From positions 1 to 64,000 of the forward strand of contig NZ_RKIE01000001.1 in the NCBI RefSeq assembly GCF_003751785.1: a stretch of DNA of 64,000 bases, in the 5' to 3' direction. The notes beneath the pieces were generated by a model that had not been told where the DNA came from, did no database searches, and was given only the letters and a program-made list of their open reading frames with translations. Source of the DNA: Frigoribacterium sp. PhB160. GTDB lineage: Bacteria; Actinomycetota; Actinomycetes; Actinomycetales; Microbacteriaceae. A program made the translations under genes and the position numbers. Below are positions 1 through 64,000 of this stretch, one piece after another. How positions within the stretch are numbered: the first letter of the stretch is position 1; the number at the start of each line of letters is the position of its first letter.

Positions 1-89
1 CGGTCCCATTCCGAACCCGGAAGCTAAGACTCTCAGCGCCGATGGTACTGCAAGGGGGACCTTGTGGGAGAGTAGGACACCGCCGGACT
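1..89 (+). rRNA. rrf: 5S ribosomal RNA, 3' part
   Basis: The window opens inside a 5S rRNA: the CCATTCCGAACCCGGAAGC block is the conserved loop region, and GGGAGAGTAGGACACCGCC is the conserved 3' arm. About 30 bases of the 5' end lie outside the window. The exact 3' end is placed where the terminal helix should close. This implies an rrn operon immediately upstream. Confidence 0.93.
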
Positions 90-120
90 CCCTTTAGACA
101 ACTGCTCTGCAGTTGCCGCG

Positions 121-150
121 AGAGCCCCTCTTCGGAGGGGCTCTTCGTGT
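121..150 (+). terminator. rrn operon terminator
   Basis: A perfect 9-bp stem GAGCCCCTC/GAGGGGCTC closes on a TTCG tetraloop (122-143) and is followed by a short T-rich stretch (TTCGTGTTT). It sits about 30 bases after the 5S RNA, where an rrn terminator is expected. Confidence 0.85.
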
Positions 151-183
151 TTAACGACCGGGCTGGGCGGCCCGTGCTGCCGG

Positions 184-189
184 TAGGAT
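184..189 (+). promoter_or_regulatory. -10 box of a probable leaderless gltX promoter
   Basis: TAGGAT fits the TANNNT -10 pattern. It ends 8 bases before the gltX ATG, so transcription would begin at or within a base or two of the start codon. No clear -35 and no convincing ribosome binding site are seen. Confidence 0.45.
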
Positions 190-197
190 CATGGGCG

Positions 198-1688
198 ATG
201 TCTGCTCCCTTCTCCACCGCCACCGGCGCCGACGTGCGCGTGCGGTTCTGCCCCTCGCCCACCGGTACGCCCCATGTCGGGCTGATCCGAACCGCCCTCT
301 TCAACTGGGCGTACGCACGCCACACCGGCGGCAAGCTCGTGTTCCGCATCGAGGACACAGATGCAGCCCGTGACAGCGAAGAGAGCTACGAGCAGATCCT
401 CGACGGACTGCGCTGGCTCAAGATCGACTGGGACGAGGGCATCGACGTCGGTGGTCCTCACGGACCATACCGGCAGTCGCTCCGTCACGACATCTACCGT
501 GACGTCATCGACCGGCTGCTCGAGAAGGGCCTGCTGTACGAGAGCTTCGCCACCGGCGAGGAGATCGAGGCTCGCAACATCGCCCAGGGGCGCGACCCCA
601 AGCAGGGCTACGACAACTTCGAGCGCGAGCTCACCGACGAGCAGCGTGCGGCGTACCGGGCGGAGGGGCGCCAGCCGGCCCTGCGCCTCCGGGTCCCCGA
701 CCGCGACCTCAGCTTCGACGACCTCGTGCGCGGCGAGATCACCTTCCCCGTGGGGTCGTTCTCCGACTTCGTCGTCGTGCGCCCCAACGGGGTCCCGCTG
801 TACACGTTCGTCAACCCGCTCGACGACGCGCTCATGGGCATCACCCACGTGCTGCGCGGCGAGGACCTCCTCTCGTCGACGCCTCGGCAGATCGCGCTCT
901 ACGAGGCCCTGGTCGAGCTCGGCGTGACGACGTTCATCCCCCGCTTCGGCCACCTGCCCTACGTCATGGGCGACGGCAACAAGAAGCTGTCGAAGCGCGA
1001 TCCCGAGTCGAACCTGTTCCACCACCGCGACCGCGGCTTCATCCCCGAGGGGCTCGTCAACTACCTGGCGCTGCTCGGCTGGTCGCTCACGCACGATCGG
1101 GACGTCTTCACCGTCGACGAGATGGTGGCGGCGTTCGACGTCACCGACGTCAACCCGAACCCGGCGCGCTTCGACCTCAAGAAGGCCGAGTCGATCAACG
1201 GCGACCACGTGCGGCTGCTCGAGGTCGGTGACTTCACCCGGCGCCTCCTGCCGTACCTCGAGGGCGTCGTCAGCGACCCGCCCACCGAGGCCGAGGCGCG
1301 CGTCCTCGAGCAGGCGGCTCCGCTGGTGCAGGAGCGGATGACGTTGCTCGGCGAAGCACGGGGCATGCTGACGTTCTTGTTCGTCGCCGACGACGAGCTC
1401 GAGTACGACGACGAGGCGACCGCCTCGTTGCCGGACTCGGCCGGGGACGTGCTCCGCGCCTCCTCGTCGGCCCTGCAGGGCGTCACGGAGTGGCGCACCG
1501 ACGCCATCCAGGAGGCGCTCAAGGGCGCGCTCGTGGACGGGCTCGGCCTCAAGCCGCGCCTGGCCTACGGCCCGCTGCGCGTCGCCCTGTCCGGGCGTCG
1601 GGTCAGCCCGCCGTTGTTCGAGTCGATGGAGATCCTCGGGCGGGAGTCGACCTTGGCGCGACTCGAGCGCCTGCTCGGCCGCTCGTGA
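198..1688 (+). CDS. gltX: Glutamyl-tRNA synthetase
   Basis: This 496-residue class I aminoacyl-tRNA synthetase charges tRNA with glutamate in the cytoplasm. The N-terminal nucleotide-binding signature [10 protein letters not shown] is at residues 19-28 and the KMSKS-type loop is KLSKR at 263-267. Length is normal for the bacterial enzyme. The ATG at 198 is chosen because homology-like sequence begins there ([10 protein letters not shown]) and a TAGGAT box precedes it; the longer reading frame upstream runs back into the 5S RNA and is not real. The stop overlaps the next gene by four bases (GTGA). Actinobacteria generally lack a glutaminyl-tRNA synthetase, so this enzyme is probably non-discriminating and also charges tRNA-Gln, which is encoded 1 kb downstream. 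Confidence 0.97.
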
Positions 1689-2623
1689 GCGAGCACTTCG
1701 ACGTCGTCGTCGTCGGGGGCGGCCCCGCCGGCCTGAGCGCGGCGCTCAACCTCGTCCGGGCGCGGCGACGCGTGCTGCTCGTCGACAGCAACCGCCCCCG
1801 CAACAGCGCCACGCTGCTGTCGCACGGGTACCTGACGCGGGACGGCATCTCGCCGCTCGAGCTGCGGAAGCTCGGGCGGGAGGAGTTCCTCTCGTACGAC
1901 GAGGGCACCCACTGGCAGACGATCGCGACGAGCATCAGCAAGCCCGGCGAGGCGTTCGTCGTCGACTGCGAGTTCCGGGGCCAGCAGGCCCGGGCGACCG
2001 CCGACGTCGTGCTCGTCGCGACGGGCCTGCAGGAGACCCTGCCGGCCATCGACGGGCTCCGCGCCTTCTACGGCACCTTCGTGCACAGCTGCATCGAGTG
2101 CGACGGCTACGGCAAGCGCGACCAGGCCCTCGCGGTGATCGGCGAGCACGCCGACCTCGCCGAGCGTGCACTGCTGCTGACCCAGTGGAGCGACGACCTC
2201 GTCGTCTTCACGAACGGGTCCGCCGAGGCGGTGACCGAGGCCGAGGAGGCGCTGCTCGCCTCCCGCGGCGTCCGCACCGACCGCCGTGCCATCGCGTCGC
2301 TGCAGGGCGGCCGCGAGGGGCTCACCGGCATCGAGCTCGAGGGCGGCGAGGTCGTGCCGCGTGAGGGCGGCTTCGTGCGGCCCGCCTGGGCCGGCAAGCT
2401 CGAGTACGTGGCGCCTCTCGGCGCCGATCTCGACGACGACGGGCTGTTGATCGTCGACGACCACGGTCGTACCTCGGTCGCCGGCCTCTACGCCGCGGGG
2501 GAGTCGACCGCCCCGGGGCCGCAGCAGTTGATCGTCGCCGCCGGCTCGGGGGCTCGCGTGGCCGCCGTCGTCAACCGTGACCTCATCGGTGGCCTCGCCG
2601 AGCTCGGAGATCGTGTACAGTAG
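1685..2623 (+). CDS. Thioredoxin-reductase-like FAD flavoprotein with CIEC redox pair
   Basis: A 312-residue FAD-dependent disulfide oxidoreductase of the thioredoxin reductase fold. The FAD dinucleotide motif GGGPAG is at residues 11-16, a CxxC pair (C136-I-E-C139) sits where TrxR has its active-site disulfide, and an AGES-type FAD motif lies near the C-terminus. The second Rossmann motif, which binds NADPH in true TrxR (GxGxxA/G), reads roughly [11 protein letters not shown] at about 152-162 and has lost its glycines. The [17 protein letters not shown] stretch resembles dithiol-oxidase-type relatives such as GliT. It may therefore be an oxygen- or ferredoxin-linked dithiol oxidase rather than an NADPH enzyme (inference). 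The GTG start overlaps the gltX stop, so the pair is probably cotranslated. Confidence 0.85.
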
Positions 2624-2676
2624 ACGTCGGTTCATCTGATGGGCCACCATGATGTAGACCTAGCGGTCGTCATCAT

Positions 2677-2748
2677 TGGGGTATGGTGTAATTGGCAACA
2701 CGACTGATTCTGGTTCAGTTGTTCTTGGTTCGAGTCCAGGTACCCCAG
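2677..2748 (+). tRNA. tRNA-Gln (anticodon CTG)
   Basis: A complete cloverleaf can be folded: acceptor stem TGGGGTA/TACCCCA, D-arm with AATTGGCA, anticodon loop TTCTGGT giving CTG, and T-arm GGTTCGAGTCC. The U1-A72 acceptor pair is typical of tRNA-Gln. CCA is not encoded. It lies 53 bases after the flavoprotein gene. Confidence 0.95.
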
Positions 2749-2792
2749 CAAATCGATCCCCCGTGTCCTTTCGGACCGGGGGATTTGCTGTT
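2748..2792 (+). terminator. Terminator of tRNA-Gln
   Basis: GCAAATC (2748-2754) pairs with GATTTGC (2782-2788), enclosing a second CCCCCG/CGGGGG stem with a TTTC loop. It directly follows the tRNA and uses its last base. The following bases TGTTCGTGCTGGTTT are moderately T-rich. Confidence 0.7.
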
Positions 2793-2804
2793 CGTGCTGG
2801 TTTG

Positions 2805-2930
2805 GCGCCCTGCCGGGCGCGCGTCGGGCTCCGCCCGACGGGGGCGGCGGCGCTTCGCGCGCCTTGGGGGGCGGCGGCGCTTCGCGCGCCTTGGGGGGCG
2901 GAGGCGGCGGCGCTTCGCGCGCCTTGGGGG
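2805..2930. repeat. Cluster of five GC-rich hairpins, three of them identical
   Basis: Two hairpins, GCGCCC-TGCC-GGGCGC (2805-2820) and CGTCGGG-CTCCG-CCCGACG (2822-2840), are followed by three exact copies of the 24-mer beginning GGCGGCGCTTCGCGCGCC at 2846, 2873 and 2906. Each copy contains a perfect GGCGC-TTCGC-GCGCC hairpin. The array lies between tRNA-Gln and the convergent 3' end of purL, so it may stop transcription from both sides, but its repeated form resembles a REP-type element. Confidence 0.75.
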
Positions 2931-2987
2931 CGGGGGCGGCCCTCCTCCTGGGGAGGGGGAGGGCCGCCGGGGGTGTGCTGAGGGGGC

Positions 2988-5326
2988 TTACTGGGGGATG
3001 GTGGCGCCGAAGTGGTCGGGGAGGGTCGCCCGGTGGGTGCGACGGAGCTCCTCGAGGGGGACGGTGAAGACGTCCTGGATCTCGAGCGAGTCCGAGGCGC
3101 CGTCCGTCACGCCGATGCGGAGCACGGGGTACCCGCGTCCCTCGCACAGCCCGCGGAAGCGCACGTCGTCCTCGCGCGGCACCGACACGACCACGCGACC
3201 GGTCGACTCGCTGAAGAGCGCCGTCGCCACGTCGACGCCGTCGCGCTCGAGCAGCTCGCCCAGCCACACCCGTGCGCCGACGCCGAACCGCAGCACCGAC
3301 TCGGCCAGGGCCTGCGCCAGGCCGCCGTCGCTGAGGTCGTGCGCCGCGGCCAGCAACGACTGGTCGGCCCCGGCCGCGAGCAGCCCCGCGAGCTGCTTCT
3401 CGGCGTCGAGGTCGACGGCCGGGGGGCGACCGCCGAGGTGGTCGTGCACCACGCCGGCCCAGGCCGAGCCGTCGAGCTCGAGCGCCGTGGTGCCGAGCAG
3501 GTAGATGTTGTCGCCCTCGTCCTGCCACCCCGACGGCACGCGCTTCGCGACGTCCTGGATGACGCCGAGCACGCCGACCACGGGGGTCGGGTGGATCGGC
3601 TTCGTGCCGGTCTGGTTGTAGAACGAGACGTTGCCGCCCGTGACGGGGATCTCGAGCTCCAGGCAGCCGTCGGAGAGGCCCTCGACGGCCTGCGAGAACT
3701 GCCACATGACCTCGGGGTCCTCCGGGCTGCCGAAGTTGAGGCAGTCGGTGACGGCGGCGGGGACGGCACCGGTGACGGCGACGTTGCGGTACGCCTCCGC
3801 CAGGGCCAGGCGGGCACCCTGCTTCGGGTCGAGCTGGCAGTAGCGGCCGTTCGCGTCGGTGGCGATGGCGAAGCCGAGGCCCGACTCTTCGTCGACGCGG
3901 ATCATCCCGCCGTCGTCGGGGAAGCTGAGCGCCGTGTTGCCGAGCACGTACGTGTCGTACTGGTTCGTCACCCAGCTCTTGTCGGCGAGGTTCGCCGAGC
4001 CGAGCAGCTGCAGGAACTGCTCGCGCAGCACCGCGTTGCCGGTCGGGCGGGCGAGGCGCGACGCGGAGTCGGCCTGCAGCGCGTCGATCCAGCTCGGGTA
4101 GGCGACGGGGCGGTCGTAGACCGGGCCGTCGACGGCCACCGTGCGGGGCTCGACGTTGACGATCTCCTCCCCGCGCCAGTTGATGACGAGGCGGCCCGTG
4201 TCGGTGACCTCGCCGAGCACGCTCGTCTCGACGTCCCACTTCGCCGTGACGGCGAGGAAGTCGTCGAGCTTGTCGGGGCGCACGACGGCCATCATGCGCT
4301 CCTGGCTCTCGCTCATGAGGATCTCCTCCGCCGTGAGCGAGGGGTCGCGCAGCAGGACGGCGTCGAGCTCGATGAACATGCCGCCGTCGCCGTTCGAGGC
4401 GAGCTCGGACGTCGCGCAGCTGATGCCGGCCGCGCCGAGGTCTTGGATGCCCTCGACGAGCTCGCCGCGGAACAGCTCGAGGCAGCACTCGATGAGCACC
4501 TTCTCGGCGAACGGGTCGCCGACCTGCACCGCGGGGCGCTTGGTGGGGCCGCCCGACGAGAACGTGTCGGAGGCGAGGATGGAGGCGCCGCCGATGCCGT
4601 CGCCGCCGGTGCGCGCCCCGAAGAGCACGACCTTGTTGCGGACGCCGCGGGCGTTGGCGAGGTGCAGGTCTTCATGGCGGAGCACGCCGACCGCGAGGGC
4701 GTTGACGAGCGGGTTGCCCTGGTAGACCGCGTCGAAGTACGTCTCGCCGCCGATGTTCGGCAGCCCGAGGCAGTTCGCGTAGAAGCTGATGCCGCCGACG
4801 ACCCCGTCGACGACGCGGGCCGTGTCGGGGGCGTCGATCGCCCCGAAGCGGAGCTGGTCCATGACGGCGACCGGGCGCGCGCCCATCGAGATGATGTCGC
4901 GGACGATGCCGCCGACGCCGGTCGCGGCGCCCTGGAAGGGCTCGATGTAGCTCGGGTGGTTGTGGGACTCGACCTTGAAGGTCACGGCCCAGCCGCCTCC
5001 GACGTCGACGACGCCCGCGTTCTCGCCCATGCCGACCATGAGGTCTTTCTTCATGGCCGGGGTGACCTTCTGCCCGAACTGGCGCAGGTAGTTCTTGCTC
5101 GACTTGTACGAGCAGTGCTCGCTCCACATCACCGAGTACATGGCGAGCTCGCCGCTCGTCGGGCGCCGGCCGAGGATCTCGCGGATCGCCGCGTACTCGT
5201 CGGCCTTGAGGCCGAGCGCCTCGTAGGGCTGGTGCTTGTCGGGCGTCGCTGCGGCGTCAGCCACGGTGTCGGGCTTCGGGCCCTCGGGCCGCACGTCGAT
5301 CAGCTCGGCGTGGTCGTTGTCGGTGC

Positions 5327-5330
<4 letters not shown>
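2988..5330 (-). CDS. purL: Phosphoribosylformylglycinamidine synthase subunit PurL
   Basis: This 780-residue ATP-dependent synthetase subunit converts FGAR to FGAM in purine synthesis, using ammonia delivered by PurQ with PurS as bridging subunit. Its size is that of the small, multi-subunit PurL rather than the 1,300-residue fused form. Typical blocks include [19 protein letters not shown] near the N-terminus and [10 protein letters not shown] with an [12 protein letters not shown] stretch. The GTG start lies in a GTGA overlap with the stop of purQ. It is the last gene of purSQL. Confidence 0.97.
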
Positions 5331-6021
<691 letters not shown>

Positions 6022-6022
<1 letters not shown>

Positions 6023-6285
6023 CAGGCGACGGGGGCGGCGTCGAGGACGGTGATGCTCACGACGTCCTCGATGACCGAGTTCGAGAACACGTCGTCGGCG
6101 AGCTGGCGCACGTCGGCCAGGACGGCCTCGGTCACCTCGCCCTCGACGGTGAGCTCGAACCGCTTGCCGATGCGGACGTCGGTGAACGCGTTCTTGCCGA
6201 GACGGACCAGAGCACCGGCGACGGCCTTGCCCTGGGGGTCGAGCAGTTCAGCCTTGGGCATGACCTCGACGACGATTGTGGGCAC
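6022..6285 (-). CDS. purS: Phosphoribosylformylglycinamidine synthase subunit PurS
   Basis: An 87-residue PurS-family protein, the small subunit that links PurQ to PurL. It shows the family pattern [13 protein letters not shown] and a VRIGKRFEL strand. The GTG start is preceded by AGGAG at a spacing of six bases, which decides the start. It is the first gene of the purSQL operon. A TAGACT box on the same strand about 40 bases upstream (near 6325-6330) could be the -10 box. Confidence 0.95.
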
Positions 6286-6659
6286 GGTTTACTCCTGCGG
6301 AGGCGGCAGCGGGTGGACGCGACGAGTCTACGACAGCAGGAGGCGCGGGCCGGGTCCGCGACGCCCGCCCGCGAGGGCGTCGTCCCGGCGTGAGCCGGGG
6401 GGCCCGACGCTCCCAGCCGACTGCGAAGCTCCTCCCAGCCCCGTCATCGGATCGCGTCGCACCATTGATGCAGCGGAGGGGTCGAGGCCTCGTGATCGGG
6501 TCTCCTTCCGCTTCCCCGGTCGAGGGTTCCTGATCCGCCCGAGACCGTCAGACGCCCGGCCGGACCCCCCACCGACCGGGCGTCTCCCTTTCTCCGGCAG
6601 CGCGCCTCCGACACCGCGGCTCTCGTGGTCGCGCGGGGCGGTCGGGCGGAGGCGGGGCG
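6286..6659. other. Gene-free stretch with hairpins and the purSQL leader
   Basis: No credible gene is seen in these 374 bases between purS and the RidA gene. They hold the purS upstream region, a perfect 8-bp hairpin CGACGCCC/GGGCGTCG (6359-6382), a terminator-like stem (6551-6584) and two copies of GGAGGCGCG (6339 on +, 6601 on -). Confidence 0.6.
6551..6595 (+). terminator. Terminator-like hairpin
   Basis: A 9-bp stem GACGCCCGG/CCGGGCGTC with a 16-base loop is followed by TCCCTTTCTCC. The pyrimidine tail is on the + strand, yet both neighbouring genes are on the - strand, so its role is unclear. It may block read-through into the region or be a remnant. Confidence 0.4.
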
Positions 6660-7079
6660 TCAGCGGACGACCGCTCCGACGAACTCGATCTCGACCCGGG
6701 CGCCCTTCGGCAGGGCCGCGACCTGGTAGGCCGCGCGGGCGGGCAGCACCCCGCCGGAGAAGACCTCGGCGTAGACCTCGTTCACGACCGCGAAGTCGGC
6801 GATGTCGGCGAGCAGCACCGTCGTCTTGACGACGTGGGCGACCCCGGAGCCCGCCGCGTCGAGGATCGCCGCGCCGTTGCGCAGCGACTGGGCGGCCTCC
6901 TCGCGGACGCCCGGCCCGGCGAACTCGCCCGTGGCCGGGTCGATCGGCAGCTGGCCGGAGACGAAGACGAGGCCGCCGACGCGGACGGCCTGCGAGTAGG
7001 CGCCCACGGCGGCGGGGGCGGCGTCGGTGTGCACCGCGCGGACGGAGTCGTCGGCGTGGGCGTGGTCTGCAGTGGTCAT
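6660..7079 (-). CDS. RidA-family enamine/imine deaminase
   Basis: A 139-residue Rid-family protein. RidA proteins hydrolyse reactive enamine/imine intermediates released by PLP enzymes, forming the 2-keto acid and ammonia. Family features seen are the YSQAV block, FVSGQLPIDPATGE, an EAAQSLRN segment and the C-terminal ALPKGARVEIEFVGAV, which carries the conserved Arg and Glu. It is the last gene of the transport/aminotransferase operon, and its ATG overlaps the stop of the aminotransferase gene by four bases, so it probably clears intermediates made by that enzyme. Confidence 0.93.
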   Translation of the reverse strand: MTTADHAHADDSVRAVHTDAAPAAVGAYSQAVRVGGLVFVSGQLPIDPATGEFAGPGVREEAAQSLRNGAAILDAAGSGVAHVVKTTVLLADIADFAVVNEVYAEVFSGGVLPARAAYQVAALPKGARVEIEFVGAVVR

Positions 7080-8197
7080 GCGCGTCCTCCCAGGACGGTC
7101 AGGGCCGCGTCGAGCGCGGCCGGGGTGGTGGTGGCGTGCACGCTGAGGCGCACGCGGTCGTCGCCGTGGACGGTCGCCGTGACGCCCGCCGCGTCGAGCC
7201 GTGCGCCGACGGCCGCGGCGTCACCGGCGGGAACCCCCGCGACGACGATGCCGGCCCGTCGCCCGCGCTCGACGGGGGAGAGCACGGGCACCCCCGCGGC
7301 GCCGAGGCGGGCGACGAGGTCGCCCGCGGTGGCGGCGACCCGGGACGCGACGACGTCGACCCCGACGTGCTCGAGCTGCTCGAGCGCGGTGGCCAGGGCA
7401 CCCGAGGCGAAGGGCGACCCGTTCGTCACCGAGAGGCGCTGCGCCCCGGGCAGCGGCGCGTGCGGCACGCCGTCGTAGCGCGACGGCCCCTCCACGCCGG
7501 TCCAGCCGCCGAGCACCGGGCGGAGGCGGTCGAGGGCCCTCGGCGACAGCGCCACGAACCCGGTGCCCCAGCCCGCGCGCAGCCACTTCTGGCCGCCGAC
7601 GACGAGCGCGTCGGCGAGGGTCCAGTCGGCGTCGAGCACCCCGAAGCCCTGGATGCCGTCGACCACGAGGAGGCGGTCGCCCACCGCCTCCCGGAGGCCA
7701 GCGAGGTCGGCGACGGCGCCGGTGCGGAAGTCGACCGCGCTCACGGCGACGGCGACGGTGTCGGGGCCGACCGCGTCGGCCACGCGCTCGGGCGTCACCG
7801 GGGCGAGCGGCTGCCCCGGGACGGGCGGCAGGGGGCGCACCCGGGTGAGGCCCGCCTCCTCGGACCGCCACCAGGCGTAGAGGTTCGACGGGAACTCGGC
7901 GCTGCTCACCACGACCTCGCCGCGCGGCAGGCCGAACGCCACCTGCATCAGCCCCAGGGAGGTGCTGCCCGACAGGGCGACGCCGGCCCGGTCGACCCCG
8001 GTGAGGCGCGACACGGCCGCGAGGGCGCGGTCGTCCTCGGCGTGCAGCCCCGCGGACGGGACGCCGGCGCTCGCCGCCGCCGCGAGCCGCCCGATCGTCT
8101 CGACGACGAGGCGCGAGGGCGGGCCGTAGCTGCCGAAGTTGAGGTAGCCGGCCGGCTCCGCGAACGACGACAGGTAGGCCTCGAGGGCCGACGTCAC
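7076..8197 (-). CDS. Class V PLP-dependent aminotransferase or lyase
   Basis: A 373-residue fold-type I PLP enzyme of the class V group (cysteine desulfurase/kynureninase/isopenicillin-epimerase-like). The Schiff-base lysine lies in [15 protein letters not shown], the cofactor Asp region reads VVDGIQGFG, and SGSTSLGL probably holds the phosphate. No cysteine-desulfurase loop is evident, so it more likely acts on an amino acid taken up by the adjacent transporter. It uses a GTG start in a GTGA overlap with the ABC ATPase gene and overlaps the RidA gene downstream. The exact substrate cannot be read from the sequence. Confidence 0.87.
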
Positions 8198-9009
8198 GCC
8201 AGGACCCGCTGGAGGAACTGCTTCGTCCGGGCCTCGCGCGGGGCCCCGAGCACCTGCTCCACCGGCCCTTGCTCGACGATGCCGCCGTCGGCCATGAAGA
8301 CGACGCGGTCGGCGACCTCGCGGGCGAACTGGATCTCGTGGGTCACGACGAGCATGGTCATGCCGTCGCGGGCGAGGTCGCCCATCACCTTCAGCACCTC
8401 GCCGACGAGCTCCGGGTCGAGGGCCGAGGTCGGCTCGTCGAAGAGCAGGAACAGCGGCTTCATCGCCACGGCCCGGGCGATGGCGACGCGCTGCCGCTGC
8501 CCGCCCGAGAGCTGGCCGGGGTAGGCGTCGACCTTGTCGCCGAGGCCCACCCGCTCGAGGATCGCGACGGCCTCGGCCCGCGCCTCCTTCGCGGGGCGGC
8601 GCTGCACGCGCACCGGCCCCTCGACCACGTTGCCGAGCACGGTGAGGTGCGGGAACAGGTTGAAGTGCTGGAACACCATCGCGGTGCGGGCCCGCTGGGC
8701 CGAGAGCTTCCGCTCGGTGAGCTCGTGCAGCACGCCGTCGCGCAGCTCGAAGCCCATCGGCTCGCCGCCGACCCAGACCTCGCCGGCGTCGGGCTCCTCG
8801 AGCCGGTTGAGCGTGCGGAGGAACGTCGACTTGCCGGCGCCCGACGGGCCGATGATGCAGACCACCTCGCCGCTGCGCACCGTCATCGAGACGTCGCGCA
8901 GCACCTCGTGGCTGCCGTAGGACTTGCCGATGCCGAGGGCCTCGAGGACGGGTGCTCCCTCGGCGGCTCGCGCCGCGCCTCCGGCGGTCGGGGTGGGCGT
9001 GGCGGTCAC
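8194..9009 (-). CDS. Amino-acid ABC transporter ATP-binding protein
   Basis: A 271-residue ATPase of the polar/basic amino-acid uptake class (GlnQ/HisP type). Walker A is GPSGAGKST, the signature is [14 protein letters not shown], Walker B is [15 protein letters not shown] and the switch histidine lies in VVTHE. A 25-residue Ala-rich N-terminal extension precedes the domain. The GTG start is in a GTGA overlap with the permease gene, and the end overlaps the aminotransferase gene. It energises the membrane protein encoded immediately upstream. Confidence 0.95.
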
Positions 9010-9983
9010 GGGGTGCTCCTCACGAGGGGTGCGCGGCCGAGGTCGGCGGCGACCTTGCGGCGCAGCGCGCGGGCGTTCGGCGGTCCGCCGGGGCGGCGGT
9101 CCTGGCGGTCGAAGCTGCGCTCGAGGTAGTACTGGCCGACGCTCGCGACGCTGACGATGACCATGTACCAGACGGCCGCGGCGATGAGCGTCTCCATCAC
9201 CTGGAGGTTGAACGACGAGATGTTGTTCGCCGCCTTGATGAGCTCGAGGTAGCCGATCACCGACGCCATCGCCGTGCCCTTGAGCATGTTGATGAAGTCG
9301 TTGCCGGTGGGCGGGATGATGATGCGCATCGCCTGCGGCAGGACGATGCGGGCCATGCGCTGCAGGGGGGTCTGGCCGATCGACTGGGCGGCCTCGATCT
9401 GGCCGCGGTCGACGCTCTTGAGCCCCGCCCGCACGATCTCGGCCATGTAGGCGCTCTCGTTGAGGGCCAGGCCGAGGAACGCGGCGACGAAGGTCGTCAT
9501 CACGTCGTTGGTGCTCACGTCGAGGAAGACCACGTCGGTGAACGGCACCCCCACCGTCAGGCGGGGGAAGATCAGGGCCAGGTTGTACCAGAGCAGGATC
9601 TGCAGCAGCACGGGCAGGCCGCGGAACAGCCAGGTGTAGCCGGCCGCGAAGGCCTGCGCCACCGGGTTCTTCGAGATGCGCATCAGGGCGATCACGACGC
9701 CGATGACGACGGCGCTCACCTGCGCGACGACGGCGAGCACGATCGTGCCGACGAGGCCCTGCAGGATGATCGGCGAGACGAGGTAGTAGGGGATGTCGCC
9801 GTAGGCGATGTCGCCCTGCGACGCCCCGTACGCGAGGGCGACGAGCACCACGACGATGACCGCCGCGCTGACCAACCGCCCCCAGTGCTTGAGGCGCACC
9901 TGCGGCAGCAGCTCACGCCCCGCCGAGGAGGCGCGGGTCGGGTCGGCCGTGTCGGCCCCGGCCCGCGGCCCGGGCGCGGTCAC
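9006..9983 (-). CDS. Amino-acid ABC transporter permease
   Basis: A 325-residue inner-membrane permease of the GlnP/HisMQ family. After a polar N-terminus it has one helix near residues 36-56 and about five more in the transport domain. The cytoplasmic EAA loop reads [23 protein letters not shown] and contacts the ATPase. The GTG start at 9983 lies two bases after the stop of the binding-protein gene; sequence further upstream in this frame is only the shadow of that gene. A single permease gene suggests a homodimeric transporter. Confidence 0.93.
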
Positions 9984-9985
9984 GG

Positions 9986-10957
9986 CTACTTCCCTCCGTT
10001 GACGGTCGCCTCGGTGACGCTGCCGGAGGTGATGCCCCAGGCGTCGAGGACCTCGCCGTAGGTGCCGTCGTCGATGAGGGAGTCGAGCGCGGCGGCGATG
10101 GCGTCGCGCAGCTCGGGGTCGTCCTTGTTCACGCCGATGCCGTAGGGGGCGCCGTCGATGACGTCGCCGGGCACGACCTCGAAGGCCTCGCCGTCCTGCG
10201 CGGTCTTCGAGATGTAGACGGCGCTCGGCAGGTCGTTGACGATGGCGTCGATGCGGCCGGTGCGCAGCTGCGTCTGGTTCTGGCTGTCGCTGTCGGTGAC
10301 GGTGATCTCGAGGGGATCCTCGCCGTCGGACTCGCACTGCGTGCTCGTCGCCTCGGCGAACTCCTGCTGGCTCGTGCCGGTCACGACGGCGATCGTCTTG
10401 CCGCAGAGCGTGTCGGGGCCCGTGATGTCGGCCGGGTTGCCCTTCTGCACCATGAGGGTGATGCCCGAGGTGAGGTAGTCGACGAAGTCGATGGCCTGCT
10501 GGCGCTCGGCGGTGTCGTTCATCGCGGCGATGGTGACGTCGACGCGGCCCGACTGCAGGCTGGTGATCAGCGAGCCGAAGTCCTGGTTCTGGTACTCGAC
10601 CTCGAGGCCCAGCTTCTTGCCGACCGCGGTGATGAGGTCGTGGTCGGAGCCGATCACGGTGGAGCCGTCGGCCGCGTAGAAGTTGTTCGGCGCCGACTGG
10701 ACGTTCGAGCCGACCGTGAGCGTGCCGGCGTCGGCGATGTCGGACGGCACCTGCGAGGCGAGCGAGTCGTCGACCTCGACCGCGTCGAGCAGCGCGCTCG
10801 TGTCGGGGACGGTCGACGACGCGGAGGACGACGCGTCGCCCGTGGCGTCGCCGGGCTGCGGCGCGCTCGGGCCCCCGCAGCCGGTGAGCGTCAGGGCCAG
10901 GACGGCGCCCGTGGCGACGGAGCTCCAGAGCGCGGGGCGGAGGCGTGATCGGGTCAT
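9986..10957 (-). CDS. Amino-acid ABC transporter substrate-binding lipoprotein
   Basis: A 323-residue extracytoplasmic solute-binding protein of family 3 (polar amino acids). The signal peptide ends in the lipobox LTGC (Cys about residue 27), followed by a Ser/Ala-rich linker. The domain has family blocks such as GTLTVGSNVQSAPNNFYAADG and GKTIAVVTGTSQQEF. It is the first gene of the five-gene transporter-aminotransferase-RidA operon and faces a DauR/YheO-type regulator across a short AT-rich promoter region. An AAAGG sequence lies just upstream of the ATG. Confidence 0.94.
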   Translation of the reverse strand: MTRSRLRPALWSSVATGAVLALTLTGCGGPSAPQPGDATGDASSSASSTVPDTSALLDAVEVDDSLASQVPSDIADAGTLTVGSNVQSAPNNFYAADGSTVIGSDHDLITAVGKKLGLEVEYQNQDFGSLITSLQSGRVDVTIAAMNDTAERQQAIDFVDYLTSGITLMVQKGNPADITGPDTLCGKTIAVVTGTSQQEFAEATSTQCESDGEDPLEITVTDSDSQNQTQLRTGRIDAIVNDLPSAVYISKTAQDGEAFEVVPGDVIDGAPYGIGVNKDDPELRDAIAAALDSLIDDGTYGEVLDAWGITSGSVTEATVNGGK

Positions 10958-11002
10958 GGTGGAGCCTTTCGTGAACGTCGTCGGTCATCGGAAGCTAGCC
11001 GA

Positions 11003-11022
11003 TCTCTCGGCACGATGAGAGA
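11003..11022. promoter_or_regulatory. Palindromic candidate operator between transporter operon and regulator
   Basis: TCTCTC-N8-GAGAGA is a perfect 6+6 inverted repeat in the intergenic region shared by the amino-acid transporter operon and the divergent regulator gene. It is next to the only markedly AT-rich stretch nearby (11021-11050). It is a plausible binding site for that regulator. Confidence 0.45.
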
Positions 11023-11071
11023 AAATTATCACAATGCGACGATTCTTTTACATGCCGGTAACCTCGGTGCC

Positions 11072-11797
11072 ATGACGACAGCCAGCAGCGCCACCGTGGT
11101 CGACCGCAGTCGCGTGCTCCGGGCGGAGTTCGGGCCCTACCTGCCGCTCATGGACTTCCTCGCCGAGCTCCTCGGCCCGCGGACGGAGATCGTCCTCCAC
11201 GACACGAGCGACCTCGGCCGCTCGATCGTCGCCCTCACCAACGGGCACGTCAGCGGTCGCACCGTCGGCGGCCCCGCGACCGACCTCGTGCTCAAGGTGC
11301 TGCAGAACCACGAGCACGACGACCGCGACTACCTGGCCAACTACCTCGCCGAGTCGCGCACGGGCGGCACGTTCCGGTCGTCGACCTTCTTCATCCGGGA
11401 CGACGGCGGCGACGTGGTGGGCATGCTGTGCCTGAACATCGACGACGAGCCCCTGACCCGCGCCCGCGACCTGCTGGCGGCGATCACGGCGACGACCGGC
11501 CTCGTGAAGGGCGCCGGCCCCGCCGCCGTCGAGGTCGGGCCGCCGCCGTCGACGGTGGCCGAGAGGCTGAGCACGACCGTGGACGAGCTCGCCCTCGACG
11601 GCGTCGCCCGCATCGTCGCGGCCCAGGGCGTCGACCCGCACCGCATGACCTCGGACGAGAAGGTCTCCGCGGTGCGGGAGGTCGAGCGGGCAGGGGTGTT
11701 CCTCCTCAAGGGCGCCGTCGCGCAGGTCGCGGAGGCGCTGCACGTCTCGGAGCCGACGGTGTACCGCTACCTCAAGCAGGTGCGGCGAGGGGGCTGA
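11072..11797 (+). CDS. YheO/DauR-type transcriptional regulator (PAS plus HTH)
   Basis: A 241-residue regulator with an N-terminal YheO-like PAS domain (PYLPLMDFLAELLGPRTEIVLHD; FRSSTFFIRDDGGDVVGMLCLNID) and a C-terminal DauR-like helix-turn-helix ending in VAEALHVSEPTVYRYLKQV. The characterised relative DauR controls D-arginine catabolism in Pseudomonas, and this family is often linked to RidA and amino-acid breakdown genes. Here it is divergent from such a set and probably controls it. The ATG at 11072 is chosen because the PAS domain follows directly; an upstream in-frame ATG at 11015 lies in the AT-rich promoter. Confidence 0.88.
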   Translation: MTTASSATVVDRSRVLRAEFGPYLPLMDFLAELLGPRTEIVLHDTSDLGRSIVALTNGHVSGRTVGGPATDLVLKVLQNHEHDDRDYLANYLAESRTGGTFRSSTFFIRDDGGDVVGMLCLNIDDEPLTRARDLLAAITATTGLVKGAGPAAVEVGPPPSTVAERLSTTVDELALDGVARIVAAQGVDPHRMTSDEKVSAVREVERAGVFLLKGAVAQVAEALHVSEPTVYRYLKQVRRGG

Positions 11798-11818
11798 GCC
11801 ACGGGCCAGGATGGACGC

Positions 11819-12742
11819 ATGAGCGCAGCAGAGCCCACGGTCGCCGTGGTCGGATCCGTCAACCTCGACCTCGTCGCGCGGGTGCGCGAGTTCCCGCGCG
11901 CGGGCGAGACCGTGCTCGGGTCCGACTACCACGAGGCGCCCGGCGGCAAGGGGCTGAACCAGGCGCTCGGCGCCGTCCGCCGCGGCGCGACCGCGCTCGT
12001 CGGCGCGGTGGGCGACGACCCCGTGGGCGACCGGGTCGTCGCGCACGCCGCGGGGCGCGGGCTCGACGTCACGGGCGTGCACCGCGTCGCCGGGCTGACC
12101 GGGCGGGCGCTGATCACGGTGGCCCCCGACGGCGAGAACGTCATCGTCGTGGCGCCGCTCGCGAACGGCGAGCTGACCGCCGGGCACGTCACGACCGAGC
12201 TCGACCGGGTCGCCCCCGACGTCGTCCTCGCACAGTACGAGATCGGGGAGGCGCCGCTGCGGGCCGCCGCGGAGTGGTGTGCCGCGCACGACGCCCGCTT
12301 CGTCTTCAACGCCAGCCCCGTGCGGGCGATCGGCCTCGACCTGCTGCGGGCCTGCGACCCCGTCGTCGTCAACGCGGCGGAGGGGCTCGCGCTGCTCCGG
12401 GCGTCGGAGGCCCTCCGGCCTCGCGACACGAGCGACGTCGCCGCGCTCGTCAGCGGGGGCGGGGCCTGGCGGCCCGCCGACGTGGCCCGTCGCCTGCTCG
12501 AGGTCTGCCCGTCGGCCGTCGTCACGGCCGGCGGCTCGGGGGCGTTCGTCGCCGACGCCGAGGGCGTCGAGCACGTCGAGGGGTCGAGCCGCGTCGTCGC
12601 CGTCGACTCGACGGGGGCAGGCGACGAGTTCGCCGGGGTGCTCGCGGCCGAGCTGGCGGGGGGTGCGACCCTCCGGGCCGCGGCCCGGGCGGCGAACGAC
12701 GCCGCGGGGGCACTGGTGCAGGTGGCGCGCGACCAGCGGTGA
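11819..12742 (+). CDS. PfkB-family sugar kinase (ribokinase-like)
   Basis: A 307-residue PfkB carbohydrate kinase. The N-terminal signature is GGKGLNQA and the C-terminal catalytic signature DSTGAGDEFAG provides the base Asp and the anion hole. NAAEG matches the ribokinase substrate/nucleotide region, and the start VAVVGSVNLDLVARV is ribokinase-like. Phosphorylation of ribose or a related pentose or nucleoside is likely, but the substrate cannot be assigned. It begins 21 bases after the regulator gene on the same strand, so the two may be cotranscribed. Confidence 0.88.
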   Translation: MSAAEPTVAVVGSVNLDLVARVREFPRAGETVLGSDYHEAPGGKGLNQALGAVRRGATALVGAVGDDPVGDRVVAHAAGRGLDVTGVHRVAGLTGRALITVAPDGENVIVVAPLANGELTAGHVTTELDRVAPDVVLAQYEIGEAPLRAAAEWCAAHDARFVFNASPVRAIGLDLLRACDPVVVNAAEGLALLRASEALRPRDTSDVAALVSGGGAWRPADVARRLLEVCPSAVVTAGGSGAFVADAEGVEHVEGSSRVVAVDSTGAGDEFAGVLAAELAGGATLRAAARAANDAAGALVQVARDQR

Positions 12743-12778
12743 CGCGCCTCCGGCGGGGTCAGGCGGCGGTGCGGCTCG

Positions 12779-14185
12779 TCAGCGGGGCAGGCCGACGCTC
12801 GTGAACGGGACGCTCGACGGCACGACCGGCGAGACCGGGACGGACGAGGCCGCGGCGACGTCGGCGTGCGCACGACGCTCGGCCTCGAGCAGGGCCCGGG
12901 CCTCGGCCTCGCGGCGCTCGCGACGGGTCTGGGGCTGGTAGGCCGGAGCGACGGGCTCGTAGCTCTGCAGCTCCGCCTCGGCGCGCAGGGCGAACTCGCG
13001 CAGCTTCTCCGGCGAGACCGTCGAGGCCTTGCGGGGACGCGTGTTGTGCAGGCAGAACGTGCCGATCGTCTCGCCCGTGGTCGAGTGGATCGGGTGCCCG
13101 GCGTAGAAGTAGCCGTGGTTGAGGTCGAGGTAGGGGTTGTCCGAGAAGCGGTCGTCCTTGCGGGCGTCCTCGACCACGACGGTGTCGTCGGCCGCGACCG
13201 TGACGTCGCAGAAGGTCAGCTCGCGCGGGATCGACACCGGCAGCAGCTCGGTGTTCATCGCGTACCAGAGCTTCGTGCCGTCGAGCATGCTGACGACGGC
13301 CACGTCGACGCCGAACTCCTTCTCGGCCTCCTTCGCGAGCTCCTGCAGCGTGTCCGACCCGCCGCGGGTGGCGTTGTCGACGAGGGTCTCGGCGCCGCTC
13401 CACTCGAAGGTGCGCTCGGGCAGCGTGCGCGGCAGGCGCGCGTCGAGGTCGACGTTGCGGACGCTGTCGAGCGTCGGCGCGATGCGGTGCGCGATCGTCT
13501 GCGCCCACTGGCGGTAGCCCTCGGCGCAGCCGTGCGGCTGGCCCGGGCGCCGGAGGCCGGCGGGCAGGGCGAAGTAGGTGAGGTCGTTCTCGGCGGCGAC
13601 GCGCTCGGTGATGGCGTTCATGCGCTCGGCGTGGTGCTCGGCGAACGAGCCGAGCACGGTGTCGAAGGCGTGCACCGACCGCACGGGCGGCACGCCGACC
13701 AGCACGATGCGCGCCGTGGGGTGACCGCGACGCACGATGTTGGCGACGAGCATGCGGATCTCGCGCTCCCAGGTGTCGAGCGGCGTGAGGCGGACGGCGT
13801 CGTTGAGGCCGACCATGACGAGGAACGTGTCGTAGGCGCTCATGTCGACGTCGCGGATCCAGGCGCGGGTCGACTCGATGCTCATCATCTCGTCGCCGAC
13901 GTAGTCGACCGAGCACGGGCGGCCGGTGGCCCCGGCGGAGGCGCGGGCCAGCTGGCCGGTCAGCGCGTCGGCGTGCGTGGCGACGCCCCAGCCGTGCGCG
14001 GGGCCGTTGCCGATCAGCAGGAGCGTGTCGGCGTCGAGGGCCGTCGAGCGGGAGGTCGGCTCGTCCCGGGGGGAGAGGACGTGGCGCGAGCGCGACAGCC
14101 ACCACAGGTACCAGAGGCGCATGACGGGTCGCATGCGCTCGTACGCCATGGGGGTGCTGCTGTACTGATCGACCATCCTGGTCAC
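12779..14185 (-). CDS. SGNH-hydrolase-like domain fused to a GAF domain
   Basis: A 468-residue protein. Residues about 53-245 look like an SGNH/GDSL hydrolase: VMVGLNDAVRL at 124-132 matches the GxND block. Block I, which should be GDS, reads IGNGPAHGWG at 58-67, so the catalytic serine is missing, and no clear DxxH is seen. Residues about 275-420 form a GAF domain (ELTFCDVTVAADDTVVVEDARKD; GYFYAGHPI; IGTFCLHN) of the kind found in sensor proteins. The tail is charged (ERREAEARALLEAERRAH) then Pro/Ser-rich. The GTG start is set by AGGAGA five bases upstream. No signal peptide is evident, so it is probably a cytoplasmic sensor or binding protein. Confidence 0.75.
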   Translation of the reverse strand: MTRMVDQYSSTPMAYERMRPVMRLWYLWWLSRSRHVLSPRDEPTSRSTALDADTLLLIGNGPAHGWGVATHADALTGQLARASAGATGRPCSVDYVGDEMMSIESTRAWIRDVDMSAYDTFLVMVGLNDAVRLTPLDTWEREIRMLVANIVRRGHPTARIVLVGVPPVRSVHAFDTVLGSFAEHHAERMNAITERVAAENDLTYFALPAGLRRPGQPHGCAEGYRQWAQTIAHRIAPTLDSVRNVDLDARLPRTLPERTFEWSGAETLVDNATRGGSDTLQELAKEAEKEFGVDVAVVSMLDGTKLWYAMNTELLPVSIPRELTFCDVTVAADDTVVVEDARKDDRFSDNPYLDLNHGYFYAGHPIHSTTGETIGTFCLHNTRPRKASTVSPEKLREFALRAEAELQSYEPVAPAYQPQTRRERREAEARALLEAERRAHADVAAASSVPVSPVVPSSVPFTSVGLPR

Positions 14186-14304
14186 GGTCTCCTCGGTCCT
14201 TCGGGTGCCTTCCCGGTGACCACGCTAAGCACCCGGCCCCGTCGGTGCATCCCCCAGTACTGGGAGGGCGGGCTGTCCACGACGCGCCGTGGTCCGGCTC
14301 TCTT

Positions 14305-14340
14305 TTGAGTCGTTCAAGGAAGCGTGGCAGACTGGGGCGA
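14305..14340 (+). promoter_or_regulatory. Promoter of the Fur-type regulator, probably leaderless
   Basis: TTGAGT (14305-14310) and CAGACT (14328-14333) are separated by 17 bases, and the ATG begins seven bases after the -10 box, where transcription should start. The imperfect palindrome TTGAGTCGTTCAA overlaps the -35 box and could be an operator for the regulator itself. Confidence 0.55.
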
Positions 14341-14855
14341 TGCTCCCCGAGACGACGACACCGGCCCACGCGCTGCTCCGCGACGCCGGGCTGCGCGTCA
14401 CGGCTCCCCGCCTGGCCGTGCTCGCCGCGCTCGACGGCCTGCCCCACGCCTCGGCCGACGCCGTCTTCGGGCGGGTCGCCCTCGCGCTGCCCGGCACGTC
14501 GCTGCAGGCCGTCTACGGCGTGCTCGCCGCGCTCGCCGGGGCCGGGCTCGTCCGTCGCATCGAGCCCGCCGGCTCGGCCGCGCTCTACGAGTTGCGCACG
14601 GGCGACAACCACCACCACGTCGTCTGCACCGTCTGCGGCGACGTCGCCGACGTCGACTGCGTCGTCGGCCACGCGCCCTGCCTCACGCCCTCGAACGACG
14701 CCGGCTTCGTCGTGCAGACCGCCGAGGTCACGTTCTGGGGGCTGTGCTCGCGGTGCCGCGACGCCGACGACGACGTCGCGCTCGAGGCGGAGGCCGTGAG
14801 CGCGACCGGCGCGGTCGGGGCCGAGGGCCTCGAGGGCGCAGGCCGAGCGTCCTGA
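14340..14855 (+). CDS. Fur-family regulator (FurA/CatR type)
   Basis: A 171-residue metal-dependent repressor. An N-terminal winged helix ([36 protein letters not shown]) is followed by the dimerisation domain with the HHHVVC metal cluster and two structural zinc pairs, C96-x-x-C99 and C136-x-x-C139. The last 30 residues are an Ala/Glu-rich extension. It lies directly upstream of a catalase gene, the arrangement known for peroxide-responsive furA/catR with katG/catA in actinobacteria, so it probably represses the catalase and itself. The ATG at 14340 is supported by the leaderless promoter; the longer frame from 14289 would begin upstream of that promoter. Confidence 0.93.
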
Positions 14856-14977
14856 CCGGCACCGCGCCTCCTCGTGGTCGGCACCTCGCCGACGACCGAG
14901 CAGCACCCACCAGCTTCCCCGGCAGCCAGCCGGGCGACCGACGACCCGCGACAGAACACCGAACGGAAAGAGGAGTC

Positions 14978-16480
14978 ATGACAGACGCGACCCCCATCAC
15001 CACCACCGACAACGGAGCCCCCGCGGCGAGCGACGAGCACTCCCAGACCGTCGGGGCCGACGGCCCCATCGTGCTGCACGACCACAAGCTGGTCGAGAAG
15101 CTCGCGAACTTCAACCGCGAGAAAGTGCCCGAGCGCATCGTGCACGCCAAGGGCGGCGGGGCCTTCGGCACCTTCGTCACCACGGGCGACGTGTCGCGCT
15201 ACACGCGTGCCGCGCTCTTCCAGCCCGGCGTCGAGACCGAGATGCTCGCGCGCTTCTCGACGGTCGCCGGCGAGCAGGGCAGCCCCGACACCTGGCGCGA
15301 CCCCCGCGGCTTCGCGCTGAAGTTCTACACGAGCGAGGGCAACTACGACCTCGTCGGCAACAACACCCCGGTGTTCTTCATCCGCGACGGCATCAAGTTC
15401 CCCGACTTCATCCACTCGCAGAAGCGCCTGCCCGGCTCGCACCTGCGCGACCACGACATGCAGTGGGACTTCTGGACCCTCTCGCCCGAGTCGGCCCACC
15501 AGGTCACCTGGCTGATGGGCGACCGCGGCCTGCCCGCCTCGTGGCGCATGATGGACGGCTTCGGCTCGCACACCTACCAGTGGATCAACGCCGAGGGCGA
15601 GCGCTCCTGGGTCAAGTACCACTTCAAGTCCGACCAGGGCAACGAGATCCTCACGCAGGCCGACGCCGACCGCATCGCGGGCGAGGACGCCGACTTCCAC
15701 ATCCGCGACCTGTCGGCCGCCATCGACCGCGAGGAGTTCCCGACCTGGACCCTCTCGGTGCAGGTCATGCCCTACGCCGACGCCGCGGGCTACCGCTTCA
15801 ACCCGTTCGACCTCACGAAGGTCTGGCCGCACGCGGACTACCCGCTGATCGAGGTCGGCACCATGACGCTGAACCGCAACCCGGAGAACTACTTCGCGCA
15901 GATCGAGCAGGCCGCGTTCGCGCCCTCGAACTTCGTGCCCGGCATCGCGACCAGCCCCGACAAGATGCTGCTCGCCCGCATCTTCAGCTACGCCGACGCG
16001 CACCGCTACCGCGTGGGCGTCAACCACCAGCAGCTGCCGGTGAACATGCCGAAGACCGAGGTGCACTCGTACTCGAAGGACGGCGCGGCGCGCTACCACT
16101 TCAGCGAGGCCACGGCGCCGGTCTACGCGCCCAACTCGGTGGGCGGCCCCGCCGCGTCGCCCGAGGCGGCCGGCGACACCGGCGGCTGGGAGAGCGACGG
16201 CGAGCTCGTCCGCTCGGCCGCGACCCTGCACGCCGAGGACGACGACTTCGGCCAGGCCGGCGCCCTCGTCCGCGACGTGATGGACGACGAGCAGCGCGAC
16301 CGCCTCGTCGCCAACATCGTCGGCCACGTGTCGAAGGTCACGCGCCCCGACCTGCTCGAGCGCGTGTTCCAGTACTGGAACTCCGTCGACCCGATCCTCG
16401 GCTCGCGCGTGCGTGCGGGGGTGTCGCCGGAGGCGCCGGGCTCGAACGAGGACCCGGCGACGGTGGGCGTGCGCGCGTAG
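14978..16480 (+). CDS. katA: Monofunctional haem catalase
   Basis: A 500-residue haem catalase that dismutates hydrogen peroxide. The catalytic histidine H56 lies in [12 protein letters not shown], the catalytic asparagine in [12 protein letters not shown] at about 128-129, and the haem-ligating tyrosine is Y338 in [14 protein letters not shown]. Length fits the small-subunit clade. The ATG at 14978 is decided by AGAGGAG just upstream; the long frame upstream only overlaps the regulator gene. Position behind a Fur-type gene indicates peroxide control. Confidence 0.97.
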
Positions 16481-16502
16481 TCGCGAGGCACGTCAGACCG
16501 CG

Positions 16503-16539
16503 GGAGGCGCGGTGTCCGTTCGTCGGGCACCGCGCCTCC
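16503..16539. terminator. Bidirectional terminator hairpin built from two GGAGGCGCG copies
   Basis: GGAGGCGCGGTG (16503-16514) is exactly complementary to CACCGCGCCTCC (16528-16539); the 13-base loop can add CCG/CGG pairs. It lies between the converging catalase and GNAT genes. There is no T tract on either side, as is common for actinobacterial terminators. Confidence 0.7.
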
Positions 16540-16679
16540 GGTGCGTGCGGGGTGCGGGGTGCGGGCGCTGTCGCCGAGTTCGCGACATGTCGGTGAGCGG
16601 GGGCCGGGGGACGCGGGAGGCGCGGGCCAGCTGTGCGGATCTCTCTCGCTCTCGAGCCGGGCCGGGCCCGGTCGGGCCG

Positions 16680-17306
16680 TCAGACCATCTGGCCGTTCCA
16701 GCGGATGTCGCCGGCGGGCCACTCGGCGGCGCGGGCGCCGACCTCGCGGAGGAGCCATCCCTCGTCCTGGCTGACGAGCACCCCCGCACCGTCGGCGGAG
16801 AACGCGGTGTAGTGGCCGGTGACGGGACCGCCGGTGACGTCGTCGAGCGGCACCCAGCCGCCGCGGCGGTAGAAGCCCTGCACCGACTCGCCCGTCTCGA
16901 GCAGGCCGAAGCGGCTGCCGAGGCGCTCGAGCGCGGCGTCGACGTGGCGGAGGAGCTCGGCGCCGAGCCCCGTCCCCTGCGCGGCGGGGCTCACGGCGAC
17001 CATGCCGACGGCGGTCACGAGCACGTCGGCGTCGCCGACGGTGACGAACTGGCGGCGGAGCCCGGCGTGCGCGAGGACGACGTCGCCGTCGCGGGCCACG
17101 ACCCGGAGCTCGGGCTGCATCCCGGCCCAGCTGCGCGCCCCGGCGTACCAGTGGTCGTAGCTGTCGAAGGTGCGCGCGAGCATCGCGGCGAGGGCCTCGT
17201 GGTCGTCCAGGGTGAGGTCGCCCTCGGCGACGGTGCTGAAGGTCGCGGCCGCGGTCGGCGTGACGGCGGGGGTGGTGGGCGTGGCGGACTGTGCGGCGTC
17301 GGACAT
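16680..17306 (-). CDS. GNAT-family N-acetyltransferase
   Basis: A 208-residue acyl-CoA-dependent acetyltransferase of the GNAT fold. The acetyl-CoA-binding segment reads VAVSPAAQGTGLGAELLRHV, preceded by a beta-strand TAVGMVAV, with a C-terminal FYRRGGWVPL typical of the family. The pattern around HAGLRRQFVTVGD resembles the AAC(2')/NodA branch, but this is not enough to claim aminoglycoside acetylation. The ATG at 17306 is preceded by TAGCGT at a leaderless spacing. A 19-base C tract lies about 115 bases upstream of the start. Confidence 0.85.
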   Translation of the reverse strand: MSDAAQSATPTTPAVTPTAAATFSTVAEGDLTLDDHEALAAMLARTFDSYDHWYAGARSWAGMQPELRVVARDGDVVLAHAGLRRQFVTVGDADVLVTAVGMVAVSPAAQGTGLGAELLRHVDAALERLGSRFGLLETGESVQGFYRRGGWVPLDDVTGGPVTGHYTAFSADGAGVLVSQDEGWLLREVGARAAEWPAGDIRWNGQMV

Positions 17307-17313
17307 GAGGTCG

Positions 17314-17319
17314 ACGCTA
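17314..17319 (-). promoter_or_regulatory. -10 box of a probable leaderless GNAT promoter
   Basis: On the - strand TAGCGT ends seven bases before the GNAT ATG, the same geometry as at several other genes here. No -35 box is clear. Confidence 0.45.
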
Positions 17320-17419
17320 GTCGCGCGGGGCGGGGCTGCCGTCACCGTCGCCGCGGGGTGTCGCCGCGGTCGGGTGCTGTCGCCCGGGCGGGTGCCGTCG
17401 CCGCGGGCGGGTGCTGTCT

Positions 17420-17438
17420 CCCCCCCCCCCCCCCCCCC
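17420..17438. repeat. Poly-C tract of 19 bases
   Basis: Nineteen consecutive C residues follow a run of imperfect GGTGCTGTCGCC-type repeats (about 17,370-17,419). The tract is intergenic, downstream of the VOC gene and upstream of the GNAT gene, both on the - strand, where it reads as poly-G. Confidence 0.9.
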
Positions 17439-17464
17439 GGGTGGGCTGGCTCGTCGCCGGGACG

Positions 17465-18376
17465 TCAGACGCGCCCGGAGCGGGTCGTGACCTCGATCCG
17501 GTTCAGCCACGGGTCGTCGAAGCCGAGCACGCGGCCGTCGTCGCGCGTCGCCACACCGTGGTGGCCGAGGCGCTCGCCGAGGGAGCCGAGGTCGTCGGAC
17601 GTCGGCACTTCGATGCGCACCAGCCCGAGCCCGAGGGCGAGCTGACGGCGGCCGGCGCCGGCGCTGTTCCACGTGTTCATGGCCATGTGGTGGTGGTAGC
17701 CGCCGGCGCTGACGAAGAGCGCCTGCGGTCCGAAGCGCGTCGTCGCCTCGAAGCCGAGCTGCTGGACGTAGAACTGGTGGGCCTGGTCGACGTCGCCGAC
17801 GCTGAGGTGCACGTGGCCGACCGTCGCGGGTCGGGATGCGGTGCCGGCCAGCGCCTCCTCGGTGACGTTCTCTTGCAGGAACGCGTTCGGGTCGAGCGCC
17901 AGCGTCGCCATGTCGACCTGGCCGTGGGTCCACGACCAGGCGGTGCGGGCGCGGTCCCAGTAGAGCTCGATGCCGTTGCCCTCGGGGTCGGTGAAGTAGA
18001 AGGCCTTGCTGACGAGGTGGTCGGCGCTGCCCGTGAAGCTCCCGGGGTGACGGCTCGCGACGGCGTAGACCGCGGCGGCGAGGTCGGCCTCGGTCTCGAA
18101 CAGGATCGCCGTGTGGAACAGCCCGGCCTCACGCGGCGCCGCGTGCCGCAGCTCGGGCGCGTGCTCGAGGATCACGATCGGCGTCGCGCCGCGGCCGAGC
18201 ACGGTGCGCCCGGCCGAGGGCTCGTGCGTGAGCACCGTCAGCGTGACGGCGTCGCGGTAGTACGCGGTCATGGCGTCGAGGTCGGCGACCCGCAGGGTGA
18301 CCGCGCCCATGCCGGTGTCGGCCGCGAGGAGGTCGGGGGACGAGCTCGGCGTGGCCGGGGCTGCGGGGGAGGTCAT
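17465..18376 (-). CDS. VOC-family ring-cleavage dioxygenase-like protein (two VOC modules)
   Basis: A 303-residue protein of the vicinal oxygen chelate superfamily, of the two-module catechol-2,3-dioxygenase type. The N-terminal module (about 22-135) contains LFHTAILFE and NGIELYWDR; the C-terminal module (about 165-295) contains GHVHLSVGDV, the GGYHHHMAMNTW block and NRIEV. The His and Glu residues in these strands are the usual metal ligands. The substrate is unknown. The ATG at 18376 is preceded by AGGAG at six bases. A long frame upstream of it overlaps purC and is not used. Confidence 0.87.
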   Translation of the reverse strand: MTSPAAPATPSSSPDLLAADTGMGAVTLRVADLDAMTAYYRDAVTLTVLTHEPSAGRTVLGRGATPIVILEHAPELRHAAPREAGLFHTAILFETEADLAAAVYAVASRHPGSFTGSADHLVSKAFYFTDPEGNGIELYWDRARTAWSWTHGQVDMATLALDPNAFLQENVTEEALAGTASRPATVGHVHLSVGDVDQAHQFYVQQLGFEATTRFGPQALFVSAGGYHHHMAMNTWNSAGAGRRQLALGLGLVRIEVPTSDDLGSLGERLGHHGVATRDDGRVLGFDDPWLNRIEVTTRSGRV

Positions 18377-18612
18377 GCGGGCTCCTGGGTGGGTGCGGGG
18401 GTGCGGGGGTGCCCGCGTGTCGTGCGGGCGCGTCAGTCGATGACGTGTCACCGATCTGCAACCGGGGGAGGCGCGGTGCCATTCCCGGCGCCGTTCGCGC
18501 CCCGGGCGTGCGCGGCTCGGGTCGGCTCGGTCCCGGCTCGGGCCCGGCTCCGCTCGGGGTTCTTCGCGGCGTGCGGCGTGGGGTGCGCGGCGGCGGCAGC
18601 GCCGACACAGGG

Positions 18613-19521
18613 CTACGCGCCGGTCAGGCGCTCGATCAGCTCGCGGTAGCGGGCGGAGGTGCGGGCGACGATGTCGGCGGGGAGCTCGGGCGGGGTGCCC
18701 TCGCCGTCCCAGTTCGCGGAGAGCCAGTCGCGGACGATCTGCTTGTCGAAGCTCTCGATGCGGCCGCCCGAGCGGTAGGCGTCGGCGTCCCAGTACCGGC
18801 TGCTGTCGCTGGTGAGCACCTCGTCGCCGAGGGTCAGCTCGCCCGTCTCGCGGTCGGCCCCGAACTCGAACTTGGTGTCGGCGAGGATGACCCCCCGCGC
18901 CTCCGCGACGCCCGAGGCGAGCCGGTAGACCTCGAGCGACGTGTCGCGCAGGGCCGCGGCCGCCTCGGCCCCGACCAGCTCGACGGTGCGCTCGAACGAG
19001 ATGTTCTCGTCGTGCTCGCCGAGCGGCGCCTTGTACGCCGGCGTGTAGATCGGCTCGGGCAGGCGGTCGCCGTCGCCGAGGCCCTCGGGCAGCGCGATGC
19101 CGCACACGGTGCCGTGCTCGCGGTACTCGAGCCAGCCGCTGCCGACGAGGTAGCCGCGGACCACGCACTCCACCGGGTACATGTCGAGCGGCTTCACGAG
19201 CATCGCCCGGTCACGCACGCGCGCGGGCAGGGCGACGGAGGCGCCGGTCGGGTCGACGAGGTGGTTCGGCACGGTCTCGAGCAGCGCGAACCACCAGAGG
19301 CTGAGCTGCGTCAGCAGCGCTCCCTTGCCGGGGATGCCGGGCTCGAGCACGTGGTCGAAGGCGCTGACGCGGTCGGAGGCGACCACGAGCAGGTGCTCCG
19401 TGTCGTCGAGGGTGGCGGCGTCGCCGACCGAGTCGGTGATCGGCGCCGGCACGTAGAGGTCGCGGACCTTGCCCGAGTAGGCGTGCACCCACTGCTCGAG
19501 CTCGACGGCGTCGCCGCTCAT
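18613..19521 (-). CDS. purC: Phosphoribosylaminoimidazole-succinocarboxamide synthase
   Basis: A 302-residue SAICAR synthetase that joins aspartate to CAIR with ATP in purine synthesis. Family marks are the N-terminal SGKVRDLY, ASDRVSAFD, VRGYLVGSGW, and the C-terminal DTKFEFG and DSSRYWDADAY blocks. Length is typical. The ATG overlaps the purD stop by four bases (ATGA), so purD and purC form one translationally coupled unit on the - strand. Confidence 0.96.
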   Translation of the reverse strand: MSGDAVELEQWVHAYSGKVRDLYVPAPITDSVGDAATLDDTEHLLVVASDRVSAFDHVLEPGIPGKGALLTQLSLWWFALLETVPNHLVDPTGASVALPARVRDRAMLVKPLDMYPVECVVRGYLVGSGWLEYREHGTVCGIALPEGLGDGDRLPEPIYTPAYKAPLGEHDENISFERTVELVGAEAAAALRDTSLEVYRLASGVAEARGVILADTKFEFGADRETGELTLGDEVLTSDSSRYWDADAYRSGGRIESFDKQIVRDWLSANWDGEGTPPELPADIVARTSARYRELIERLTGA

Positions 19522-20795
19522 CGCTCGCCGCCGGCGACGCGGGCCGCGATGTCGCGCCGGTACTGGCCGCCCTCGAGGCCGATGCGGCCCATCGCCTCGT
19601 AGGCGCGCCCCCGCGCCTCGGTGAAGTCGCTGCCCTCGGCGACGACGCTGAGCACCCGCCCGCCCGTCGCGATGAACTGGTCGTCGAGGCGCGCCGTGGC
19701 GGCGTGGGCGACGTGCACGCCGGCGACGGCGACCGCGTCGTCGAGGCCGGTCAGCGGTCGGCCGCTGATGACGCCCTCGGGGTAGCCCTCGCTCGCGAGC
19801 ACGACCGTGACGGCGCGGGTCGGCGCGAAGCGGGGGGCCTCGTGGTTGGCGAGCTGGCCCGTGGCCGCCGCGAGCAGCAGGCCGCTGAGCGGGGTGAGCA
19901 GCCGCGGCAGCACGACCTGGGTCTCGGGGTCGCCGAAGCGCGCGTTGAACTCGATCACCCTCACGCCCGCGTCGGTGAGGATCAGTCCGGCGTAGAGCAG
20001 GCCGATGAAGGGCGTGCCCTCGGTCTCGAGCTGCCGGACGGTGGGGGTCGCGATGGTGTCGAGCACCTCGTCGACGAAGTCCTTCTCGCTGCCGAAGCGG
20101 TCGGCGAGCCACGGCAGCGGCGAGTAGGCGCCCATGCCGCCGGTGTTCGGCCCCTCGTCGCCGTCGAGGAGGCGCTTGGCGTCTTGGGCAGGACTCAGCG
20201 GCACGACAGTGTGGCCGTCGCTGAGGAAGAAGAGCGACACCTCGGGCCCGTCGAGGAACTCCTCGACGAGGACCGAGCCGTGCTGCAGCCAGTAGGTGGT
20301 GTGCTCGATCGCCGCGTCGCGGTCGCCCGTGACCAGGACGCCCTTGCCCGCGGCGAGCCCGTCGGCCTTGACGACGTAGGGCGAGCCGAAGTCGTCGAGC
20401 ACGGCGACGGCCTCGTCGAGCGTGCCGACGCGGGTGGCCCGGCCGGTGGGCACGCCGGCGGCTTCCATCACGCGCTTCGCGAACGTCTTGCTGCCCTCAA
20501 GGGCGGCGGCCTTCTTGCCCGGCCCGAACACGGGGATGCCCCGCGACCGCAGGGAGTCGGCGACACCGGCGACGAGCGGCGCCTCGGGCCCCACGACGAC
20601 GAGGTGCACGTCGTTCTCGAGCGCGTACTCGGTGACCACGGCCCCGTTGGACGGGTCGAGGTGCACGACCTCGACCTGGGCCGCGATGCCGGCGTTGCCG
20701 GGGGCCACGACGATCTCGTGGCCCGCGTCTTCGCGCAGCAGGGCGGTCATGATGGCGTGCTCGCGAGCACCGGAGCCGAGGACGAGGATTCGCAC
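19518..20795 (-). CDS. purD: Phosphoribosylamine-glycine ligase
   Basis: A 425-residue ATP-grasp ligase that makes GAR from phosphoribosylamine, glycine and ATP. The N-terminus MRILVLGSGAREHAI, the block GPEAPLVAGVADSL, the ATP-grasp region VVKADGLAAGKGV and FNARFGDPETQ are characteristic. The GTG start at 20795 lies six bases after TAGGAT, suggesting a leaderless transcript. It is the first gene of the purDC unit. Confidence 0.97.
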   Translation of the reverse strand: MRILVLGSGAREHAIMTALLREDAGHEIVVAPGNAGIAAQVEVVHLDPSNGAVVTEYALENDVHLVVVGPEAPLVAGVADSLRSRGIPVFGPGKKAAALEGSKTFAKRVMEAAGVPTGRATRVGTLDEAVAVLDDFGSPYVVKADGLAAGKGVLVTGDRDAAIEHTTYWLQHGSVLVEEFLDGPEVSLFFLSDGHTVVPLSPAQDAKRLLDGDEGPNTGGMGAYSPLPWLADRFGSEKDFVDEVLDTIATPTVRQLETEGTPFIGLLYAGLILTDAGVRVIEFNARFGDPETQVVLPRLLTPLSGLLLAAATGQLANHEAPRFAPTRAVTVVLASEGYPEGVISGRPLTGLDDAVAVAGVHVAHAATARLDDQFIATGGRVLSVVAEGSDFTEARGRAYEAMGRIGLEGGQYRRDIAARVAGGER

Positions 20796-20801
20796 CCGGC
20801 G

Positions 20802-20807
20802 ATCCTA
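20802..20807 (-). promoter_or_regulatory. -10 box of a probable leaderless purD promoter
   Basis: On the - strand TAGGAT is followed by six bases and then the purD GTG. No ribosome binding site can fit between them. Confidence 0.5.
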
Positions 20808-20885
20808 CCGAGTGCGCTCCCGGCCGCCCCCGTCGCCCAGCGGACTCGGGGAGAGCGCACGGGCCGGGGAGGGACGGCCCGCGAG

Positions 20886-20891
20886 TAGCGT
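20886..20891 (+). promoter_or_regulatory. -10 box of a probable leaderless promoter for the SCP-2-like gene
   Basis: TAGCGT is followed by six bases and then the ATG at 20898, so the transcript should begin at the start codon. Confidence 0.45.
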
Positions 20892-20897
20892 GTGCGC

Positions 20898-21278
20898 ATG
20901 GCCAGGGCGAGGATCGACGACGGTGCCGGCGCGGCGGCCGTGCGGGAGGCGCGGGTCGCGATCTCGAGCGGAGGCTCGGCTCCCCGGGCCACCACCGCCA
21001 CCGCCGTGCGCTGGCTGCTGCAGGTCATGGCCGACGCCGAGCCGGGAGCCACCGTGGAGGTGCGGGTGCCGCCGTTCGGGGCGGTCCAGTTCCGCGAAGG
21101 GCTGAGCCACACCCGCGGCACCCCGCCGAACGTCGTCGAGACCGACGCCGCCACCTTCATCCGCATGGCCACCGGCGACCTCGCCTGGGACGACGCCCTC
21201 GGCCAGGCCCTCGTGTCGGCGTCGGGCAGCCGCGCCGACCTGCGCGGCTACGTGCCGGTGCGCCTCCCCTCGGCCTGA
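20898..21278 (+). CDS. Sterol-carrier-family (SCP-2-like) protein
   Basis: A 126-residue protein resembling the small actinobacterial sterol-carrier-fold proteins encoded beside purD: TTATAVRWLLQVMADAEPGATVEVRVPPFGAVQF, then a VVETDAATFIRMATGDLAWDDAL segment typical of SCP-2-like ligand domains. Its function is unknown. It is divergent from purD with about 100 bases between. The ATG at 20898 is chosen over the GTG six bases earlier because of the TAGCGT spacing. Confidence 0.72.
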   Translation: MARARIDDGAGAAAVREARVAISSGGSAPRATTATAVRWLLQVMADAEPGATVEVRVPPFGAVQFREGLSHTRGTPPNVVETDAATFIRMATGDLAWDDALGQALVSASGSRADLRGYVPVRLPSA

Positions 21279-21402
21279 GCCCCGGCCCGCACCGGGAGGG
21301 ACCCGGGCCCCGGCCCGCGCCGGGCGGCTGGTCCAGGCGACCCGAGCCCGGCGGCCGACTCGACGTCGAGCGCTCCGACGCCCGTGTCGCCGCGCCTCTG
21401 GG

Positions 21403-21771
21403 ATGATGGAGCCCGTGACCGACGCACCCGACCGACCTGAGCAGCAGCCCGACGCCGACGGCGTCGCCTCGACCGACGAGGTCACCGTGCGCCGCGCCCC
21501 GAAGATCGGCGTGTTCCTCATCATGGGAGCGCTCGCCGGGGTGCTCGTGTCGCTCATCCTGACCTCGCTCTTCCCGTTCGACCAGGGACAGGGCGTCGCC
21601 TCCACGTACGGCTACTTCGCGCTGTGGGGCCTCACGTTCGGCGGAGCGCTCGGCGCGGTGGTCGCCGTCGTCATCGACCAGGTCTCGTCGCGTCGTGCCC
21701 GTCGGCTGCAGGCCTCGCGCGAGCGCGTCGACGCGCCCGACGCCACCGAGGTCGAGGGCGAGCTCGAGTAG
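21403..21771 (+). CDS. Small two-helix membrane protein
   Basis: A 122-residue protein of unknown function. A charged N-terminus (about 33 residues, acidic then RRAPK) is followed by two hydrophobic helices, GVFLIMGALAGVLVSLILTSL (about 36-56) and YFALWGLTFGGALGAVVAVVI (about 70-90), and a charged tail rich in Arg and Glu, so both ends are probably cytoplasmic. The start could be the ATG at 21403 or 21406, or the GTG at 21415, which has GGAG just upstream. Confidence 0.6.
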   Translation: MMEPVTDAPDRPEQQPDADGVASTDEVTVRRAPKIGVFLIMGALAGVLVSLILTSLFPFDQGQGVASTYGYFALWGLTFGGALGAVVAVVIDQVSSRRARRLQASRERVDAPDATEVEGELE

Positions 21772-21807
21772 CGGGCGACCCCCGCCTCACCCGGGCCCGT
21801 TCGCCCC

Positions 21808-21897
21808 GACACGTCGGCCACGCCTGACACGTCGGCCACGCCCGGCACGGCGGCCACGCCCGCCGCGGCGGCCACGCCCGACGCGGCGGCTACGCCC
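21808..21897. repeat. Five tandem copies of an 18-bp unit
   Basis: Units start at 21808, 21826, 21844, 21862 and 21880 and follow the pattern GACACGTCGGCCACGCCC, with variation at three to five positions between copies. The fifth unit contains the last codons and the TAG stop of the ABC permease gene (- strand). The rest is intergenic, downstream of two converging genes. Confidence 0.85.
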
Positions 21898-23464
21898 CGT
21901 GCGCTCGCCGCAGCCGCGTCAGCAGCTCCGGCCCGCGGGCGTCGAGCCGGCGTCCGCCGCGCTCGACGCCGATCCACAGCACGGCCGCGCCGAGCAGCAC
22001 GCCCACGACGAGCGTGACGACCCCGAGGGCGACGTCGCCGGTGACGAGCGAGATGATGCCGAGCGCGAGCTCGGGCGCCGCCAGGCCGAACGAGATCGCC
22101 CAGGCCGCGTACATGCCGAGCGTCGAGGTGATGCTCGCCCCGGGCGGCGACTTGAACGGGCTCTCGCCCGCCGCCGGCACCGGCATGAGGAAGGTCGCCG
22201 ACGCGACGCTCGACACCCCGAACCCGGTCAGCATGACGCCGAGCCCCATGCCGAGCAGGGCGGGCAGCTGCGTCCACGCCCCGAGCACGGCGAGCGGGAT
22301 CACCGTCGCGAGCACGACCACGGGCACGGCGATGACCGACAGGGTCAGCACGCGCCCGAGCCGGTCGGCCCGGCCGGAGACGCCCGTCGAGAGGTGGGCG
22401 GCGAAGGCGGTGCCGTCGTAGGAGATGTCGGCGCAGAGCGTCACGGCGAGCAGCGCCGCGATGCCGGGCCCGATCGCGAACAGCAGCCAGGTGCTGCCGC
22501 TCGTGACCGCGACGAAGACGGCGAGCACGGGCAGCAGCGGCACGACGACGAGCGACCCGCCGTAGCGGGGGTCGCGCAGCCAGTAGACCGCGGCCCGGGC
22601 GGCGACGGCGCCGGTCGGCGTCGCCGGGAACACGCGGAACGGCCCGAGCCCCTTCGCGCTGCCGCCCGACGCCTCGCCGGGCGAGGTCACGAGCGAGGCC
22701 CGCAGCCCGACGCGCCACAGCGCCAGCAGCACGCCGAGGGTCGCGAGCGCGATCAGCGCCTTGAGGCCCGCCTCGCCGGGTCGCCCGAGCGCCAGGTCGC
22801 CGGCGACCGACCAGGTCGCGCCGACGGGGGTCCACGAGAGCACGCGGGCGATGTCGGGCAGGTCGTCGCCGATCGACGACAGCCCGCGCCCGGCCACCGC
22901 GATGAGCGGCCCGGCCAGGATGAGCGGCACGAAGACCAGCACGTTCATCAGCTCTTTGTAGCGCCGCCCGCTGCCGAACGAGCTCGTCAGCGACTCGAGC
23001 GCCCGCGACGCCGCGATGCAGGTGAGCACGCCGACGGCGCCGAAGACGACGGCCGTGACGAGCGACAGCGGGTGCTGCCACCAGCTCAGGCCCGTGGCCA
23101 CGGCGGCGACGGAGGTCACGACGCCCGGCACGCCGAGCACCCCGCAGACCAGCAGGGCGACGAGGAGGCGGTCGGCCGGGATCGGGAACGCGCGCAGCTT
23201 CGTGACCGCGAGGGTCTGGTCGATGCCGCGCAGCAGCAGAGGCACGACGGCCCAGCCGAGCACGGCGAGCGAGCCGCCGAGGACGGCGGCCGTCCAGGCC
23301 CAGCGCTCCGGCGCGAAGGAGAGCGCGAAGAGCCCGCCGACGAGGGCGACGAGCACGCCGAGGCCGTAGAGGGCGCCGATGATCGCGGCGACGAGCTGCC
23401 AGGTGCTGCGCTTGAAGCCGTTCAGCATCACCCGCCAGCGCAGGCTCAGGAGGTGCGCAACCAC
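21890..23464 (-). CDS. ABC-2-type transporter permease
   Basis: A large hydrophobic protein (524 residues) with about twelve predicted membrane segments, encoded just after an ABC ATPase gene and overlapping it by 19 bases. The N-terminus VVAHLLSLRWRVMLNGFKRS and a long multi-span body match exporter permeases of the ABC-2 group. The GTG at 23464 is preferred because the conserved hydrophobic start follows it; the ATG at 23428 is an alternative. The stop codon lies in an 18-bp tandem repeat. The substrate is unknown. Confidence 0.82.
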   Translation of the reverse strand: MVAHLLSLRWRVMLNGFKRSTWQLVAAIIGALYGLGVLVALVGGLFALSFAPERWAWTAAVLGGSLAVLGWAVVPLLLRGIDQTLAVTKLRAFPIPADRLLVALLVCGVLGVPGVVTSVAAVATGLSWWQHPLSLVTAVVFGAVGVLTCIAASRALESLTSSFGSGRRYKELMNVLVFVPLILAGPLIAVAGRGLSSIGDDLPDIARVLSWTPVGATWSVAGDLALGRPGEAGLKALIALATLGVLLALWRVGLRASLVTSPGEASGGSAKGLGPFRVFPATPTGAVAARAAVYWLRDPRYGGSLVVVPLLPVLAVFVAVTSGSTWLLFAIGPGIAALLAVTLCADISYDGTAFAAHLSTGVSGRADRLGRVLTLSVIAVPVVVLATVIPLAVLGAWTQLPALLGMGLGVMLTGFGVSSVASATFLMPVPAAGESPFKSPPGASITSTLGMYAAWAISFGLAAPELALGIISLVTGDVALGVVTLVVGVLLGAAVLWIGVERGGRRLDARGPELLTRLRRAHGA

Positions 23465-24261
23465 GAGGGCCCCTGGTTGTGCTGGCGTCCGCCGACGAGC
23501 TCGACGAAGCGGTCTTCGAGGCTGGAGCCGGCGCGCACCTCGTCGGTGGTGCCGGCGGCGAGCACGCGCCCCGCGGCGATCACGGCGACGTGGTCGCACA
23601 TGCGCTGCACGAGGTCCATCGAGTGGCTCGACACGATCACGGTGCCGCCGCCCTCGACGTAGCCGTGCAGGATGTCGCGGATGTTGGCCGCCGAGACGGG
23701 GTCGACCGACTCGAACGGCTCGTCGAGCACGAGGAGGCGCGGGGCGTGGACGAGCGCGCAGGCCAGCGCCACCTTCTTGGTCATGCCCGCGGAGTAGTCG
23801 ACGACGAGCGTGCCGCCCGCCTCGCGGAGGTCGAGCAGGTCGAGCAGGTCGCCGACCCGCATCGCGGTCGTCTGCCGGTCGATGCCGTTGAGGAGCCCGT
23901 GGTAGGTGACGAGCTGCTCGCCGGTGAGCCGGTCGAAGAGCGCGATGCCGTCGCTGAGCACGCCGACGAGCGACTTCGCCCGCACCGGGTCGCGCCAGAC
24001 GTCGGAGCCGAGCACCTCGATCGTGCCGGCGTCGGGCCGCAGCAGGCCGGTCGCCATCGAGAGGGTCGTCGTCTTGCCGGCGCCGTTCGGGCCGACCAGC
24101 CCGTAGAACGAGCCGGCCGGCACGAGCAGGTCGAGCCCGTCGACGGCGACCTTCTCGCCGAAGGCCTTGCGGAGGCCCGCGATGCGCAGGGCGGGCGTGC
24201 CGCCGGGCTCCGCCGCGGGGCGGTCGGGCGTCGGGATGGTGGGGGAGCCGTCGTCGCTCAT
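23446..24261 (-). CDS. ABC-2-type transporter ATP-binding protein
   Basis: A 271-residue ABC ATPase. Walker A is GPNGAGKTT, Walker B is LLVLDEPFESVD and the H-loop is SSHSMDLV. The signature motif reads DYSAGMTKKVALACAL instead of LSGGQ, as in many exporter ATPases with degenerate signatures. It works with the permease encoded next to it. The ATG at 24261 follows TAGGCT by seven bases; a longer frame starting at 24282 is less likely. Confidence 0.92.
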   Translation of the reverse strand: MSDDGSPTIPTPDRPAAEPGGTPALRIAGLRKAFGEKVAVDGLDLLVPAGSFYGLVGPNGAGKTTTLSMATGLLRPDAGTIEVLGSDVWRDPVRAKSLVGVLSDGIALFDRLTGEQLVTYHGLLNGIDRQTTAMRVGDLLDLLDLREAGGTLVVDYSAGMTKKVALACALVHAPRLLVLDEPFESVDPVSAANIRDILHGYVEGGGTVIVSSHSMDLVQRMCDHVAVIAAGRVLAAGTTDEVRAGSSLEDRFVELVGGRQHNQGPSWLRTS

Positions 24262-24268
24262 GCGGTCG

Positions 24269-24274
24269 AGCCTA
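24269..24274 (-). promoter_or_regulatory. -10 box of a probable leaderless promoter for the ABC exporter
   Basis: On the - strand TAGGCT ends seven bases before the ATG of the ATPase gene. It also shows that the exporter pair has its own promoter rather than depending on purF. Confidence 0.45.
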
Positions 24275-24376
24275 TTCAGCACCGCCGACGTCGACCACCG
24301 TCGGGCGGGTGAGAGGCGGGGGTCTCGGGGGCGGGGCGGGCGGTGCTCGGCCGCCCCGCGCCTCCGGACGGGGTGG

Positions 24377-25837
24377 TCAGCTGAGCTGGTTGGCCTCGAC
24401 CCAGGCGAGGTACTCCGGCGAGACGGTGCCGGTGACGTACTCGCCGGTGAAGCAGCTCATCTCGAGGTCGGTGACGTCGCTGCCCTCGACGATGGCGGCC
24501 TGCATGTCGGCGACCTCTTGGTAGATGAGGTGGTCGGCGCCGAGCTCGCGCGCGATCTCGGGGATCTTGCGGTCGTGGGCGACCAGCTCGTGACGCGACG
24601 GCATGTTGATGCCGTACACGTGCGGGTAGCGGACCGGAGGCGCGGCGGAGGTGAACGTGACCTCGTTCGCCCCGGCGGCGCGCGCCATCTCGACGATCTC
24701 GCGCGAGGTGGTGCCGCGGACGATCGAGTCGTCGACGATGAGGATGTTCTTGCCCTTGAACTCGCTCGACATGGCGTTGAGCTTCTGGCGGACCGAGCGC
24801 TTGCGCTCCGCCTGGCCCGGCATGATGAAGGTGCGGCCGACGTAGCGGTTCTTGTAGAAGCCCTCGCGGTACTCGATGCCGAGCTTGCGGGCCACCTGCA
24901 TCGCGGCCGGGCGGGACGAGTCGGGGATCGGCATGACCACGTCGATGTCGCCCGTCGGCGCGTAGGTCGCGATCGTGTCGGCCAGGCGGTCGCCGAGGCG
25001 CAGGCGCGCGTCGTAGACCGAGATGCCGTTCATGACGGAGTCGGGGCGCGCGAGGTAGACGTACTCGAACGAGCAGGGGATCAGGCGCGGCGACGCGTGG
25101 CACTGCTTCGACACCATCTCGCCGTCGAGCGAGACGAAGACGGCCTCGCCGGGGGCGACGTCGCGGACGATCTCGTAGCCCCCCGACTCGAGCACGAGCG
25201 ACTCGCTCGCGACGATCCACTCGTCGCGCTGCCCGTCGGCGGCCTTGCGGCGGCCGAGCACGAGCGGCCGGATGCCGAACGGGTCGCGGAAGGCGAGCAG
25301 GCCGTGGCCGGCGATCATCGCGATCGCGGCGTACGAGCCCTCGACGCGGTCGTGCACTCGGGTGACCGCGGCGAAGATCTGCTCGGGGTCGAGGTCGGTG
25401 CCGTTGACCTGCTCCTGCAGCTCGTGGGCGAGCACGTTCACGAGCAGCTCGGTGTCGCTGTTCGTGTTGAGGTGCCGACGGTCGACGTGGAAGAGCTCGC
25501 TGGTCAGCTCGCGCGTGTTCGTCAGGTTGCCGTTGTGCACGAGCACGATGCCGTAGGGCGCGTTCACGTAGAACGGCTGGGCCTCCTGCTCGTTGGTCGC
25601 GGCGCCCTTCGTGGCGTAGCGGACGTGGCCGAGGCCCATCGTGCCGAGGAGGGCGCGCATGTCGCGCGTGCGGAAGCCCTCGCGGACCTGCCCCTTGGTC
25701 TTGTGCACGTGGAAGATGCCCCGCTCGGCGGTGGCGATGCCCGTGCTGTCTTGCCCCCGATGCTGGAGGAGGAGGAGGGAGTCGTAGACGAGTTGATTAG
25801 CTGGCTCGTGCGCGACGAGACCGACGATGCCGCACAT
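24377..25837 (-). CDS. purF: Amidophosphoribosyltransferase
   Basis: A 486-residue first enzyme of purine synthesis: it makes phosphoribosylamine from PRPP and glutamine. The N-terminal nucleophile is Cys2 (MCGIVGLVAHE) without a long propeptide, followed by LLLLQHRGQDSTGIAT. The phosphoribosyltransferase half carries the PRPP loop ILIVDDSIVRGTTSREIV. The actinobacterial-type FYKNRYVGRTFI and SFEYVYLARPDS blocks are present. The start has GGAG about a dozen bases upstream. It is divergent from purM across 71 bases. Confidence 0.97.
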   Translation of the reverse strand: MCGIVGLVAHEPANQLVYDSLLLLQHRGQDSTGIATAERGIFHVHKTKGQVREGFRTRDMRALLGTMGLGHVRYATKGAATNEQEAQPFYVNAPYGIVLVHNGNLTNTRELTSELFHVDRRHLNTNSDTELLVNVLAHELQEQVNGTDLDPEQIFAAVTRVHDRVEGSYAAIAMIAGHGLLAFRDPFGIRPLVLGRRKAADGQRDEWIVASESLVLESGGYEIVRDVAPGEAVFVSLDGEMVSKQCHASPRLIPCSFEYVYLARPDSVMNGISVYDARLRLGDRLADTIATYAPTGDIDVVMPIPDSSRPAAMQVARKLGIEYREGFYKNRYVGRTFIMPGQAERKRSVRQKLNAMSSEFKGKNILIVDDSIVRGTTSREIVEMARAAGANEVTFTSAAPPVRYPHVYGINMPSRHELVAHDRKIPEIARELGADHLIYQEVADMQAAIVEGSDVTDLEMSCFTGEYVTGTVSPEYLAWVEANQLS

Positions 25838-25908
25838 GCGGATCTGGCTCCAGACCGTAGAGTTGGGGTTACTGCGTCAGTCTGCCACGACACCGAACGG
25901 ATGAACGA

Positions 25909-27045
25909 ATGGTGACTTCCCCTGCCCACTCGACCAGCGCCTCCTACGCTGCGGCGGGGGTCGACACGGCTGCGGGCGACCGCGCGGTCGAGCTGATGAA
26001 GGCCGCCGTCAGCGCCACCCACGGGCCGGGCGTCGTCGGAGGGTTCGGCGGGTTCGCCGGGATGTTCGACGTGTCGTTCCTCAAGTCGTACGAGCGGCCG
26101 CTGCTCGCGACGTCGACCGACGGCGTCGGCACGAAGGTCGCCATCGCGCAGGCCCTCGACAAGCACGACACCATCGGGCAAGACCTCGTCGGCATGGTCG
26201 TCGACGACATCGTCGTCGTGGGCGCCCGGCCGCTGATGATGACCGACTACATCGCGTGCGGCCGCGTCGTCCCGGCGCGCATCGCGTCGATCGTCGAGGG
26301 CATCGCCCGCGCGTGCTCCGAGACGGGCACCGCCCTCGTCGGCGGCGAGACCGCGGAGCACCCCGGCTTGCTCGGCCCCGACGACTACGACGTGGCCGGG
26401 GCCGCGGTCGGCGCGGTCGAGGCCGGCCAGCAGCTCGGCTCGCACCTCGTCGGCGACGGCGACGTCGTGCTCGCCCTCGCCTCGTCGGGCCTGCACTCGA
26501 ACGGCTTCTCGCTCGTGCGGCACATCCTCGCGTCGGCCGACCTCGGCTACGACGACGTCCTGCCCGAGCTGTCCGGCACGATCGGCGAGGCGCTGCTCGA
26601 GCCGACGCGGCTCTACACCTCGCCGCTGCTGCGCGTGCTCGACGACCCGGCGCTCGCCGGGGCCGTGCACTCGCTCAGCCACATCACGGGCGGCGGCATC
26701 GCCGCGAACCTCGCCCGCGTGCTGCCGAAGGGGTCGTGGACCGAGGTCGACCGGTCGACCTGGTCGCCGGACCCCGTGTTCCGCGTGCTGAGCGACCTCG
26801 CCGGGTCGACGCTCGAGTCGAGCGAGGGCACCTGGAACCTCGGCATCGGCATGATCGCCGTCGTCGACGCCGCGTCGGCCGACGCCGTCACCGCGGCGCT
26901 CGTCGCGGACGGCGTCGCGACGTGGCAGGTCGGGGTCGTGTCGGTGGGTGCGGGTGCTGGGTCTCGGGGGCTCGAGGGGTTCGAGCAGGGGGCGAAGGGC
27001 GTCGACGGAGGCGCGGTGCGGCTGGTGGGGGCGTTCCGGGGGTAG
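25909..27045 (+). CDS. purM: Phosphoribosylformylglycinamidine cyclo-ligase (AIR synthetase)
   Basis: A 378-residue ATP-dependent cyclase that converts FGAM to AIR. Characteristic blocks are SYAAAGVDTAAGDRAVELMK, LLATSTDGVGTKVAIA, DDIVVVGARPLMMTDYIACG, GGETAEHPG and SHITGGGIAANLARVLP. The C-terminus is slightly long and ends in a Gly-rich segment. The start could also be the GTG immediately after the ATG. It shares a short promoter region with purF, so both are probably controlled together. Confidence 0.96.
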   Translation: MVTSPAHSTSASYAAAGVDTAAGDRAVELMKAAVSATHGPGVVGGFGGFAGMFDVSFLKSYERPLLATSTDGVGTKVAIAQALDKHDTIGQDLVGMVVDDIVVVGARPLMMTDYIACGRVVPARIASIVEGIARACSETGTALVGGETAEHPGLLGPDDYDVAGAAVGAVEAGQQLGSHLVGDGDVVLALASSGLHSNGFSLVRHILASADLGYDDVLPELSGTIGEALLEPTRLYTSPLLRVLDDPALAGAVHSLSHITGGGIAANLARVLPKGSWTEVDRSTWSPDPVFRVLSDLAGSTLESSEGTWNLGIGMIAVVDAASADAVTAALVADGVATWQVGVVSVGAGAGSRGLEGFEQGAKGVDGGAVRLVGAFRG

Positions 27046-27060
27046 GTGCGGGTGCGGGCT

Positions 27061-27132
27061 GTCGGCCCGTCGGCCCGTCGGGACGTCGGGACGTCGGGAC
27101 GTCGGCCTTTCGGCCCGTCGGCCTTTCGCGTC
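27061..27132. repeat. Nine tandem copies of an 8-bp unit
   Basis: The 72 bases after purM read as nine octamers alternating between GTCGGCCC, GTCGGGAC and GTCGGCCT/TTCGGCCC. The block is intergenic and ends at the next hairpin. Confidence 0.8.
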
Positions 27133-27190
27133 ACGTTTCGCGCGTGACGTCGTGGAAGAACGTGACGCCGTGCTCAGAACGTGACGCCGC
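27129..27190. promoter_or_regulatory. Hairpin followed by a 20-bp-spaced direct repeat
   Basis: CGTCACG (27129-27135) and CGTGACG (27143-27149) form a perfect 7-bp stem with a 7-base loop, a possible purM terminator. Two exact copies of AGAACGTGACGCCG follow at 27157 and 27177, exactly two helical turns apart, upstream of a small membrane protein gene. All contain the GTGACG core, so the group could be a regulator site. Confidence 0.45.
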
Positions 27191-27314
27191 GGCAGCCGGG
27201 CCCGGTGCGTGCAGCAGTGTCGGTGGCCGGACGTAAGATGCTCACATGCACGCCCGTCTCGGGCGACCACACCTGACGACGATGTCGGGTCGGACGACGA
27301 AGGAGTCGACCATC

Positions 27315-27503
27315 ATGACCACCACCCCGCTCTCCCGCACGCCTGCCAGCTCGAGCCACCTCTGCCGTGTGCCGCTGACGAAGGCTCCCGCTCGTGTCAC
27401 GTCCGCCGTCGGCGGTCGCCGTGTCGCCTCGCTCATGGCGGGCGGGCTCGGCCTGCTCGTCGTCGTCGGGCTCCTGCCCGTCGTCGCGCAGTTCGTCCGG
27501 TAG
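27315..27503 (+). CDS. Putative small single-helix membrane protein
   Basis: A 62-residue frame with a basic, Ser/Thr-rich N-terminus and one C-terminal hydrophobic helix (VASLMAGGLGLLVVVGLLPVVAQFV). The start is set by AAGGAG nine to ten bases upstream. An alternative is the in-frame ATG at 27246, placed six bases after TAAGAT (27234-27239), which would give 85 residues from a leaderless message. I do not recognise a family. It lies directly before a strong inverted repeat, which would end its transcript. Confidence 0.45.
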   Translation: MTTTPLSRTPASSSHLCRVPLTKAPARVTSAVGGRRVASLMAGGLGLLVVVGLLPVVAQFVR

Positions 27504-27528
27504 TCGGGGCGGTCGCTGCGGTCGTCAC

Positions 27529-27594
27529 CGCGAACCGCGTTCCGAACCATGAACCGTGTTTCTTCGCGGTTCATGGTTCGGAACGCGGTTCGCG
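27529..27594. repeat. Perfect 28-bp inverted repeat with a 10-base loop
   Basis: The arm beginning CGCGAACCGCGTTCCGAACC (27529-27556) is exactly complementary to 27567-27594. GAACC occurs three times within the arm. It lies 26 bases after the small membrane protein gene and about 200 bases from the 3' end of the converging VOC gene. The rest of 27,504-27,801 shows no gene. Neither arm has a T tract. It could be a bidirectional terminator, but it is far longer than needed. Confidence 0.9.
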
Positions 27595-27801
27595 GCAAGC
27601 GAGCGTGCTGGCCGGAGGCGCGCAGAGCGCTGCGGGGGAGCCGCGCGGTGTGCCGCGCCCCGCAATGCGAGAGAACTCGGGCAAGGTGTGCGGGTCGGGC
27701 GCCAGTCGGCCCGTATTCTCGCCAATTCGGTAGGTGGCCGAAGGCGTACCGCGGAGGGGCCCGGGGGAGCCGGCGCGGGGCCGGGCGCGCGGGAGCGCTG
27801 G

Positions 27802-28158
27802 TCAGGGGCGGCGGGAGCCGAGCACGCAGAACTCGTTGCCCTCGGGGTCGGCGAGCACGACCCAGCTGACGTCGGCCTGGCCGACGTCGACGCGGCGGGC
27901 GCCGAGGGCGACGAGTCGCTCCACCTCGGCGTCGCGGTCGTCGGGACGGAAGTCGAGGTGCAGGCGGTTCTTCACCGTCTTGCCCTCGGGCACCTTGACG
28001 AAGAGCAGCCCCGGCAGCGTGTCGGCGTCGGGCCGGAGCTCGGGCTCGTCGTCGGTGCCGGCGGAGATGTCGACCCAGCCGAGGGCCTCGACCCACCAGG
28101 CCGCGAGGGCGTCGGGGTCGAGGGCGTCGACGACGACCTGCTCCCAGATCAGAGTCAC
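27802..28158 (-). CDS. Small VOC/glyoxalase-like protein
   Basis: A 118-residue single-module VOC-fold protein: TLIWEQVVVDALDPDALAAWWVEALGW, KNRLHLDFRPDDRDAEVERLVALGA and the terminal VVLADPEGNEFCVLG are typical of the glyoxalase-like group. Such proteins usually dimerise, and their substrates are rarely known. It starts with GTG, with AAGGG just upstream. It lies 31 bases after the DUF3073 gene on the same strand and may be cotranscribed with it. Confidence 0.85.
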   Translation of the reverse strand: MTLIWEQVVVDALDPDALAAWWVEALGWVDISAGTDDEPELRPDADTLPGLLFVKVPEGKTVKNRLHLDFRPDDRDAEVERLVALGARRVDVGQADVSWVVLADPEGNEFCVLGSRRP

Positions 28159-28189
28159 GAGGTCACCCTTCTCGCCGACGAGGGAGCGC

Positions 28190-28387
28190 CTAGGCGCTCT
28201 TGTCCTGGTCGTGTCCGGCGTCGTACTCGTCGTCGAAGTCGTCGGCCCACTTGTCGACGTACTCCTCGCCGGAGTCGCTCTTGGTGGCTAGTTCTTTCTC
28301 GAGCGCACCGTAGTTCGTGTCAGGGCTGAAGTACTTCAGCTCTCTGGCGACCTTGGTGTGCTTAGCCTTTTGACGGCCGCGCCCCAT
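28190..28387 (-). CDS. DUF3073 family protein
   Basis: A 65-residue highly charged protein. The start MGRGRQKAKHTKVARELKYFSPDTNYGAL is the hallmark of DUF3073, a short actinobacterial family commonly encoded near purM. The second half is acidic (DDFDDEYDAGHDQD). Function is unknown. The ATG has GAGGGGG about six bases upstream. Confidence 0.93.
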   Translation of the reverse strand: MGRGRQKAKHTKVARELKYFSPDTNYGALEKELATKSDSGEEYVDKWADDFDDEYDAGHDQDKSA

Positions 28388-28484
28388 GCGTGACCCCCTC
28401 GTGAACTCGGCCCGGAAAGTGTGTCGGACGAACCGGGAACTACCGACAGGTGTGGTTGCAAAACTGGACCCGATCTTATCATGG

Positions 28485-28509
28485 GCCCCTGCCCCCGGCG
28501 GCTCCCCCG
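28485..28509. repeat. Left copy of a 25-bp direct repeat bounding the surface-protein gene
   Basis: These 25 bases, beginning GCCCCTGCCCCCGGCGGCTC, are repeated exactly at 30885-30909, exactly 2,400 bases away. The flanks differ immediately outside the repeat on both sides. Confidence 0.9.
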
Positions 28510-28538
28510 CAGGCCGACTCGGACAGAGGCCCTCAGGG

Positions 28539-30743
28539 TCAGGCTCGGTGCCTCCGCCGGTTGAGCACGACCAGGACTAGTCCGAGCGCAAGAGCCAGTA
28601 TCCCGAACAAGCTCGCGGCCAAGGTGGAAGGGGAAGTGCCCGTCCAAGCAAGCGCGAGGCTAGGAGCTGCAAGCTCGGATGCTGCCTCGACCGTGGCCGG
28701 CGGCGGAACGCTGGCGTCGGCGGGAGAAAGGGCTCCAGGCCCCTGCCCCTCTTCGCTTCCCTCCGAAACTGGGGTGCGCTCGAGAATACGGAACGGCAAT
28801 GGTGCAGGGGAGCCCCCTTCCTGGAACGACACGTACCCTCCGAAGCCATGTTCATCAGTCAGCGTCATGCCGACGACGGTGAAGTCGCCTGGTCTGAGGC
28901 CTCGATCACCTGTCGCGACTACAACTGCGCCCGTCGTCACGTCTTCGGTCGTCTCGAGCTCGTCAGGATCGGAGTCGAAGAAGTAGACCCCTCCATCCGA
29001 AGTCGTCACAACGACTTGCGCTACGCCGATATGGCTCGCATCACGCACCGACCACGTGATCCTCACGTCGTCGCCATACGCGACCTCGCTTGGCGCCGCG
29101 ACCGCGAGAATCTCAGGAGGGTCGCGATCGATGGCCCCTCCGTCGATCAAGAACGTGACAGGTGCCGATTCCGTGCCAAGGGCTCTGATGGTCACGCCCC
29201 CCTCGGCATTGTGGGCAGCAAACCGCGTGACAGTCCAGATGCCCGGGGAGGCTGACAGGTCCACGCGCCAGGTAACGAGACCTCGTTGAACGTCACCCTC
29301 CCCAGCGGGCTCCCCATCGACTTGGTAGGAAAGGGTCCGCGACTCCCCTGAAGGACCTTCCAGGTCGACATCCAAGGAAGCGACTTGAGGTAGCCCAGTC
29401 ACGGCCCATTGGAAGTCGACGTCGTCACCCGCTGTGAATGGCCCAGGCGCAGATGTGATCTCCAGGACGGGAGCGCTGGGAGAAGGGCCCTCGCCCCCCG
29501 GCTCGGAGGGTTCCGGCTGGGGCTCAGGCTGGACGCCCACGACGCTGATGTTGGGGAAGGTGATGGCGCCAGGGGCGGTGAAGTCGACGTGGCCGTCGTT
29601 GGAGGCTTGGTCGTAGATGTTGACGCTGTGGGGTGTGTAGGTCCCGCCGGGCCAGATGCCGCCGTCGACTGTGGCCGTGGCGGTTCCGGTCCAGAGGTCG
29701 CCGGTTTTTGTGGCCGTGTCGTCGTTTTGGTCCCACCTGATCTGGAAGAGGGAGCCGGTGGGTGCTTCGACGTAGAAGATGGCGGCCTTGAGGGCGTTCT
29801 TCTCGCGGATGGTGAAGTCGAGGCGGATCTGGTCATCGGCACCGACGGTCGCCGGAGAAGCCAACTTCACGCCTTCCAAGATGGGCGCGGTCAGGTCAGC
29901 TGAGGCGTTGACGACGGTGATGTTGGGGAAGGTGATGGCGCCAGGGGCGGTGAAGTCGACGTGGCCGTCGTTGGAGGCTTGGTCGTAGATGTTGACGCTG
30001 TGGGGTGTGTAGGTCCCGCCGGGCCAGATGCCGCCGTCGACTGTGGCCGTGGCGGTTCCGGTCCAGAGGTCGCCGGTTTTTGTGGCCGTGTCGTCGTTTT
30101 GGTCCCACCTGATCTGGAAGAGGGAGCCGGTGGGTGCTTCGACGTAGAAGATGGCGGCCTTGAGGGCGTTCTTCTCGCGGATGGTGAAGTCGAGGCGGAT
30201 CTGGTCATCGGCACCGACGGTCGCCGGAGAAGCCAACTTCACGCCTTCCAAGATGGGCGCAGTCAGGTCAGCTGAGGCGTTGACGACGGTGATGTTGGGG
30301 AAGGTGATGGCGCCAGGGGCGGTGAAGTCGACGTGGCCGTCGTTGGAGGCTTGGTCGTAGATGTTGACGCTGTGGGGTGTGTAGGTCCCGCCGGGCCAGA
30401 TGCCGCCGTCGACTGTGGCCGTGGCGGTTCCGGTCCAGAGGTCGCCGGTTTTTGTGGCCGTGTCGTCGTTTTGGTCCCACCTGATCTGGAAGAGGGAGCC
30501 GGTGGGTGCTTCGACGTAGAAGATGGCGGCCTTGAGGGCGTTCTTCTCGCGGATGGTGAAGTCGAGGCGGATCTGGTCATCGGCACCGACGGTCGCCGGA
30601 GAAGCTAGCGCCAGCGACTCGAGAACAGGCGAAGTGAGATCTGGATCGACGGGAATCGGAGCTGCTTGCGCCGCAGATGCGCCGAAGAAGGACAGAGCGG
30701 CAACGATCGTCACACTCGCCTTGAGGAAGGTATTTCGTTTCAC
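28539..30743 (-). CDS. Repeat-containing, sortase-anchored surface protein
   Basis: A 734-residue secreted protein. An N-terminal signal peptide (KRNTFLKASVTIVAALSFFGASAAQA, cleavage near residue 27) is followed by three nearly identical 124-residue modules (about 35-158, 159-282, 283-406), a Pro/Glu linker, and two diverged beta-sandwich-like domains (about 430-640). The C-terminus is a sorting signal: LAWTG at 698-702, a hydrophobic helix and RRRHRA. LAxTG is the motif recognised by class E sortases of high-GC actinobacteria. No sortase gene is in the window. The GTG at 30743 is chosen for its GGAG five bases upstream and because the signal peptide starts there. Codon use is less GC-rich than neighbours. 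It is probably a wall-attached adhesin-like protein; its ligand is unknown. Confidence 0.85.
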   Translation of the reverse strand: MKRNTFLKASVTIVAALSFFGASAAQAAPIPVDPDLTSPVLESLALASPATVGADDQIRLDFTIREKNALKAAIFYVEAPTGSLFQIRWDQNDDTATKTGDLWTGTATATVDGGIWPGGTYTPHSVNIYDQASNDGHVDFTAPGAITFPNITVVNASADLTAPILEGVKLASPATVGADDQIRLDFTIREKNALKAAIFYVEAPTGSLFQIRWDQNDDTATKTGDLWTGTATATVDGGIWPGGTYTPHSVNIYDQASNDGHVDFTAPGAITFPNITVVNASADLTAPILEGVKLASPATVGADDQIRLDFTIREKNALKAAIFYVEAPTGSLFQIRWDQNDDTATKTGDLWTGTATATVDGGIWPGGTYTPHSVNIYDQASNDGHVDFTAPGAITFPNISVVGVQPEPQPEPSEPGGEGPSPSAPVLEITSAPGPFTAGDDVDFQWAVTGLPQVASLDVDLEGPSGESRTLSYQVDGEPAGEGDVQRGLVTWRVDLSASPGIWTVTRFAAHNAEGGVTIRALGTESAPVTFLIDGGAIDRDPPEILAVAAPSEVAYGDDVRITWSVRDASHIGVAQVVVTTSDGGVYFFDSDPDELETTEDVTTGAVVVATGDRGLRPGDFTVVGMTLTDEHGFGGYVSFQEGGSPAPLPFRILERTPVSEGSEEGQGPGALSPADASVPPPATVEAASELAAPSLALAWTGTSPSTLAASLFGILALALGLVLVVLNRRRHRA
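29537..30652. repeat. Three tandem 372-bp repeats inside the surface-protein gene
   Basis: The block beginning near 29537 recurs at 29909 and 30281 with a period of exactly 372 bases. Over the central 320 or so bases I see no difference between the three copies; the first two differ by single changes near their ends, and the third diverges only at the signal-peptide side. Each encodes a 124-residue module containing FTIREKNALKAAIFYVEAPT. Confidence 0.92.
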
Positions 30744-30884
30744 AGCTTCTCCATCACTCACCAACAGGCCCGCTGAAGGCTATAGGTGATTTTGGCTCAT
30801 GCGCGCACGCCGGGGTTGCGTGATGCCGAGGCGAGCGCGCGTTTGACATCGATCACTGTCAGCCTGAAGCAGGTGGGCCTCGCC

Positions 30885-30909
30885 GCCCCTGCCCCCGGCG
30901 GCTCCCCCG
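30885..30909. repeat. Right copy of the 25-bp direct repeat
   Basis: Exact copy of 28485-28509, ending 18 bases before the start of the flavoprotein gene. Recombination between the two would remove 2,400 bp and leave a 140-bp intergenic region between DUF3073 and the flavoprotein gene. Confidence 0.9.
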
Positions 30910-30927
30910 AGCGGGCATGATGAGCGG

Positions 30928-32094
30928 GTGCAGCAGACCGCCGACGCGCCGACGACACGCGTCGTCGTGGTGGGCGCCGGGCAGGCCGGGCTCTCGGTCG
31001 CGTACCACCTGCGGCGCCTCGGCCTGCGGCCCCACGTCGACTGGGTCGTGCTCGACCGCGGACCCGCCGCCGGAGGCGCGTGGCAGCACCGCTGGGCCTC
31101 CCTCCGCCTCGGGGCCGCCCACCGCGTCGCCGACCTGCCGGGCATGGCCGAGCTCGGCCTCAGCTTCGACACCGCCGACCGCTCGGCCCCGGCCCGCGAC
31201 GTCGTCCGCGACTACTACGCCCGCTACGAGGAGCACTTCGAGCTGCCCGTGCTGCGTCCCGCCGCGGTGCGCGACGTGATCGACCTCGGCGGGCGGCTGC
31301 GCGTGCGGTACGCGCACCGCGCCTCCGACGCGACGACGGACCCCACGACCGGCGGGTCGACCGAGGCGACCACCGACACGGCCGAGGCGACGATCGACAC
31401 GGAGGCGCTGGTCACCGCCACGGGCACCTGGGGCACCCCGTTCGTGCCCTGGTACCCGGGCCGCGACGGGTTCCGCGGGCGGCAGGTGCACACGTCGTCG
31501 TGGGTCGACGCCTCCGAGTTCGAGGGCCTCGACGTCGTCGTCGTGGGAGGCGGCACCAGCGCGATCGGGTTCGTCCTCGACCTCGAGGGGGTCGCGTCGT
31601 CGACCACGTGGGTCAGCCGTCGTCCGGTCGAGTGGCGCGACGGCACCGAGCAGCTGGGCGTCGGCGCGGCCGTCGCCGCGGTCGCCGAGCAGGACGCCGC
31701 CGCCCGCGCCGGCCTCGCCCTGCCGAGCATCGTGAGCGGGACGGGCGTGCCGCTGACCCGACGGTTCCGTGCGGGCATCGAGCGCGGCACCCTGGTCGAG
31801 CGACCCGTGTTCACCGCGATCGAGCCCGACGGCGTGCGCCTCGCCGACGGCGGCTTCCGCCACGCCGACGTGATCGTCTGGGCGACCGGGTTCCGTCCCG
31901 AGCTGCGGCACCTGGCCCCGCTCGGGCTCCGGTCTGGCGGCGGGGGAGTCGCGGTCGCCGACGGCGTCTCGACCCGCGACCCGCGCGTGTTCTTCGCCGG
32001 CTACGGCCCGCAGGCCTCGACGATCGGAGCCAACCGCGCCGGCCGGGCCATCGCCCGCCAGGTCGTCAGCCTGCTCGAGTCCCGCCGCGACTGA
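30928..32094 (+). CDS. Flavin-containing monooxygenase-like oxidoreductase
   Basis: A 388-residue FAD/NAD(P)H flavoprotein. The FAD motif VVVVGAGQAGLSVAYHL is near residues 12-28, a second Rossmann motif VVVVGGGTSAIGFVLDL lies about residue 205, and the end has WATGFRPELRHL and the FAD-closing VFFAGYGPQASTIGANRAGR. The pattern is that of the flavin monooxygenase/CzcO-like group, which oxidise heteroatoms or ketones. The substrate is unknown. A Thr/Ala/Asp-rich insert (DATTDPTTGGSTEATTDTAE) lies mid-protein. Start is the GTG at 30928; no strong ribosome binding site is seen. Confidence 0.85.
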   Translation: MQQTADAPTTRVVVVGAGQAGLSVAYHLRRLGLRPHVDWVVLDRGPAAGGAWQHRWASLRLGAAHRVADLPGMAELGLSFDTADRSAPARDVVRDYYARYEEHFELPVLRPAAVRDVIDLGGRLRVRYAHRASDATTDPTTGGSTEATTDTAEATIDTEALVTATGTWGTPFVPWYPGRDGFRGRQVHTSSWVDASEFEGLDVVVVGGGTSAIGFVLDLEGVASSTTWVSRRPVEWRDGTEQLGVGAAVAAVAEQDAAARAGLALPSIVSGTGVPLTRRFRAGIERGTLVERPVFTAIEPDGVRLADGGFRHADVIVWATGFRPELRHLAPLGLRSGGGGVAVADGVSTRDPRVFFAGYGPQASTIGANRAGRAIARQVVSLLESRRD

Positions 32095-32131
32095 GACCCG
32101 AGCCCCGAGCCCCGCACCTCGACCCCAGCAC

Positions 32132-34120
32132 CTACCGCTCCGGCGCCGCCACCCCGTGCGTCGCCGCCCACACCGCCACGGCCGCCGCCGCCGACCACGC
32201 CTGCGGACGGCACGACGCCGGGTACGGCACCGGCGCCGGCACGTCGGCCCGGGCGTCGCCCGAGTGCAGCTCGGGCATGCGGTGATCGAAGGCCGGGGCC
32301 GCCGCGAGCAGCCCGTCGGCGAGCTCCTGCGCCTCGGCCGCGAACCCGGCCCGGGCGAGACCGGAGACCGCGATGGCCGTGTCGTGCGTCCAGACGCTGC
32401 CCCCGTGGTAGCTCAGGGGCCAGAAGCCCGAGCTGTCGCTCGACATCGTGCGCAGCCCGAAGCCGGCCGCCAGCTCGGGCGAGACGAGCCGGGAGGCGAC
32501 CAGCGCCTCCTCGTGGGGGTCGAGCAGTCCCGTGCCGAGCAGGTGGCCGAGGTTGCTCGTGACCGTGTCGACGGGCCGCTTGGCGGCGTCGAGCGCGATG
32601 GCCGGGTAGTGGCCCGCGGGGTCGGCGACCCAGAAGGAGGCGCGGAACCGCTCCCGCAGGCGCGTCGCCCAGCTGCGCCACGCGTCGCCGCCCTCGCGGC
32701 CGAACCGGTCGAGCAGCTCGGCCCCGTGCACGGCGGCCTCGTAGGCGTAGGCCTGCACCTCGCAGAGCGCGATCGGCCCCTCGGCGAGGGTGCCGTCGCG
32801 CCACTGGACGCTGTCACCGCTGTCTTTCCAGCCCTGGTTGGCGAGGCCGTGGCCGGTCTCGTCGACGTACTCGAGCAGGCCGTCGCCGTCGCTGTCGCCG
32901 TGGTCGCGCATCCAGGCCAGCGCGGCCTGCATCGCGGGCAGCAGCGCCTCGACCTCGTCGTCGGGCAGGCCCCAGCGCCAGGCGTCGTGCAGCAGGCAGA
33001 CCCAGAGCGGGGTCGCGTCGACGGTGCCGTAGTAGAGGGGAGGCAGGCTGACCCCCTCGCCGGGGATCGTCAGCGTGCGCTGCCGCAGCTCGTGCATCAC
33101 CTTGCCGGGCTGCTCGGCCGTGTCGGGCACCGAGGTCGTGCCCTGCAGCCGGGCGAGCACCCGCAGCGTGCCGGCGGCCACGGTCAGGTCGAGCGGCAGC
33201 GTGAAGCGCGCGGCCCAGATCGAGTCGCGGCCGAAGAGCGTGAAGAACCAGGGCGCGCCCGCGGCGTAGAAGACGTCGTCGGGCGAGCCGGTCGTCGTGA
33301 GCCGCAGCGCCGCGAGGTCGTCGTGGGCGCGCTCGAGCCAGCGGGCGAGGCGGTCGTCGCGCGGGGCGGGCTCGGGCGCGGCCCAGGCGAGGGGGCCCGC
33401 GACGCCCGCCACGACGGCGGTGTCGTCCGCGGCGGCGAGGGCGAGGGCGACCGTCGTGCGGGACCGCGGCGGGACCACCACGGTCCACGTCGCGACGAGA
33501 CGGGTGCCGTCGAGGTGCACCGCGCCTCCGGTGCTGCCCTCGGTCGCGGCGTCGACGGTCACGGCGACGCCGTCGGACGACCAGGAGGCGCGGGTCCCGT
33601 CGCCCGAGACGGTCACGTCGCCGGGGCGCTCGCCCGGCAGGCCGGCCTTGACGATCTCGAGGGCCGAGGCGTCGGGCACGAGGGCGACCGCGACCTCGAG
33701 CCGCAGCTCGCGGTCGAGCCGCGACGCGACGGTGAGGCGCTCGACGAGCCCGTCGGACGAGACCGTGCGCACCTGGCTGAGGCGCACTCCCGGGTCGGCC
33801 CCCTCGTCGTCGACCGCCCGCAGCAGCGACTCGAAGCGGATCGTCGAGGCGTCGACCGGCACGGTCGCGACGTGCTCGGGCGACCGGCCGTCGACGGTGG
33901 CGACGAGCGAGCGCACCAGGCGGACGTCGCCGAGGTAGACGCCGTGCACGGGCGAGGCTCCCATCGCGCCGTCGTCGGCCGACCAGGCCTGGGCCGGCGC
34001 CCGCAGCGCGACGGCCTGCCCGGCGAGGAAGGGCTGCAGCGGGGCGTCGGAGGTCGGCGCGGCGGCGGCGGACGCGTCGGCGGGCGAGGCGCCGTGCGGG
34101 CGCGTGGTGGTGTCGGTCAT
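32132..34120 (-). CDS. MGH1-type glycoside hydrolase (amylo-alpha-1,6-glucosidase-like)
   Basis: A 662-residue cytoplasmic protein with an N-terminal beta-sandwich domain (about 30-230, as in glycogen-debranching-type N-termini) and a C-terminal (alpha/alpha)6 glucosidase domain (about 260-650) marked by WFFTLFGRDSIWAARFTLPL, PLWVCLLHDAWRWG, GLANQGWKDSGDSVQWRDG and GFWPLSYHGGSVWTHDTAIA. The acidic residues in these blocks match the general acid/base positions of GH63/GH15-like clans. It lies 55 bases after sugar ABC permease genes on the same strand and probably hydrolyses the imported oligosaccharide. GGAG precedes the ATG. Confidence 0.88.
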   Translation of the reverse strand: MTDTTTRPHGASPADASAAAAPTSDAPLQPFLAGQAVALRAPAQAWSADDGAMGASPVHGVYLGDVRLVRSLVATVDGRSPEHVATVPVDASTIRFESLLRAVDDEGADPGVRLSQVRTVSSDGLVERLTVASRLDRELRLEVAVALVPDASALEIVKAGLPGERPGDVTVSGDGTRASWSSDGVAVTVDAATEGSTGGAVHLDGTRLVATWTVVVPPRSRTTVALALAAADDTAVVAGVAGPLAWAAPEPAPRDDRLARWLERAHDDLAALRLTTTGSPDDVFYAAGAPWFFTLFGRDSIWAARFTLPLDLTVAAGTLRVLARLQGTTSVPDTAEQPGKVMHELRQRTLTIPGEGVSLPPLYYGTVDATPLWVCLLHDAWRWGLPDDEVEALLPAMQAALAWMRDHGDSDGDGLLEYVDETGHGLANQGWKDSGDSVQWRDGTLAEGPIALCEVQAYAYEAAVHGAELLDRFGREGGDAWRSWATRLRERFRASFWVADPAGHYPAIALDAAKRPVDTVTSNLGHLLGTGLLDPHEEALVASRLVSPELAAGFGLRTMSSDSSGFWPLSYHGGSVWTHDTAIAVSGLARAGFAAEAQELADGLLAAAPAFDHRMPELHSGDARADVPAPVPYPASCRPQAWSAAAAVAVWAATHGVAAPER

Positions 34121-34175
34121 GCGGGGCTCCGGTGGGTGGGGCGCGGCGGGGTCGGTCGGGAGGGCGCGGAGGCGC

Positions 34176-35102
34176 TCACTCCTTCACGGCCCCGTCGCTG
34201 GCGTTCATGATGCGGCGCTGGAAGACGAAGAACACGATCGCGACGGGCACGGTCATGATCGCCGCGGCGGCGAGCTTGATCGGGTACTGCGAGCCCTGGC
34301 TGAGCTGCCCGGAGGCGAGGCTGGCCACGCCCTTCGTCAGCGTCGTCAGCTCGGGCGACTGGGTCGAGACGATGAAGTGCGAGAGCTCGTTCCACGAGCC
34401 CTGGAACGACAGGATGATGATCGTCACGAGGGCGGGCCGGGCCATCGGCAGCACGATCGACCAGAACACGCGGAAGGTGCCCGCGCCGTCGATGCGCGCC
34501 TGCTCCTCGACGCTGCGGGGGATCGACTCGAAGAAGTTCTTCATGATGAAGACCCCGGCGGCGTCGGTCAGCAGCGGCACGATCATGCCCGAGTACGAGT
34601 CGTACATGCCGAGCTGGTTGATGACGAGGAACTTCGGGATCAGCAGCACGACCGTCGGCACGGCCATCACGCCGACGAGCAGCACGAAGATGACGTTGCG
34701 CCCGCGGAACTGCAGCCGTGCGAGCGCGTAGCCCGCGAGCGAGTTGAAGAACACGCGGCCGAGCGTCACCACGACCGTGACGATGCTCGAGTTGGCGAAC
34801 CAGGTCGGGAAGTCGCTGTTGAGGAAGAGCTGTCGGTACGCGGCCGTCGTCGCGGTCGCGGGGATGAGCGACAGCGGGTCGGCGGCGGCCTCGGGGTCGG
34901 TCTTGAACGACGTCGCCACGTTGATGAGGAACGGCAGGATGTAGATCGCCGCGATGACGATCAGCACCGCGTAGAGCACCGACGTGCCGGCGACGCGCGC
35001 CGAGCTGCGGCGCTCGCGCCCCGCGGGCCGGGGAGCCGCCGGAGGCGCGGCGAGGGGAGAGGGGGCGGGCGTCGCCCCCGCGATCGGTGCGGTGGTCGTC
35101 AT
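34176..35102 (-). CDS. Sugar ABC transporter permease, MalG type
   Basis: A 308-residue inner-membrane permease of the carbohydrate uptake class 1. A Pro/Ala-rich N-terminus leads to six membrane segments (first about 41-63); the EAA loop reads EEQARIDGAGTFRVFWSIVLPMARPAL. It ends in QRRIMNASDGAVKE, a common end in this family. The ATG lies in an ATGA overlap with the preceding permease gene. No ATPase gene accompanies it. Confidence 0.94.
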   Translation of the reverse strand: MTTTAPIAGATPAPSPLAAPPAAPRPAGRERRSSARVAGTSVLYAVLIVIAAIYILPFLINVATSFKTDPEAAADPLSLIPATATTAAYRQLFLNSDFPTWFANSSIVTVVVTLGRVFFNSLAGYALARLQFRGRNVIFVLLVGVMAVPTVVLLIPKFLVINQLGMYDSYSGMIVPLLTDAAGVFIMKNFFESIPRSVEEQARIDGAGTFRVFWSIVLPMARPALVTIIILSFQGSWNELSHFIVSTQSPELTTLTKGVASLASGQLSQGSQYPIKLAAAAIMTVPVAIVFFVFQRRIMNASDGAVKE

Positions 35103-36187
35103 CGACGTGCTCCCGACGTGTAGAGGGCGATGCGGCGCTTCGAGACCGCGCGCTCGCGGAGGACGATGCGCTGGAGGATCGTCAGCACGACGATGATGAC
35201 GAACAGGACGAAGGCGATGGCCGCGCCGCGGCCCCACTCCTGGTCGCCGAACGCCGACGTGTACGAGAGGTAGGCCGGCGTCAACGTGGTCTTCTGCGGC
35301 CCGCCCTGCGTGCCGGTGTAGATCTGGTCGAACACCTGCCACGTGCCGATGAGCCCGAGGGTCAGCACGGTGAAGAGCGTCGGGCGCAGCTGCGGCAGCG
35401 TGATGCGCCAGAACCGCTGCCAGCCGCTCGCGCCGTCCATCATCGCTGCCTCTTGCACGTCGCCGCCGAGGTTCTGCAGCGCCGCGAGGAAGAGCAGCAT
35501 GAAGGTGCCGCTCGTCGTGAAGACGGCCATGAGGATGAACGCCGACATCGCGACCGAGGGGCCGGCGAGCCAGTCCCACAGGGTGATGCCGAGGGCCGTG
35601 TGGTCGGCCAGGAAGGCCGGCGCCCGGTCGACGCCGACCAGGCCGAGCAGGTTGTGCAGCACCCCGCTCGCGTCGTTGAACCAGGCCGGGCCCGTGATGC
35701 CGACGAACGACAGCAGCTTGTTGACCGCGCCGCTCTGGGAGAAGAGGAAGAGCCACAGCACCGTGATCGCGACCGAGCTCGTCACCGACGGGAAGTAGAA
35801 CGCGGTGCGGAAGAACCCGCGGCCGCGCAGCACCTGCCGGTCGACGAGCACCGCGAGCAGCAGCGACACGGCCGTCTGGATCGGCACGACGAGCAGCACG
35901 TACCAGGCGTTGTTGCGGAGGCTGAGGCCGAAGTCCTTCTCGGCGAGCCCGCCGCCCGTGAGCAGCTCACGGTAGTTGTCGGCCCCGACGAAGCCGACGC
36001 CGGCGGCGAAGGGGGAGCCGCGCCCCGTCCAGTCGGAGACGCTGACCCAGAGGGCCATCAGCACGGGCACGGCCAGGAACAGGCCGAGGATCACGAGGAT
36101 CGGCGAGACGAACAACCAGCCCGAGAGGCCCTCGCCGCGCGTGGAGGCGCTGCGGCGGCGAGGTGCCCTCGTGACGACGGCGGACAC
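35099..36187 (-). CDS. Sugar ABC transporter permease, MalF type
   Basis: A 362-residue permease partner of the MalG-type protein. It has an N-terminal helix (WLFVSPILVILGLFLAVPVLMAL, about 25-47), six predicted membrane spans in all, and the EAA loop VQEAAMMDGASGWQRFWRITLPQLRPTL. The GTG start lies 12 bases after the binding-protein stop. It forms the channel half that pairs with the next gene product. Confidence 0.94.
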   Translation of the reverse strand: MSAVVTRAPRRRSASTRGEGLSGWLFVSPILVILGLFLAVPVLMALWVSVSDWTGRGSPFAAGVGFVGADNYRELLTGGGLAEKDFGLSLRNNAWYVLLVVPIQTAVSLLLAVLVDRQVLRGRGFFRTAFYFPSVTSSVAITVLWLFLFSQSGAVNKLLSFVGITGPAWFNDASGVLHNLLGLVGVDRAPAFLADHTALGITLWDWLAGPSVAMSAFILMAVFTTSGTFMLLFLAALQNLGGDVQEAAMMDGASGWQRFWRITLPQLRPTLFTVLTLGLIGTWQVFDQIYTGTQGGPQKTTLTPAYLSYTSAFGDQEWGRGAAIAFVLFVIIVVLTILQRIVLRERAVSKRRIALYTSGARR

Positions 36188-36199
36188 GGGAGGCGCGCC

Positions 36200-37459
36200 T
36201 TACTTCAGGATCGCGTCGAAGTTGGCCTGCGCCGACTCGAGGATGGCCTTCGGGTCGCCGTCCTCCAGCCCGGAGAGCTGCGAGTTGAAGTCGCTGATCA
36301 CCGCGGCCGAGCCGTCCTGGTTCGGGACGCCCTGGGCGAAGTCGGCCGAGTCGAGGAACGCGGCCTGCTCGGGGTTGTCGGTCTTCCACTGGTCGGCCGC
36401 CGACTGGATCGAGGGCATGACGCCGAACGCGTCGGCGAAGGCCAGCTGCTGGTCGGTGCTGGTGAGCTGCTCGACCAGGGCGACCGCCGCCTCCTGGTTC
36501 GGGCTGTCGGCGGCGATGCCCCAGCAGTTGGTGAACTGCAGGGTGCCCTGGCCGCCGGGGCCCGCGGGCAGCTCGGCCACCTGGTAGGCGACGTCGGGGT
36601 AGTCGTTGGTCAGCGCGCCGCTGATCCAGTTGCCCTCGATCGTCATCGCGGCCTTGCCGGTGCCGAAGGCCTCGCCGCCCCAGCCGGCGCCGAGGTCGCT
36701 CGAGAAGGCGGCGTCGCCGCTCGTGAGCAGCTCCTTGACGTAGGTGAGCGCCTCGACGTTCTCGGACGAGTCGAGGGTGGCCTCGGTGCCGTCGTCGTTC
36801 GTCACCGAGCCGCCGGCCTGCGCCATGAAGGCACCGACGCGGGCGTACTCGGGGCTGAAGGCGAGACCGACGTGGTCGGCCGTGGTGAGCTTCGCGGCGA
36901 CGTCGGTCAGGCCGTCCCAGTCGGTGGGCACGTCGGCGTCGGTGAGGCCGACCTCGGCCCACATGTCGGTGTTGATGATGAGGCCGAGGGTCGAGAAGTC
37001 CTTCGGGGCGCAGTAGAACTGGTCGTCGACGGTGAAGCTCTGCACGAGCGTCGGGAAGAAGTCGTCGGCGTTGGTGAGCTGGTCGCCGTAGGGCAGCAGG
37101 CTGCCGTTGCCGGCGAAGCCCGCGAGGGTGTCGGTCGACACGTAGAAGACGTCGGCCGGCTTGCCCGAGGCGAAGCCCTGGCTGAGCTGCTGCGGCAGGT
37201 CGCTCGCGACGCTCACCTCGGCGTCGGTGCCGGAGTCGGACGACCACGAGGCGACGGCGTCGGTGACGGCCTTCGTCTCGGCGTCGCCGCTCGAGCCGAT
37301 CAGCACGCTGAGCGCGTCGTCGCTCGAGGTGAGCGCACCGTCGGAGGCGCCGCCGCCGGAGGTGTCGCTGAAGCCGGAGCCGCCGCAGGCCGTGAGGCCC
37401 AGGACGGAGATGGTCGTGAGGGCGGCTGCTGCTGCCAGTCGGGTCGTGCGTCGTTGCAT
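36200..37459 (-). CDS. Sugar ABC transporter substrate-binding lipoprotein
   Basis: A 419-residue family 1 solute-binding protein. The lipobox LTAC places the lipid-bearing Cys at about residue 25. The mature protein has the family pattern of a two-lobed sugar binder: SQGFASGKPADVFYVSTD, GLIINTDMWAEVGL, GKAAMTIEGNWISG and FTNCWGIAADSPNQEAA. It is the first gene of the operon and is preceded by a 24-bp palindrome that overlaps its promoter region. Oligosaccharide uptake is likely; the sugar cannot be named. Confidence 0.93.
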   Translation of the reverse strand: MQRRTTRLAAAAALTTISVLGLTACGGSGFSDTSGGGASDGALTSSDDALSVLIGSSGDAETKAVTDAVASWSSDSGTDAEVSVASDLPQQLSQGFASGKPADVFYVSTDTLAGFAGNGSLLPYGDQLTNADDFFPTLVQSFTVDDQFYCAPKDFSTLGLIINTDMWAEVGLTDADVPTDWDGLTDVAAKLTTADHVGLAFSPEYARVGAFMAQAGGSVTNDDGTEATLDSSENVEALTYVKELLTSGDAAFSSDLGAGWGGEAFGTGKAAMTIEGNWISGALTNDYPDVAYQVAELPAGPGGQGTLQFTNCWGIAADSPNQEAAVALVEQLTSTDQQLAFADAFGVMPSIQSAADQWKTDNPEQAAFLDSADFAQGVPNQDGSAAVISDFNSQLSGLEDGDPKAILESAQANFDAILK

Positions 37460-37497
37460 GATGGGCCTCTCGTCGCGTCGTCGCGGTGATGTCGGGG

Positions 37498-37521
37498 GCG
37501 GATTTGATCGATCAAATCCGC
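37498..37521. promoter_or_regulatory. LacI-type operator, perfect 24-bp palindrome
   Basis: The half-site CGGATTTGATC followed by its exact reverse complement, extended by one G/C pair on each side, has the central CG of LacI-family operators. It lies 39 bases upstream of the binding-protein start and 134 bases upstream of the LacI-type gene, and is AT-rich against its surroundings. Confidence 0.85.
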
Positions 37522-37654
37522 GGGGTCAGGGTAAGCAGGCGTGCGCGGGGGTGTCAAGCACCGGGGACGCAGGATGCGTTCCGCGGCCGACGGCGGGGCC
37601 TGGGGTACCGTGACTCGGGGTCGGCCACGAGGCGGGCCGGGGCGGGAGGCGACC

Positions 37655-38698
37655 ATGACTCGGGTGCCGACACCGCGCCTCCCGACGGTCTCGGACGTGG
37701 CGTCCGCCGCGGGCGTCTCGCGCCAGACCGTCTCGAACGTGCTCAACTCGCCGGCCGTCGTGCGGCCCGACACCCGCGGGCGCGTCGAGAAGGCGATCGC
37801 CGACCTCGGCTACCGGCCGCACGCGTCGGCGCGTCGGCTGCGCACCCGCAAGAGCTCGACCATCGGCATCCGCCTCGACCCGGTGCAGAACGGCATCTCG
37901 GGGGCGGTGCTCGACCGGTTCCTGCACGCGGTGACCGAGCAGGCCGACGCGCGGGGCTACCGCATCCTGCTCTACACGGCGGCGGGGCCGGGCGACGAGA
38001 TCGCGCAGTTCCGACGCCTGCTCGACGGCGCCGACGTCGACGGCTTCGTGCTCACCTCGACCTCGTTCGACGACCCGCGCACCGAGTGGCTGATCGAGGC
38101 CGGCGCCGACTTCGTCACCTTCGGGCGGCCGTGGGGCATCGACGACCTCGACGACCCGCGGCACCGCTGGGTCGACGTCGACGGCCGCGCGGGGGTCGCC
38201 TCGGCCACGCGGCAGCTGCTCGACGGCGGGGCGCGGCGGGTGGCGTTCCTCGGCTGGCCGGCCGAGTCGGGCGCCGGGGACGACCGGAGGCGCGGGTGGC
38301 GCGACGCGATGACCGCCGGCTCCGCGCTCGCCCCGGCCCAGCTCGACGAGCTCGACCTCGCCGTCGAGGACTCGGTCGCGCTCGCCGCGGCCCGGGTGCA
38401 GGAGCTGCTCGACGCCGGCGTCACGGTCGACGCGGTCGTCTGCGCGAGCGACACCCTCGCGCTCGGGGCGTCGACGGTGCTCGGGCCGGCGACCCGCGTC
38501 GTCGGCTACGACGACACCCCGGTCGCCGCGGCGCTCGGGTTCTCGAGCGTGCAGCAGCCGCTCGAGGAGGTCGCGGCCGCGACGCTGGGGCTGCTGCTCG
38601 ACGGCGACCGCGACGGCGACGGCGACCGCGACGGCGACGCCGGGCCCGGCCCGGCCGACCGTCACCGGCTGCTGCGGCCGACGACCGTCTGGCGCTGA
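37655..38698 (+). CDS. LacI-family transcriptional regulator
   Basis: A 347-residue repressor. The N-terminal helix-turn-helix with hinge is typical: TVSDVASAAGVSRQTVSNVLNSPAVVRPDTRGRV, then AIADLGYRPHASARRLR. The periplasmic-binding-like effector domain follows. An acidic insert D-G-D-R-D-G repeated twice lies at about 316-328 near the end of the domain. The ATG at 37655 has GGGAGG six bases upstream; the frame upstream of it is unlikely to be translated. It is divergent from the sugar ABC operon and should bind the palindrome between them, released by the imported sugar. Confidence 0.93.
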   Translation: MTRVPTPRLPTVSDVASAAGVSRQTVSNVLNSPAVVRPDTRGRVEKAIADLGYRPHASARRLRTRKSSTIGIRLDPVQNGISGAVLDRFLHAVTEQADARGYRILLYTAAGPGDEIAQFRRLLDGADVDGFVLTSTSFDDPRTEWLIEAGADFVTFGRPWGIDDLDDPRHRWVDVDGRAGVASATRQLLDGGARRVAFLGWPAESGAGDDRRRGWRDAMTAGSALAPAQLDELDLAVEDSVALAAARVQELLDAGVTVDAVVCASDTLALGASTVLGPATRVVGYDDTPVAAALGFSSVQQPLEEVAAATLGLLLDGDRDGDGDRDGDAGPGPADRHRLLRPTTVWR

Positions 38699-38714
38699 GG
38701 CCCCCGACTCCGCC

Positions 38715-41000
38715 CTACTTCTTGCGGCGGGTGGCGCTGCCGCCCGGGCTGTTGCGGGCGGCCGAGCGCTCCTTGCGGGCCGCCTTCGCGGCGGCGCTGC
38801 GCGAGCCCTTGCCCTTGCCGCCGCTGCTCGAGGCGCCCGGGCGGTGGCCGTGGGCCGAGCCCGGGGTGACGACCGAGCCCGTCTCGGTCGTGACCGGGTC
38901 GCCGTGGGGGCCGACGGCACCGCCCTCGGCGGCGGCGCCGGGGAGGCCGGCGGGGCCCGCGCCTCCGGCGGTGGGGTCGACGGCGGCCCCGGCCGGGGTG
39001 AGCACGCGGCGGGGGACCGGGCGGATGGGCTCGCCGCGGCGGTCCATGCCGGGCACGGGGCGCGAGCGACGGCCGTAGAGCATCTCGGACGAGTCGAGCA
39101 GCCACGGCACGAGCGAGATGGTGACGCCGTGCACGAGCATCAGCTTCTGGCGGATGCGGCGGCTCTTGTGGTTGTGGAGCGCGGCCTCCCACCAGTGGCC
39201 GACGATGTAGATCGGCGTGTAGATCGTGACGACCTCCGAGCCGTGCTCGGCTCGGTGCGCCTTGAGGTACTTGATCAGCGGCATGCTGATGTCGCGGTAG
39301 GGGGAGGCGACGATGCGGAGCGGCACCTCGATCTCCTGCTCGGCCCACTGGCGCTGCAGCAGCGCGGTGGCCTCGTCGTCGATGCCGACGTGGATCGCCT
39401 CGAGCGACTCGTGCCGGGCGGCGATGGCGTAGTCGAGGGCCTTGAGCACGGGCTTCTGCATGGTGCCGACCAGCACGATGGCGTGGTCGCCGTGCGAGCC
39501 GAACGTCGTCGTGGCGTCGGGCTCGATCTCGACGCGCACGTCGCGGTAGTAGCGGTTCACGCCGAGCATCAGCGTGAAGAGGATCGGCATGATGACGAAC
39601 ACGAGCCACGCGCCGTGCGTGAACTTCGTCACGGTCACGACGATCAGCACGGAGGCGGTGAGCAGCGCCCCGAAGGCGTTGATGCCGCGGGCGCGGTACA
39701 CGGCGCCGCGATCGGCGCAGCCCTCGCGCAGCATGCGGGTCCAGTGCACGACCATGCCGGTCTGACCGAGGGTGAACGAGACGAAGACGCCGATGATGTA
39801 GAGCTGGATCAGCCCGGTGACGCTGGCCTGGTACACGAGCAGGATCGCGCAGGCGACGAGCGCCAGCACGATGACGCCGTTCGAGTAGATGAGGCGGTCG
39901 CCGCGGGTGTTGAGCGCCTTGGGGGCGTACTGGTCGCGGGCGAGGATCGAGCCGAGCAGCGGGAAGCCGTTGAACGCCGTGTTGGCGGCGAGCAGCAGCA
40001 CGGCCGCGGTGCAGGCCTGGATCAGGTAGAAGGGGATGCCGAACAGCGAGCCGCCGAAGACGGCGCTCGCGATCTGGGCGATGAGGCTGCGCTGCGGGGT
40101 GCCCTCGCAGTCGACGAAGCCCTGCAGGTCGCAGGCGTCCTCGGCGTAGTGCACCTTGGCGATGAGGGCCACGGCCACGAGGCCGGCGAACAGCACGATG
40201 GCGATGCTGCCCATCAGCACGAGGGTCTTCTGGGCGTTCTGCACCTTCGGGCGGCGGAAGGCCGGCACGCCGTTGGCGATGGCCTCGACGCCGGTGAGGG
40301 CCGAGCAGCCGCTCGAGAAGGCGCGCAGCAGCAGCAGCACGAAGGCGGCGTGGGCGAGCTGGTCTGCCTGCACCGTGTACTCGGCGCTCTCGGCGACGGG
40401 CGGGTCGCCGAGGGCGGTGCGGACGAGGGCGATGACGATCATCACGAAGACGCTCGAGACGAAGAGGTAGGTCGGCACGGCGAAGGCCTTGCTCGACTCG
40501 CGCACCCCGCGCAGGTTGACGGCGGCGAGGGCGATGACGAAGAAGATCGCGAGCTCGACGCGCACGGGGGCGAGCTCGGGCACGGCCGAGATGATGTTGT
40601 CGACGCCCGAGGCGACCGAGACGGCGACCGTCATGACGTAGTCGACGAGCAGCGCGGAGGCGACGACGAGGCCGGCCTTCTCGCCGAGGTTGCGGTGGGC
40701 GACCTCGTAGTCGCCGCCGCCGGAGGGGTAGGCCTTGATGAGCTGGCGGTACGAGGCGACGACGACGAGCAGCAGCACGACGACGGCGACGGCGACCCAC
40801 GGCGCGAGGGTGAGGAACCCGAGGCCGCCGATCAGCAGGATCATCAGCAGCTCCTGCGGCGCGTAGGCCACGGAGCTCAGCGGGTCGCTGGCGAAGATCG
40901 GGAGGGCGAGGTGCTTCGGGAGCAGCTGGCCCTCGAGCTTCTCGGAGGGGAGGGGTTCACCGATCAGCCACCGCTTCGGCGACCTGGCGTCGTCTGTCAC
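38715..41000 (-). CDS. APC-superfamily permease with C-terminal cytoplasmic domain
   Basis: A 761-residue membrane protein. Twelve or so helices occupy about 30-500 (PIFASDPLSSVAYAPQELLM; YPSGGGDYEVAHRNLG, the latter the APC substrate loop). A soluble domain (about 500-655) resembling a universal-stress-type fold follows (HAIVLVGTMQKPVLKALDYAIA). The tail is Gly/Pro-rich, then strongly basic (GSRSAAAKAARKERSAAR). Uptake of amino acids, polyamines or a cation is possible. The GTG at 41000 is chosen because a TTGACA/TAGAGT promoter ends 8 bases upstream; the longer frame to 41132 would run through that promoter. Confidence 0.88.
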   Translation of the reverse strand: MTDDARSPKRWLIGEPLPSEKLEGQLLPKHLALPIFASDPLSSVAYAPQELLMILLIGGLGFLTLAPWVAVAVVVLLLVVVASYRQLIKAYPSGGGDYEVAHRNLGEKAGLVVASALLVDYVMTVAVSVASGVDNIISAVPELAPVRVELAIFFVIALAAVNLRGVRESSKAFAVPTYLFVSSVFVMIVIALVRTALGDPPVAESAEYTVQADQLAHAAFVLLLLRAFSSGCSALTGVEAIANGVPAFRRPKVQNAQKTLVLMGSIAIVLFAGLVAVALIAKVHYAEDACDLQGFVDCEGTPQRSLIAQIASAVFGGSLFGIPFYLIQACTAAVLLLAANTAFNGFPLLGSILARDQYAPKALNTRGDRLIYSNGVIVLALVACAILLVYQASVTGLIQLYIIGVFVSFTLGQTGMVVHWTRMLREGCADRGAVYRARGINAFGALLTASVLIVVTVTKFTHGAWLVFVIMPILFTLMLGVNRYYRDVRVEIEPDATTTFGSHGDHAIVLVGTMQKPVLKALDYAIAARHESLEAIHVGIDDEATALLQRQWAEQEIEVPLRIVASPYRDISMPLIKYLKAHRAEHGSEVVTIYTPIYIVGHWWEAALHNHKSRRIRQKLMLVHGVTISLVPWLLDSSEMLYGRRSRPVPGMDRRGEPIRPVPRRVLTPAGAAVDPTAGGAGPAGLPGAAAEGGAVGPHGDPVTTETGSVVTPGSAHGHRPGASSSGGKGKGSRSAAAKAARKERSAARNSPGGSATRRKK

Positions 41001-41008
41001 GAGCGGCG

Positions 41009-41036
41009 ACTCTACTCCGCGGCGAGGGCCTGTCAA
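41009..41036 (-). promoter_or_regulatory. Promoter of the APC permease gene
   Basis: On the - strand a consensus TTGACA (41031-41036) and TAGAGT (41009-41014) are 16 bases apart. The expected start of transcription falls within two bases of the GTG, so the message is nearly leaderless. This is the best -35/-10 pair in the window. Confidence 0.7.
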
Positions 41037-41217
41037 CTCGCGGCGCGACGCGGATATTCCCTGGTCGGCGCGGGACTCCCGAACCAGTTCGTACCGGCGG
41101 TCACGGGTGCACGACAGGTGTCGGGGTGCCATCGTGGGGCGCGCGTCGGGCGGGCGCTCAGCCGGTGGTCGGGTGCGGCACAGCCGACGGCATGGTCCGC
41201 GCCGCTACCGTTGCCGG

Positions 41218-41334
41218 ATGCTGCTCAGCCCCGCACCCGTCGACGACCCGAGGAGGCGCGTCGCCGCCCCCGGGGATCGCCCGCGTCGGGCTCGTCTCGC
41301 CTCGTCCGCCGCGGGCCCGGGCGTCGCCGCGTGA
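41218..41334 (+). CDS. Possible 38-codon leader frame coupled to the VanZ-like gene
   Basis: An ATG six bases after TACCGT (41206-41211) opens a 38-codon frame whose TGA overlaps the GTG of the VanZ-like gene (GTGA). The peptide is Arg/Pro/Ala-rich with no recognisable domain. It may be translated only to couple ribosomes to the next gene, or be chance. Confidence 0.3.
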   Translation: MLLSPAPVDDPRRRVAAPGDRPRRARLASSAAGPGVAA

Positions 41335-41831
41335 CGGCGCGTCGCCGCCGGCCTCGTCGGGCCCGGGCGACGACGGGCAGCCGCCTCGTCGCCACCCTGC
41401 TGTTGCTGGTCTACGGCGTGCTCGTCGCCGCGGTCGCGTACTGGCCGACGCCGGTCGACCGGGGGATGCGGCCGCGCATCGACCGGGTGCTGGCCGCGCT
41501 GCACCGCCGGGGCCTGCCCGACTGGTTCGGCTACGACCAGCTCGAGTGGTGGGCGAACGTCGCGTTCTTCGTGCCGCTCGGCCTGCTCGTGGTGCTGCTG
41601 ATCGGCGGTCACCGCTGGTGGGTCGCGGTGCTCGTGGGCGGCGCGGCCAGCGTGGCGATCGAGGTCGGGCAGCACCTCTTCCTGCCGTCGCGCTACGCGA
41701 CCGTGGACGACGTCGTCGCGAACACGCTCGGGGCGGCGCTCGGGGCTCTCGCGGGGCTGGCGCTGCTGGCCGTGGTGCACGCGCGTCGGCGCGCGAAGGA
41801 CCGGCGGGCGGTGCGGCGGCTCGAGGTGTGA
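41331..41831 (+). CDS. VanZ-like membrane protein
   Basis: A 166-residue protein with four predicted helices. The VanZ-family core is clear: LEWWANVAFFVPLGLLVVLL, then a helix, then SVAIEVGQHLFLPSRYATVDDVVANTLGAALGALAG. VanZ-like proteins are widespread in Gram-positives; only a link to teicoplanin resistance is known for the founding member, and most have no assigned role. The GTG at 41331 is the first usable start before the first helix. The C-terminus is basic. Confidence 0.87.
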   Translation: MTARRRRPRRARATTGSRLVATLLLLVYGVLVAAVAYWPTPVDRGMRPRIDRVLAALHRRGLPDWFGYDQLEWWANVAFFVPLGLLVVLLIGGHRWWVAVLVGGAASVAIEVGQHLFLPSRYATVDDVVANTLGAALGALAGLALLAVVHARRRAKDRRAVRRLEV

Positions 41832-42080
41832 GGCGCTCGAGGCGGTGGGCCGCGCCGACCGTGACCCTCGTTGTGGGGCCGCGATGAGCGCTGCACCATA
41901 CCCTTCGTCGCATTCCTGCGCCCCACGTCAGGTCGCTCATGTGCGAGTATGAGAGAAGGCCTGAAGTGACGATGTTTCGTCGATAGCGCGAGCTGCCGAT
42001 CCGTCGCCCTTCTTCATGGAGCCGTCCCGGGGGTCACTGTCTGTTGAGCCCCCCTGCCGACCGACAAGAAATGGGGCCAC

Positions 42081-43517
42081 GTGGAACTGCGTGACTACAT
42101 CCGGATCCTCCGCAAGGGCTGGATCCTCATCGTCGCCGTCACCCTCGCCGGCATCGCCGCGGGTGCCCTGGCCTCGATCCTCGCGACGCCCAAGTACGTC
42201 TCCTCGACGCAGCTCTTCGTCAGCGTGCAGTCGTCGGACTCGAGCAGCGCTTCCGACCTGGTCCAGGGAGGCAACGCCGCCCAGCAGAAGGTCCGTTCCT
42301 ACGTGGATGTCGTCACCAGCACCAGCGTGCTGACCCCCGTCATCGAGCAACTCGGTCTGGACATGAGCTCGCAGGAGCTCGCGAACCAGGTGACAGCGTC
42401 GTCGCCCCTGAACACTGTCCTGATCAACATCACCGTCGAGGACCCGAGCCCGGAGCTCGCCGCGGGCATCGCGAATGCGGTCGGAGAGAGCTTCGCGACC
42501 GTCGTGTCCGACGATCTCGAATCGCCGGCTGGCGACGGACCGAGCCTTGTGAAGATCGCCACGATCGAGCCTGCTATCCCGGCCACGGCACCATCCTCGC
42601 CGAGAACGTCACTGAACCTCGCGATCGGATTCCTCGTCGGACTGGTCCTCGGAGCCGGCGTGGCGGTGCTCCGAGGCACGCTCGACACGCGCATCCACGG
42701 CACCCACGACATCGAGATGGTCACTGAAGCGCCCATCCTCGGGGGCATCAGCTTCGATCCTGGCGCACGCAAGCGGCCGCTAATCGTCAACGCGGACCCG
42801 CGGAGCCCCCGGGCGGAGTCCTTCCGCTCGCTGCGCACCAACCTCCAGTTCGTCAATCTGGAGTCGACGTCGAGGTGCCTCGTCATGACATCGTCGCTGC
42901 CGGGTGAGGGCAAGACGACCACGACATCGAACCTGGCGGTAGCCCTCGCCGAGACCGGTGCCAGTGTTGCTGTCATCGACGGAGACCTTCGACTTCCTCG
43001 CCTCGCAGACACCATGGGTCTCGAGGGCGCGGTGGGCCTCACGGATGTGCTCATCGGCCGAGCCGATCTCCAGGACGTCCTGCAGCCCTGGGGTCGTGGA
43101 AGCTTGTACGTCCTTCCCGCGGGGCGCATCCCACCGAACCCGAGCGAGCTGCTCGGATCCAAGGCGATGGTGTCGCTCATCGAATCCCTCACGTCCTCCT
43201 TCGACTACGTGCTCATCGATGCGCCACCGCTGCTGCCGGTCACCGATGCGGCCATCTTGTCGAAGCTCACGGGCGGTGCGATCGTCGTGGCTGCTGCAGG
43301 GCGGACGAAGCGGAACGAGCTCCAGTCGGCCATGCGGACCCTCGATCACATCGGCGGTCGTGTCCTCGGCGTCGTCGTGACGATGCTCCCGACGAAGGGA
43401 CCCGACGCATACGGCTACGGGAACTACGGCGCGTACTACGGCATGGATCAAGACAAGGTCGACGGTCCCAACGAGATGCCGAGCGACAACGCGAAGACGC
43501 AGGTGAGATCGCGGTGA
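42081..43517 (+). CDS. Polysaccharide co-polymerase/tyrosine autokinase (Wzz plus BY-kinase)
   Basis: A 478-residue membrane protein controlling polysaccharide length and export. A Wzz-type N-terminal domain with helix 1 (about 15-36) and helix 2 (about 178-200) precedes a cytoplasmic BY-kinase domain: Walker A SSLPGEGKTTT (271-281), A' VAVIDGDLRLP, Walker B VLIDAPPLL. The tail has a tyrosine cluster, YGYGNYGAYYG, the expected autophosphorylation site. Fusion of adaptor and kinase in one chain is common in actinobacteria. Starts with GTG after GGGG. It is the first gene of a three-gene unit with a phosphatase. Confidence 0.95.
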   Translation: MELRDYIRILRKGWILIVAVTLAGIAAGALASILATPKYVSSTQLFVSVQSSDSSSASDLVQGGNAAQQKVRSYVDVVTSTSVLTPVIEQLGLDMSSQELANQVTASSPLNTVLINITVEDPSPELAAGIANAVGESFATVVSDDLESPAGDGPSLVKIATIEPAIPATAPSSPRTSLNLAIGFLVGLVLGAGVAVLRGTLDTRIHGTHDIEMVTEAPILGGISFDPGARKRPLIVNADPRSPRAESFRSLRTNLQFVNLESTSRCLVMTSSLPGEGKTTTTSNLAVALAETGASVAVIDGDLRLPRLADTMGLEGAVGLTDVLIGRADLQDVLQPWGRGSLYVLPAGRIPPNPSELLGSKAMVSLIESLTSSFDYVLIDAPPLLPVTDAAILSKLTGGAIVVAAAGRTKRNELQSAMRTLDHIGGRVLGVVVTMLPTKGPDAYGYGNYGAYYGMDQDKVDGPNEMPSDNAKTQVRSR

Positions 43518-44176
43518 GCATGGCGTTCACCTTCGATCGGACGCCTCTTCCCCCCACCTTCCGCATCCTGACCGTCTGCACCGGCAACATCTGCAGGTCG
43601 CCGTTCGCCGAGCAGTACATCCGCCGAGGGTTGGACACCGCCGGTGTCGGGAACGTCGTGGTGGAGAGCGCTGGCACCATGGCCCGAGATGGCCAAGAGA
43701 TGCCCGACCAAGCGGCGGAGCTGTCTCGTCGATACGGCGCCGATCCATCGACTCATCAGGCTCGCTACCTCGTAGAGGGGTTCGTCTCGCGCGCCGACCT
43801 CGTCTTCGCCATGGGCCGTGACCATCGTCGAGCCATCGTCTCGATGCATCCGCGAGCGTCGAGAACGACTTTCACCCTCCGCGAATTCGCACGGCTCGCC
43901 GAGGGAATGGAAGAGGGCGATTTCCGCGATATCGCCGCGTTGCCCCTCGCGCAGACTGCAGAACGCTTCCGGGCTCTCGTAGCTGCGGTCGCGGCTCGGC
44001 GCGGACTCGTCGAGCCCGCTCGGCAGCCAGAGGACGACGACATCGTGGACCCCTATCGTCTCGACGACTCCGTCTTCGACGAATCAGGCCGTCAACTCGT
44101 ACCCGCGGCCGACATCGTCGTCGACATGCTTCGCCACGCCGCGACCACAACAGCAGGAACAGGAACCCACCCCTGA
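43514..44176 (+). CDS. Low-molecular-weight protein tyrosine phosphatase
   Basis: A 220-residue phosphatase, longer than the usual 150-160 residues. The P-loop is C22-TGNIC-R28 followed by SPFAE, and the general acid lies in DIVDPYRLDD near residue 177. A glycine-poor middle insertion accounts for the extra length. It is coupled to the autokinase gene by a GTGA overlap and should dephosphorylate the kinase's tyrosine tail, allowing cycles of polymerisation. A second start at 43520 (ATG) is possible. Confidence 0.94.
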   Translation: MSMAFTFDRTPLPPTFRILTVCTGNICRSPFAEQYIRRGLDTAGVGNVVVESAGTMARDGQEMPDQAAELSRRYGADPSTHQARYLVEGFVSRADLVFAMGRDHRRAIVSMHPRASRTTFTLREFARLAEGMEEGDFRDIAALPLAQTAERFRALVAAVAARRGLVEPARQPEDDDIVDPYRLDDSVFDESGRQLVPAADIVVDMLRHAATTTAGTGTHP

Positions 44177-45147
44177 TGGCCAAGGACAAACGCCGCCGCC
44201 GCGGCTCCGCATTCAAACGACCGCTTCTGATAGGCGGGCTCGCCCTCTTCCTCGCGGTCGATGTGGCCTTGGTCGGTTACGCCGTTCTGGGGCAGGGCGA
44301 CGCGCCCTCTTCCGATGCCTACACGCCAGTCCCTGTGGCCTCGGCCAGTGACGACCCGTCTGAATCCGACGCGGGCTCGACGACCCCGGAACCGACTGCG
44401 GTCGCTGTCGCGGCACCGACGACTTACCTATCGGCGGTCGATGAGAGCGTCGCTTACCGAGTGGCGGCCGGGACCTGCTCGGCGACGTCCCGGCCCGTCC
44501 TGGAGAAGACCGATGACGGCGGTTCGACCTGGATCGCGTCGACGTCCACCACGGACCTCTCGTCAGTCTTCCGGTTGCAAGCCGTCGACCAGTCGTATGC
44601 CTACATGGTCGGTCTCGGCGGGACGTCCTGCCTCCCTGGACTCACCGCTACGTACACGTCGGGTTCAGGCTTCCAGACCTACCCGGACCGAGTGGCGAGC
44701 GCATGGTTCCTGGACCCCGCGAATCCGGCCGTCGTCCATGCCCCGGGCGGCAACGCAGCTGCCCCGTGCGCCACGGGAGCGGTGCTGGCCCCGCTGGACG
44801 ACCTCAGGGCTGCCCTCCTCTGCGACGACGGTGTCATCTACCGGACTGCGAACTCAGGCGTCGTCTGGGACGCTGGCACGATCATCGAGGGTGCCTCTTC
44901 CCTCGCCGCGACCGGAAATGGTTACGTCGTCGCTGGCCGTCAGGCTGAAGACTGCGCAGGCGTCGCGGTCGTCGGCCTGAGTGCGTCGAGCGCGGGCGCC
45001 GCCCCGGTCGCCGTCGGTTGCGCGGCGGAGACCCTGGCGGCCGAGGACACGACCGGTCCGATCGCCATCGCAGCGACCGATGAGTCGGTTTGGATCCAGC
45101 TGGGCGGGACTGTGACGGTGTCGGCCGACGGAGGTCGGACGTTCTGA
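44176..45147 (+). CDS. Membrane-anchored extracytoplasmic propeller-like protein
   Basis: A 323-residue protein I do not recognise beyond its layout. A basic N-terminus (AKDKRRRRGSAFKR) leads into one helix (about 17-38), then a Ser/Pro/Asp-rich linker (about 42-80) and an extracytoplasmic domain with repeated motifs of the BNR/sialidase type, for example EKTDDGGSTWIAS and VSADGGRTF, plus several cysteine pairs. Such repeats form beta-propellers. Its first base is the last base of the phosphatase stop, so it belongs to the autokinase-phosphatase operon and may sense or bind the polysaccharide outside the membrane (inference). Confidence 0.7.
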   Translation: MAKDKRRRRGSAFKRPLLIGGLALFLAVDVALVGYAVLGQGDAPSSDAYTPVPVASASDDPSESDAGSTTPEPTAVAVAAPTTYLSAVDESVAYRVAAGTCSATSRPVLEKTDDGGSTWIASTSTTDLSSVFRLQAVDQSYAYMVGLGGTSCLPGLTATYTSGSGFQTYPDRVASAWFLDPANPAVVHAPGGNAAAPCATGAVLAPLDDLRAALLCDDGVIYRTANSGVVWDAGTIIEGASSLAATGNGYVVAGRQAEDCAGVAVVGLSASSAGAAPVAVGCAAETLAAEDTTGPIAIAATDESVWIQLGGTVTVSADGGRTF

Positions 45148-45178
45148 CGACGGCGGCCATCGTCGGCCTTGCCTGGGG

Positions 45179-46639
45179 TCAGAGACGGCCGCGCTCGAAT
45201 ACGGTACGCCGTGCGATGCGAACGACGTCGACGACTTGTCGGCGTGCCAGGAGCGCGTAGGTCAGCCCGTAGACCAGGACGAAAGCGATGATCGCGAGCC
45301 AGAGGGGAGCTGTGCCCATGATCGCCGCTGCGGAGCCCCAGGCCAGGACCAGGCCCAACATCGCGGTTCCCCAGCCAGCGAGGTAGGTCGTCAGTCGGTA
45401 CTGGATGATGCGGCGGAGAACGAGCATGCGTACCGGCCAGAACACGTACTGGCGGACGACGACGGCGGCGGCGACGGCCACCAGGCCGAACGGGCCGGCC
45501 ACCAGGAGCAAGGCCACCCCGAAGCCGGCCTGACCCACACTCAGCCAGAAGGCCGTGGAGGCCCGTCCGACTGCGATGAGGACTGACCTGTCGAAGATGA
45601 GCAGCGAGTTCAAGGCCCCGAGGAAGATCAGGATCTGAAGGATGGGTATGGCGGGCAGCCATTGCGAGCCGAAGACGACGGGGACGAAGAAGCTCGCGAA
45701 CGCGCCGATCGCGGCGAATACCGGAACCGTAGCCAGGCTCGTCGTCGAGGTGAGTCGATACAGCAGTGCGCGGAGTCGAGGTCGATCGTCTTGCAGTTTC
45801 GAGAACGCGGACAAGCCGACATTGGAGAAGACGGCAGTGAAGAGCTCGATGGACAAGGAGATGATCCTCATGGCGAAGAAGTACTGACCGAGCGGCTCGA
45901 CTCCGAGGAAGATCGCGACGATGAGGCGGTCTGCCTGCGAGTTGACGAACGTCACGAACTGGATTCCGAGGACGCCGAGGCTCGTGTTGAACAGGTCCCG
46001 CAAGCTCCCCAGGTCGAAGGCGATGCTCATGGACCGCCAAGTCGAGACCCAGACGAGGACGCCTCCGATGACGGCGAAGCCCAGAGATTGCACTACCAGG
46101 GCCCAGACGCCGCCTCCTACGAGAGCGACGACGACCGCTGCGGTGCCCGAGAGAAAGGTCGCAGAGGTCCGCCGGATGGCCAGGGCCTTGAATTGCATCT
46201 CACGTTCGAGCAGGGCCGCGGGGACGGACGAGAGGCCTTGGATGAAGAGTGAGACCGAGAGGGCTCTGAGGACGCCAGCGGTCTGGGGGCTTCCGAATAG
46301 ATCGGCGACGGCGGGCGCGGAAAGGAGACTCACTCCTCCGAGGGCGAGGCCGAAGACCGCGCTCACGGAGAAGGCGGTGCCGATGTCCCGCTTCGTCAGG
46401 TGGGCCTTCTGGATGAGCGCGTTGCCGAAACCAGCATCGACGAAGATGGTGACGAAAACCACGTAGGACGTCGCCAGCGCGACCGCACCGAAATCGGACG
46501 GCGTCAACAGCCGGCCCAGGATCACGAACACGACAAGGGTGAAGATTCGGGAGATCCACTTGTCGAGGAACGACCAGAAGATCGACTTCCCGAGACGCCT
46601 TCCGAAGTCCCCGGACGCCTGTACGGGGGCGCTCGGCAC
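45179..46639 (-). CDS. Polysaccharide flippase (Wzx/oligosaccharide exporter family)
   Basis: A 486-residue integral membrane protein with about 12-14 helices of the MATE/MviN-type polysaccharide flippase fold. The N-terminus GKSIFWSFLDKWISRIFTLVVFVILGRLLTPSDFGAVALA is diagnostic for lipid-linked oligosaccharide flippases. It should move undecaprenyl-linked repeat units across the membrane. It is the last gene of a - strand set: polymerase, glycosyltransferase, flippase. The GTG start is only three bases from the preceding stop, with GAGGA abutting the start codon. Confidence 0.92.
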   Translation of the reverse strand: MPSAPVQASGDFGRRLGKSIFWSFLDKWISRIFTLVVFVILGRLLTPSDFGAVALATSYVVFVTIFVDAGFGNALIQKAHLTKRDIGTAFSVSAVFGLALGGVSLLSAPAVADLFGSPQTAGVLRALSVSLFIQGLSSVPAALLEREMQFKALAIRRTSATFLSGTAAVVVALVGGGVWALVVQSLGFAVIGGVLVWVSTWRSMSIAFDLGSLRDLFNTSLGVLGIQFVTFVNSQADRLIVAIFLGVEPLGQYFFAMRIISLSIELFTAVFSNVGLSAFSKLQDDRPRLRALLYRLTSTTSLATVPVFAAIGAFASFFVPVVFGSQWLPAIPILQILIFLGALNSLLIFDRSVLIAVGRASTAFWLSVGQAGFGVALLLVAGPFGLVAVAAAVVVRQYVFWPVRMLVLRRIIQYRLTTYLAGWGTAMLGLVLAWGSAAAIMGTAPLWLAIIAFVLVYGLTYALLARRQVVDVVRIARRTVFERGRL

Positions 46640-46642
46640 TCC

Positions 46643-47365
46643 TCAGCCGATCGTGGGGTAGAGGCGGATGGCCCGCCGGGTCACGTCGTCGAGGGCTGCC
46701 ACGAACTCGCGACTACGCCGTTCTGGCTGTGGACCGGGCTTCCTGGCGAAGATCTTCTGTGCTTTGCCGAGGTACGTGTCCAATACGGATCGCTGGTACC
46801 CGGCCCTCAGGTCACCCGTGTAGTGACGGATGTGGTCGACGAGATCAGGGTCGAAGGTGTTGTTCCACTCGAGAGGCAGACGATCGGCTCGTGAGACGGT
46901 CCGATCCACGTAGATGAAGTTCCCGTTCTCGTACTTCAGGCCCGCACGGTCCTCGAGGGAAACGGACTCGGTCAGCGTGGCGAGGACCCGATCAATGTAG
47001 CCGCGAGAAGCCTCGCTGTTCCTGGCGAATATGACGCCGGAGTTCACTCGCCCAGAGCGTCCCTCCGCCATGTGGACATCGACGGTCCCTGAGGTGATGG
47101 ATTCGCGAAAATCAGGCGCCTGCTCGCTGACGACACAGTCAGCGTCGATGTATGCAACCCACTTTCGAGGGCTCGCTAGCGCGGAAGCCAGGAGAGGGAC
47201 CTTCAGCCAGGCAGCCAGTGCGGGGTCCTTCACGAAGGGCTTGGTCACGCTGACGTGTTCCGCGCCGAGCCGTCGCGCATAGGCCTCTTGGGAACGAATG
47301 GCCCGTCGGTACGACGTGCCGTAGCCGTTCAGGGCAACCGTGTAGAGCAATGTGTCGTTTGTCAT
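46643..47365 (-). CDS. Glycosyltransferase (GT-A fold, DxD motif)
   Basis: A 240-residue cytoplasmic nucleotide-sugar transferase. WVAYIDADCVV provides the DxD metal motif, and NSGVIFARNSEASRGYIDRVL matches the acceptor-side region of GT8/GT34-like enzymes. No membrane helix is seen. It lies between the polymerase and flippase genes and probably adds one sugar to the repeat unit. The donor sugar cannot be told. Confidence 0.8.
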   Translation of the reverse strand: MTNDTLLYTVALNGYGTSYRRAIRSQEAYARRLGAEHVSVTKPFVKDPALAAWLKVPLLASALASPRKWVAYIDADCVVSEQAPDFRESITSGTVDVHMAEGRSGRVNSGVIFARNSEASRGYIDRVLATLTESVSLEDRAGLKYENGNFIYVDRTVSRADRLPLEWNNTFDPDLVDHIRHYTGDLRAGYQRSVLDTYLGKAQKIFARKPGPQPERRSREFVAALDDVTRRAIRLYPTIG

Positions 47366-47395
47366 GTCGGTGTTGACCGTGAACTTTCGATTATT

Positions 47396-48751
47396 TCAGG
47401 AACGGCCGAGGGCGTTCTTGGGGGTCTTGAAGCCTCGTGTCGCACTGCGAGCCGCCCGGCCGTGGGCCGAAGGAGCTACTGCTTGATCGGACTCGAGCCC
47501 CTCTTCCAATTCGAGGGTCGCCTGAGGAGACGGACCGAAGACGTGAGCGAGGCTGATGCCGAGGAGGAAGAGGATCGCCGGGTTGGACTCGAGGCCGTTG
47601 AAGGAAGCGAGCATGATGCCGAACGTGATGACGAGTCCGAGGCCGGCCAGGTCACCTCGCCGAAGTGTCCGTACGAGTGCCACTGCCAGGATCATGGCGA
47701 ACAGCGCGACACCGGGGATTCCTGCGCTGATGAACAATTGGAAGTACCCGTTCTCGATGAGGTATCCCTCCGGGTTGAACTGCAGAGCAGCTGCCGTCGA
47801 CGTGCCGACACCGGAACCGACGTAACCGAAGTAGTCACCTGCAGCCAAGACGATTGCATTGATGCTCTGTCGAGCTGCTACCGAAGAGAGAGCTTCAGCC
47901 GAGAACAACCGTTCCTGCAATTGAGGGATCTGGAACGCGGCCAGGCCGGCGACGATCAGGGCGAAGGAGATACCCACCTTGCCACCGAGATTGAGGCGGG
48001 TCTGTCGGAACACGGCCAGCGTCGAGATAGCAACGAGGGCCAGAGCCAGGACTGCGATTCCGCCTCGCGAGATCGTCAGCACGGTCGCCAAGCTCGCTAG
48101 CCCCGCTACCACGAAGTAAGACCGCCGGCCGTTCACGATCGCCCAGCCATAGGCGAACGCGGCCGACATGCTGTAGAAGAGCGCTGCATAGAGGGGGTGA
48201 CCAAAGGATGCATTCGACCGGTAGACCGACCACGTGCGTACCAATGGACTGTCCAATAGCTGTCGCAATTGGTCGTAGATGGGATTGGACCCGAGCAGGA
48301 ACTCCAGGATGCCGTAAAGGGAGAGAACAGCGGCCGTCCAGATCCAGACCTTCCTGAGGACCAGGACGGAATCAGCTTCCCGGCTGCCAACGACCACCAG
48401 GACGACGCCCAGCACGAACGGTGCGATCCAGCCGAGGCTGGTCAGTTGGTTAAGGCTCCAGGTCAAGGTCGCGGCGAACCATGCCAGGGCGACGACGAGC
48501 AAGGCCACGAGCCTGATCTTCGCTCGCCTGTTCTCCGGGTCGGACGTTCTCTCCCCGAGAGTACGGAGGACCCAGACCGCGACGACCCAACCGAATGGGG
48601 GGATCCCTTGGATGATCGAGTTCTCGCTGTAGATGAATCGCGGCAAGACCACGAAGACGACTAGAGCTATCCCGAGCCCATAGCGTTTGGGCAGCACCAT
48701 GGCGAGGACCACCCCAAGGCCCCCGAGCGCGAGGGCGATGCCGCTACCCAA
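47396..48751 (-). CDS. O-antigen polymerase/ligase-like membrane protein
   Basis: A 451-residue protein with about 10-12 helices and a large extracytoplasmic loop (about 150-215 with SVYRSNASFGHPLYAALF), the topology of Wzy/WaaL-type enzymes. DYFGYVGSGVGTSTAA and GYLIENGYFQLFISAGIPGV match the conserved second-loop region. It probably polymerises repeat units outside the membrane. The start is a TTG supported by GAGGAG seven bases upstream. Confidence 0.85.
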   Translation of the reverse strand: MGSGIALALGGLGVVLAMVLPKRYGLGIALVVFVVLPRFIYSENSIIQGIPPFGWVVAVWVLRTLGERTSDPENRRAKIRLVALLVVALAWFAATLTWSLNQLTSLGWIAPFVLGVVLVVVGSREADSVLVLRKVWIWTAAVLSLYGILEFLLGSNPIYDQLRQLLDSPLVRTWSVYRSNASFGHPLYAALFYSMSAAFAYGWAIVNGRRSYFVVAGLASLATVLTISRGGIAVLALALVAISTLAVFRQTRLNLGGKVGISFALIVAGLAAFQIPQLQERLFSAEALSSVAARQSINAIVLAAGDYFGYVGSGVGTSTAAALQFNPEGYLIENGYFQLFISAGIPGVALFAMILAVALVRTLRRGDLAGLGLVITFGIMLASFNGLESNPAILFLLGISLAHVFGPSPQATLELEEGLESDQAVAPSAHGRAARSATRGFKTPKNALGRS

Positions 48752-49025
48752 GACGCCACTCCTCAGCGTCGAATCGAAGGTGACAGGGTGGGACGACTGA
48801 GGTCATGTGCATGCTCAGTTCCTTTCAGAGGACGCCCCCGCCCTCAACACCACGTGAGATGCCTTCGAGTGGTTCGCGGGAGGTCACACGAACCGATGGG
48901 GTGCCTGCTGATCATCAGGCTGTCTGCTGGTGAGAGCCTATCAACACTGAAGCTCGTTCCATGAGGGGCGGGTTGTGTGCTCGAATTGGTGTCGTTGCGT
49001 TCAACTCGGATGAAGTCGGGGAACT

Positions 49026-50129
49026 ATGAGAGTGCTGATCACCGTGAGGCGGTCGACTTCGACGTCGAATCCGTATGTGGATCTCTTCGAGGAGGGTCTA
49101 CCTCCGGCCGTACACACCCTGAGGTTCTCTTACCGGGCAGCCTTGCTGGGGCGTTATGACGTTGTCCACGTCCAGTGGCCGGAGTACATCTTCCGCGGCT
49201 CGACCGGACCGAAAGCAGCTGTCAAGGCGATCATCGGCCTGACGTTCCTCGCCCGCCTCCGTCTTCTCGGAGTGCCGGTCGTTGAGACGGTGCACAACCT
49301 TCGTTCTCACGAACCTGCTGGACGCCTGGAACGGATGCAAGTTCGTCTCCTCGAGAAGCTCACAGTCGTCAAGGTGTACCTAAACGAATCACCCGAGAAC
49401 GACATGGCGGCCGGTGTCGTCGTTCTCCATGGTGCGTATCCGGTCAGCGATGTCGGCCTTGAGCGCACATCGCGCGGGAGCTCCAAGATCCTGACATTCG
49501 GGCAGGTACGCCCGTACAAGGGTGTGGAGGACCTCATCACCGCCGTCGGCCCACTGGCGGACGTCGAACTCGTGATCGCCGGCTTGCCCATCGACCTCAG
49601 CTACGCCCGACGAGTCAGGGAGCTAGCGCACGCGGTCGGACAGCACGTGACTCTGAGGCTCGAGCACCTGGACGACAAGGCCCTGGAGGCGACCATCCGC
49701 GCTGCAGACCTCGTCGTCCTTCCGTACAAGCGCATGTACAACTCGGGAGCTGCTCTATTGGCACTCGGGAGTGCCAGACCGGTTCTTCTCCCCCGTAGCG
49801 GATCGACGACGGCACTAGCCGAAGAGGTGGGGCATGAATGGGTCACCCTGTTCGACCCCCCGATCGCAGCTTCGGACGTTCGAGTCGCGAGAGAGAGGGT
49901 CGAAGGCCTGGCGGCGGCGGCCCTACCTGACTTGTCGCGCCGAAATAGGCAGGTCGTCGGCCGTCTGCACGAGAAGATCTACGCGACGCTCCTGGCAGAG
50001 AAGCACAATGGCGGCACATCTCGGGCCGGGTGGCGAAGCGGGGTGCTACGACGCCTGGCCGGAGATGACGAGTTCCGTCGCCACTCGCGTTTCAACGCCG
50101 ACGGTGGGGGCGGGACTGCGTCTGACTGA
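49026..50129 (+). CDS. Glycosyltransferase (GT-B fold, GT4/GumK-like)
   Basis: A 367-residue GT-B enzyme. The N-terminal Rossmann domain starts MRVLITVRRSTSTSNPYVDL with VVHVQWPEYI; the C-terminal nucleotide-sugar domain has LTFGQVRPYKGVEDLI and the acceptor-side block VLPYKRMYNSGAALLALGSARPVLLP. It resembles mannosyl-type transferases acting on lipid-linked intermediates. It is transcribed alone; GGGGA precedes the ATG. Its 3' end overlaps the converging gene by 38 bases. Confidence 0.87.
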   Translation: MRVLITVRRSTSTSNPYVDLFEEGLPPAVHTLRFSYRAALLGRYDVVHVQWPEYIFRGSTGPKAAVKAIIGLTFLARLRLLGVPVVETVHNLRSHEPAGRLERMQVRLLEKLTVVKVYLNESPENDMAAGVVVLHGAYPVSDVGLERTSRGSSKILTFGQVRPYKGVEDLITAVGPLADVELVIAGLPIDLSYARRVRELAHAVGQHVTLRLEHLDDKALEATIRAADLVVLPYKRMYNSGAALLALGSARPVLLPRSGSTTALAEEVGHEWVTLFDPPIAASDVRVARERVEGLAAAALPDLSRRNRQVVGRLHEKIYATLLAEKHNGGTSRAGWRSGVLRRLAGDDEFRRHSRFNADGGGGTASD

Positions 50130-51264
50130 CTGCCTCATGAATTTCACGCACCGATGCCTCGAACATGAGTCGAAGTCGGTGATCGCCGAAAGCGGTGGTG
50201 ACGCCTTTGCCGTTCCCGGTCAGAGCCGACATCTTCTCGGGCGATCGAAGAACTTCGTCTAGGACGTCGCGGAGGGCTTCAGGCCGACCCGATGAGAAAG
50301 TCAACCCGTTGACGCCATCTGTGACGACCTCGAGTGGTCCTCCCTGGTCGGGAACGACGACCACCGCTCCGTGCGCGAGGCCTTGGACGACGACCTGCCC
50401 GAAGGGCTCGGGGAATCGGGTGCTCAAAACCATGACGTCGATGCGATCCAACACGCTGTCGACGTCATCGACGTGACCCCTGAACGACACGGGCACCGGC
50501 GATTCTCGCGCCAGGCGCTCGACTTCGGTGACGAAGACGGGATCCGAGAAGAACGTGCCTCCGTAGATCTCCAGCCGCACGGCGCGGCCGCGGATGATCG
50601 GCTCGAGTTGAGCGACGGCCTCGATGAGGATGTCGGTGCCCTTCCATCGGTCAGGACGGCTCAGAGAGGCGATGACGAGCTCTTCACCTGTCCCGCTAGG
50701 CGCGACCCGGCCGGCGGAAGATGTCTCGTCCACGCCCGAGATGGGATAGGCGACGCGGACAGGGCGGCGCGCGAGGCGGCGGGGGATGCAGGAGGCCGTC
50801 CATTCACTGTTGGCCAGGAAGCCATCGAACTGCCTGAACAGGAGCCTCATCGCAATGACGCGCTTGATGCCACGAAGGGTCTCCATCGAGACCCGCGAAT
50901 AATAGATGCGCGTGATGTTGCGGGGTAGGCGTGCGAACGCCATCGTGATGGTGCTGTACAGGCTGTTCGCGACGATCACGTCGGGCGACTCGCGGCGCAC
51001 TACGCCGGCGAGGCGAGCGCTGAACCGGGGCGCCCGCGAGAAGCTGAACTGTGACTCGTCGTCGATGACCGTCACGCGGTGGCCCAGAGCCCGTATCTGT
51101 CCTACGAGCGCCCCGCCGGTCAGCAGGATGACCGACACGTCGAAATCCGTCACGTCCCTGAGGTAACGCAAAAGCCCGAGTTGACCCCCGCCAGGGTCAG
51201 CGGAATGATCTATCAGGACCACCTTCAGGCGGGCGGGCACGGGAGCGCTGCCTTCGTCAGTCAT
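50092..51264 (-). CDS. Glycosyltransferase family 4 protein
   Basis: A 390-residue GT-B transferase. The N-terminal half begins LKVVLIDHSADPGGGQLGLLRYL, with a glycine-rich acceptor loop; the C-terminal half has VIASLSRPDRWKGTDILIEAV and the EX7E-type block FPEPFGQVVVQGLAHGAVVVVPDQGGPLEVV, which binds the nucleotide-sugar. The ATG lies in an ATGA overlap with the preceding glycosyltransferase gene, so the pair probably adds successive sugars. Sequence upstream of 51264 in this frame is a shadow. Confidence 0.9.
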   Translation of the reverse strand: MTDEGSAPVPARLKVVLIDHSADPGGGQLGLLRYLRDVTDFDVSVILLTGGALVGQIRALGHRVTVIDDESQFSFSRAPRFSARLAGVVRRESPDVIVANSLYSTITMAFARLPRNITRIYYSRVSMETLRGIKRVIAMRLLFRQFDGFLANSEWTASCIPRRLARRPVRVAYPISGVDETSSAGRVAPSGTGEELVIASLSRPDRWKGTDILIEAVAQLEPIIRGRAVRLEIYGGTFFSDPVFVTEVERLARESPVPVSFRGHVDDVDSVLDRIDVMVLSTRFPEPFGQVVVQGLAHGAVVVVPDQGGPLEVVTDGVNGLTFSSGRPEALRDVLDEVLRSPEKMSALTGNGKGVTTAFGDHRLRLMFEASVREIHEAVSQTQSRPHRRR

Positions 51265-52367
51265 CTTGTCCTCTTCGTCTCGAGGTGGGTCTGGACCGCC
51301 CGACGCATGCTCGCGACCGACACCGACCAGTCGTACCTTGCTTGCCAAGCCTCCGGCGCCACACTGGTAGCGCGCGCCTCCGCCGGCTGAAGCGCGGAAG
51401 CGACTCCCGCCGCGATCGCAGGCGGTGAGAGCGGGTTGACGAAATGTGCCACGGAGCCGACGGTCTCGTGGAAGACCGGCAGATCGCTGACGACGATCTC
51501 CGAGCCGAAATAGGCTGCCTCGACGGGGGGCATGCCGAACCCTTCTCCGAGGGATGCGAACACCGTGCACGACGCATTCTCGTAGAGCCACCTGAGCTCA
51601 CCGTCCGAGACGAACCCGGCGAAACGCACGACCCCACTGTCGACAGCGCGGCGTTGCGCGTCGGTCTCAACGTCCGACCTGCCGTCCCCGGCGCCCACGA
51701 TCAGCAGGGGCCGTTCTCTCGAGATGACACCCGCATCGAGACATCCCTCGATGACACGCGCCAGATTCTTCCGTACGTTCAGCCGGCCGACAGCAAGGAC
51801 GTACGAACCGGCCTCGACTGGCGAGGCTGTCCTGACACGGTCGTCGGGTACCGCCTGCACGAGCTCCTTCGACAACCCGATGCCCACCGCCAAGACCGAT
51901 CTGGGCTTGGACCGCGACCTGATGCGCGCTGCCTCCGTGCTCGTCGACGTGAACACGACGTCTGCCCGAGGCGCCAGGCGTGGCATGAAGCTGAAATACG
52001 CGCGTTCTGTGGGGGTGAACCATTCTGGGTGATCGACGAAGAGCACGTCGTGGAGGAAGACGGCGCTGACGCCTCGGCGGAAGCGGGCGGCGAAGTTCTG
52101 CGCCAAGACTGCGTCGGCTCTCCAGCGCCGCGCCGAGCGGGAGAGCGAGACCGCGGCCACGACAGCGTGGGGGTATGCCCTCGAAGGGAAGAGGGTCACT
52201 CTGGAGGGCAGCTCTCGACGAGCTTCGTCCGCATCGCGAGCGCGGACGACGAGCCCGACCTCGTCACCGGGGAACTGATCGAGCCAAGTCGTAACCATCT
52301 CTCGAAGTACATGTCGCTGCGATGGTGGACCGCTGATGAACCAGAACCCGTCGAAAAGGATCTTCAT
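51261..52367 (-). CDS. Glycosyltransferase family 4 protein
   Basis: A 368-residue GT-B enzyme. The N-terminus MKILFDGFWFISGPPSQRHVLREMV and FLHDVLFVDHPEWFTPTERAYF are typical of mannosyl/rhamnosyl GT4 enzymes. The donor-binding half includes VLAVGRLNVRKNLARVIEG and ASLGEGFGMPPVEAAYFGSEIVVSDLPVFHETVG. It is the first gene of a two-gene unit with the next glycosyltransferase. Confidence 0.91.
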   Translation of the reverse strand: MKILFDGFWFISGPPSQRHVLREMVTTWLDQFPGDEVGLVVRARDADEARRELPSRVTLFPSRAYPHAVVAAVSLSRSARRWRADAVLAQNFAARFRRGVSAVFLHDVLFVDHPEWFTPTERAYFSFMPRLAPRADVVFTSTSTEAARIRSRSKPRSVLAVGIGLSKELVQAVPDDRVRTASPVEAGSYVLAVGRLNVRKNLARVIEGCLDAGVISRERPLLIVGAGDGRSDVETDAQRRAVDSGVVRFAGFVSDGELRWLYENASCTVFASLGEGFGMPPVEAAYFGSEIVVSDLPVFHETVGSVAHFVNPLSPPAIAAGVASALQPAEARATSVAPEAWQARYDWSVSVASMRRAVQTHLETKRTR

Positions 52368-52616
52368 CTGAGGGCCGTTCGGCCTCGTCGTGAATGCATG
52401 TGGGATCCCCTCGTGGTGGTTTCAGCCTCGGGGCTGCCGTCCTCATGGATGGTCACGGACTCGCTCGTCGACGTGACCCACCTGCGGCCAGCACCCCCAT
52501 TGGGCCGCACCTATGCTAATTGGTGTTTGTGCGCCTGTGGCATCGGGGTTGGACGGCGGAGATCGCCCGACTTGCCGTCAAAGGCTCCACAGTCTTGAGA
52601 TCGAGCGGGGAGACGA

Positions 52617-53441
52617 ATGATGAAGGTTCGCGGCGTCGAGGCATTCCAATGGAATCCCAGGCGGCACAGGTTGCCGTACTTGCGGCCCAGGCACAACAAT
52701 TTCGGCGACTTGCTCGGCCCTGTCGTCGTTGCGAAGCTCCTGACTGACATGCTGCCCCAGGCCGACGTCGCAGCTCGACGAGGATCGCCAGCTCGCAAAG
52801 TCATGTCCGTCGGGTCCGTGATGCACTTCGCAGACGACGACGATGTGGTCTGGGGCACAGGTGTCAACGGGAAAGTTCGGACTGATGAGCACCGGTTTTC
52901 GAGACTCGACGTCCGAGCGGTACGGGGGCCCCGAACGCGCAGGTGGCTGATGGAGAACAAGGGCTTAGAGGTGCCGGAGGTCTACGGGGATCCTGCACTT
53001 CTCCTGGCTCCACCAGAAGGCACGGATCGCAGGCATGAAACGCGCGAGCTGACCGTCATACCGAACATGAACGAGATCACGAAGTTCAAGTCGCACCCCG
53101 CATTCATCAGCCCGAGACGGCCTGTGAAGAACGTCTTGGAGACCATTGCCGCTAGTGAGGTCGTCGTCGGTTCCTCTTTGCATGCGATCGTGCTGGCCGA
53201 GGCGTTCGGAGTGCCCTGCGCGCTGCTCAGATCGGCAGTGGAATCACCCTTCAAGTACTCCGATTACTTCGAGGGGACCAACCGCTTCGACGTCCCGACC
53301 TTCGATGATTTCAGTTCAGCGGTCGCACACGCAAAAAGTATCGACAAATCCACGTACGAACCGTTGGAGGCCTGGGATCCGACCCTGCTCCGAGAGTCAT
53401 TCCCGTCGGACCTCTGGGCCCCGCCCCGGCAGGCTCACTAG
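52617..53441 (+). CDS. Polysaccharide pyruvyl transferase
   Basis: A 274-residue enzyme of the CsaB/WcaK/AmsJ family, which adds a ketal-linked pyruvate from phosphoenolpyruvate to a sugar. Marks are NFGDLLGPVVVAKLL at the N-terminus, VWGTGVNGK, VRAVRGPRTRRWL and the C-terminal SSLHAIVLAEAFGVPCALL. The length is shorter than some members (about 300-380). Its presence predicts an acidic, pyruvylated polymer. GGGGAG precedes the ATG. It converges with the next gene with only two bases between stops. Confidence 0.92.
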   Translation: MMKVRGVEAFQWNPRRHRLPYLRPRHNNFGDLLGPVVVAKLLTDMLPQADVAARRGSPARKVMSVGSVMHFADDDDVVWGTGVNGKVRTDEHRFSRLDVRAVRGPRTRRWLMENKGLEVPEVYGDPALLLAPPEGTDRRHETRELTVIPNMNEITKFKSHPAFISPRRPVKNVLETIAASEVVVGSSLHAIVLAEAFGVPCALLRSAVESPFKYSDYFEGTNRFDVPTFDDFSSAVAHAKSIDKSTYEPLEAWDPTLLRESFPSDLWAPPRQAH

Positions 53442-53443
53442 GT

Positions 53444-56392
53444 CTACTTCATGCAGGCTGCGGGGGCCGTCTTCACGCTGCTGGGCGACACCGTGTTCGA
53501 GCACTTGATCACGGTTCCATTGGCTGCGAATCCGTAGATAGCCAGGGAGTTGGTCGTTGCCTTGGAGAATGTGATCGTGTTCTTCGTGATCACGTTGCCT
53601 TCTCCCCAAGTCGCTCCGTCGGAGTACGGACCCGACAGGATGCGAATTCCCTGCTCGAGTGAACTGGTGAGGCTGTTGCCGTACACGACGTATTTGCTGC
53701 CCTTGATCTGGAGAGACGAACCCGTGATGTCGTTCTGGCCGGATGTGGCTCCCACCGTGTTCTTATAGATCATTCCGCCGACGGTCTGCTCTTTGGCCTC
53801 GATTGCCTCGCCCGTCGTCCCGGTGATCGTGTTATAGGCGATCACGTTCCGGCTGCTCCGGTCAGCCGCACACGAGGGCTCGCAAGTGTCATTGCCTAGC
53901 GAACTCCCGACGTAGATGCCTTCTCCGAATCGCGCATCCCGCTTGCCTGTCTGCGAGATTGTCGAGTGTGCCACCACGTTGTCGGACGAATTCTTGCTCA
54001 GGTAAATGCCGGCCTGTGAGGTCTGAGCAACTCGGAGGTAGTCCATGACGAGATTGGTGCTCGAGTGAGCCTCAACGCCAGCATGCACGAGCGCGATGTC
54101 GATGTTCTCGATCCGGATCCAGCTGGAGTCTTCGATGAGGAAGCCCGCGTTCAGCTTGGAGTAGTCGACGTCGCTGCCACTGAGCCGGATGTTTGAACCA
54201 GATACCCCGCAGATGCTGATGGGTGCGGCGGCGGTGCCGTGACGGTCCGAGATGGTGAAGCCTGCGTAGAGACCCGGCGCCCTCTCGCGCCCCCGGTAGG
54301 TGCCAGGCTGGAGTTTGATCGTGTCACCGGCTTTGGCCTGTGTCAGGGCGACTTGTAGCGCCGCGCCGTCTCGGACAGTCGCAGTGGGGTTTGCGCACCT
54401 CGAAGATCCGAGGGCCTTGTTGACGCCGAGCGACCCCGTCGTCCGGTTGACGGTCGAACTGGATTGTGAGGAGAAGCCCCACCTGTCTCGTGCAATGAGG
54501 CGGTAGGCAAATGCCGTGTTCTCGGCGAGACCAGCGTCAACGTATGAAGTCTTGTCGGGCAGATCGATGTTGGTGGCAGCACCGCCTGCCTCAGAACGGG
54601 TCAGTCTGTAGGTGATGGCGTCGCGGCTTTTCGTGGCCGGCTTGGACCAGGTGATCGCGGCCCCGAGAGCCGGTGCGGTGCTGTCTGCCGAGGCGATCGC
54701 AACGGAAGACGGCTTCGTGGCGCTCAGATCCGACACGACGAAGGCGTCCAGGTGGATGGACGCCGACGACGCGGCAGAGTTCTTCTTGCCCGTCCACTGG
54801 ATCTCGATGGTGTGAGTGCCCGAAGTCAGTCCCTGCTTGAGGAACAACGTCTGCTGGTAGCTCGTCGTCGCCGCGTAACGGTCGACGTCCGGTTGAGCGA
54901 TTCCGTCGATGGTGACCTTGGCTATGCCTGAACCTGCACTCTTCCGGCCGACCCAGGCGATGCCCGTGCCGGAAAAGGAGAGTGTGGCATTGGACGCCGA
55001 CATGGCATAGCGGCTCTGTCCGCCTTGCTCTCCTGAACTGGGTGACGTGACCCAGGGGCCTTCGTAGGCGATGGCCGACGAGTCGTCCCCGATCACGCCC
55101 GGGGCTGCGACGAAGGCGCTCGCAGCGTTCTCAACTCGGAAAGCGTCGAAGTGGAGTGCATCCGACGACGCTTCCGTGTTTTTCTGACCGCTCCAGGTCA
55201 CGGAGATCGTGTGAACACCGGCGCTGAGGTCCTTCTTGGAGAACAGGACGTTCCGGTATGCGGGCGCAGCCGAGTACCTGTCCACCTTGCCGGCCACTTT
55301 CCCGTCGATGGTGATCTCGGCTATGCCAGAACTCTTCGACAGCCTGCCGATGTAGGCGATGCTCGTCCCCTTGAACGTGAGGGTGGCCGACGACCGGGAA
55401 TTCGCGTAGATGCTCTTCTCCCCGCTGTCCAAGCTGCTCGTCGTGGCTGTCCACGGGCCGGTCAGGGACACGTCCGGGGAATCTTCCTCGAACATGCCCG
55501 CGGAGACCGGGCTGCGGGCGCCCCGGACCACGAAGGCATCCAGGTGCAGGTGAGTCCCACGCGACTGCGCATTGGTCTTGTTCGTCCACTCGATCGTGAT
55601 GGTGTGGACACCGTCCCGAAGATCGCGGAAGCGGAACAGTTCCTGCTGGTAGTCGTTCGTGGGGGAGTACCTGTCCACATCCGGCTGGCGTATTCCGTCG
55701 AGCACAACTGCGCCAATGCCCCCCGCGGAAGACTTTCGGCCGATCCACGAGATGTCCGTTCCGCGGAACGTGAGCGTCGCGGTGGCGGTCGCAGATGCGC
55801 TTGAACTGGTCCCACCTGAATCTGCAGCGTTCGCACTGCGAGTCCAAGCGCCCGTGAGGGTCAGGTTCGGATCGTCCTGCTGGTAGACACCGGGGCCCAC
55901 GGCGATGCTCTCGTCCTTTACGACCATGGCGTCGAGGTGCGAACTCGTTCCCGAGGCCGCTGCGTTCTTTCGTCCAGTGGAGGTCACCGTGATGACGTGG
56001 GATCCCGCGCCGAGGCCGTCCCTGGACCATACGATCTGGTTGAACTTGTCCGAGGGGCTGTAGCGGTCGACGGTGCCGACAACTGCCCCGTCGAGAGAGA
56101 CGCTCGAGATGCCCGACGATGGTGAGGTGCGCGCTAGCCACGACACCGACGTGCCGGTGAAGCGCAAGGAGAACGACGCCTGTCCTGAGGCGTAGTAACT
56201 ACTGCCGCCGGAATCCTGAGCGTTGGTGAGCTTGGACCATTTGCCTGTCAGGGCTACCCCCGTCGATGTTTCCTCGTGGCGGCCCGCGCCCACAGTGGCG
56301 GCCTCCTGGGCGAACGACGGTGTGACCGCGATCGGGACGAGCAGGGCAGCCAGGGCTGTCGCGGCCATCAGGGAACGGACGAAGTAAGCCAT
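53444..56392 (-). CDS. Secreted multi-domain protein: four beta-sandwich repeats, fibronectin-III-like and beta-helix
   Basis: A 982-residue exported protein. The signal peptide (MAYFVRSLMAATALAALLVPIAV) is cut near SFA/QE at about residue 28. Four repeats of about 125 residues follow (35-160, 165-292, 297-420, 425-555), each ending in a pattern like GxHTIxIxWTGxKN and HLDAFVV, resembling carbohydrate-binding beta-sandwiches. A fibronectin-III-like domain (about 558-650) leads to a right-handed beta-helix (about 655-982) with the pattern DTIKLQPGTYRG, NIDIALVHAGVEA, GIYLSKNSSDNVVAHS and NVITKNTITFS seen in pectate-lyase-like and alginate-epimerase-like folds. It probably binds and cleaves or modifies polysaccharide outside the cell; catalytic residues are not identified. 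Confidence 0.8.
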   Translation of the reverse strand: MAYFVRSLMAATALAALLVPIAVTPSFAQEAATVGAGRHEETSTGVALTGKWSKLTNAQDSGGSSYYASGQASFSLRFTGTSVSWLARTSPSSGISSVSLDGAVVGTVDRYSPSDKFNQIVWSRDGLGAGSHVITVTSTGRKNAAASGTSSHLDAMVVKDESIAVGPGVYQQDDPNLTLTGAWTRSANAADSGGTSSSASATATATLTFRGTDISWIGRKSSAGGIGAVVLDGIRQPDVDRYSPTNDYQQELFRFRDLRDGVHTITIEWTNKTNAQSRGTHLHLDAFVVRGARSPVSAGMFEEDSPDVSLTGPWTATTSSLDSGEKSIYANSRSSATLTFKGTSIAYIGRLSKSSGIAEITIDGKVAGKVDRYSAAPAYRNVLFSKKDLSAGVHTISVTWSGQKNTEASSDALHFDAFRVENAASAFVAAPGVIGDDSSAIAYEGPWVTSPSSGEQGGQSRYAMSASNATLSFSGTGIAWVGRKSAGSGIAKVTIDGIAQPDVDRYAATTSYQQTLFLKQGLTSGTHTIEIQWTGKKNSAASSASIHLDAFVVSDLSATKPSSVAIASADSTAPALGAAITWSKPATKSRDAITYRLTRSEAGGAATNIDLPDKTSYVDAGLAENTAFAYRLIARDRWGFSSQSSSTVNRTTGSLGVNKALGSSRCANPTATVRDGAALQVALTQAKAGDTIKLQPGTYRGRERAPGLYAGFTISDRHGTAAAPISICGVSGSNIRLSGSDVDYSKLNAGFLIEDSSWIRIENIDIALVHAGVEAHSSTNLVMDYLRVAQTSQAGIYLSKNSSDNVVAHSTISQTGKRDARFGEGIYVGSSLGNDTCEPSCAADRSSRNVIAYNTITGTTGEAIEAKEQTVGGMIYKNTVGATSGQNDITGSSLQIKGSKYVVYGNSLTSSLEQGIRILSGPYSDGATWGEGNVITKNTITFSKATTNSLAIYGFAANGTVIKCSNTVSPSSVKTAPAACMK

Positions 56393-56553
56393 GTGCTTCG
56401 ACAAGGTGATCCTCGATCTGGTTACGGGCAGAGGCCTGGACAAGCGGCAGGAGCCCGATCGACGTGTGGTCCTGTCCCACGGTAGACGAACCCGTCCGCT
56501 CGTGTGGTCTCGAAGTTTTGGTCTCGTACCCCCAGACCTGGCCACATGCGCAC

Positions 56554-57678
56554 TCAGACGGTGCGTACCAGCTCGCGGAGCGCCCCTGCGTAGCGATCGA
56601 GAACGGTGGACCACGAGTACTCAGCCCTGGCCCGGGTCATCGCGGCGCTCGACAGCTCAGCCTGCCGAGCCGGGGCATTCAGTAGGCCTAGGACGGTATC
56701 GGCGATGGCAGCCGCTTCGGGCGGCACGAGCAAACCAGCATCGGCGAGGACCTCGCGGTTGTAGACCGTGTCCCGCGCGACTGTGGGTGCTCCCAACATC
56801 ATCGCTTGGACGAGCGCAGGATTAGTCCCACCGACGCTGTGGCCGTGGAAGTAGGCACCGGCGTGCTGCCACAGCGCGAAGAGCCTCTGATCATCGCTTA
56901 CATGGCCGAGCCAGCGCACGCGAGGATTCGCCGTGGCGAGCCCAGACACCTTCTCGTCGAGGTCGCCTCCATAGCCACTCGAACCGACGATGACGACGTC
57001 GTGCGTCTGGGCGATCATGGATGCCGCTTCGACGAACTCGTCGATGGTGTTCTCGGGGACGAAGCGTGCCACGACGAGCGCATAAGACCGCTCGGCCAGG
57101 CCTTCCTCCAAGGGCAGCGCAGTTGGCGCCTCCTCACCGCCGTACGGGATGAAGACTCCGTCCCGGCCGAACCCATCCTGCCAACGTCGAGCAATGGCAT
57201 GAGCGTCGAAGACGAGGCGATCTGCCCACCAAGCGGTCGTCTTGGCCCCCCAACGGAACACCGCTTTAGCCAACGCACCCCACTTGGCTCGCTCCCATTC
57301 GATTCCATCGACGTTCACGAGAGTGGGTATGCCGCGAAGCTTCAGGAGCGGCAGCCAAAAGCCGTTGGCGACGTTCATCACGAGTGCCACGTCCGGTTTG
57401 CGGATCATGCAGTCGACGACCGCAGTCAGGCCGTAAGTCAAGGTGCTCAAGGACTTTGTCTCGAGGCCCCGCGTCTCGCGACGGACCACCCTGTCGTCGA
57501 TGTCGCGATCATCGCCTCGAGTGGCACCGGGCCGTCCGTAGACGGTCACATCCCAGCCTGTGCCTGCCAGATAGGGTGCCAGCTTCCGCACCGCGGTCTC
57601 GAAGCCGCCGTAGTAGCTGGGGTAGCCACGCGTGCCGATGATGGCGACTGATCGCGTCGCCTCGTTCTTCTGGGACAT
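56554..57678 (-). CDS. Glycosyltransferase (DUF1972/rhamnosyltransferase type)
   Basis: A 374-residue GT-B enzyme. The start VAIIGTRGYPSYYGGFETAVRKLAPYL is the DUF1972 signature of enzymes that add the second sugar, often beta-1,4-rhamnose, to the lipid-linked primer in streptococcal and actinobacterial capsules. The donor half has VVARFVPENTIDEFVEAA and YFHGHSVGGTNPALVQAMMLGAPTVARD. Its ATG immediately follows the stop of the priming transferase gene (TAGATG), so the two steps are coupled. Confidence 0.9.
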   Translation of the reverse strand: MSQKNEATRSVAIIGTRGYPSYYGGFETAVRKLAPYLAGTGWDVTVYGRPGATRGDDRDIDDRVVRRETRGLETKSLSTLTYGLTAVVDCMIRKPDVALVMNVANGFWLPLLKLRGIPTLVNVDGIEWERAKWGALAKAVFRWGAKTTAWWADRLVFDAHAIARRWQDGFGRDGVFIPYGGEEAPTALPLEEGLAERSYALVVARFVPENTIDEFVEAASMIAQTHDVVIVGSSGYGGDLDEKVSGLATANPRVRWLGHVSDDQRLFALWQHAGAYFHGHSVGGTNPALVQAMMLGAPTVARDTVYNREVLADAGLLVPPEAAAIADTVLGLLNAPARQAELSSAAMTRARAEYSWSTVLDRYAGALRELVRTV

Positions 57679-59160
57679 CTAGTAGGCACCGCTCCCGCGG
57701 ACAACGGCGCGGGCAGTACGGCCGAGCAGGATGAGATCGTTGAGCACTGACCAATTCTCCACGTAATACAGGTCGAGGCGAACCGAGTCCTCCCACGACA
57801 GGTCGCTGCGACCGCTGACCTGCCAGAGCCCGGTGATGCCAGGGCGGACCAGGAACCGACGGAAGTTGTGCTTCTCGTAGGCCTTGGTCTCGGCGTCGAG
57901 CGGCGGGCGGGGCCCGACCAGCGACATGGTCCCGTTGATGACGTTGAAGAGCTGGGGCAGTTCGTCGAGGCTGTACCGGCGGAGGAAGGCACCAGGTCGC
58001 GTGAGGCGAGGATCGTCCTTCATCTTGAAGAGGACGTCGTTGCCGGCGTCACGGTTCTGGGCTGCGAGCGTCGCGAGGTGCGCCTCGGCGTCGACTCGCA
58101 TCGACCGGAACTTGTACATGGTGAAGGTCTCGCCGCCGAGGCCCACGCGCTGTTGCCGGAAGATGACGGGGCCCGGCGACGTGAACGCGACGACCAGCGA
58201 GATCGTCAGGAGGACGGGCGAGAGGACGAGCAGCGCCAGGGCGGCGGCCGTCTTGTCGATGGCGACCTTGGTCCACACCTTCCGGCCGCCGTAGACGGGC
58301 GACTCCACGTGGATCAGGGGCAGACCGGCGACCGGACGGGTGTGCATGCGCGGGCCGGCGATGTCGGTGAGAGCCGGTGCGACGATGAGCTCGGTTCCGG
58401 AGGCCTCGAGGGACCAACCGAGCCGGCGCACCTCTTTGGCGGGAAGCTCGTCACTGCTGGTGACGATCACGCAGTCGATGTGGCCGCGATCGAGGACTGC
58501 TTCGACGTCGGTCAGGGAACCCGCGACCTCGATGCCGTGGATCGTCTCGCCCCGTCGTGCGTTGGGCACGCAGATGAGCGCCGGCTTGTAGCCCGCAGCC
58601 GGCATCTGGGAGAGGCGCTCGGTCAGGTGCAGGACCGATTCGCGAGAACCGACGAGCAGTGCTGAAGCCGTGTACGTGCCTGCGCGTCGCTTGGACACGA
58701 GCCATTGCCGCCACGCCCATCGAGACAGCACCAACGACACGGCGGCGACCGGGAACGCCGTCAGCACGAAGCTGCGACCGAGGTCGAGCCGGAAGGCGAC
58801 CGCCAGGATGGCGAAGGTCCCGAAGAGCATCAGGGAGCTTTCCAGGACGCGCTTGTACTCGAGTGCGCCCTGGCCGATGATCCGGGCGTCGCGCGTTCCG
58901 TAGGACGTGAGGACGAAGAGCCAGCCGGCGGTGAGCGCCAACGTCGCGATCGTGTGACGGGTCGCCGTAGGGGTCCACGCCGCCCATCCCCAGGTCGCCG
59001 CGATGTTGATCGTGTACCACAGCAGCTCCGCGACACCGACGGCGATGAGGACGATGAGAGTGTCGGTCAGAGCCAGGCGTCGTGCGTAATGCCGCGCCCA
59101 GGGTGCAGGCGCCTCGCCGACGATGCCATGCCTCAGGCGCGCATGTTCGGTCGTCGTCAC
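57679..59160 (-). CDS. Undecaprenyl-phosphate sugar phosphotransferase (priming transferase)
   Basis: A 493-residue polyprenol-phosphate hexose-1-phosphate transferase of the WbaP/CpsE type, which starts repeat-unit synthesis. Four N-terminal helices (about 28-140) are followed by a nucleotide-binding-like region and the catalytic domain (about 290-493) with its re-entrant helix KTAAALALLVLSPVLLTIS, YKFRSMRVDAE, RRYSLDELPQLFNV and SLVGPRPPLDAE. The GTG at 59160 is chosen for the GGGGGAG just upstream. It is cotranscribed with the DUF1972 transferase. Confidence 0.93.
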   Translation of the reverse strand: MTTTEHARLRHGIVGEAPAPWARHYARRLALTDTLIVLIAVGVAELLWYTINIAATWGWAAWTPTATRHTIATLALTAGWLFVLTSYGTRDARIIGQGALEYKRVLESSLMLFGTFAILAVAFRLDLGRSFVLTAFPVAAVSLVLSRWAWRQWLVSKRRAGTYTASALLVGSRESVLHLTERLSQMPAAGYKPALICVPNARRGETIHGIEVAGSLTDVEAVLDRGHIDCVIVTSSDELPAKEVRRLGWSLEASGTELIVAPALTDIAGPRMHTRPVAGLPLIHVESPVYGGRKVWTKVAIDKTAAALALLVLSPVLLTISLVVAFTSPGPVIFRQQRVGLGGETFTMYKFRSMRVDAEAHLATLAAQNRDAGNDVLFKMKDDPRLTRPGAFLRRYSLDELPQLFNVINGTMSLVGPRPPLDAETKAYEKHNFRRFLVRPGITGLWQVSGRSDLSWEDSVRLDLYYVENWSVLNDLILLGRTARAVVRGSGAY

Positions 59161-59336
59161 TGGCTCCCCCCTCAGGCAGCATCGATTCCGAGGTGTCCAA
59201 CCGGGAGTCTTCTCGGGTCCGGTTCCGAGGCCGGTGGCCTCGAGATCGGATACTTCTGCGTATCCAGTCAGTGCACTCTCAAAGGGCCATCGTAATGACT
59301 TCGAGTCACGTTGTGGTGGCGGACGACAAATACTCA

Positions 59337-59365
59337 AGCTGCCCCCCCGATCGTGGGGTGCAGCT
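59337..59365 (-). terminator. Terminator downstream of the LCP gene
   Basis: Read on the - strand, AGCTGC-A-CCCC pairs with GGGG and GCAGCT across a short loop, followed by TGAGTATTTGTC. It lies just after the LCP gene stop and before the promoter region of the priming transferase. Confidence 0.55.
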
Positions 59366-59381
59366 GCCGGAGCCGGATCGC

Positions 59382-60437
59382 CTACTGCAGAGTCAGGAGG
59401 AAGGACTCCATCGTGTCGTCCTTCAGCGCTGTCTGGAGGCGAGGGATCGCCTCCGTGTTGAGGTTGACGATGGACTGACCGTCGGCAGACGTTCCCGTGC
59501 CCGAGGTCGGGACAGTGAAGAAGTTGATGTCCTCCTTGGACAGCCCCCGCAGGCTGACGCCGAGTTTGGCGAGCGCACCGGCATCCAGGGTGTCGTCCAC
59601 CGACAGGTACTCCGACACGGAACCGACGAAGTCGGAGATCTTGGCCGGGTCCGTCAGGGTGTCGCGGCTGATCACCTTGTCGACGATCGAGGTCATGAAC
59701 GCCTGCTGGTTCCGGACGCGGGTGTAGTCGCCGTCCGTGAACGCGTATCGCTCGCGGACGAAGTTCAGCGCGTCCTCGCCCTGCAGGTGGTTCAGGCCCT
59801 CGACGATCGTCGTCCCGCGGGCCGTGAAGCCCTTCTGGCTGAACACGTCGACGCCGCCGAGGGCGTCGGTCATGCCCTTGAAGCCCTCGAAGTCGATGAT
59901 GGCGACGTGGTCGATGCGCGTCTGGAGCAGCTGCTCGACCGTCTGCACGGTCAGGGGAGCGCCTCCGTAAGCGAAGGCGGCGTTGATCTTGGCCTCGCCG
60001 TGACCAGGGATCGGCACCCAGAGATCGCGCATGATCGACATGACGTAGACGTTCTTGCGGTCGGCGTCGACGTGCATGAGCATCATCGTGTCGGTGCGCT
60101 GGTCGCTGGGCCCGGCCTCGTCGATGGTGGTCTCGTCGGCCCGGGAGTCGCTGCCCATGAGCAGGATGTTCATCGAGCCGTCACTGGTGGCAGCCGGACG
60201 AGTGGACTCTTCCGGGAAGGCTTCGGGGATCTTCGTCGTCTTCTGGTCATAGCTTCGGGCCAGGTTCATCGCATAGACCCCGCCGATCACGCCGACGACG
60301 ACGAGCACGCCGACGAGCACCGACGCGAGGATCACAAGGGTCTTGACGGGGCCTGACATGCGGCGCTTGCGCTTGCGCGTCGGCTCCGGGGTGTCGTCGT
60401 GACGGTCGTCCGGGCCGGTGTTGAAGATGTCGGTCAT
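59382..60437 (-). CDS. LCP-family (LytR-CpsA-Psr) glycopolymer ligase
   Basis: A 351-residue type II membrane protein. A basic cytoplasmic segment (KRKRRM) is followed by one helix (TLVILASVLVGVLVVVGVIGGVYAM, about 33-57) and the extracytoplasmic LCP domain with MNILLMGSDSRAD, QRTDTMMLMHVDADRKNVYVMSIMRDLWVPIPGHGEAKINAAFAYGG and the later LNFVRERYAFTDGDYTRVRNQQAF. LCP proteins move lipid-linked glycopolymers onto peptidoglycan or arabinogalactan, so this one probably anchors the polymer made here. The ATG at 60437 has GGGAG upstream. Confidence 0.94.
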   Translation of the reverse strand: MTDIFNTGPDDRHDDTPEPTRKRKRRMSGPVKTLVILASVLVGVLVVVGVIGGVYAMNLARSYDQKTTKIPEAFPEESTRPAATSDGSMNILLMGSDSRADETTIDEAGPSDQRTDTMMLMHVDADRKNVYVMSIMRDLWVPIPGHGEAKINAAFAYGGAPLTVQTVEQLLQTRIDHVAIIDFEGFKGMTDALGGVDVFSQKGFTARGTTIVEGLNHLQGEDALNFVRERYAFTDGDYTRVRNQQAFMTSIVDKVISRDTLTDPAKISDFVGSVSEYLSVDDTLDAGALAKLGVSLRGLSKEDINFFTVPTSGTGTSADGQSIVNLNTEAIPRLQTALKDDTMESFLLTLQ

Positions 60438-60480
60438 GAGGCTCCCTGGGGCGCACGAAGACGCGCCCCCTGTTCGTCGG

Positions 60481-61137
60481 TCAGACGAGAGTAACAAGAG
60501 GATCGCCCGTTCTCGGGTCGACCGCGTCCCCAGCTCGGGGCTGACGGCGGGCCGCGCGGCGCCGGCCGTCGAAGAGCGGCAGCGTCAGCGCGACGAGCGG
60601 CCCGATCAGCAGCGCCTCCGCCGCGGTGCCGATGCCGACCTGCCCGCCGAGCAGCCAGCCGACCGCCAGCACGGTCACCTCGATGCTCGTGCGGGCCACG
60701 CCCACCCGCCAGCCGAGCCGCGCGTGCAGCCCGAGCATGAGGCCGTCCCGCGGCCCCGGCCCGAAGTCGGCCCCGATGTACAGCCCGCTCGCCACCGCGA
60801 GCAGCAGCAGCCCGAGCGCGAAGGTCAGCCCCTGCGCCCACCACACCGTCTGCGTCGGCAGCGCCCGCAGCGCCAGGTCGGCCGCCGGCCCGATCATCAG
60901 CGTGTTCGCCACGGTGCCGAACCGCGGTCGCTGCCGCAGGGGGATCCAGAACAGCAGCACGACCAGGCTCGTCCCGAAGATGACCCACCCGTACGGCAGC
61001 CCGGTCTGCTTCACGATGCCGAGCGTCAGCACGTCCCACGGGGCCACCCCGATGCTCGCGCGCACCATCAGCGCCAGGGCGACGCCGTACAGGGCGAGAC
61101 CGACGACGAGCTGCAGGAGGCGACGCGTGAGGAGCAT
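60481..61137 (-). CDS. YczE/YitT-family membrane protein
   Basis: A 218-residue protein with five predicted helices. The pattern LLQLVVGLALYGVALALMVRASIGVAPWDVLTLG is that of the YczE/YyaS/YitT family, and GADFGPGPRDGLMLGLHARLGW is a second conserved block. The role is unknown; members are often divergent from MocR-type regulators, as here. The ATG at 61137 lies six bases after TTGGAT, in line with a leaderless start; the longer frame to 61173 is disfavoured. Confidence 0.88.
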   Translation of the reverse strand: MLLTRRLLQLVVGLALYGVALALMVRASIGVAPWDVLTLGIVKQTGLPYGWVIFGTSLVVLLFWIPLRQRPRFGTVANTLMIGPAADLALRALPTQTVWWAQGLTFALGLLLLAVASGLYIGADFGPGPRDGLMLGLHARLGWRVGVARTSIEVTVLAVGWLLGGQVGIGTAAEALLIGPLVALTLPLFDGRRRAARRQPRAGDAVDPRTGDPLVTLV

Positions 61138-61143
61138 GGACCG

Positions 61144-61149
61144 ATCCAA
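61144..61149 (-). promoter_or_regulatory. -10 box of a probable leaderless promoter for the YczE gene
   Basis: On the - strand TTGGAT is followed by six bases and the ATG. The same short region holds the MocR-gene promoter on the + strand. Confidence 0.35.
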
Positions 61150-61186
61150 TCCCACGAGTGGCCTGGTCGCCAAGGGCCAATCGGGC

Positions 61187-61192
61187 TACGGT
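61187..61192 (+). promoter_or_regulatory. -10 box of a probable leaderless promoter for the MocR-type gene
   Basis: TACGGT is followed by six bases and the ATG at 61199. No ribosome binding site fits between. Confidence 0.5.
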
Positions 61193-61198
61193 GGCCGC

Positions 61199-62698
61199 AT
61201 GTCGAACCACATCGGCGCCGGCGCCGCCGTCTCGTCCCGAGCGCTGGGCACGCTGCTGGACTCGTGGCGCGCCTCCTCGTCGCCCGGGTACGCGGCGCTG
61301 GCCGACCGCCTCCGCCTGCTCGTCGTCGACGGACGCCTGCCCGTCGGCACGCGCCTGCCGTCGGAGCGCGAGCTCGCCGCCCACCTCGGCGTCAGCCGCA
61401 CCACCGTGGCCGCGACCTACTCGTCGCTGCGCGAGACCGGCCACGTCACCAGCCTGCGCGGCAGCGGCAGCGTGGTCCGCCTGCCCTCGCGCTCGACCAC
61501 GCCGCGGCCCACCGACCGCGGGGGAGACGTCGTCGACCTCACCAAGGCCGCCCTGCCGGCCGTCGACGGCATCGGCGAGGCCGCCCAGCGCGCCGTCGAC
61601 GCCCTGGGCGCCTACCTGCCCGACAGCGGGTACGACATCGTCGGACGACCCGTGCTCCGCGAGGCGATCGCCGCCCGCTACCGCGAACGCGGCCTCGACA
61701 CCCACGCCGACCAGATCGTCGTCACCCTCGGCGCCCAGCACGCCATCGCGCTGCTCGCCCGCGTGCTCGTCGGGCGCGGCGACCGCGCGATCGTCGAGGT
61801 GCCCGGGTACCCGCACGCGTTCGAGGCGCTGCGGGCGGCGGGGGCGCGGCTCGCACCGGTGAGCGTCACGGTCGACGACGGGTGGGACGAGTCGGCGCTG
61901 CTGCAGACGCTCCGCCGCACGAGCCCGCCGGTCGCGTACCTCATGCCCGACTTCCACAACCCGACCGGCGCGACGATGCCGGCCGAGCAGCGCGTGCGCG
62001 TGCTCGAGGCGGCCGCCGCGGAGGGGACCGTCGTCATCGCCGACGAGACGATGGCCGAGCTGCGGGTCGGGGGCGACGGGGAGGCGCGGGGCCTGCGGGA
62101 CGTGGGGCGCGCCTCCTCGTCGTCCTCGTCGGCGGCTCCGGCGCCGCTGCCGATGGCGGCGTACGGGCCGGCCGTGATGATCGGCTCGGCGGGCAAGTCG
62201 CTCTGGGGCGGGCTGCGGGTCGGGTGGATCCGTGCCGAGCGGCCCCTCGTGGAGCGCCTCGTGCGGGCCCGGTCGGCGGGCGACCTCGGCACCCCCGTGC
62301 TCGAGCAGCTCATCGTCGCCGACCTCCTCGGCGACATGGAGAGGGTGCTGGAGGCGCGGGCCGCCCACCTGAGGAGGGGCCGCGACCACCTGGTGGCCGG
62401 GCTGCGCGCCGCGTTCCCCGGGTGGAGCGTCCCCTCGCCCGCCGGCGGCCTCAGCACGTGGGTGAACCTCGGCGCCCCGGTCAGCTCGCAGCTCACGGTC
62501 GCGGCCCGGCAGCACGGCCTCGCCGTCGCCGCGGGGCCGATGTTCGGGGTGGACGGGGCGTTCGAGCGGTTCCTGCGGCTGCCGTTCTCGTACTCGGCGG
62601 AGGAGACGGACCGCGCGCTCGCGGCGCTCGCCGCGGCGTGGGAGGGGATCGACGGGGTGCAGGCGTCGAGCGGGACGGCGTTGTCGGAGGTCGTGTGA
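61199..62698 (+). CDS. MocR-type regulator (GntR HTH fused to aminotransferase-like domain)
   Basis: A 499-residue fusion. A winged helix-turn-helix of the GntR family (YAALADRLRLLVVDGRLPVGTRLPSERELAAHLGVSRTTVAATYSSLRETGHV, about 27-80) is joined to a PLP-dependent class I aminotransferase domain (about 130-495) with ATMPAEQRV, VVIADETMAELRV and the lysine segment MIGSAGKSLWGGLRVGW. It should control the divergent YczE-type gene. Characterised relatives (PdxR, GabR) sense vitamin B6 or amino compounds. Confidence 0.93.
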   Translation: MSNHIGAGAAVSSRALGTLLDSWRASSSPGYAALADRLRLLVVDGRLPVGTRLPSERELAAHLGVSRTTVAATYSSLRETGHVTSLRGSGSVVRLPSRSTTPRPTDRGGDVVDLTKAALPAVDGIGEAAQRAVDALGAYLPDSGYDIVGRPVLREAIAARYRERGLDTHADQIVVTLGAQHAIALLARVLVGRGDRAIVEVPGYPHAFEALRAAGARLAPVSVTVDDGWDESALLQTLRRTSPPVAYLMPDFHNPTGATMPAEQRVRVLEAAAAEGTVVIADETMAELRVGGDGEARGLRDVGRASSSSSSAAPAPLPMAAYGPAVMIGSAGKSLWGGLRVGWIRAERPLVERLVRARSAGDLGTPVLEQLIVADLLGDMERVLEARAAHLRRGRDHLVAGLRAAFPGWSVPSPAGGLSTWVNLGAPVSSQLTVAARQHGLAVAAGPMFGVDGAFERFLRLPFSYSAEETDRALAALAAAWEGIDGVQASSGTALSEVV

Positions 62699-62718
62699 GC
62701 GCGCCCTGACGGGTCACG

Positions 62719-62731
62719 GTTGCCTGGCAAC
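62719..62731. promoter_or_regulatory. Short palindrome upstream of the RND transporter
   Basis: GTTGCC-T-GGCAAC is a perfect 6+6 palindrome with one central base, 40 bases before the RND start codon and 21 after the MocR stop. It could be an operator or a weak terminator. Confidence 0.35.
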
Positions 62732-62770
62732 GCGGCACGGATTGTCAGAGGGGACGGTGAGAATGTCCCC

Positions 62771-64000
62771 GTGCATCTCCTCTCGGTCTTCAGCCTGCGC
62801 AACCGCGCCCTCATCGCCCTCGTCACCATCGTCGTGGCGGTGTTCGGCGGCATCGCGCTGACCTCGCTGAAGCAGGAGCTGGCGCCGAACGTGCAGTTCC
62901 CGCAGATCGCGATCGTCAGCTCGTACCCGGGCGCGACGCCCGAGGTCGTGAGCGACGACGTCTCGACCCCGATCGAGCAGGCGGTGCAGATCATCCCCGG
63001 GCTCGAGGGCACCACCGCGACGTCGAGCACGTCGCAGAGCACGGTCTCGGCCGAGTTCACCTACGGCACCGACCTGAACTCCGCCGAGCAGAAGATCCAG
63101 TCGGCGATCAACCGGCTGTCGCTGCCCGACTCCGTCGACACCCAGGTCGTCACCGGCAGCCTCGACGACCTGCCGATCGTGCAGATCGCCGTCACCGGCT
63201 ACTCGGCCGACGACGCGCAGACCCTCGTCGACCGGCTCACGACCACCACCGTTCCCGACCTGCAGAAGCTCGACGGGGTGCGCGAGGCCAGCGTCTACGG
63301 CGACGCCGGGCAGCGCGTCACGATCTCGCCCGACCAGACGGCGCTCGCCGCGGCGGGGCTGACGACGCAGGCCTTCCAGGACGCGCTCGACGCGAACGGC
63401 ACGCTGATCCCCGGCGGCACGATCACCGAGAACGGGCAGACGCTGTCGATCCAGGCCGGCCAGCGGCTGACCAGCGTCGACGAGATCGCCGCCCTGCCGC
63501 TGCTCGGCGGCAGCGCCGTCGAGGCCGACGGCAGCCCGGCGCTGACGACCGTCGGCGACGTCGCCGACGTGCAGCTGACGAGCGCCCCGATCACCTCGAT
63601 CAGCCGCGTGAACGGGCAGGACGCCCTCACCGTCGCCGTCACCAAGACCCTCGACGCCAACACGGTCGACGTCTCCGAGACCGTCAAGGCGGCGATCCCC
63701 GGCCTGGCGGCCGACCTCGGCGACGACGTCGAGCTGACGGTCGTCTTCGACCAGGCGCCGTTCATCCAGCAGTCGATCGACAGCCTCGCCACCGAGGGGC
63801 TGCTCGGGCTCGCGTTCGCGGTCGTCGTGATCCTCGTCTTCCTGCTCTCGATCCGGTCGACGATCGTCACCGCGATCAGCATCCCGACCAGCGTGCTCAT
63901 CACCTTCATCGGGCTGCAGGCCTCCGGCTACACGCTGAACATCCTCACCCTCGGCGCGCTGACGATCGCCATCGGGCGCGTCGTCGACGACTCGATCGTC
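62771..64000 (+). CDS. RND-superfamily efflux transporter, 5' part
   Basis: The first 410 codons of a large RND permease of the AcrB/SwrC type. The N-terminus HLLSVFSLRNRALIALVTIVVAVFGGIAL is helix 1; LAPNVQFPQIAIVSSYPGATPEVVSDDVSTPIEQAV and VDTQVVTGSLDDLPIVQIAV belong to the porter domain; then LLGLAFAVVVILVFLLSIRSTIVTAISIPTSVLITFIGLQASGYTLNILTLGALTIAIGRVVDDSIV spans helices 2-4 with the DD pair of the proton relay. The frame is open to the window edge; a full protein would be over 1,000 residues. GTG at 62771 follows GAGAAT by six bases. Substrate unknown. Confidence 0.93.
   Translation, partial: MHLLSVFSLRNRALIALVTIVVAVFGGIALTSLKQELAPNVQFPQIAIVSSYPGATPEVVSDDVSTPIEQAVQIIPGLEGTTATSSTSQSTVSAEFTYGTDLNSAEQKIQSAINRLSLPDSVDTQVVTGSLDDLPIVQIAVTGYSADDAQTLVDRLTTTTVPDLQKLDGVREASVYGDAGQRVTISPDQTALAAAGLTTQAFQDALDANGTLIPGGTITENGQTLSIQAGQRLTSVDEIAALPLLGGSAVEADGSPALTTVGDVADVQLTSAPITSISRVNGQDALTVAVTKTLDANTVDVSETVKAAIPGLAADLGDDVELTVVFDQAPFIQQSIDSLATEGLLGLAFAVVVILVFLLSIRSTIVTAISIPTSVLITFIGLQASGYTLNILTLGALTIAIGRVVDDSIV

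What the first reader, a model, noticed from the sequence alone, without database searches (positions are those of the whole stretch)
28485..30909. A surface-protein gene sits between perfect 25-bp direct repeats 2,400 bp apart
Identical 25-mers flank the segment holding only the LAWTG surface protein. The sequence inside is less GC-rich than its neighbours. Removing the segment by recombination between the repeats would rejoin DUF3073 and the flavoprotein gene with an ordinary 140-bp divergent intergenic region. This looks like a removable or recently inserted cassette carrying a variable surface antigen, with no recombinase in it.
Basis: partly seen in the sequence, partly recalled or inferred. 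Interest (0 to 1): 0.75.

Follow-up and report, generated by a model that had tools for sequence, protein, structure and literature searches.

The report
Surface-protein gene inserted with duplicated target
In one bacterial species a foreign gene for a surface protein has dropped into the gap between two ordinary genes, and a 25-letter piece of that gap was copied so that it now sits on both sides of the newcomer; no gene for a DNA-moving enzyme came with it.

Summary
A 25-mer occurs exactly at 28485-28509 and 30885-30909 and nowhere else in the 3.34-Mb genome with up to 3 mismatches. It brackets one gene (28539-30743, minus strand) for a secreted protein with five Ig-like domains and a LAWTG-type C-terminus; the first three domains lie in nearly identical 372-bp tandem repeats.

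Relatives supply the empty site. The gene is absent from 15 of 15 other genomes held for the genus. In 8 of those 15 the DUF3073 and flavoprotein genes are neighbours. Seven of these 8 carry one ungapped 18-19/25 match to the 25-mer exactly where the window has two copies plus 2,375 bp. So the 25-mer is native sequence duplicated on insertion, and the event is recent. GC3 (0.76 against 0.85-0.98 in five neighbours) marks the gene as foreign.

There is no recombinase gene and no clear terminal inverted repeat. Best explanation: horizontal gain through illegitimate repair of a staggered break. A homologous gene in another genus also sits in a target duplication (143 bp; single copy in two congeners), so a recurrent pattern is possible but thinly sampled (2 of 4 homologues). 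Excision is plausible, not shown. The class (variable segments flanked by short direct repeats) is known.

The parts
28485..28509 (+). left copy of the 25-bp direct repeat (native sequence beside the start region of DUF3073)
   Evidence: aligned with the single-copy site of congeners
30885..30909 (+). right copy of the 25-bp direct repeat (upstream of the flavoprotein gene)
28510..30884 (.). inserted segment, 2,375 bp, GC 0.639; 28510-30885 has no nucleotide match in the syntenic regions of three congeners
28539..30743 (-). gene for a secreted LAWTG-type protein, 734 aa from a GTG start with GGAGAAGC before it (the mechanical ORF starts at TTG 30764, 741 aa); signal peptide, five Ig-like domains, Pro-rich stalk, LAWTG, hydrophobic stretch, basic tail
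   Evidence: features read by inspection. The LPXTG profile TIGR01167 did not list it among its 17 hits at E<=1
29539..30605 (-). tandem array of 372-bp units, 2.9 copies, 99% matches; exact runs of 316-344 bp shared between units; encodes most of the first three domains
29133..29474 (-). fourth, diverged domain of the same kind (25% identity to the repeat unit)
28776..29132 (-). fifth, diverged domain (26% identity to the repeat unit; sub-threshold Big_3_5 hit, E 0.0087)
28190..28387 (-). DUF3073 gene, left neighbour, found in 16 of 16 genomes of the genus (own included)
30928..32094 (+). flavoprotein (Pyr_redox_2/3) gene, right neighbour, next to DUF3073 in 8 of 15 congeners

Best explanation
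A foreign linear DNA fragment carrying one surface-protein gene was captured in this species' lineage at a break in the DUF3073-flavoprotein intergenic region. The break was repaired illegitimately (Ku-type end joining of a staggered break with fill-in, or polymerase template switching that backed up 25 bp), which copied 25 bp of native sequence to both sides. Shown: single native copy in relatives, two identical copies here, gene absent from all congeners held, foreign codon composition, no recombinase gene, no clear terminal inverted repeats, Ku gene present. Inferred: the repair route. The duplication left each neighbour with the 25 bp next to its start region, so the insert could be tolerated. 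The repeats should also allow rare exact loss of the gene, and the internal near-identical repeats should allow length change. Both are predictions.
For: Empty sites: in 8 of 15 congeners DUF3073 and the flavoprotein gene are neighbours; 7 of these 8 match the 25-mer ungapped at 18-19/25 and the left flank at 87-89/101, while the eighth (G002) matches 16/25 with 16 extra bases. Alignment to G009 breaks at 28509/30886. Gene absent from 15 of 15 congeners held. The two copies are identical although the site differs at 6-7 of 25 positions from those seven congeners, so the duplication is younger than the species splits. GC3 0.762 against 0.85-0.98 in five neighbours and 0.89-0.98 over the whole open frames of nine anchor-profile hits in the same genome. 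End comparison gives no convincing terminal inverted repeat (26 of 200 shuffles reach the score with 150-bp ends, 66 of 200 with the 25-mers included; 15 of 200 with 100-bp ends). Ku at E 4.7e-50. The 25-mer was not found as an exact string in genome contigs (where the own genome may be left out) or viral contigs, against a shared phage attachment core.
Against: No donor was found, so the ends of the captured fragment cannot be compared with their source. End joining usually leaves shorter duplications (general knowledge, no call). LigD was not searched. A homologous gene in G347 also lies in a long target duplication, which chance repair would not predict to recur with the same gene family.
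Confidence: 0.55

Rival explanations
1. A non-autonomous mobile element: the surface gene is a passenger moved in trans by a transposase or integrase elsewhere, which makes long direct repeats on insertion.
For: Long variable direct repeats (8-514 bp) are reported for two IS1634-family elements (PMC2266710, passages). The own genome has five PF00589 hits (tyrosine recombinases). A homologous gene in G347 sits in a 143-bp target duplication, and the two ends of that G347 insert have a weak inverted match that 6 of 200 shuffles reach.
Against: No transposase or integrase in the segment. No convincing terminal inverted repeats in the window insert. Of four comparisons between window and G347 insert ends, three were reached by 159-189 of 200 shuffles and one (right with right) by 17 of 200. 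Duplication length differs (25 and 143 bp). The target 25-mer is not conserved between species. Transposases and serine recombinases of the own genome were not searched.
Confidence: 0.15
2. Circle integration: the gene spreads within the species as an excised circle bearing one 25-mer, which re-enters by a single crossover at the 25-mer.
For: Gives exactly this structure. Direct-repeat-dependent excision with a circular form is reported for Salmonella wzy with 113-bp repeats (PMC12074656, passages).
Against: Does not explain the first arrival. 25 bp is marginal for RecA (same passages). No other strain or reads available.
Confidence: 0.12
3. The gene and its two repeats are ancestral and relatives lost the segment by recombination between the repeats.
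For: Deletion would give the same empty site.
Against: Needs loss in every sampled congener (15 of 15), with two copies staying identical here while the site diverged at 6-7 of 25 positions from seven of them. Foreign GC3.
Confidence: 0.05
4. A functional on/off switch: the 25-mers serve reversible loss of the surface protein, for instance under phage or host pressure.
For: The gene is a surface-type protein bounded by perfect repeats; analogous to the wzy locus (PMC12074656, passages).
Against: No evidence for a mixed population. The repeats are explained by the insertion itself. Deletion between 25-bp repeats 2.4 kb apart is expected to be rare (inference).
Confidence: 0.08

Closest known systems
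Variable segments flanked by direct repeats (Genome Biol 2010 11:R45, PMC2884548; passages read)
   Same: Small segment present or absent between related genomes, outside known mobile elements, bounded by a direct repeat under 30 bp. There 10-18% of variable segments have such repeats (5 bp or longer) and 66-94% of the repeats are under 30 bp.
   Different: That study compares strains within species and reads many such loci as deletions by short-homology slippage. Here the comparison is between species and points to insertion with duplication of native sequence.
Salmonella Typhimurium wzy locus (PMC12074656; passages read)
   Same: About 2.5-kb single-gene surface-related locus between perfect direct repeats, single copy in the deleted form, excision mechanism unknown.
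   Different: Repeats are 113 bp, both forms occur in cultures and a circle was detected. Here 25 bp, and the empty form is known only from other species.
Long-repeat-forming insertion sequences of the IS1634 family (PMC2266710; passages read)
   Same: Long direct repeats of variable length after insertion.
   Different: Those elements carry a transposase; this segment does not, and clear terminal inverted repeats were not found.
Periscope proteins (PMC8201768; passages read)
   Same: Cell-surface protein with long tandem repeats of globular domains that are nearly identical at DNA level.
   Different: Only three near-identical repeats, the domain matches no family well, and no length variants are known.
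Transposed Arabidopsis genes with flanking repeats (PMC2869330; passages read)
   Same: Ordinary genes at new sites between direct repeats that match the single-copy target site of a sister species.
   Different: Eukaryote; parental sites are known for some genes there, none here.

Membership tests
Variable segment flanked by direct repeats | Present in one genome, absent from the same locus in relatives | tested here: met
Variable segment flanked by direct repeats | Direct repeat at the base of the segment, usually under 30 bp | tested here: met
   25 bp exact
Variable segment flanked by direct repeats | Not a known mobile or repeated element | tested here: met
   only one gene fits in the segment; its two whole-protein Pfam hits over cut-off, DUF7918 and BatD, are not mobile-element families; no relative in plasmids or phages
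wzy-like reversible excision | Repeat-dependent loss seen within one culture, circle detected | not testable with these tools
   no reads; one genome per species
wzy-like reversible excision | Single gene between perfect direct repeats | tested here: met
IS1634-type or other transposon | Transposase gene in the element | tested here: not met
   no ORF of 60 aa or more other than the surface gene and ORFs overlapping it or the flanks; Pfam of the surface protein; the overlapping ORFs were not run through Pfam
IS1634-type or other transposon | Terminal inverted repeats | tested here: inconclusive
   best match 12 bp with one mismatch, reached by 26 of 200 shuffles with 150-bp ends; 15 of 200 with 100-bp ends
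Integrase-borne element | Attachment core shared with other elements or conserved in hosts | tested here: not met
   0 exact matches in genome contigs and viral contigs; site 16-19/25 in eight congeners
Sortase-anchored surface protein | Signal peptide, LPXTG-like motif, hydrophobic segment, basic tail | tested here: inconclusive
   LAWTG, hydrophobic stretch and RRRHRA tail seen in the sequence, but TIGR01167 did not list the gene at E<=1
Sortase-anchored surface protein | Sortase in the genome | tested here: met
   three PF04203 hits over cut-off
Periscope protein | Long tandem repeats nearly identical at DNA level | tested here: met
Periscope protein | Repeat number differs between strains | not testable with these tools
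   one genome of the species held

The most novel reading that the evidence does not exclude
Genes of this Ig-like surface-protein family enter actinobacterial chromosomes repeatedly as naked cassettes that duplicate 25 to more than 140 bp of target, by one shared recombinase-free (or trans-acting) route that is not yet described. The window (25 bp) and G347 (143 bp) would be two cases of it.
Probability: 0.1. Interest if true: 0.7.

Novelty: new member of a known kind. Interest (0 to 1): 0.4.

Why it matters
It is a clean example of single-gene gain: native target sequence, duplicated target and foreign payload can all be read, with ungapped empty sites in seven other species. Gene gain without a recombinase is usually inferred only from absence of other signs, so a case with intact ends can help test how bacteria with Ku capture foreign DNA. 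If the G347 parallel holds in more genomes, surface-protein genes would have a recognisable entry signature. The repeats also give a cheap PCR test for loss of a surface protein.

Tried and rejected
Dispersed repeat: rejected, only two sites in the genome at up to 3 mismatches. Integrase attachment site: the 25-mer was not found as an exact string in genome contigs or viral contigs; the window's one tRNA is at 2677-2749. RNA element: no Rfam match at gathering score in 28000-31200. DNA structure of the repeats: z-scores -1.12 to 0.42 for four folds, nothing unusual. Donor: pattern scans matched 15 stretches in genome contigs and 4 in viral contigs, none a relative by tblastn; no match by tblastn in plasmids or phages. 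In samples of the family (398 genomes) 3 had a match: own, G347 (two genes, 26 and 28%) and G060 (C-terminal part, one stop inside). In the order (396 genomes) 3 had a match: own, G483 (29%) and G427 (C-terminal only). A profile search of the order (19 of 396 genomes) added mostly matches to the Pro/Thr-rich stalk and anchor, not to the domains; new domain-type matches were two in G574 at contig ends (fetched as L174, L175 but not analysed), and a G557 match was not followed.

Other homologues as further cases: G347's second gene (L069) has only a 16-bp palindrome shared by two hairpin-like sequences on either side, not a target duplication. G483's gene lies between two near-identical 1,912-bp stretches of neighbouring genes, which I read as gene duplication, not a target duplication. 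tadA is also broken in G372 and G284, by segments with a serine-recombinase-like ORF (my reading, not run through Pfam); I take this as unrelated.

Structure search by Foldseek itself could not be started. LigD, transposases and serine recombinases of the own genome were not searched. Papers: 9 searches run (two found no paper); one search was rejected for a short term. One NHEJ paper (PMC7719229, passages) holds neither 'insertion' nor 'foreign DNA'.

Full report
CHECK OF THE OBSERVATION. The 25-mer is present exactly at 28485-28509 and 30885-30909 on the same strand, 2,400 bp apart. At up to 3 mismatches these are the only two sites in the 64-kb window and in the 3,338,185-base genome. As an exact string it was not found in genome contigs (where the own genome may be left out) or viral contigs. 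Thirty fifth-order Markov copies of the window had longest exact direct repeats of 16-21 bp. Among exact direct repeats of 17 bp or more and at most 30 kb apart, the longest that is not part of a tandem array is this one; the next are 18 bp.

EMPTY SITES. DUF3073 was found in 16 of 16 genomes held for the genus, own included; the surface protein in 1 of 16, the own one. The flavoprotein gene lies next to DUF3073 in 8 of 15 congeners: G002, G004, G005, G006, G008, G009, G010, G013. In G001 DUF3073 is followed directly by the gene that lies beyond the flavoprotein in the window, and in the remaining six the flavoprotein is not at this place (12-kb stretches). When the two window flanks are joined with one 25-mer, seven of the eight align to it without gaps (18-19 of 25) and match 87-89 of the left 101 columns; G002 matches 16 of 25 and has 16 extra bases inside. 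BLAST blocks to G009 end at 28509 and restart at 30886; 28510-30885 has no match in the fetched regions of G003, G009 and G015, of which only G009 has the flavoprotein side. The 25-mer is therefore native sequence. It adjoins TGATAAGATC upstream of DUF3073, of which TG(A/C)TAAGATC is seen in the congener junctions read; I read this as an extended -10 promoter element (inspection).

DIRECTION AND AGE. A purM tree puts the own species on a separate branch with weak deep support. Gain in the own lineage needs one event; loss would need every other sampled lineage to lose the gene. The site differs by 6-7 of 25 positions from seven congeners, yet the two copies here are identical, so the duplication is younger than those splits. 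GC3 of the gene is 0.762 (0.855 in the repeats, 0.677 in the rest), against 0.85-0.98 in five neighbouring genes and 0.89-0.98 over the whole open frames of nine over-cut-off anchor-profile hits of the same genome, one of which showed no anchor motif.

CONTROLS. A second lineage-specific block in the window, about 18.3 kb at 41100-59437, codes for polysaccharide synthesis; one search shows no exact direct repeat of 17 bp or more between its two ends. Eleven of 17 anchor-profile places of the own genome were checked for enclosing repeats. Among the at most five longest repeats printed for each, one enclosing repeat exceeded 18 bp: 24 bp in L102, 7,443 bp apart, which I read as an ABC-transporter LLLLDEPT coding motif (inspection). 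In loci rich in tandem repeats the list of five could hide shorter enclosing ones.

A SECOND CASE. Four homologous genes with domain-level similarity were examined: the window's, two in G347 (same family, other genus) and one in G483. The first G347 gene (L068:5679-7367) lies between direct repeats of 143 aligned columns with 136 identities at 5037-5178 and 8603-8745, made of the end of a tadA-like and the start of a tadB-like gene (names by my reading). The genus of G347 was searched in 10 genomes and 4 of the other 9 were fetched. G200 and G087 have a single copy (109 and 110 of 143 matches; second-best scores 32 and 38 against 150 and 148); in G372 and G284 the tadA end and tadB adjoin too, single copy not tested. 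The G347 insert is 3,424 bp, GC 0.650. Of four end comparisons with the window insert three are at chance and one (right with right) is reached by 17 of 200 shuffles; the G347 insert's own two ends show a weak inverted match reached by 6 of 200. The second G347 gene has no such duplication, and the G483 gene lies between duplicated neighbouring genes. So 2 of 4 show a long target duplication. That is suggestive, no more; these genes were not chosen at random and no genome-wide rate was measured.

MECHANISM. Ku is present. Five tyrosine recombinase hits exist in the genome, none within this window. No convincing terminal inverted repeats in the window insert. I therefore favour capture of foreign DNA at a staggered break or by template switching. 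The step from structure to enzyme is inference. Excision between the repeats is predicted to be rare: 25 bp is at the lower limit quoted for RecA (23-27 bp, PMC12074656, passages).

COMPARISON. PMC2884548 (passages) reports that 10-18% of small variable segments are flanked by direct repeats, most under 30 bp, and attributes much of this diversity to illegitimate recombination; the present case fits that class. PMC12074656 (passages) shows repeat-dependent loss of a single surface-related gene. PMC2266710 (passages) reports 8-514-bp repeats for two transposase-bearing elements. PMC8201768 (passages) describes length-variable surface proteins with near-identical repeats. PMC2869330 (passages) describes moved genes between duplicated target sequence in a plant. 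I saw no report of this locus, but the nine searches were by mechanism or protein type, and one by a guessed genus name (no paper), so this is no proof that none exists.

LIMITS. That it is one of the Microbacteriaceae is recalled from gene content and GC, not from a call. One genome per species was available, no reads, no donor.

Noticed in passing
window 41100-59437: About 18 kb at GC 0.65 without nucleotide match in the fetched regions of three congeners, with Wzz-like, flippase, Wzy-like (sub-threshold), glycosyltransferase, pyruvyltransferase and sugar-transferase genes: a lineage-specific polysaccharide cluster.
   Followed up: partly
window 17420-17438: Run of 19 C beside 19-bp tandem repeats (17359-17418); could be a slippage-prone tract. 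Gene context not worked out; four long ORFs overlap the stretch.
   Followed up: no
window 27528-27595: Perfect inverted repeat with 29-bp arms and a 10-bp loop just left of the finding.
   Followed up: no
window 2839-2940: Array of 27-33-bp GC-rich tandem repeats about 90 bp after a tRNA-Gln gene.
   Followed up: no
L137, L138 (G372, G284): tadA-like gene broken near codon 331-334 in both genomes by segments of about 6 and 10 kb with a serine-recombinase-like ORF at one end (my reading of the ORF), as if tadA were an integration site.
   Followed up: partly
L068 5037-5178 and 8603-8745 (G347): 143-column imperfect direct repeat around a homologous surface gene between tadA-like and tadB-like genes; the tadB-like start in the left copy is frameshifted.
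   Followed up: yes
L173 6175-8086 and 15604-17515 (G483): Two almost identical 1,912-bp stretches of neighbouring genes bracket a 2,050-aa homologue with its own internal repeats.
   Followed up: partly
L069 5762 and 7924 (G347): Same 16-bp palindrome forms the core of two different hairpin-like sequences on either side of the second homologue.
   Followed up: no
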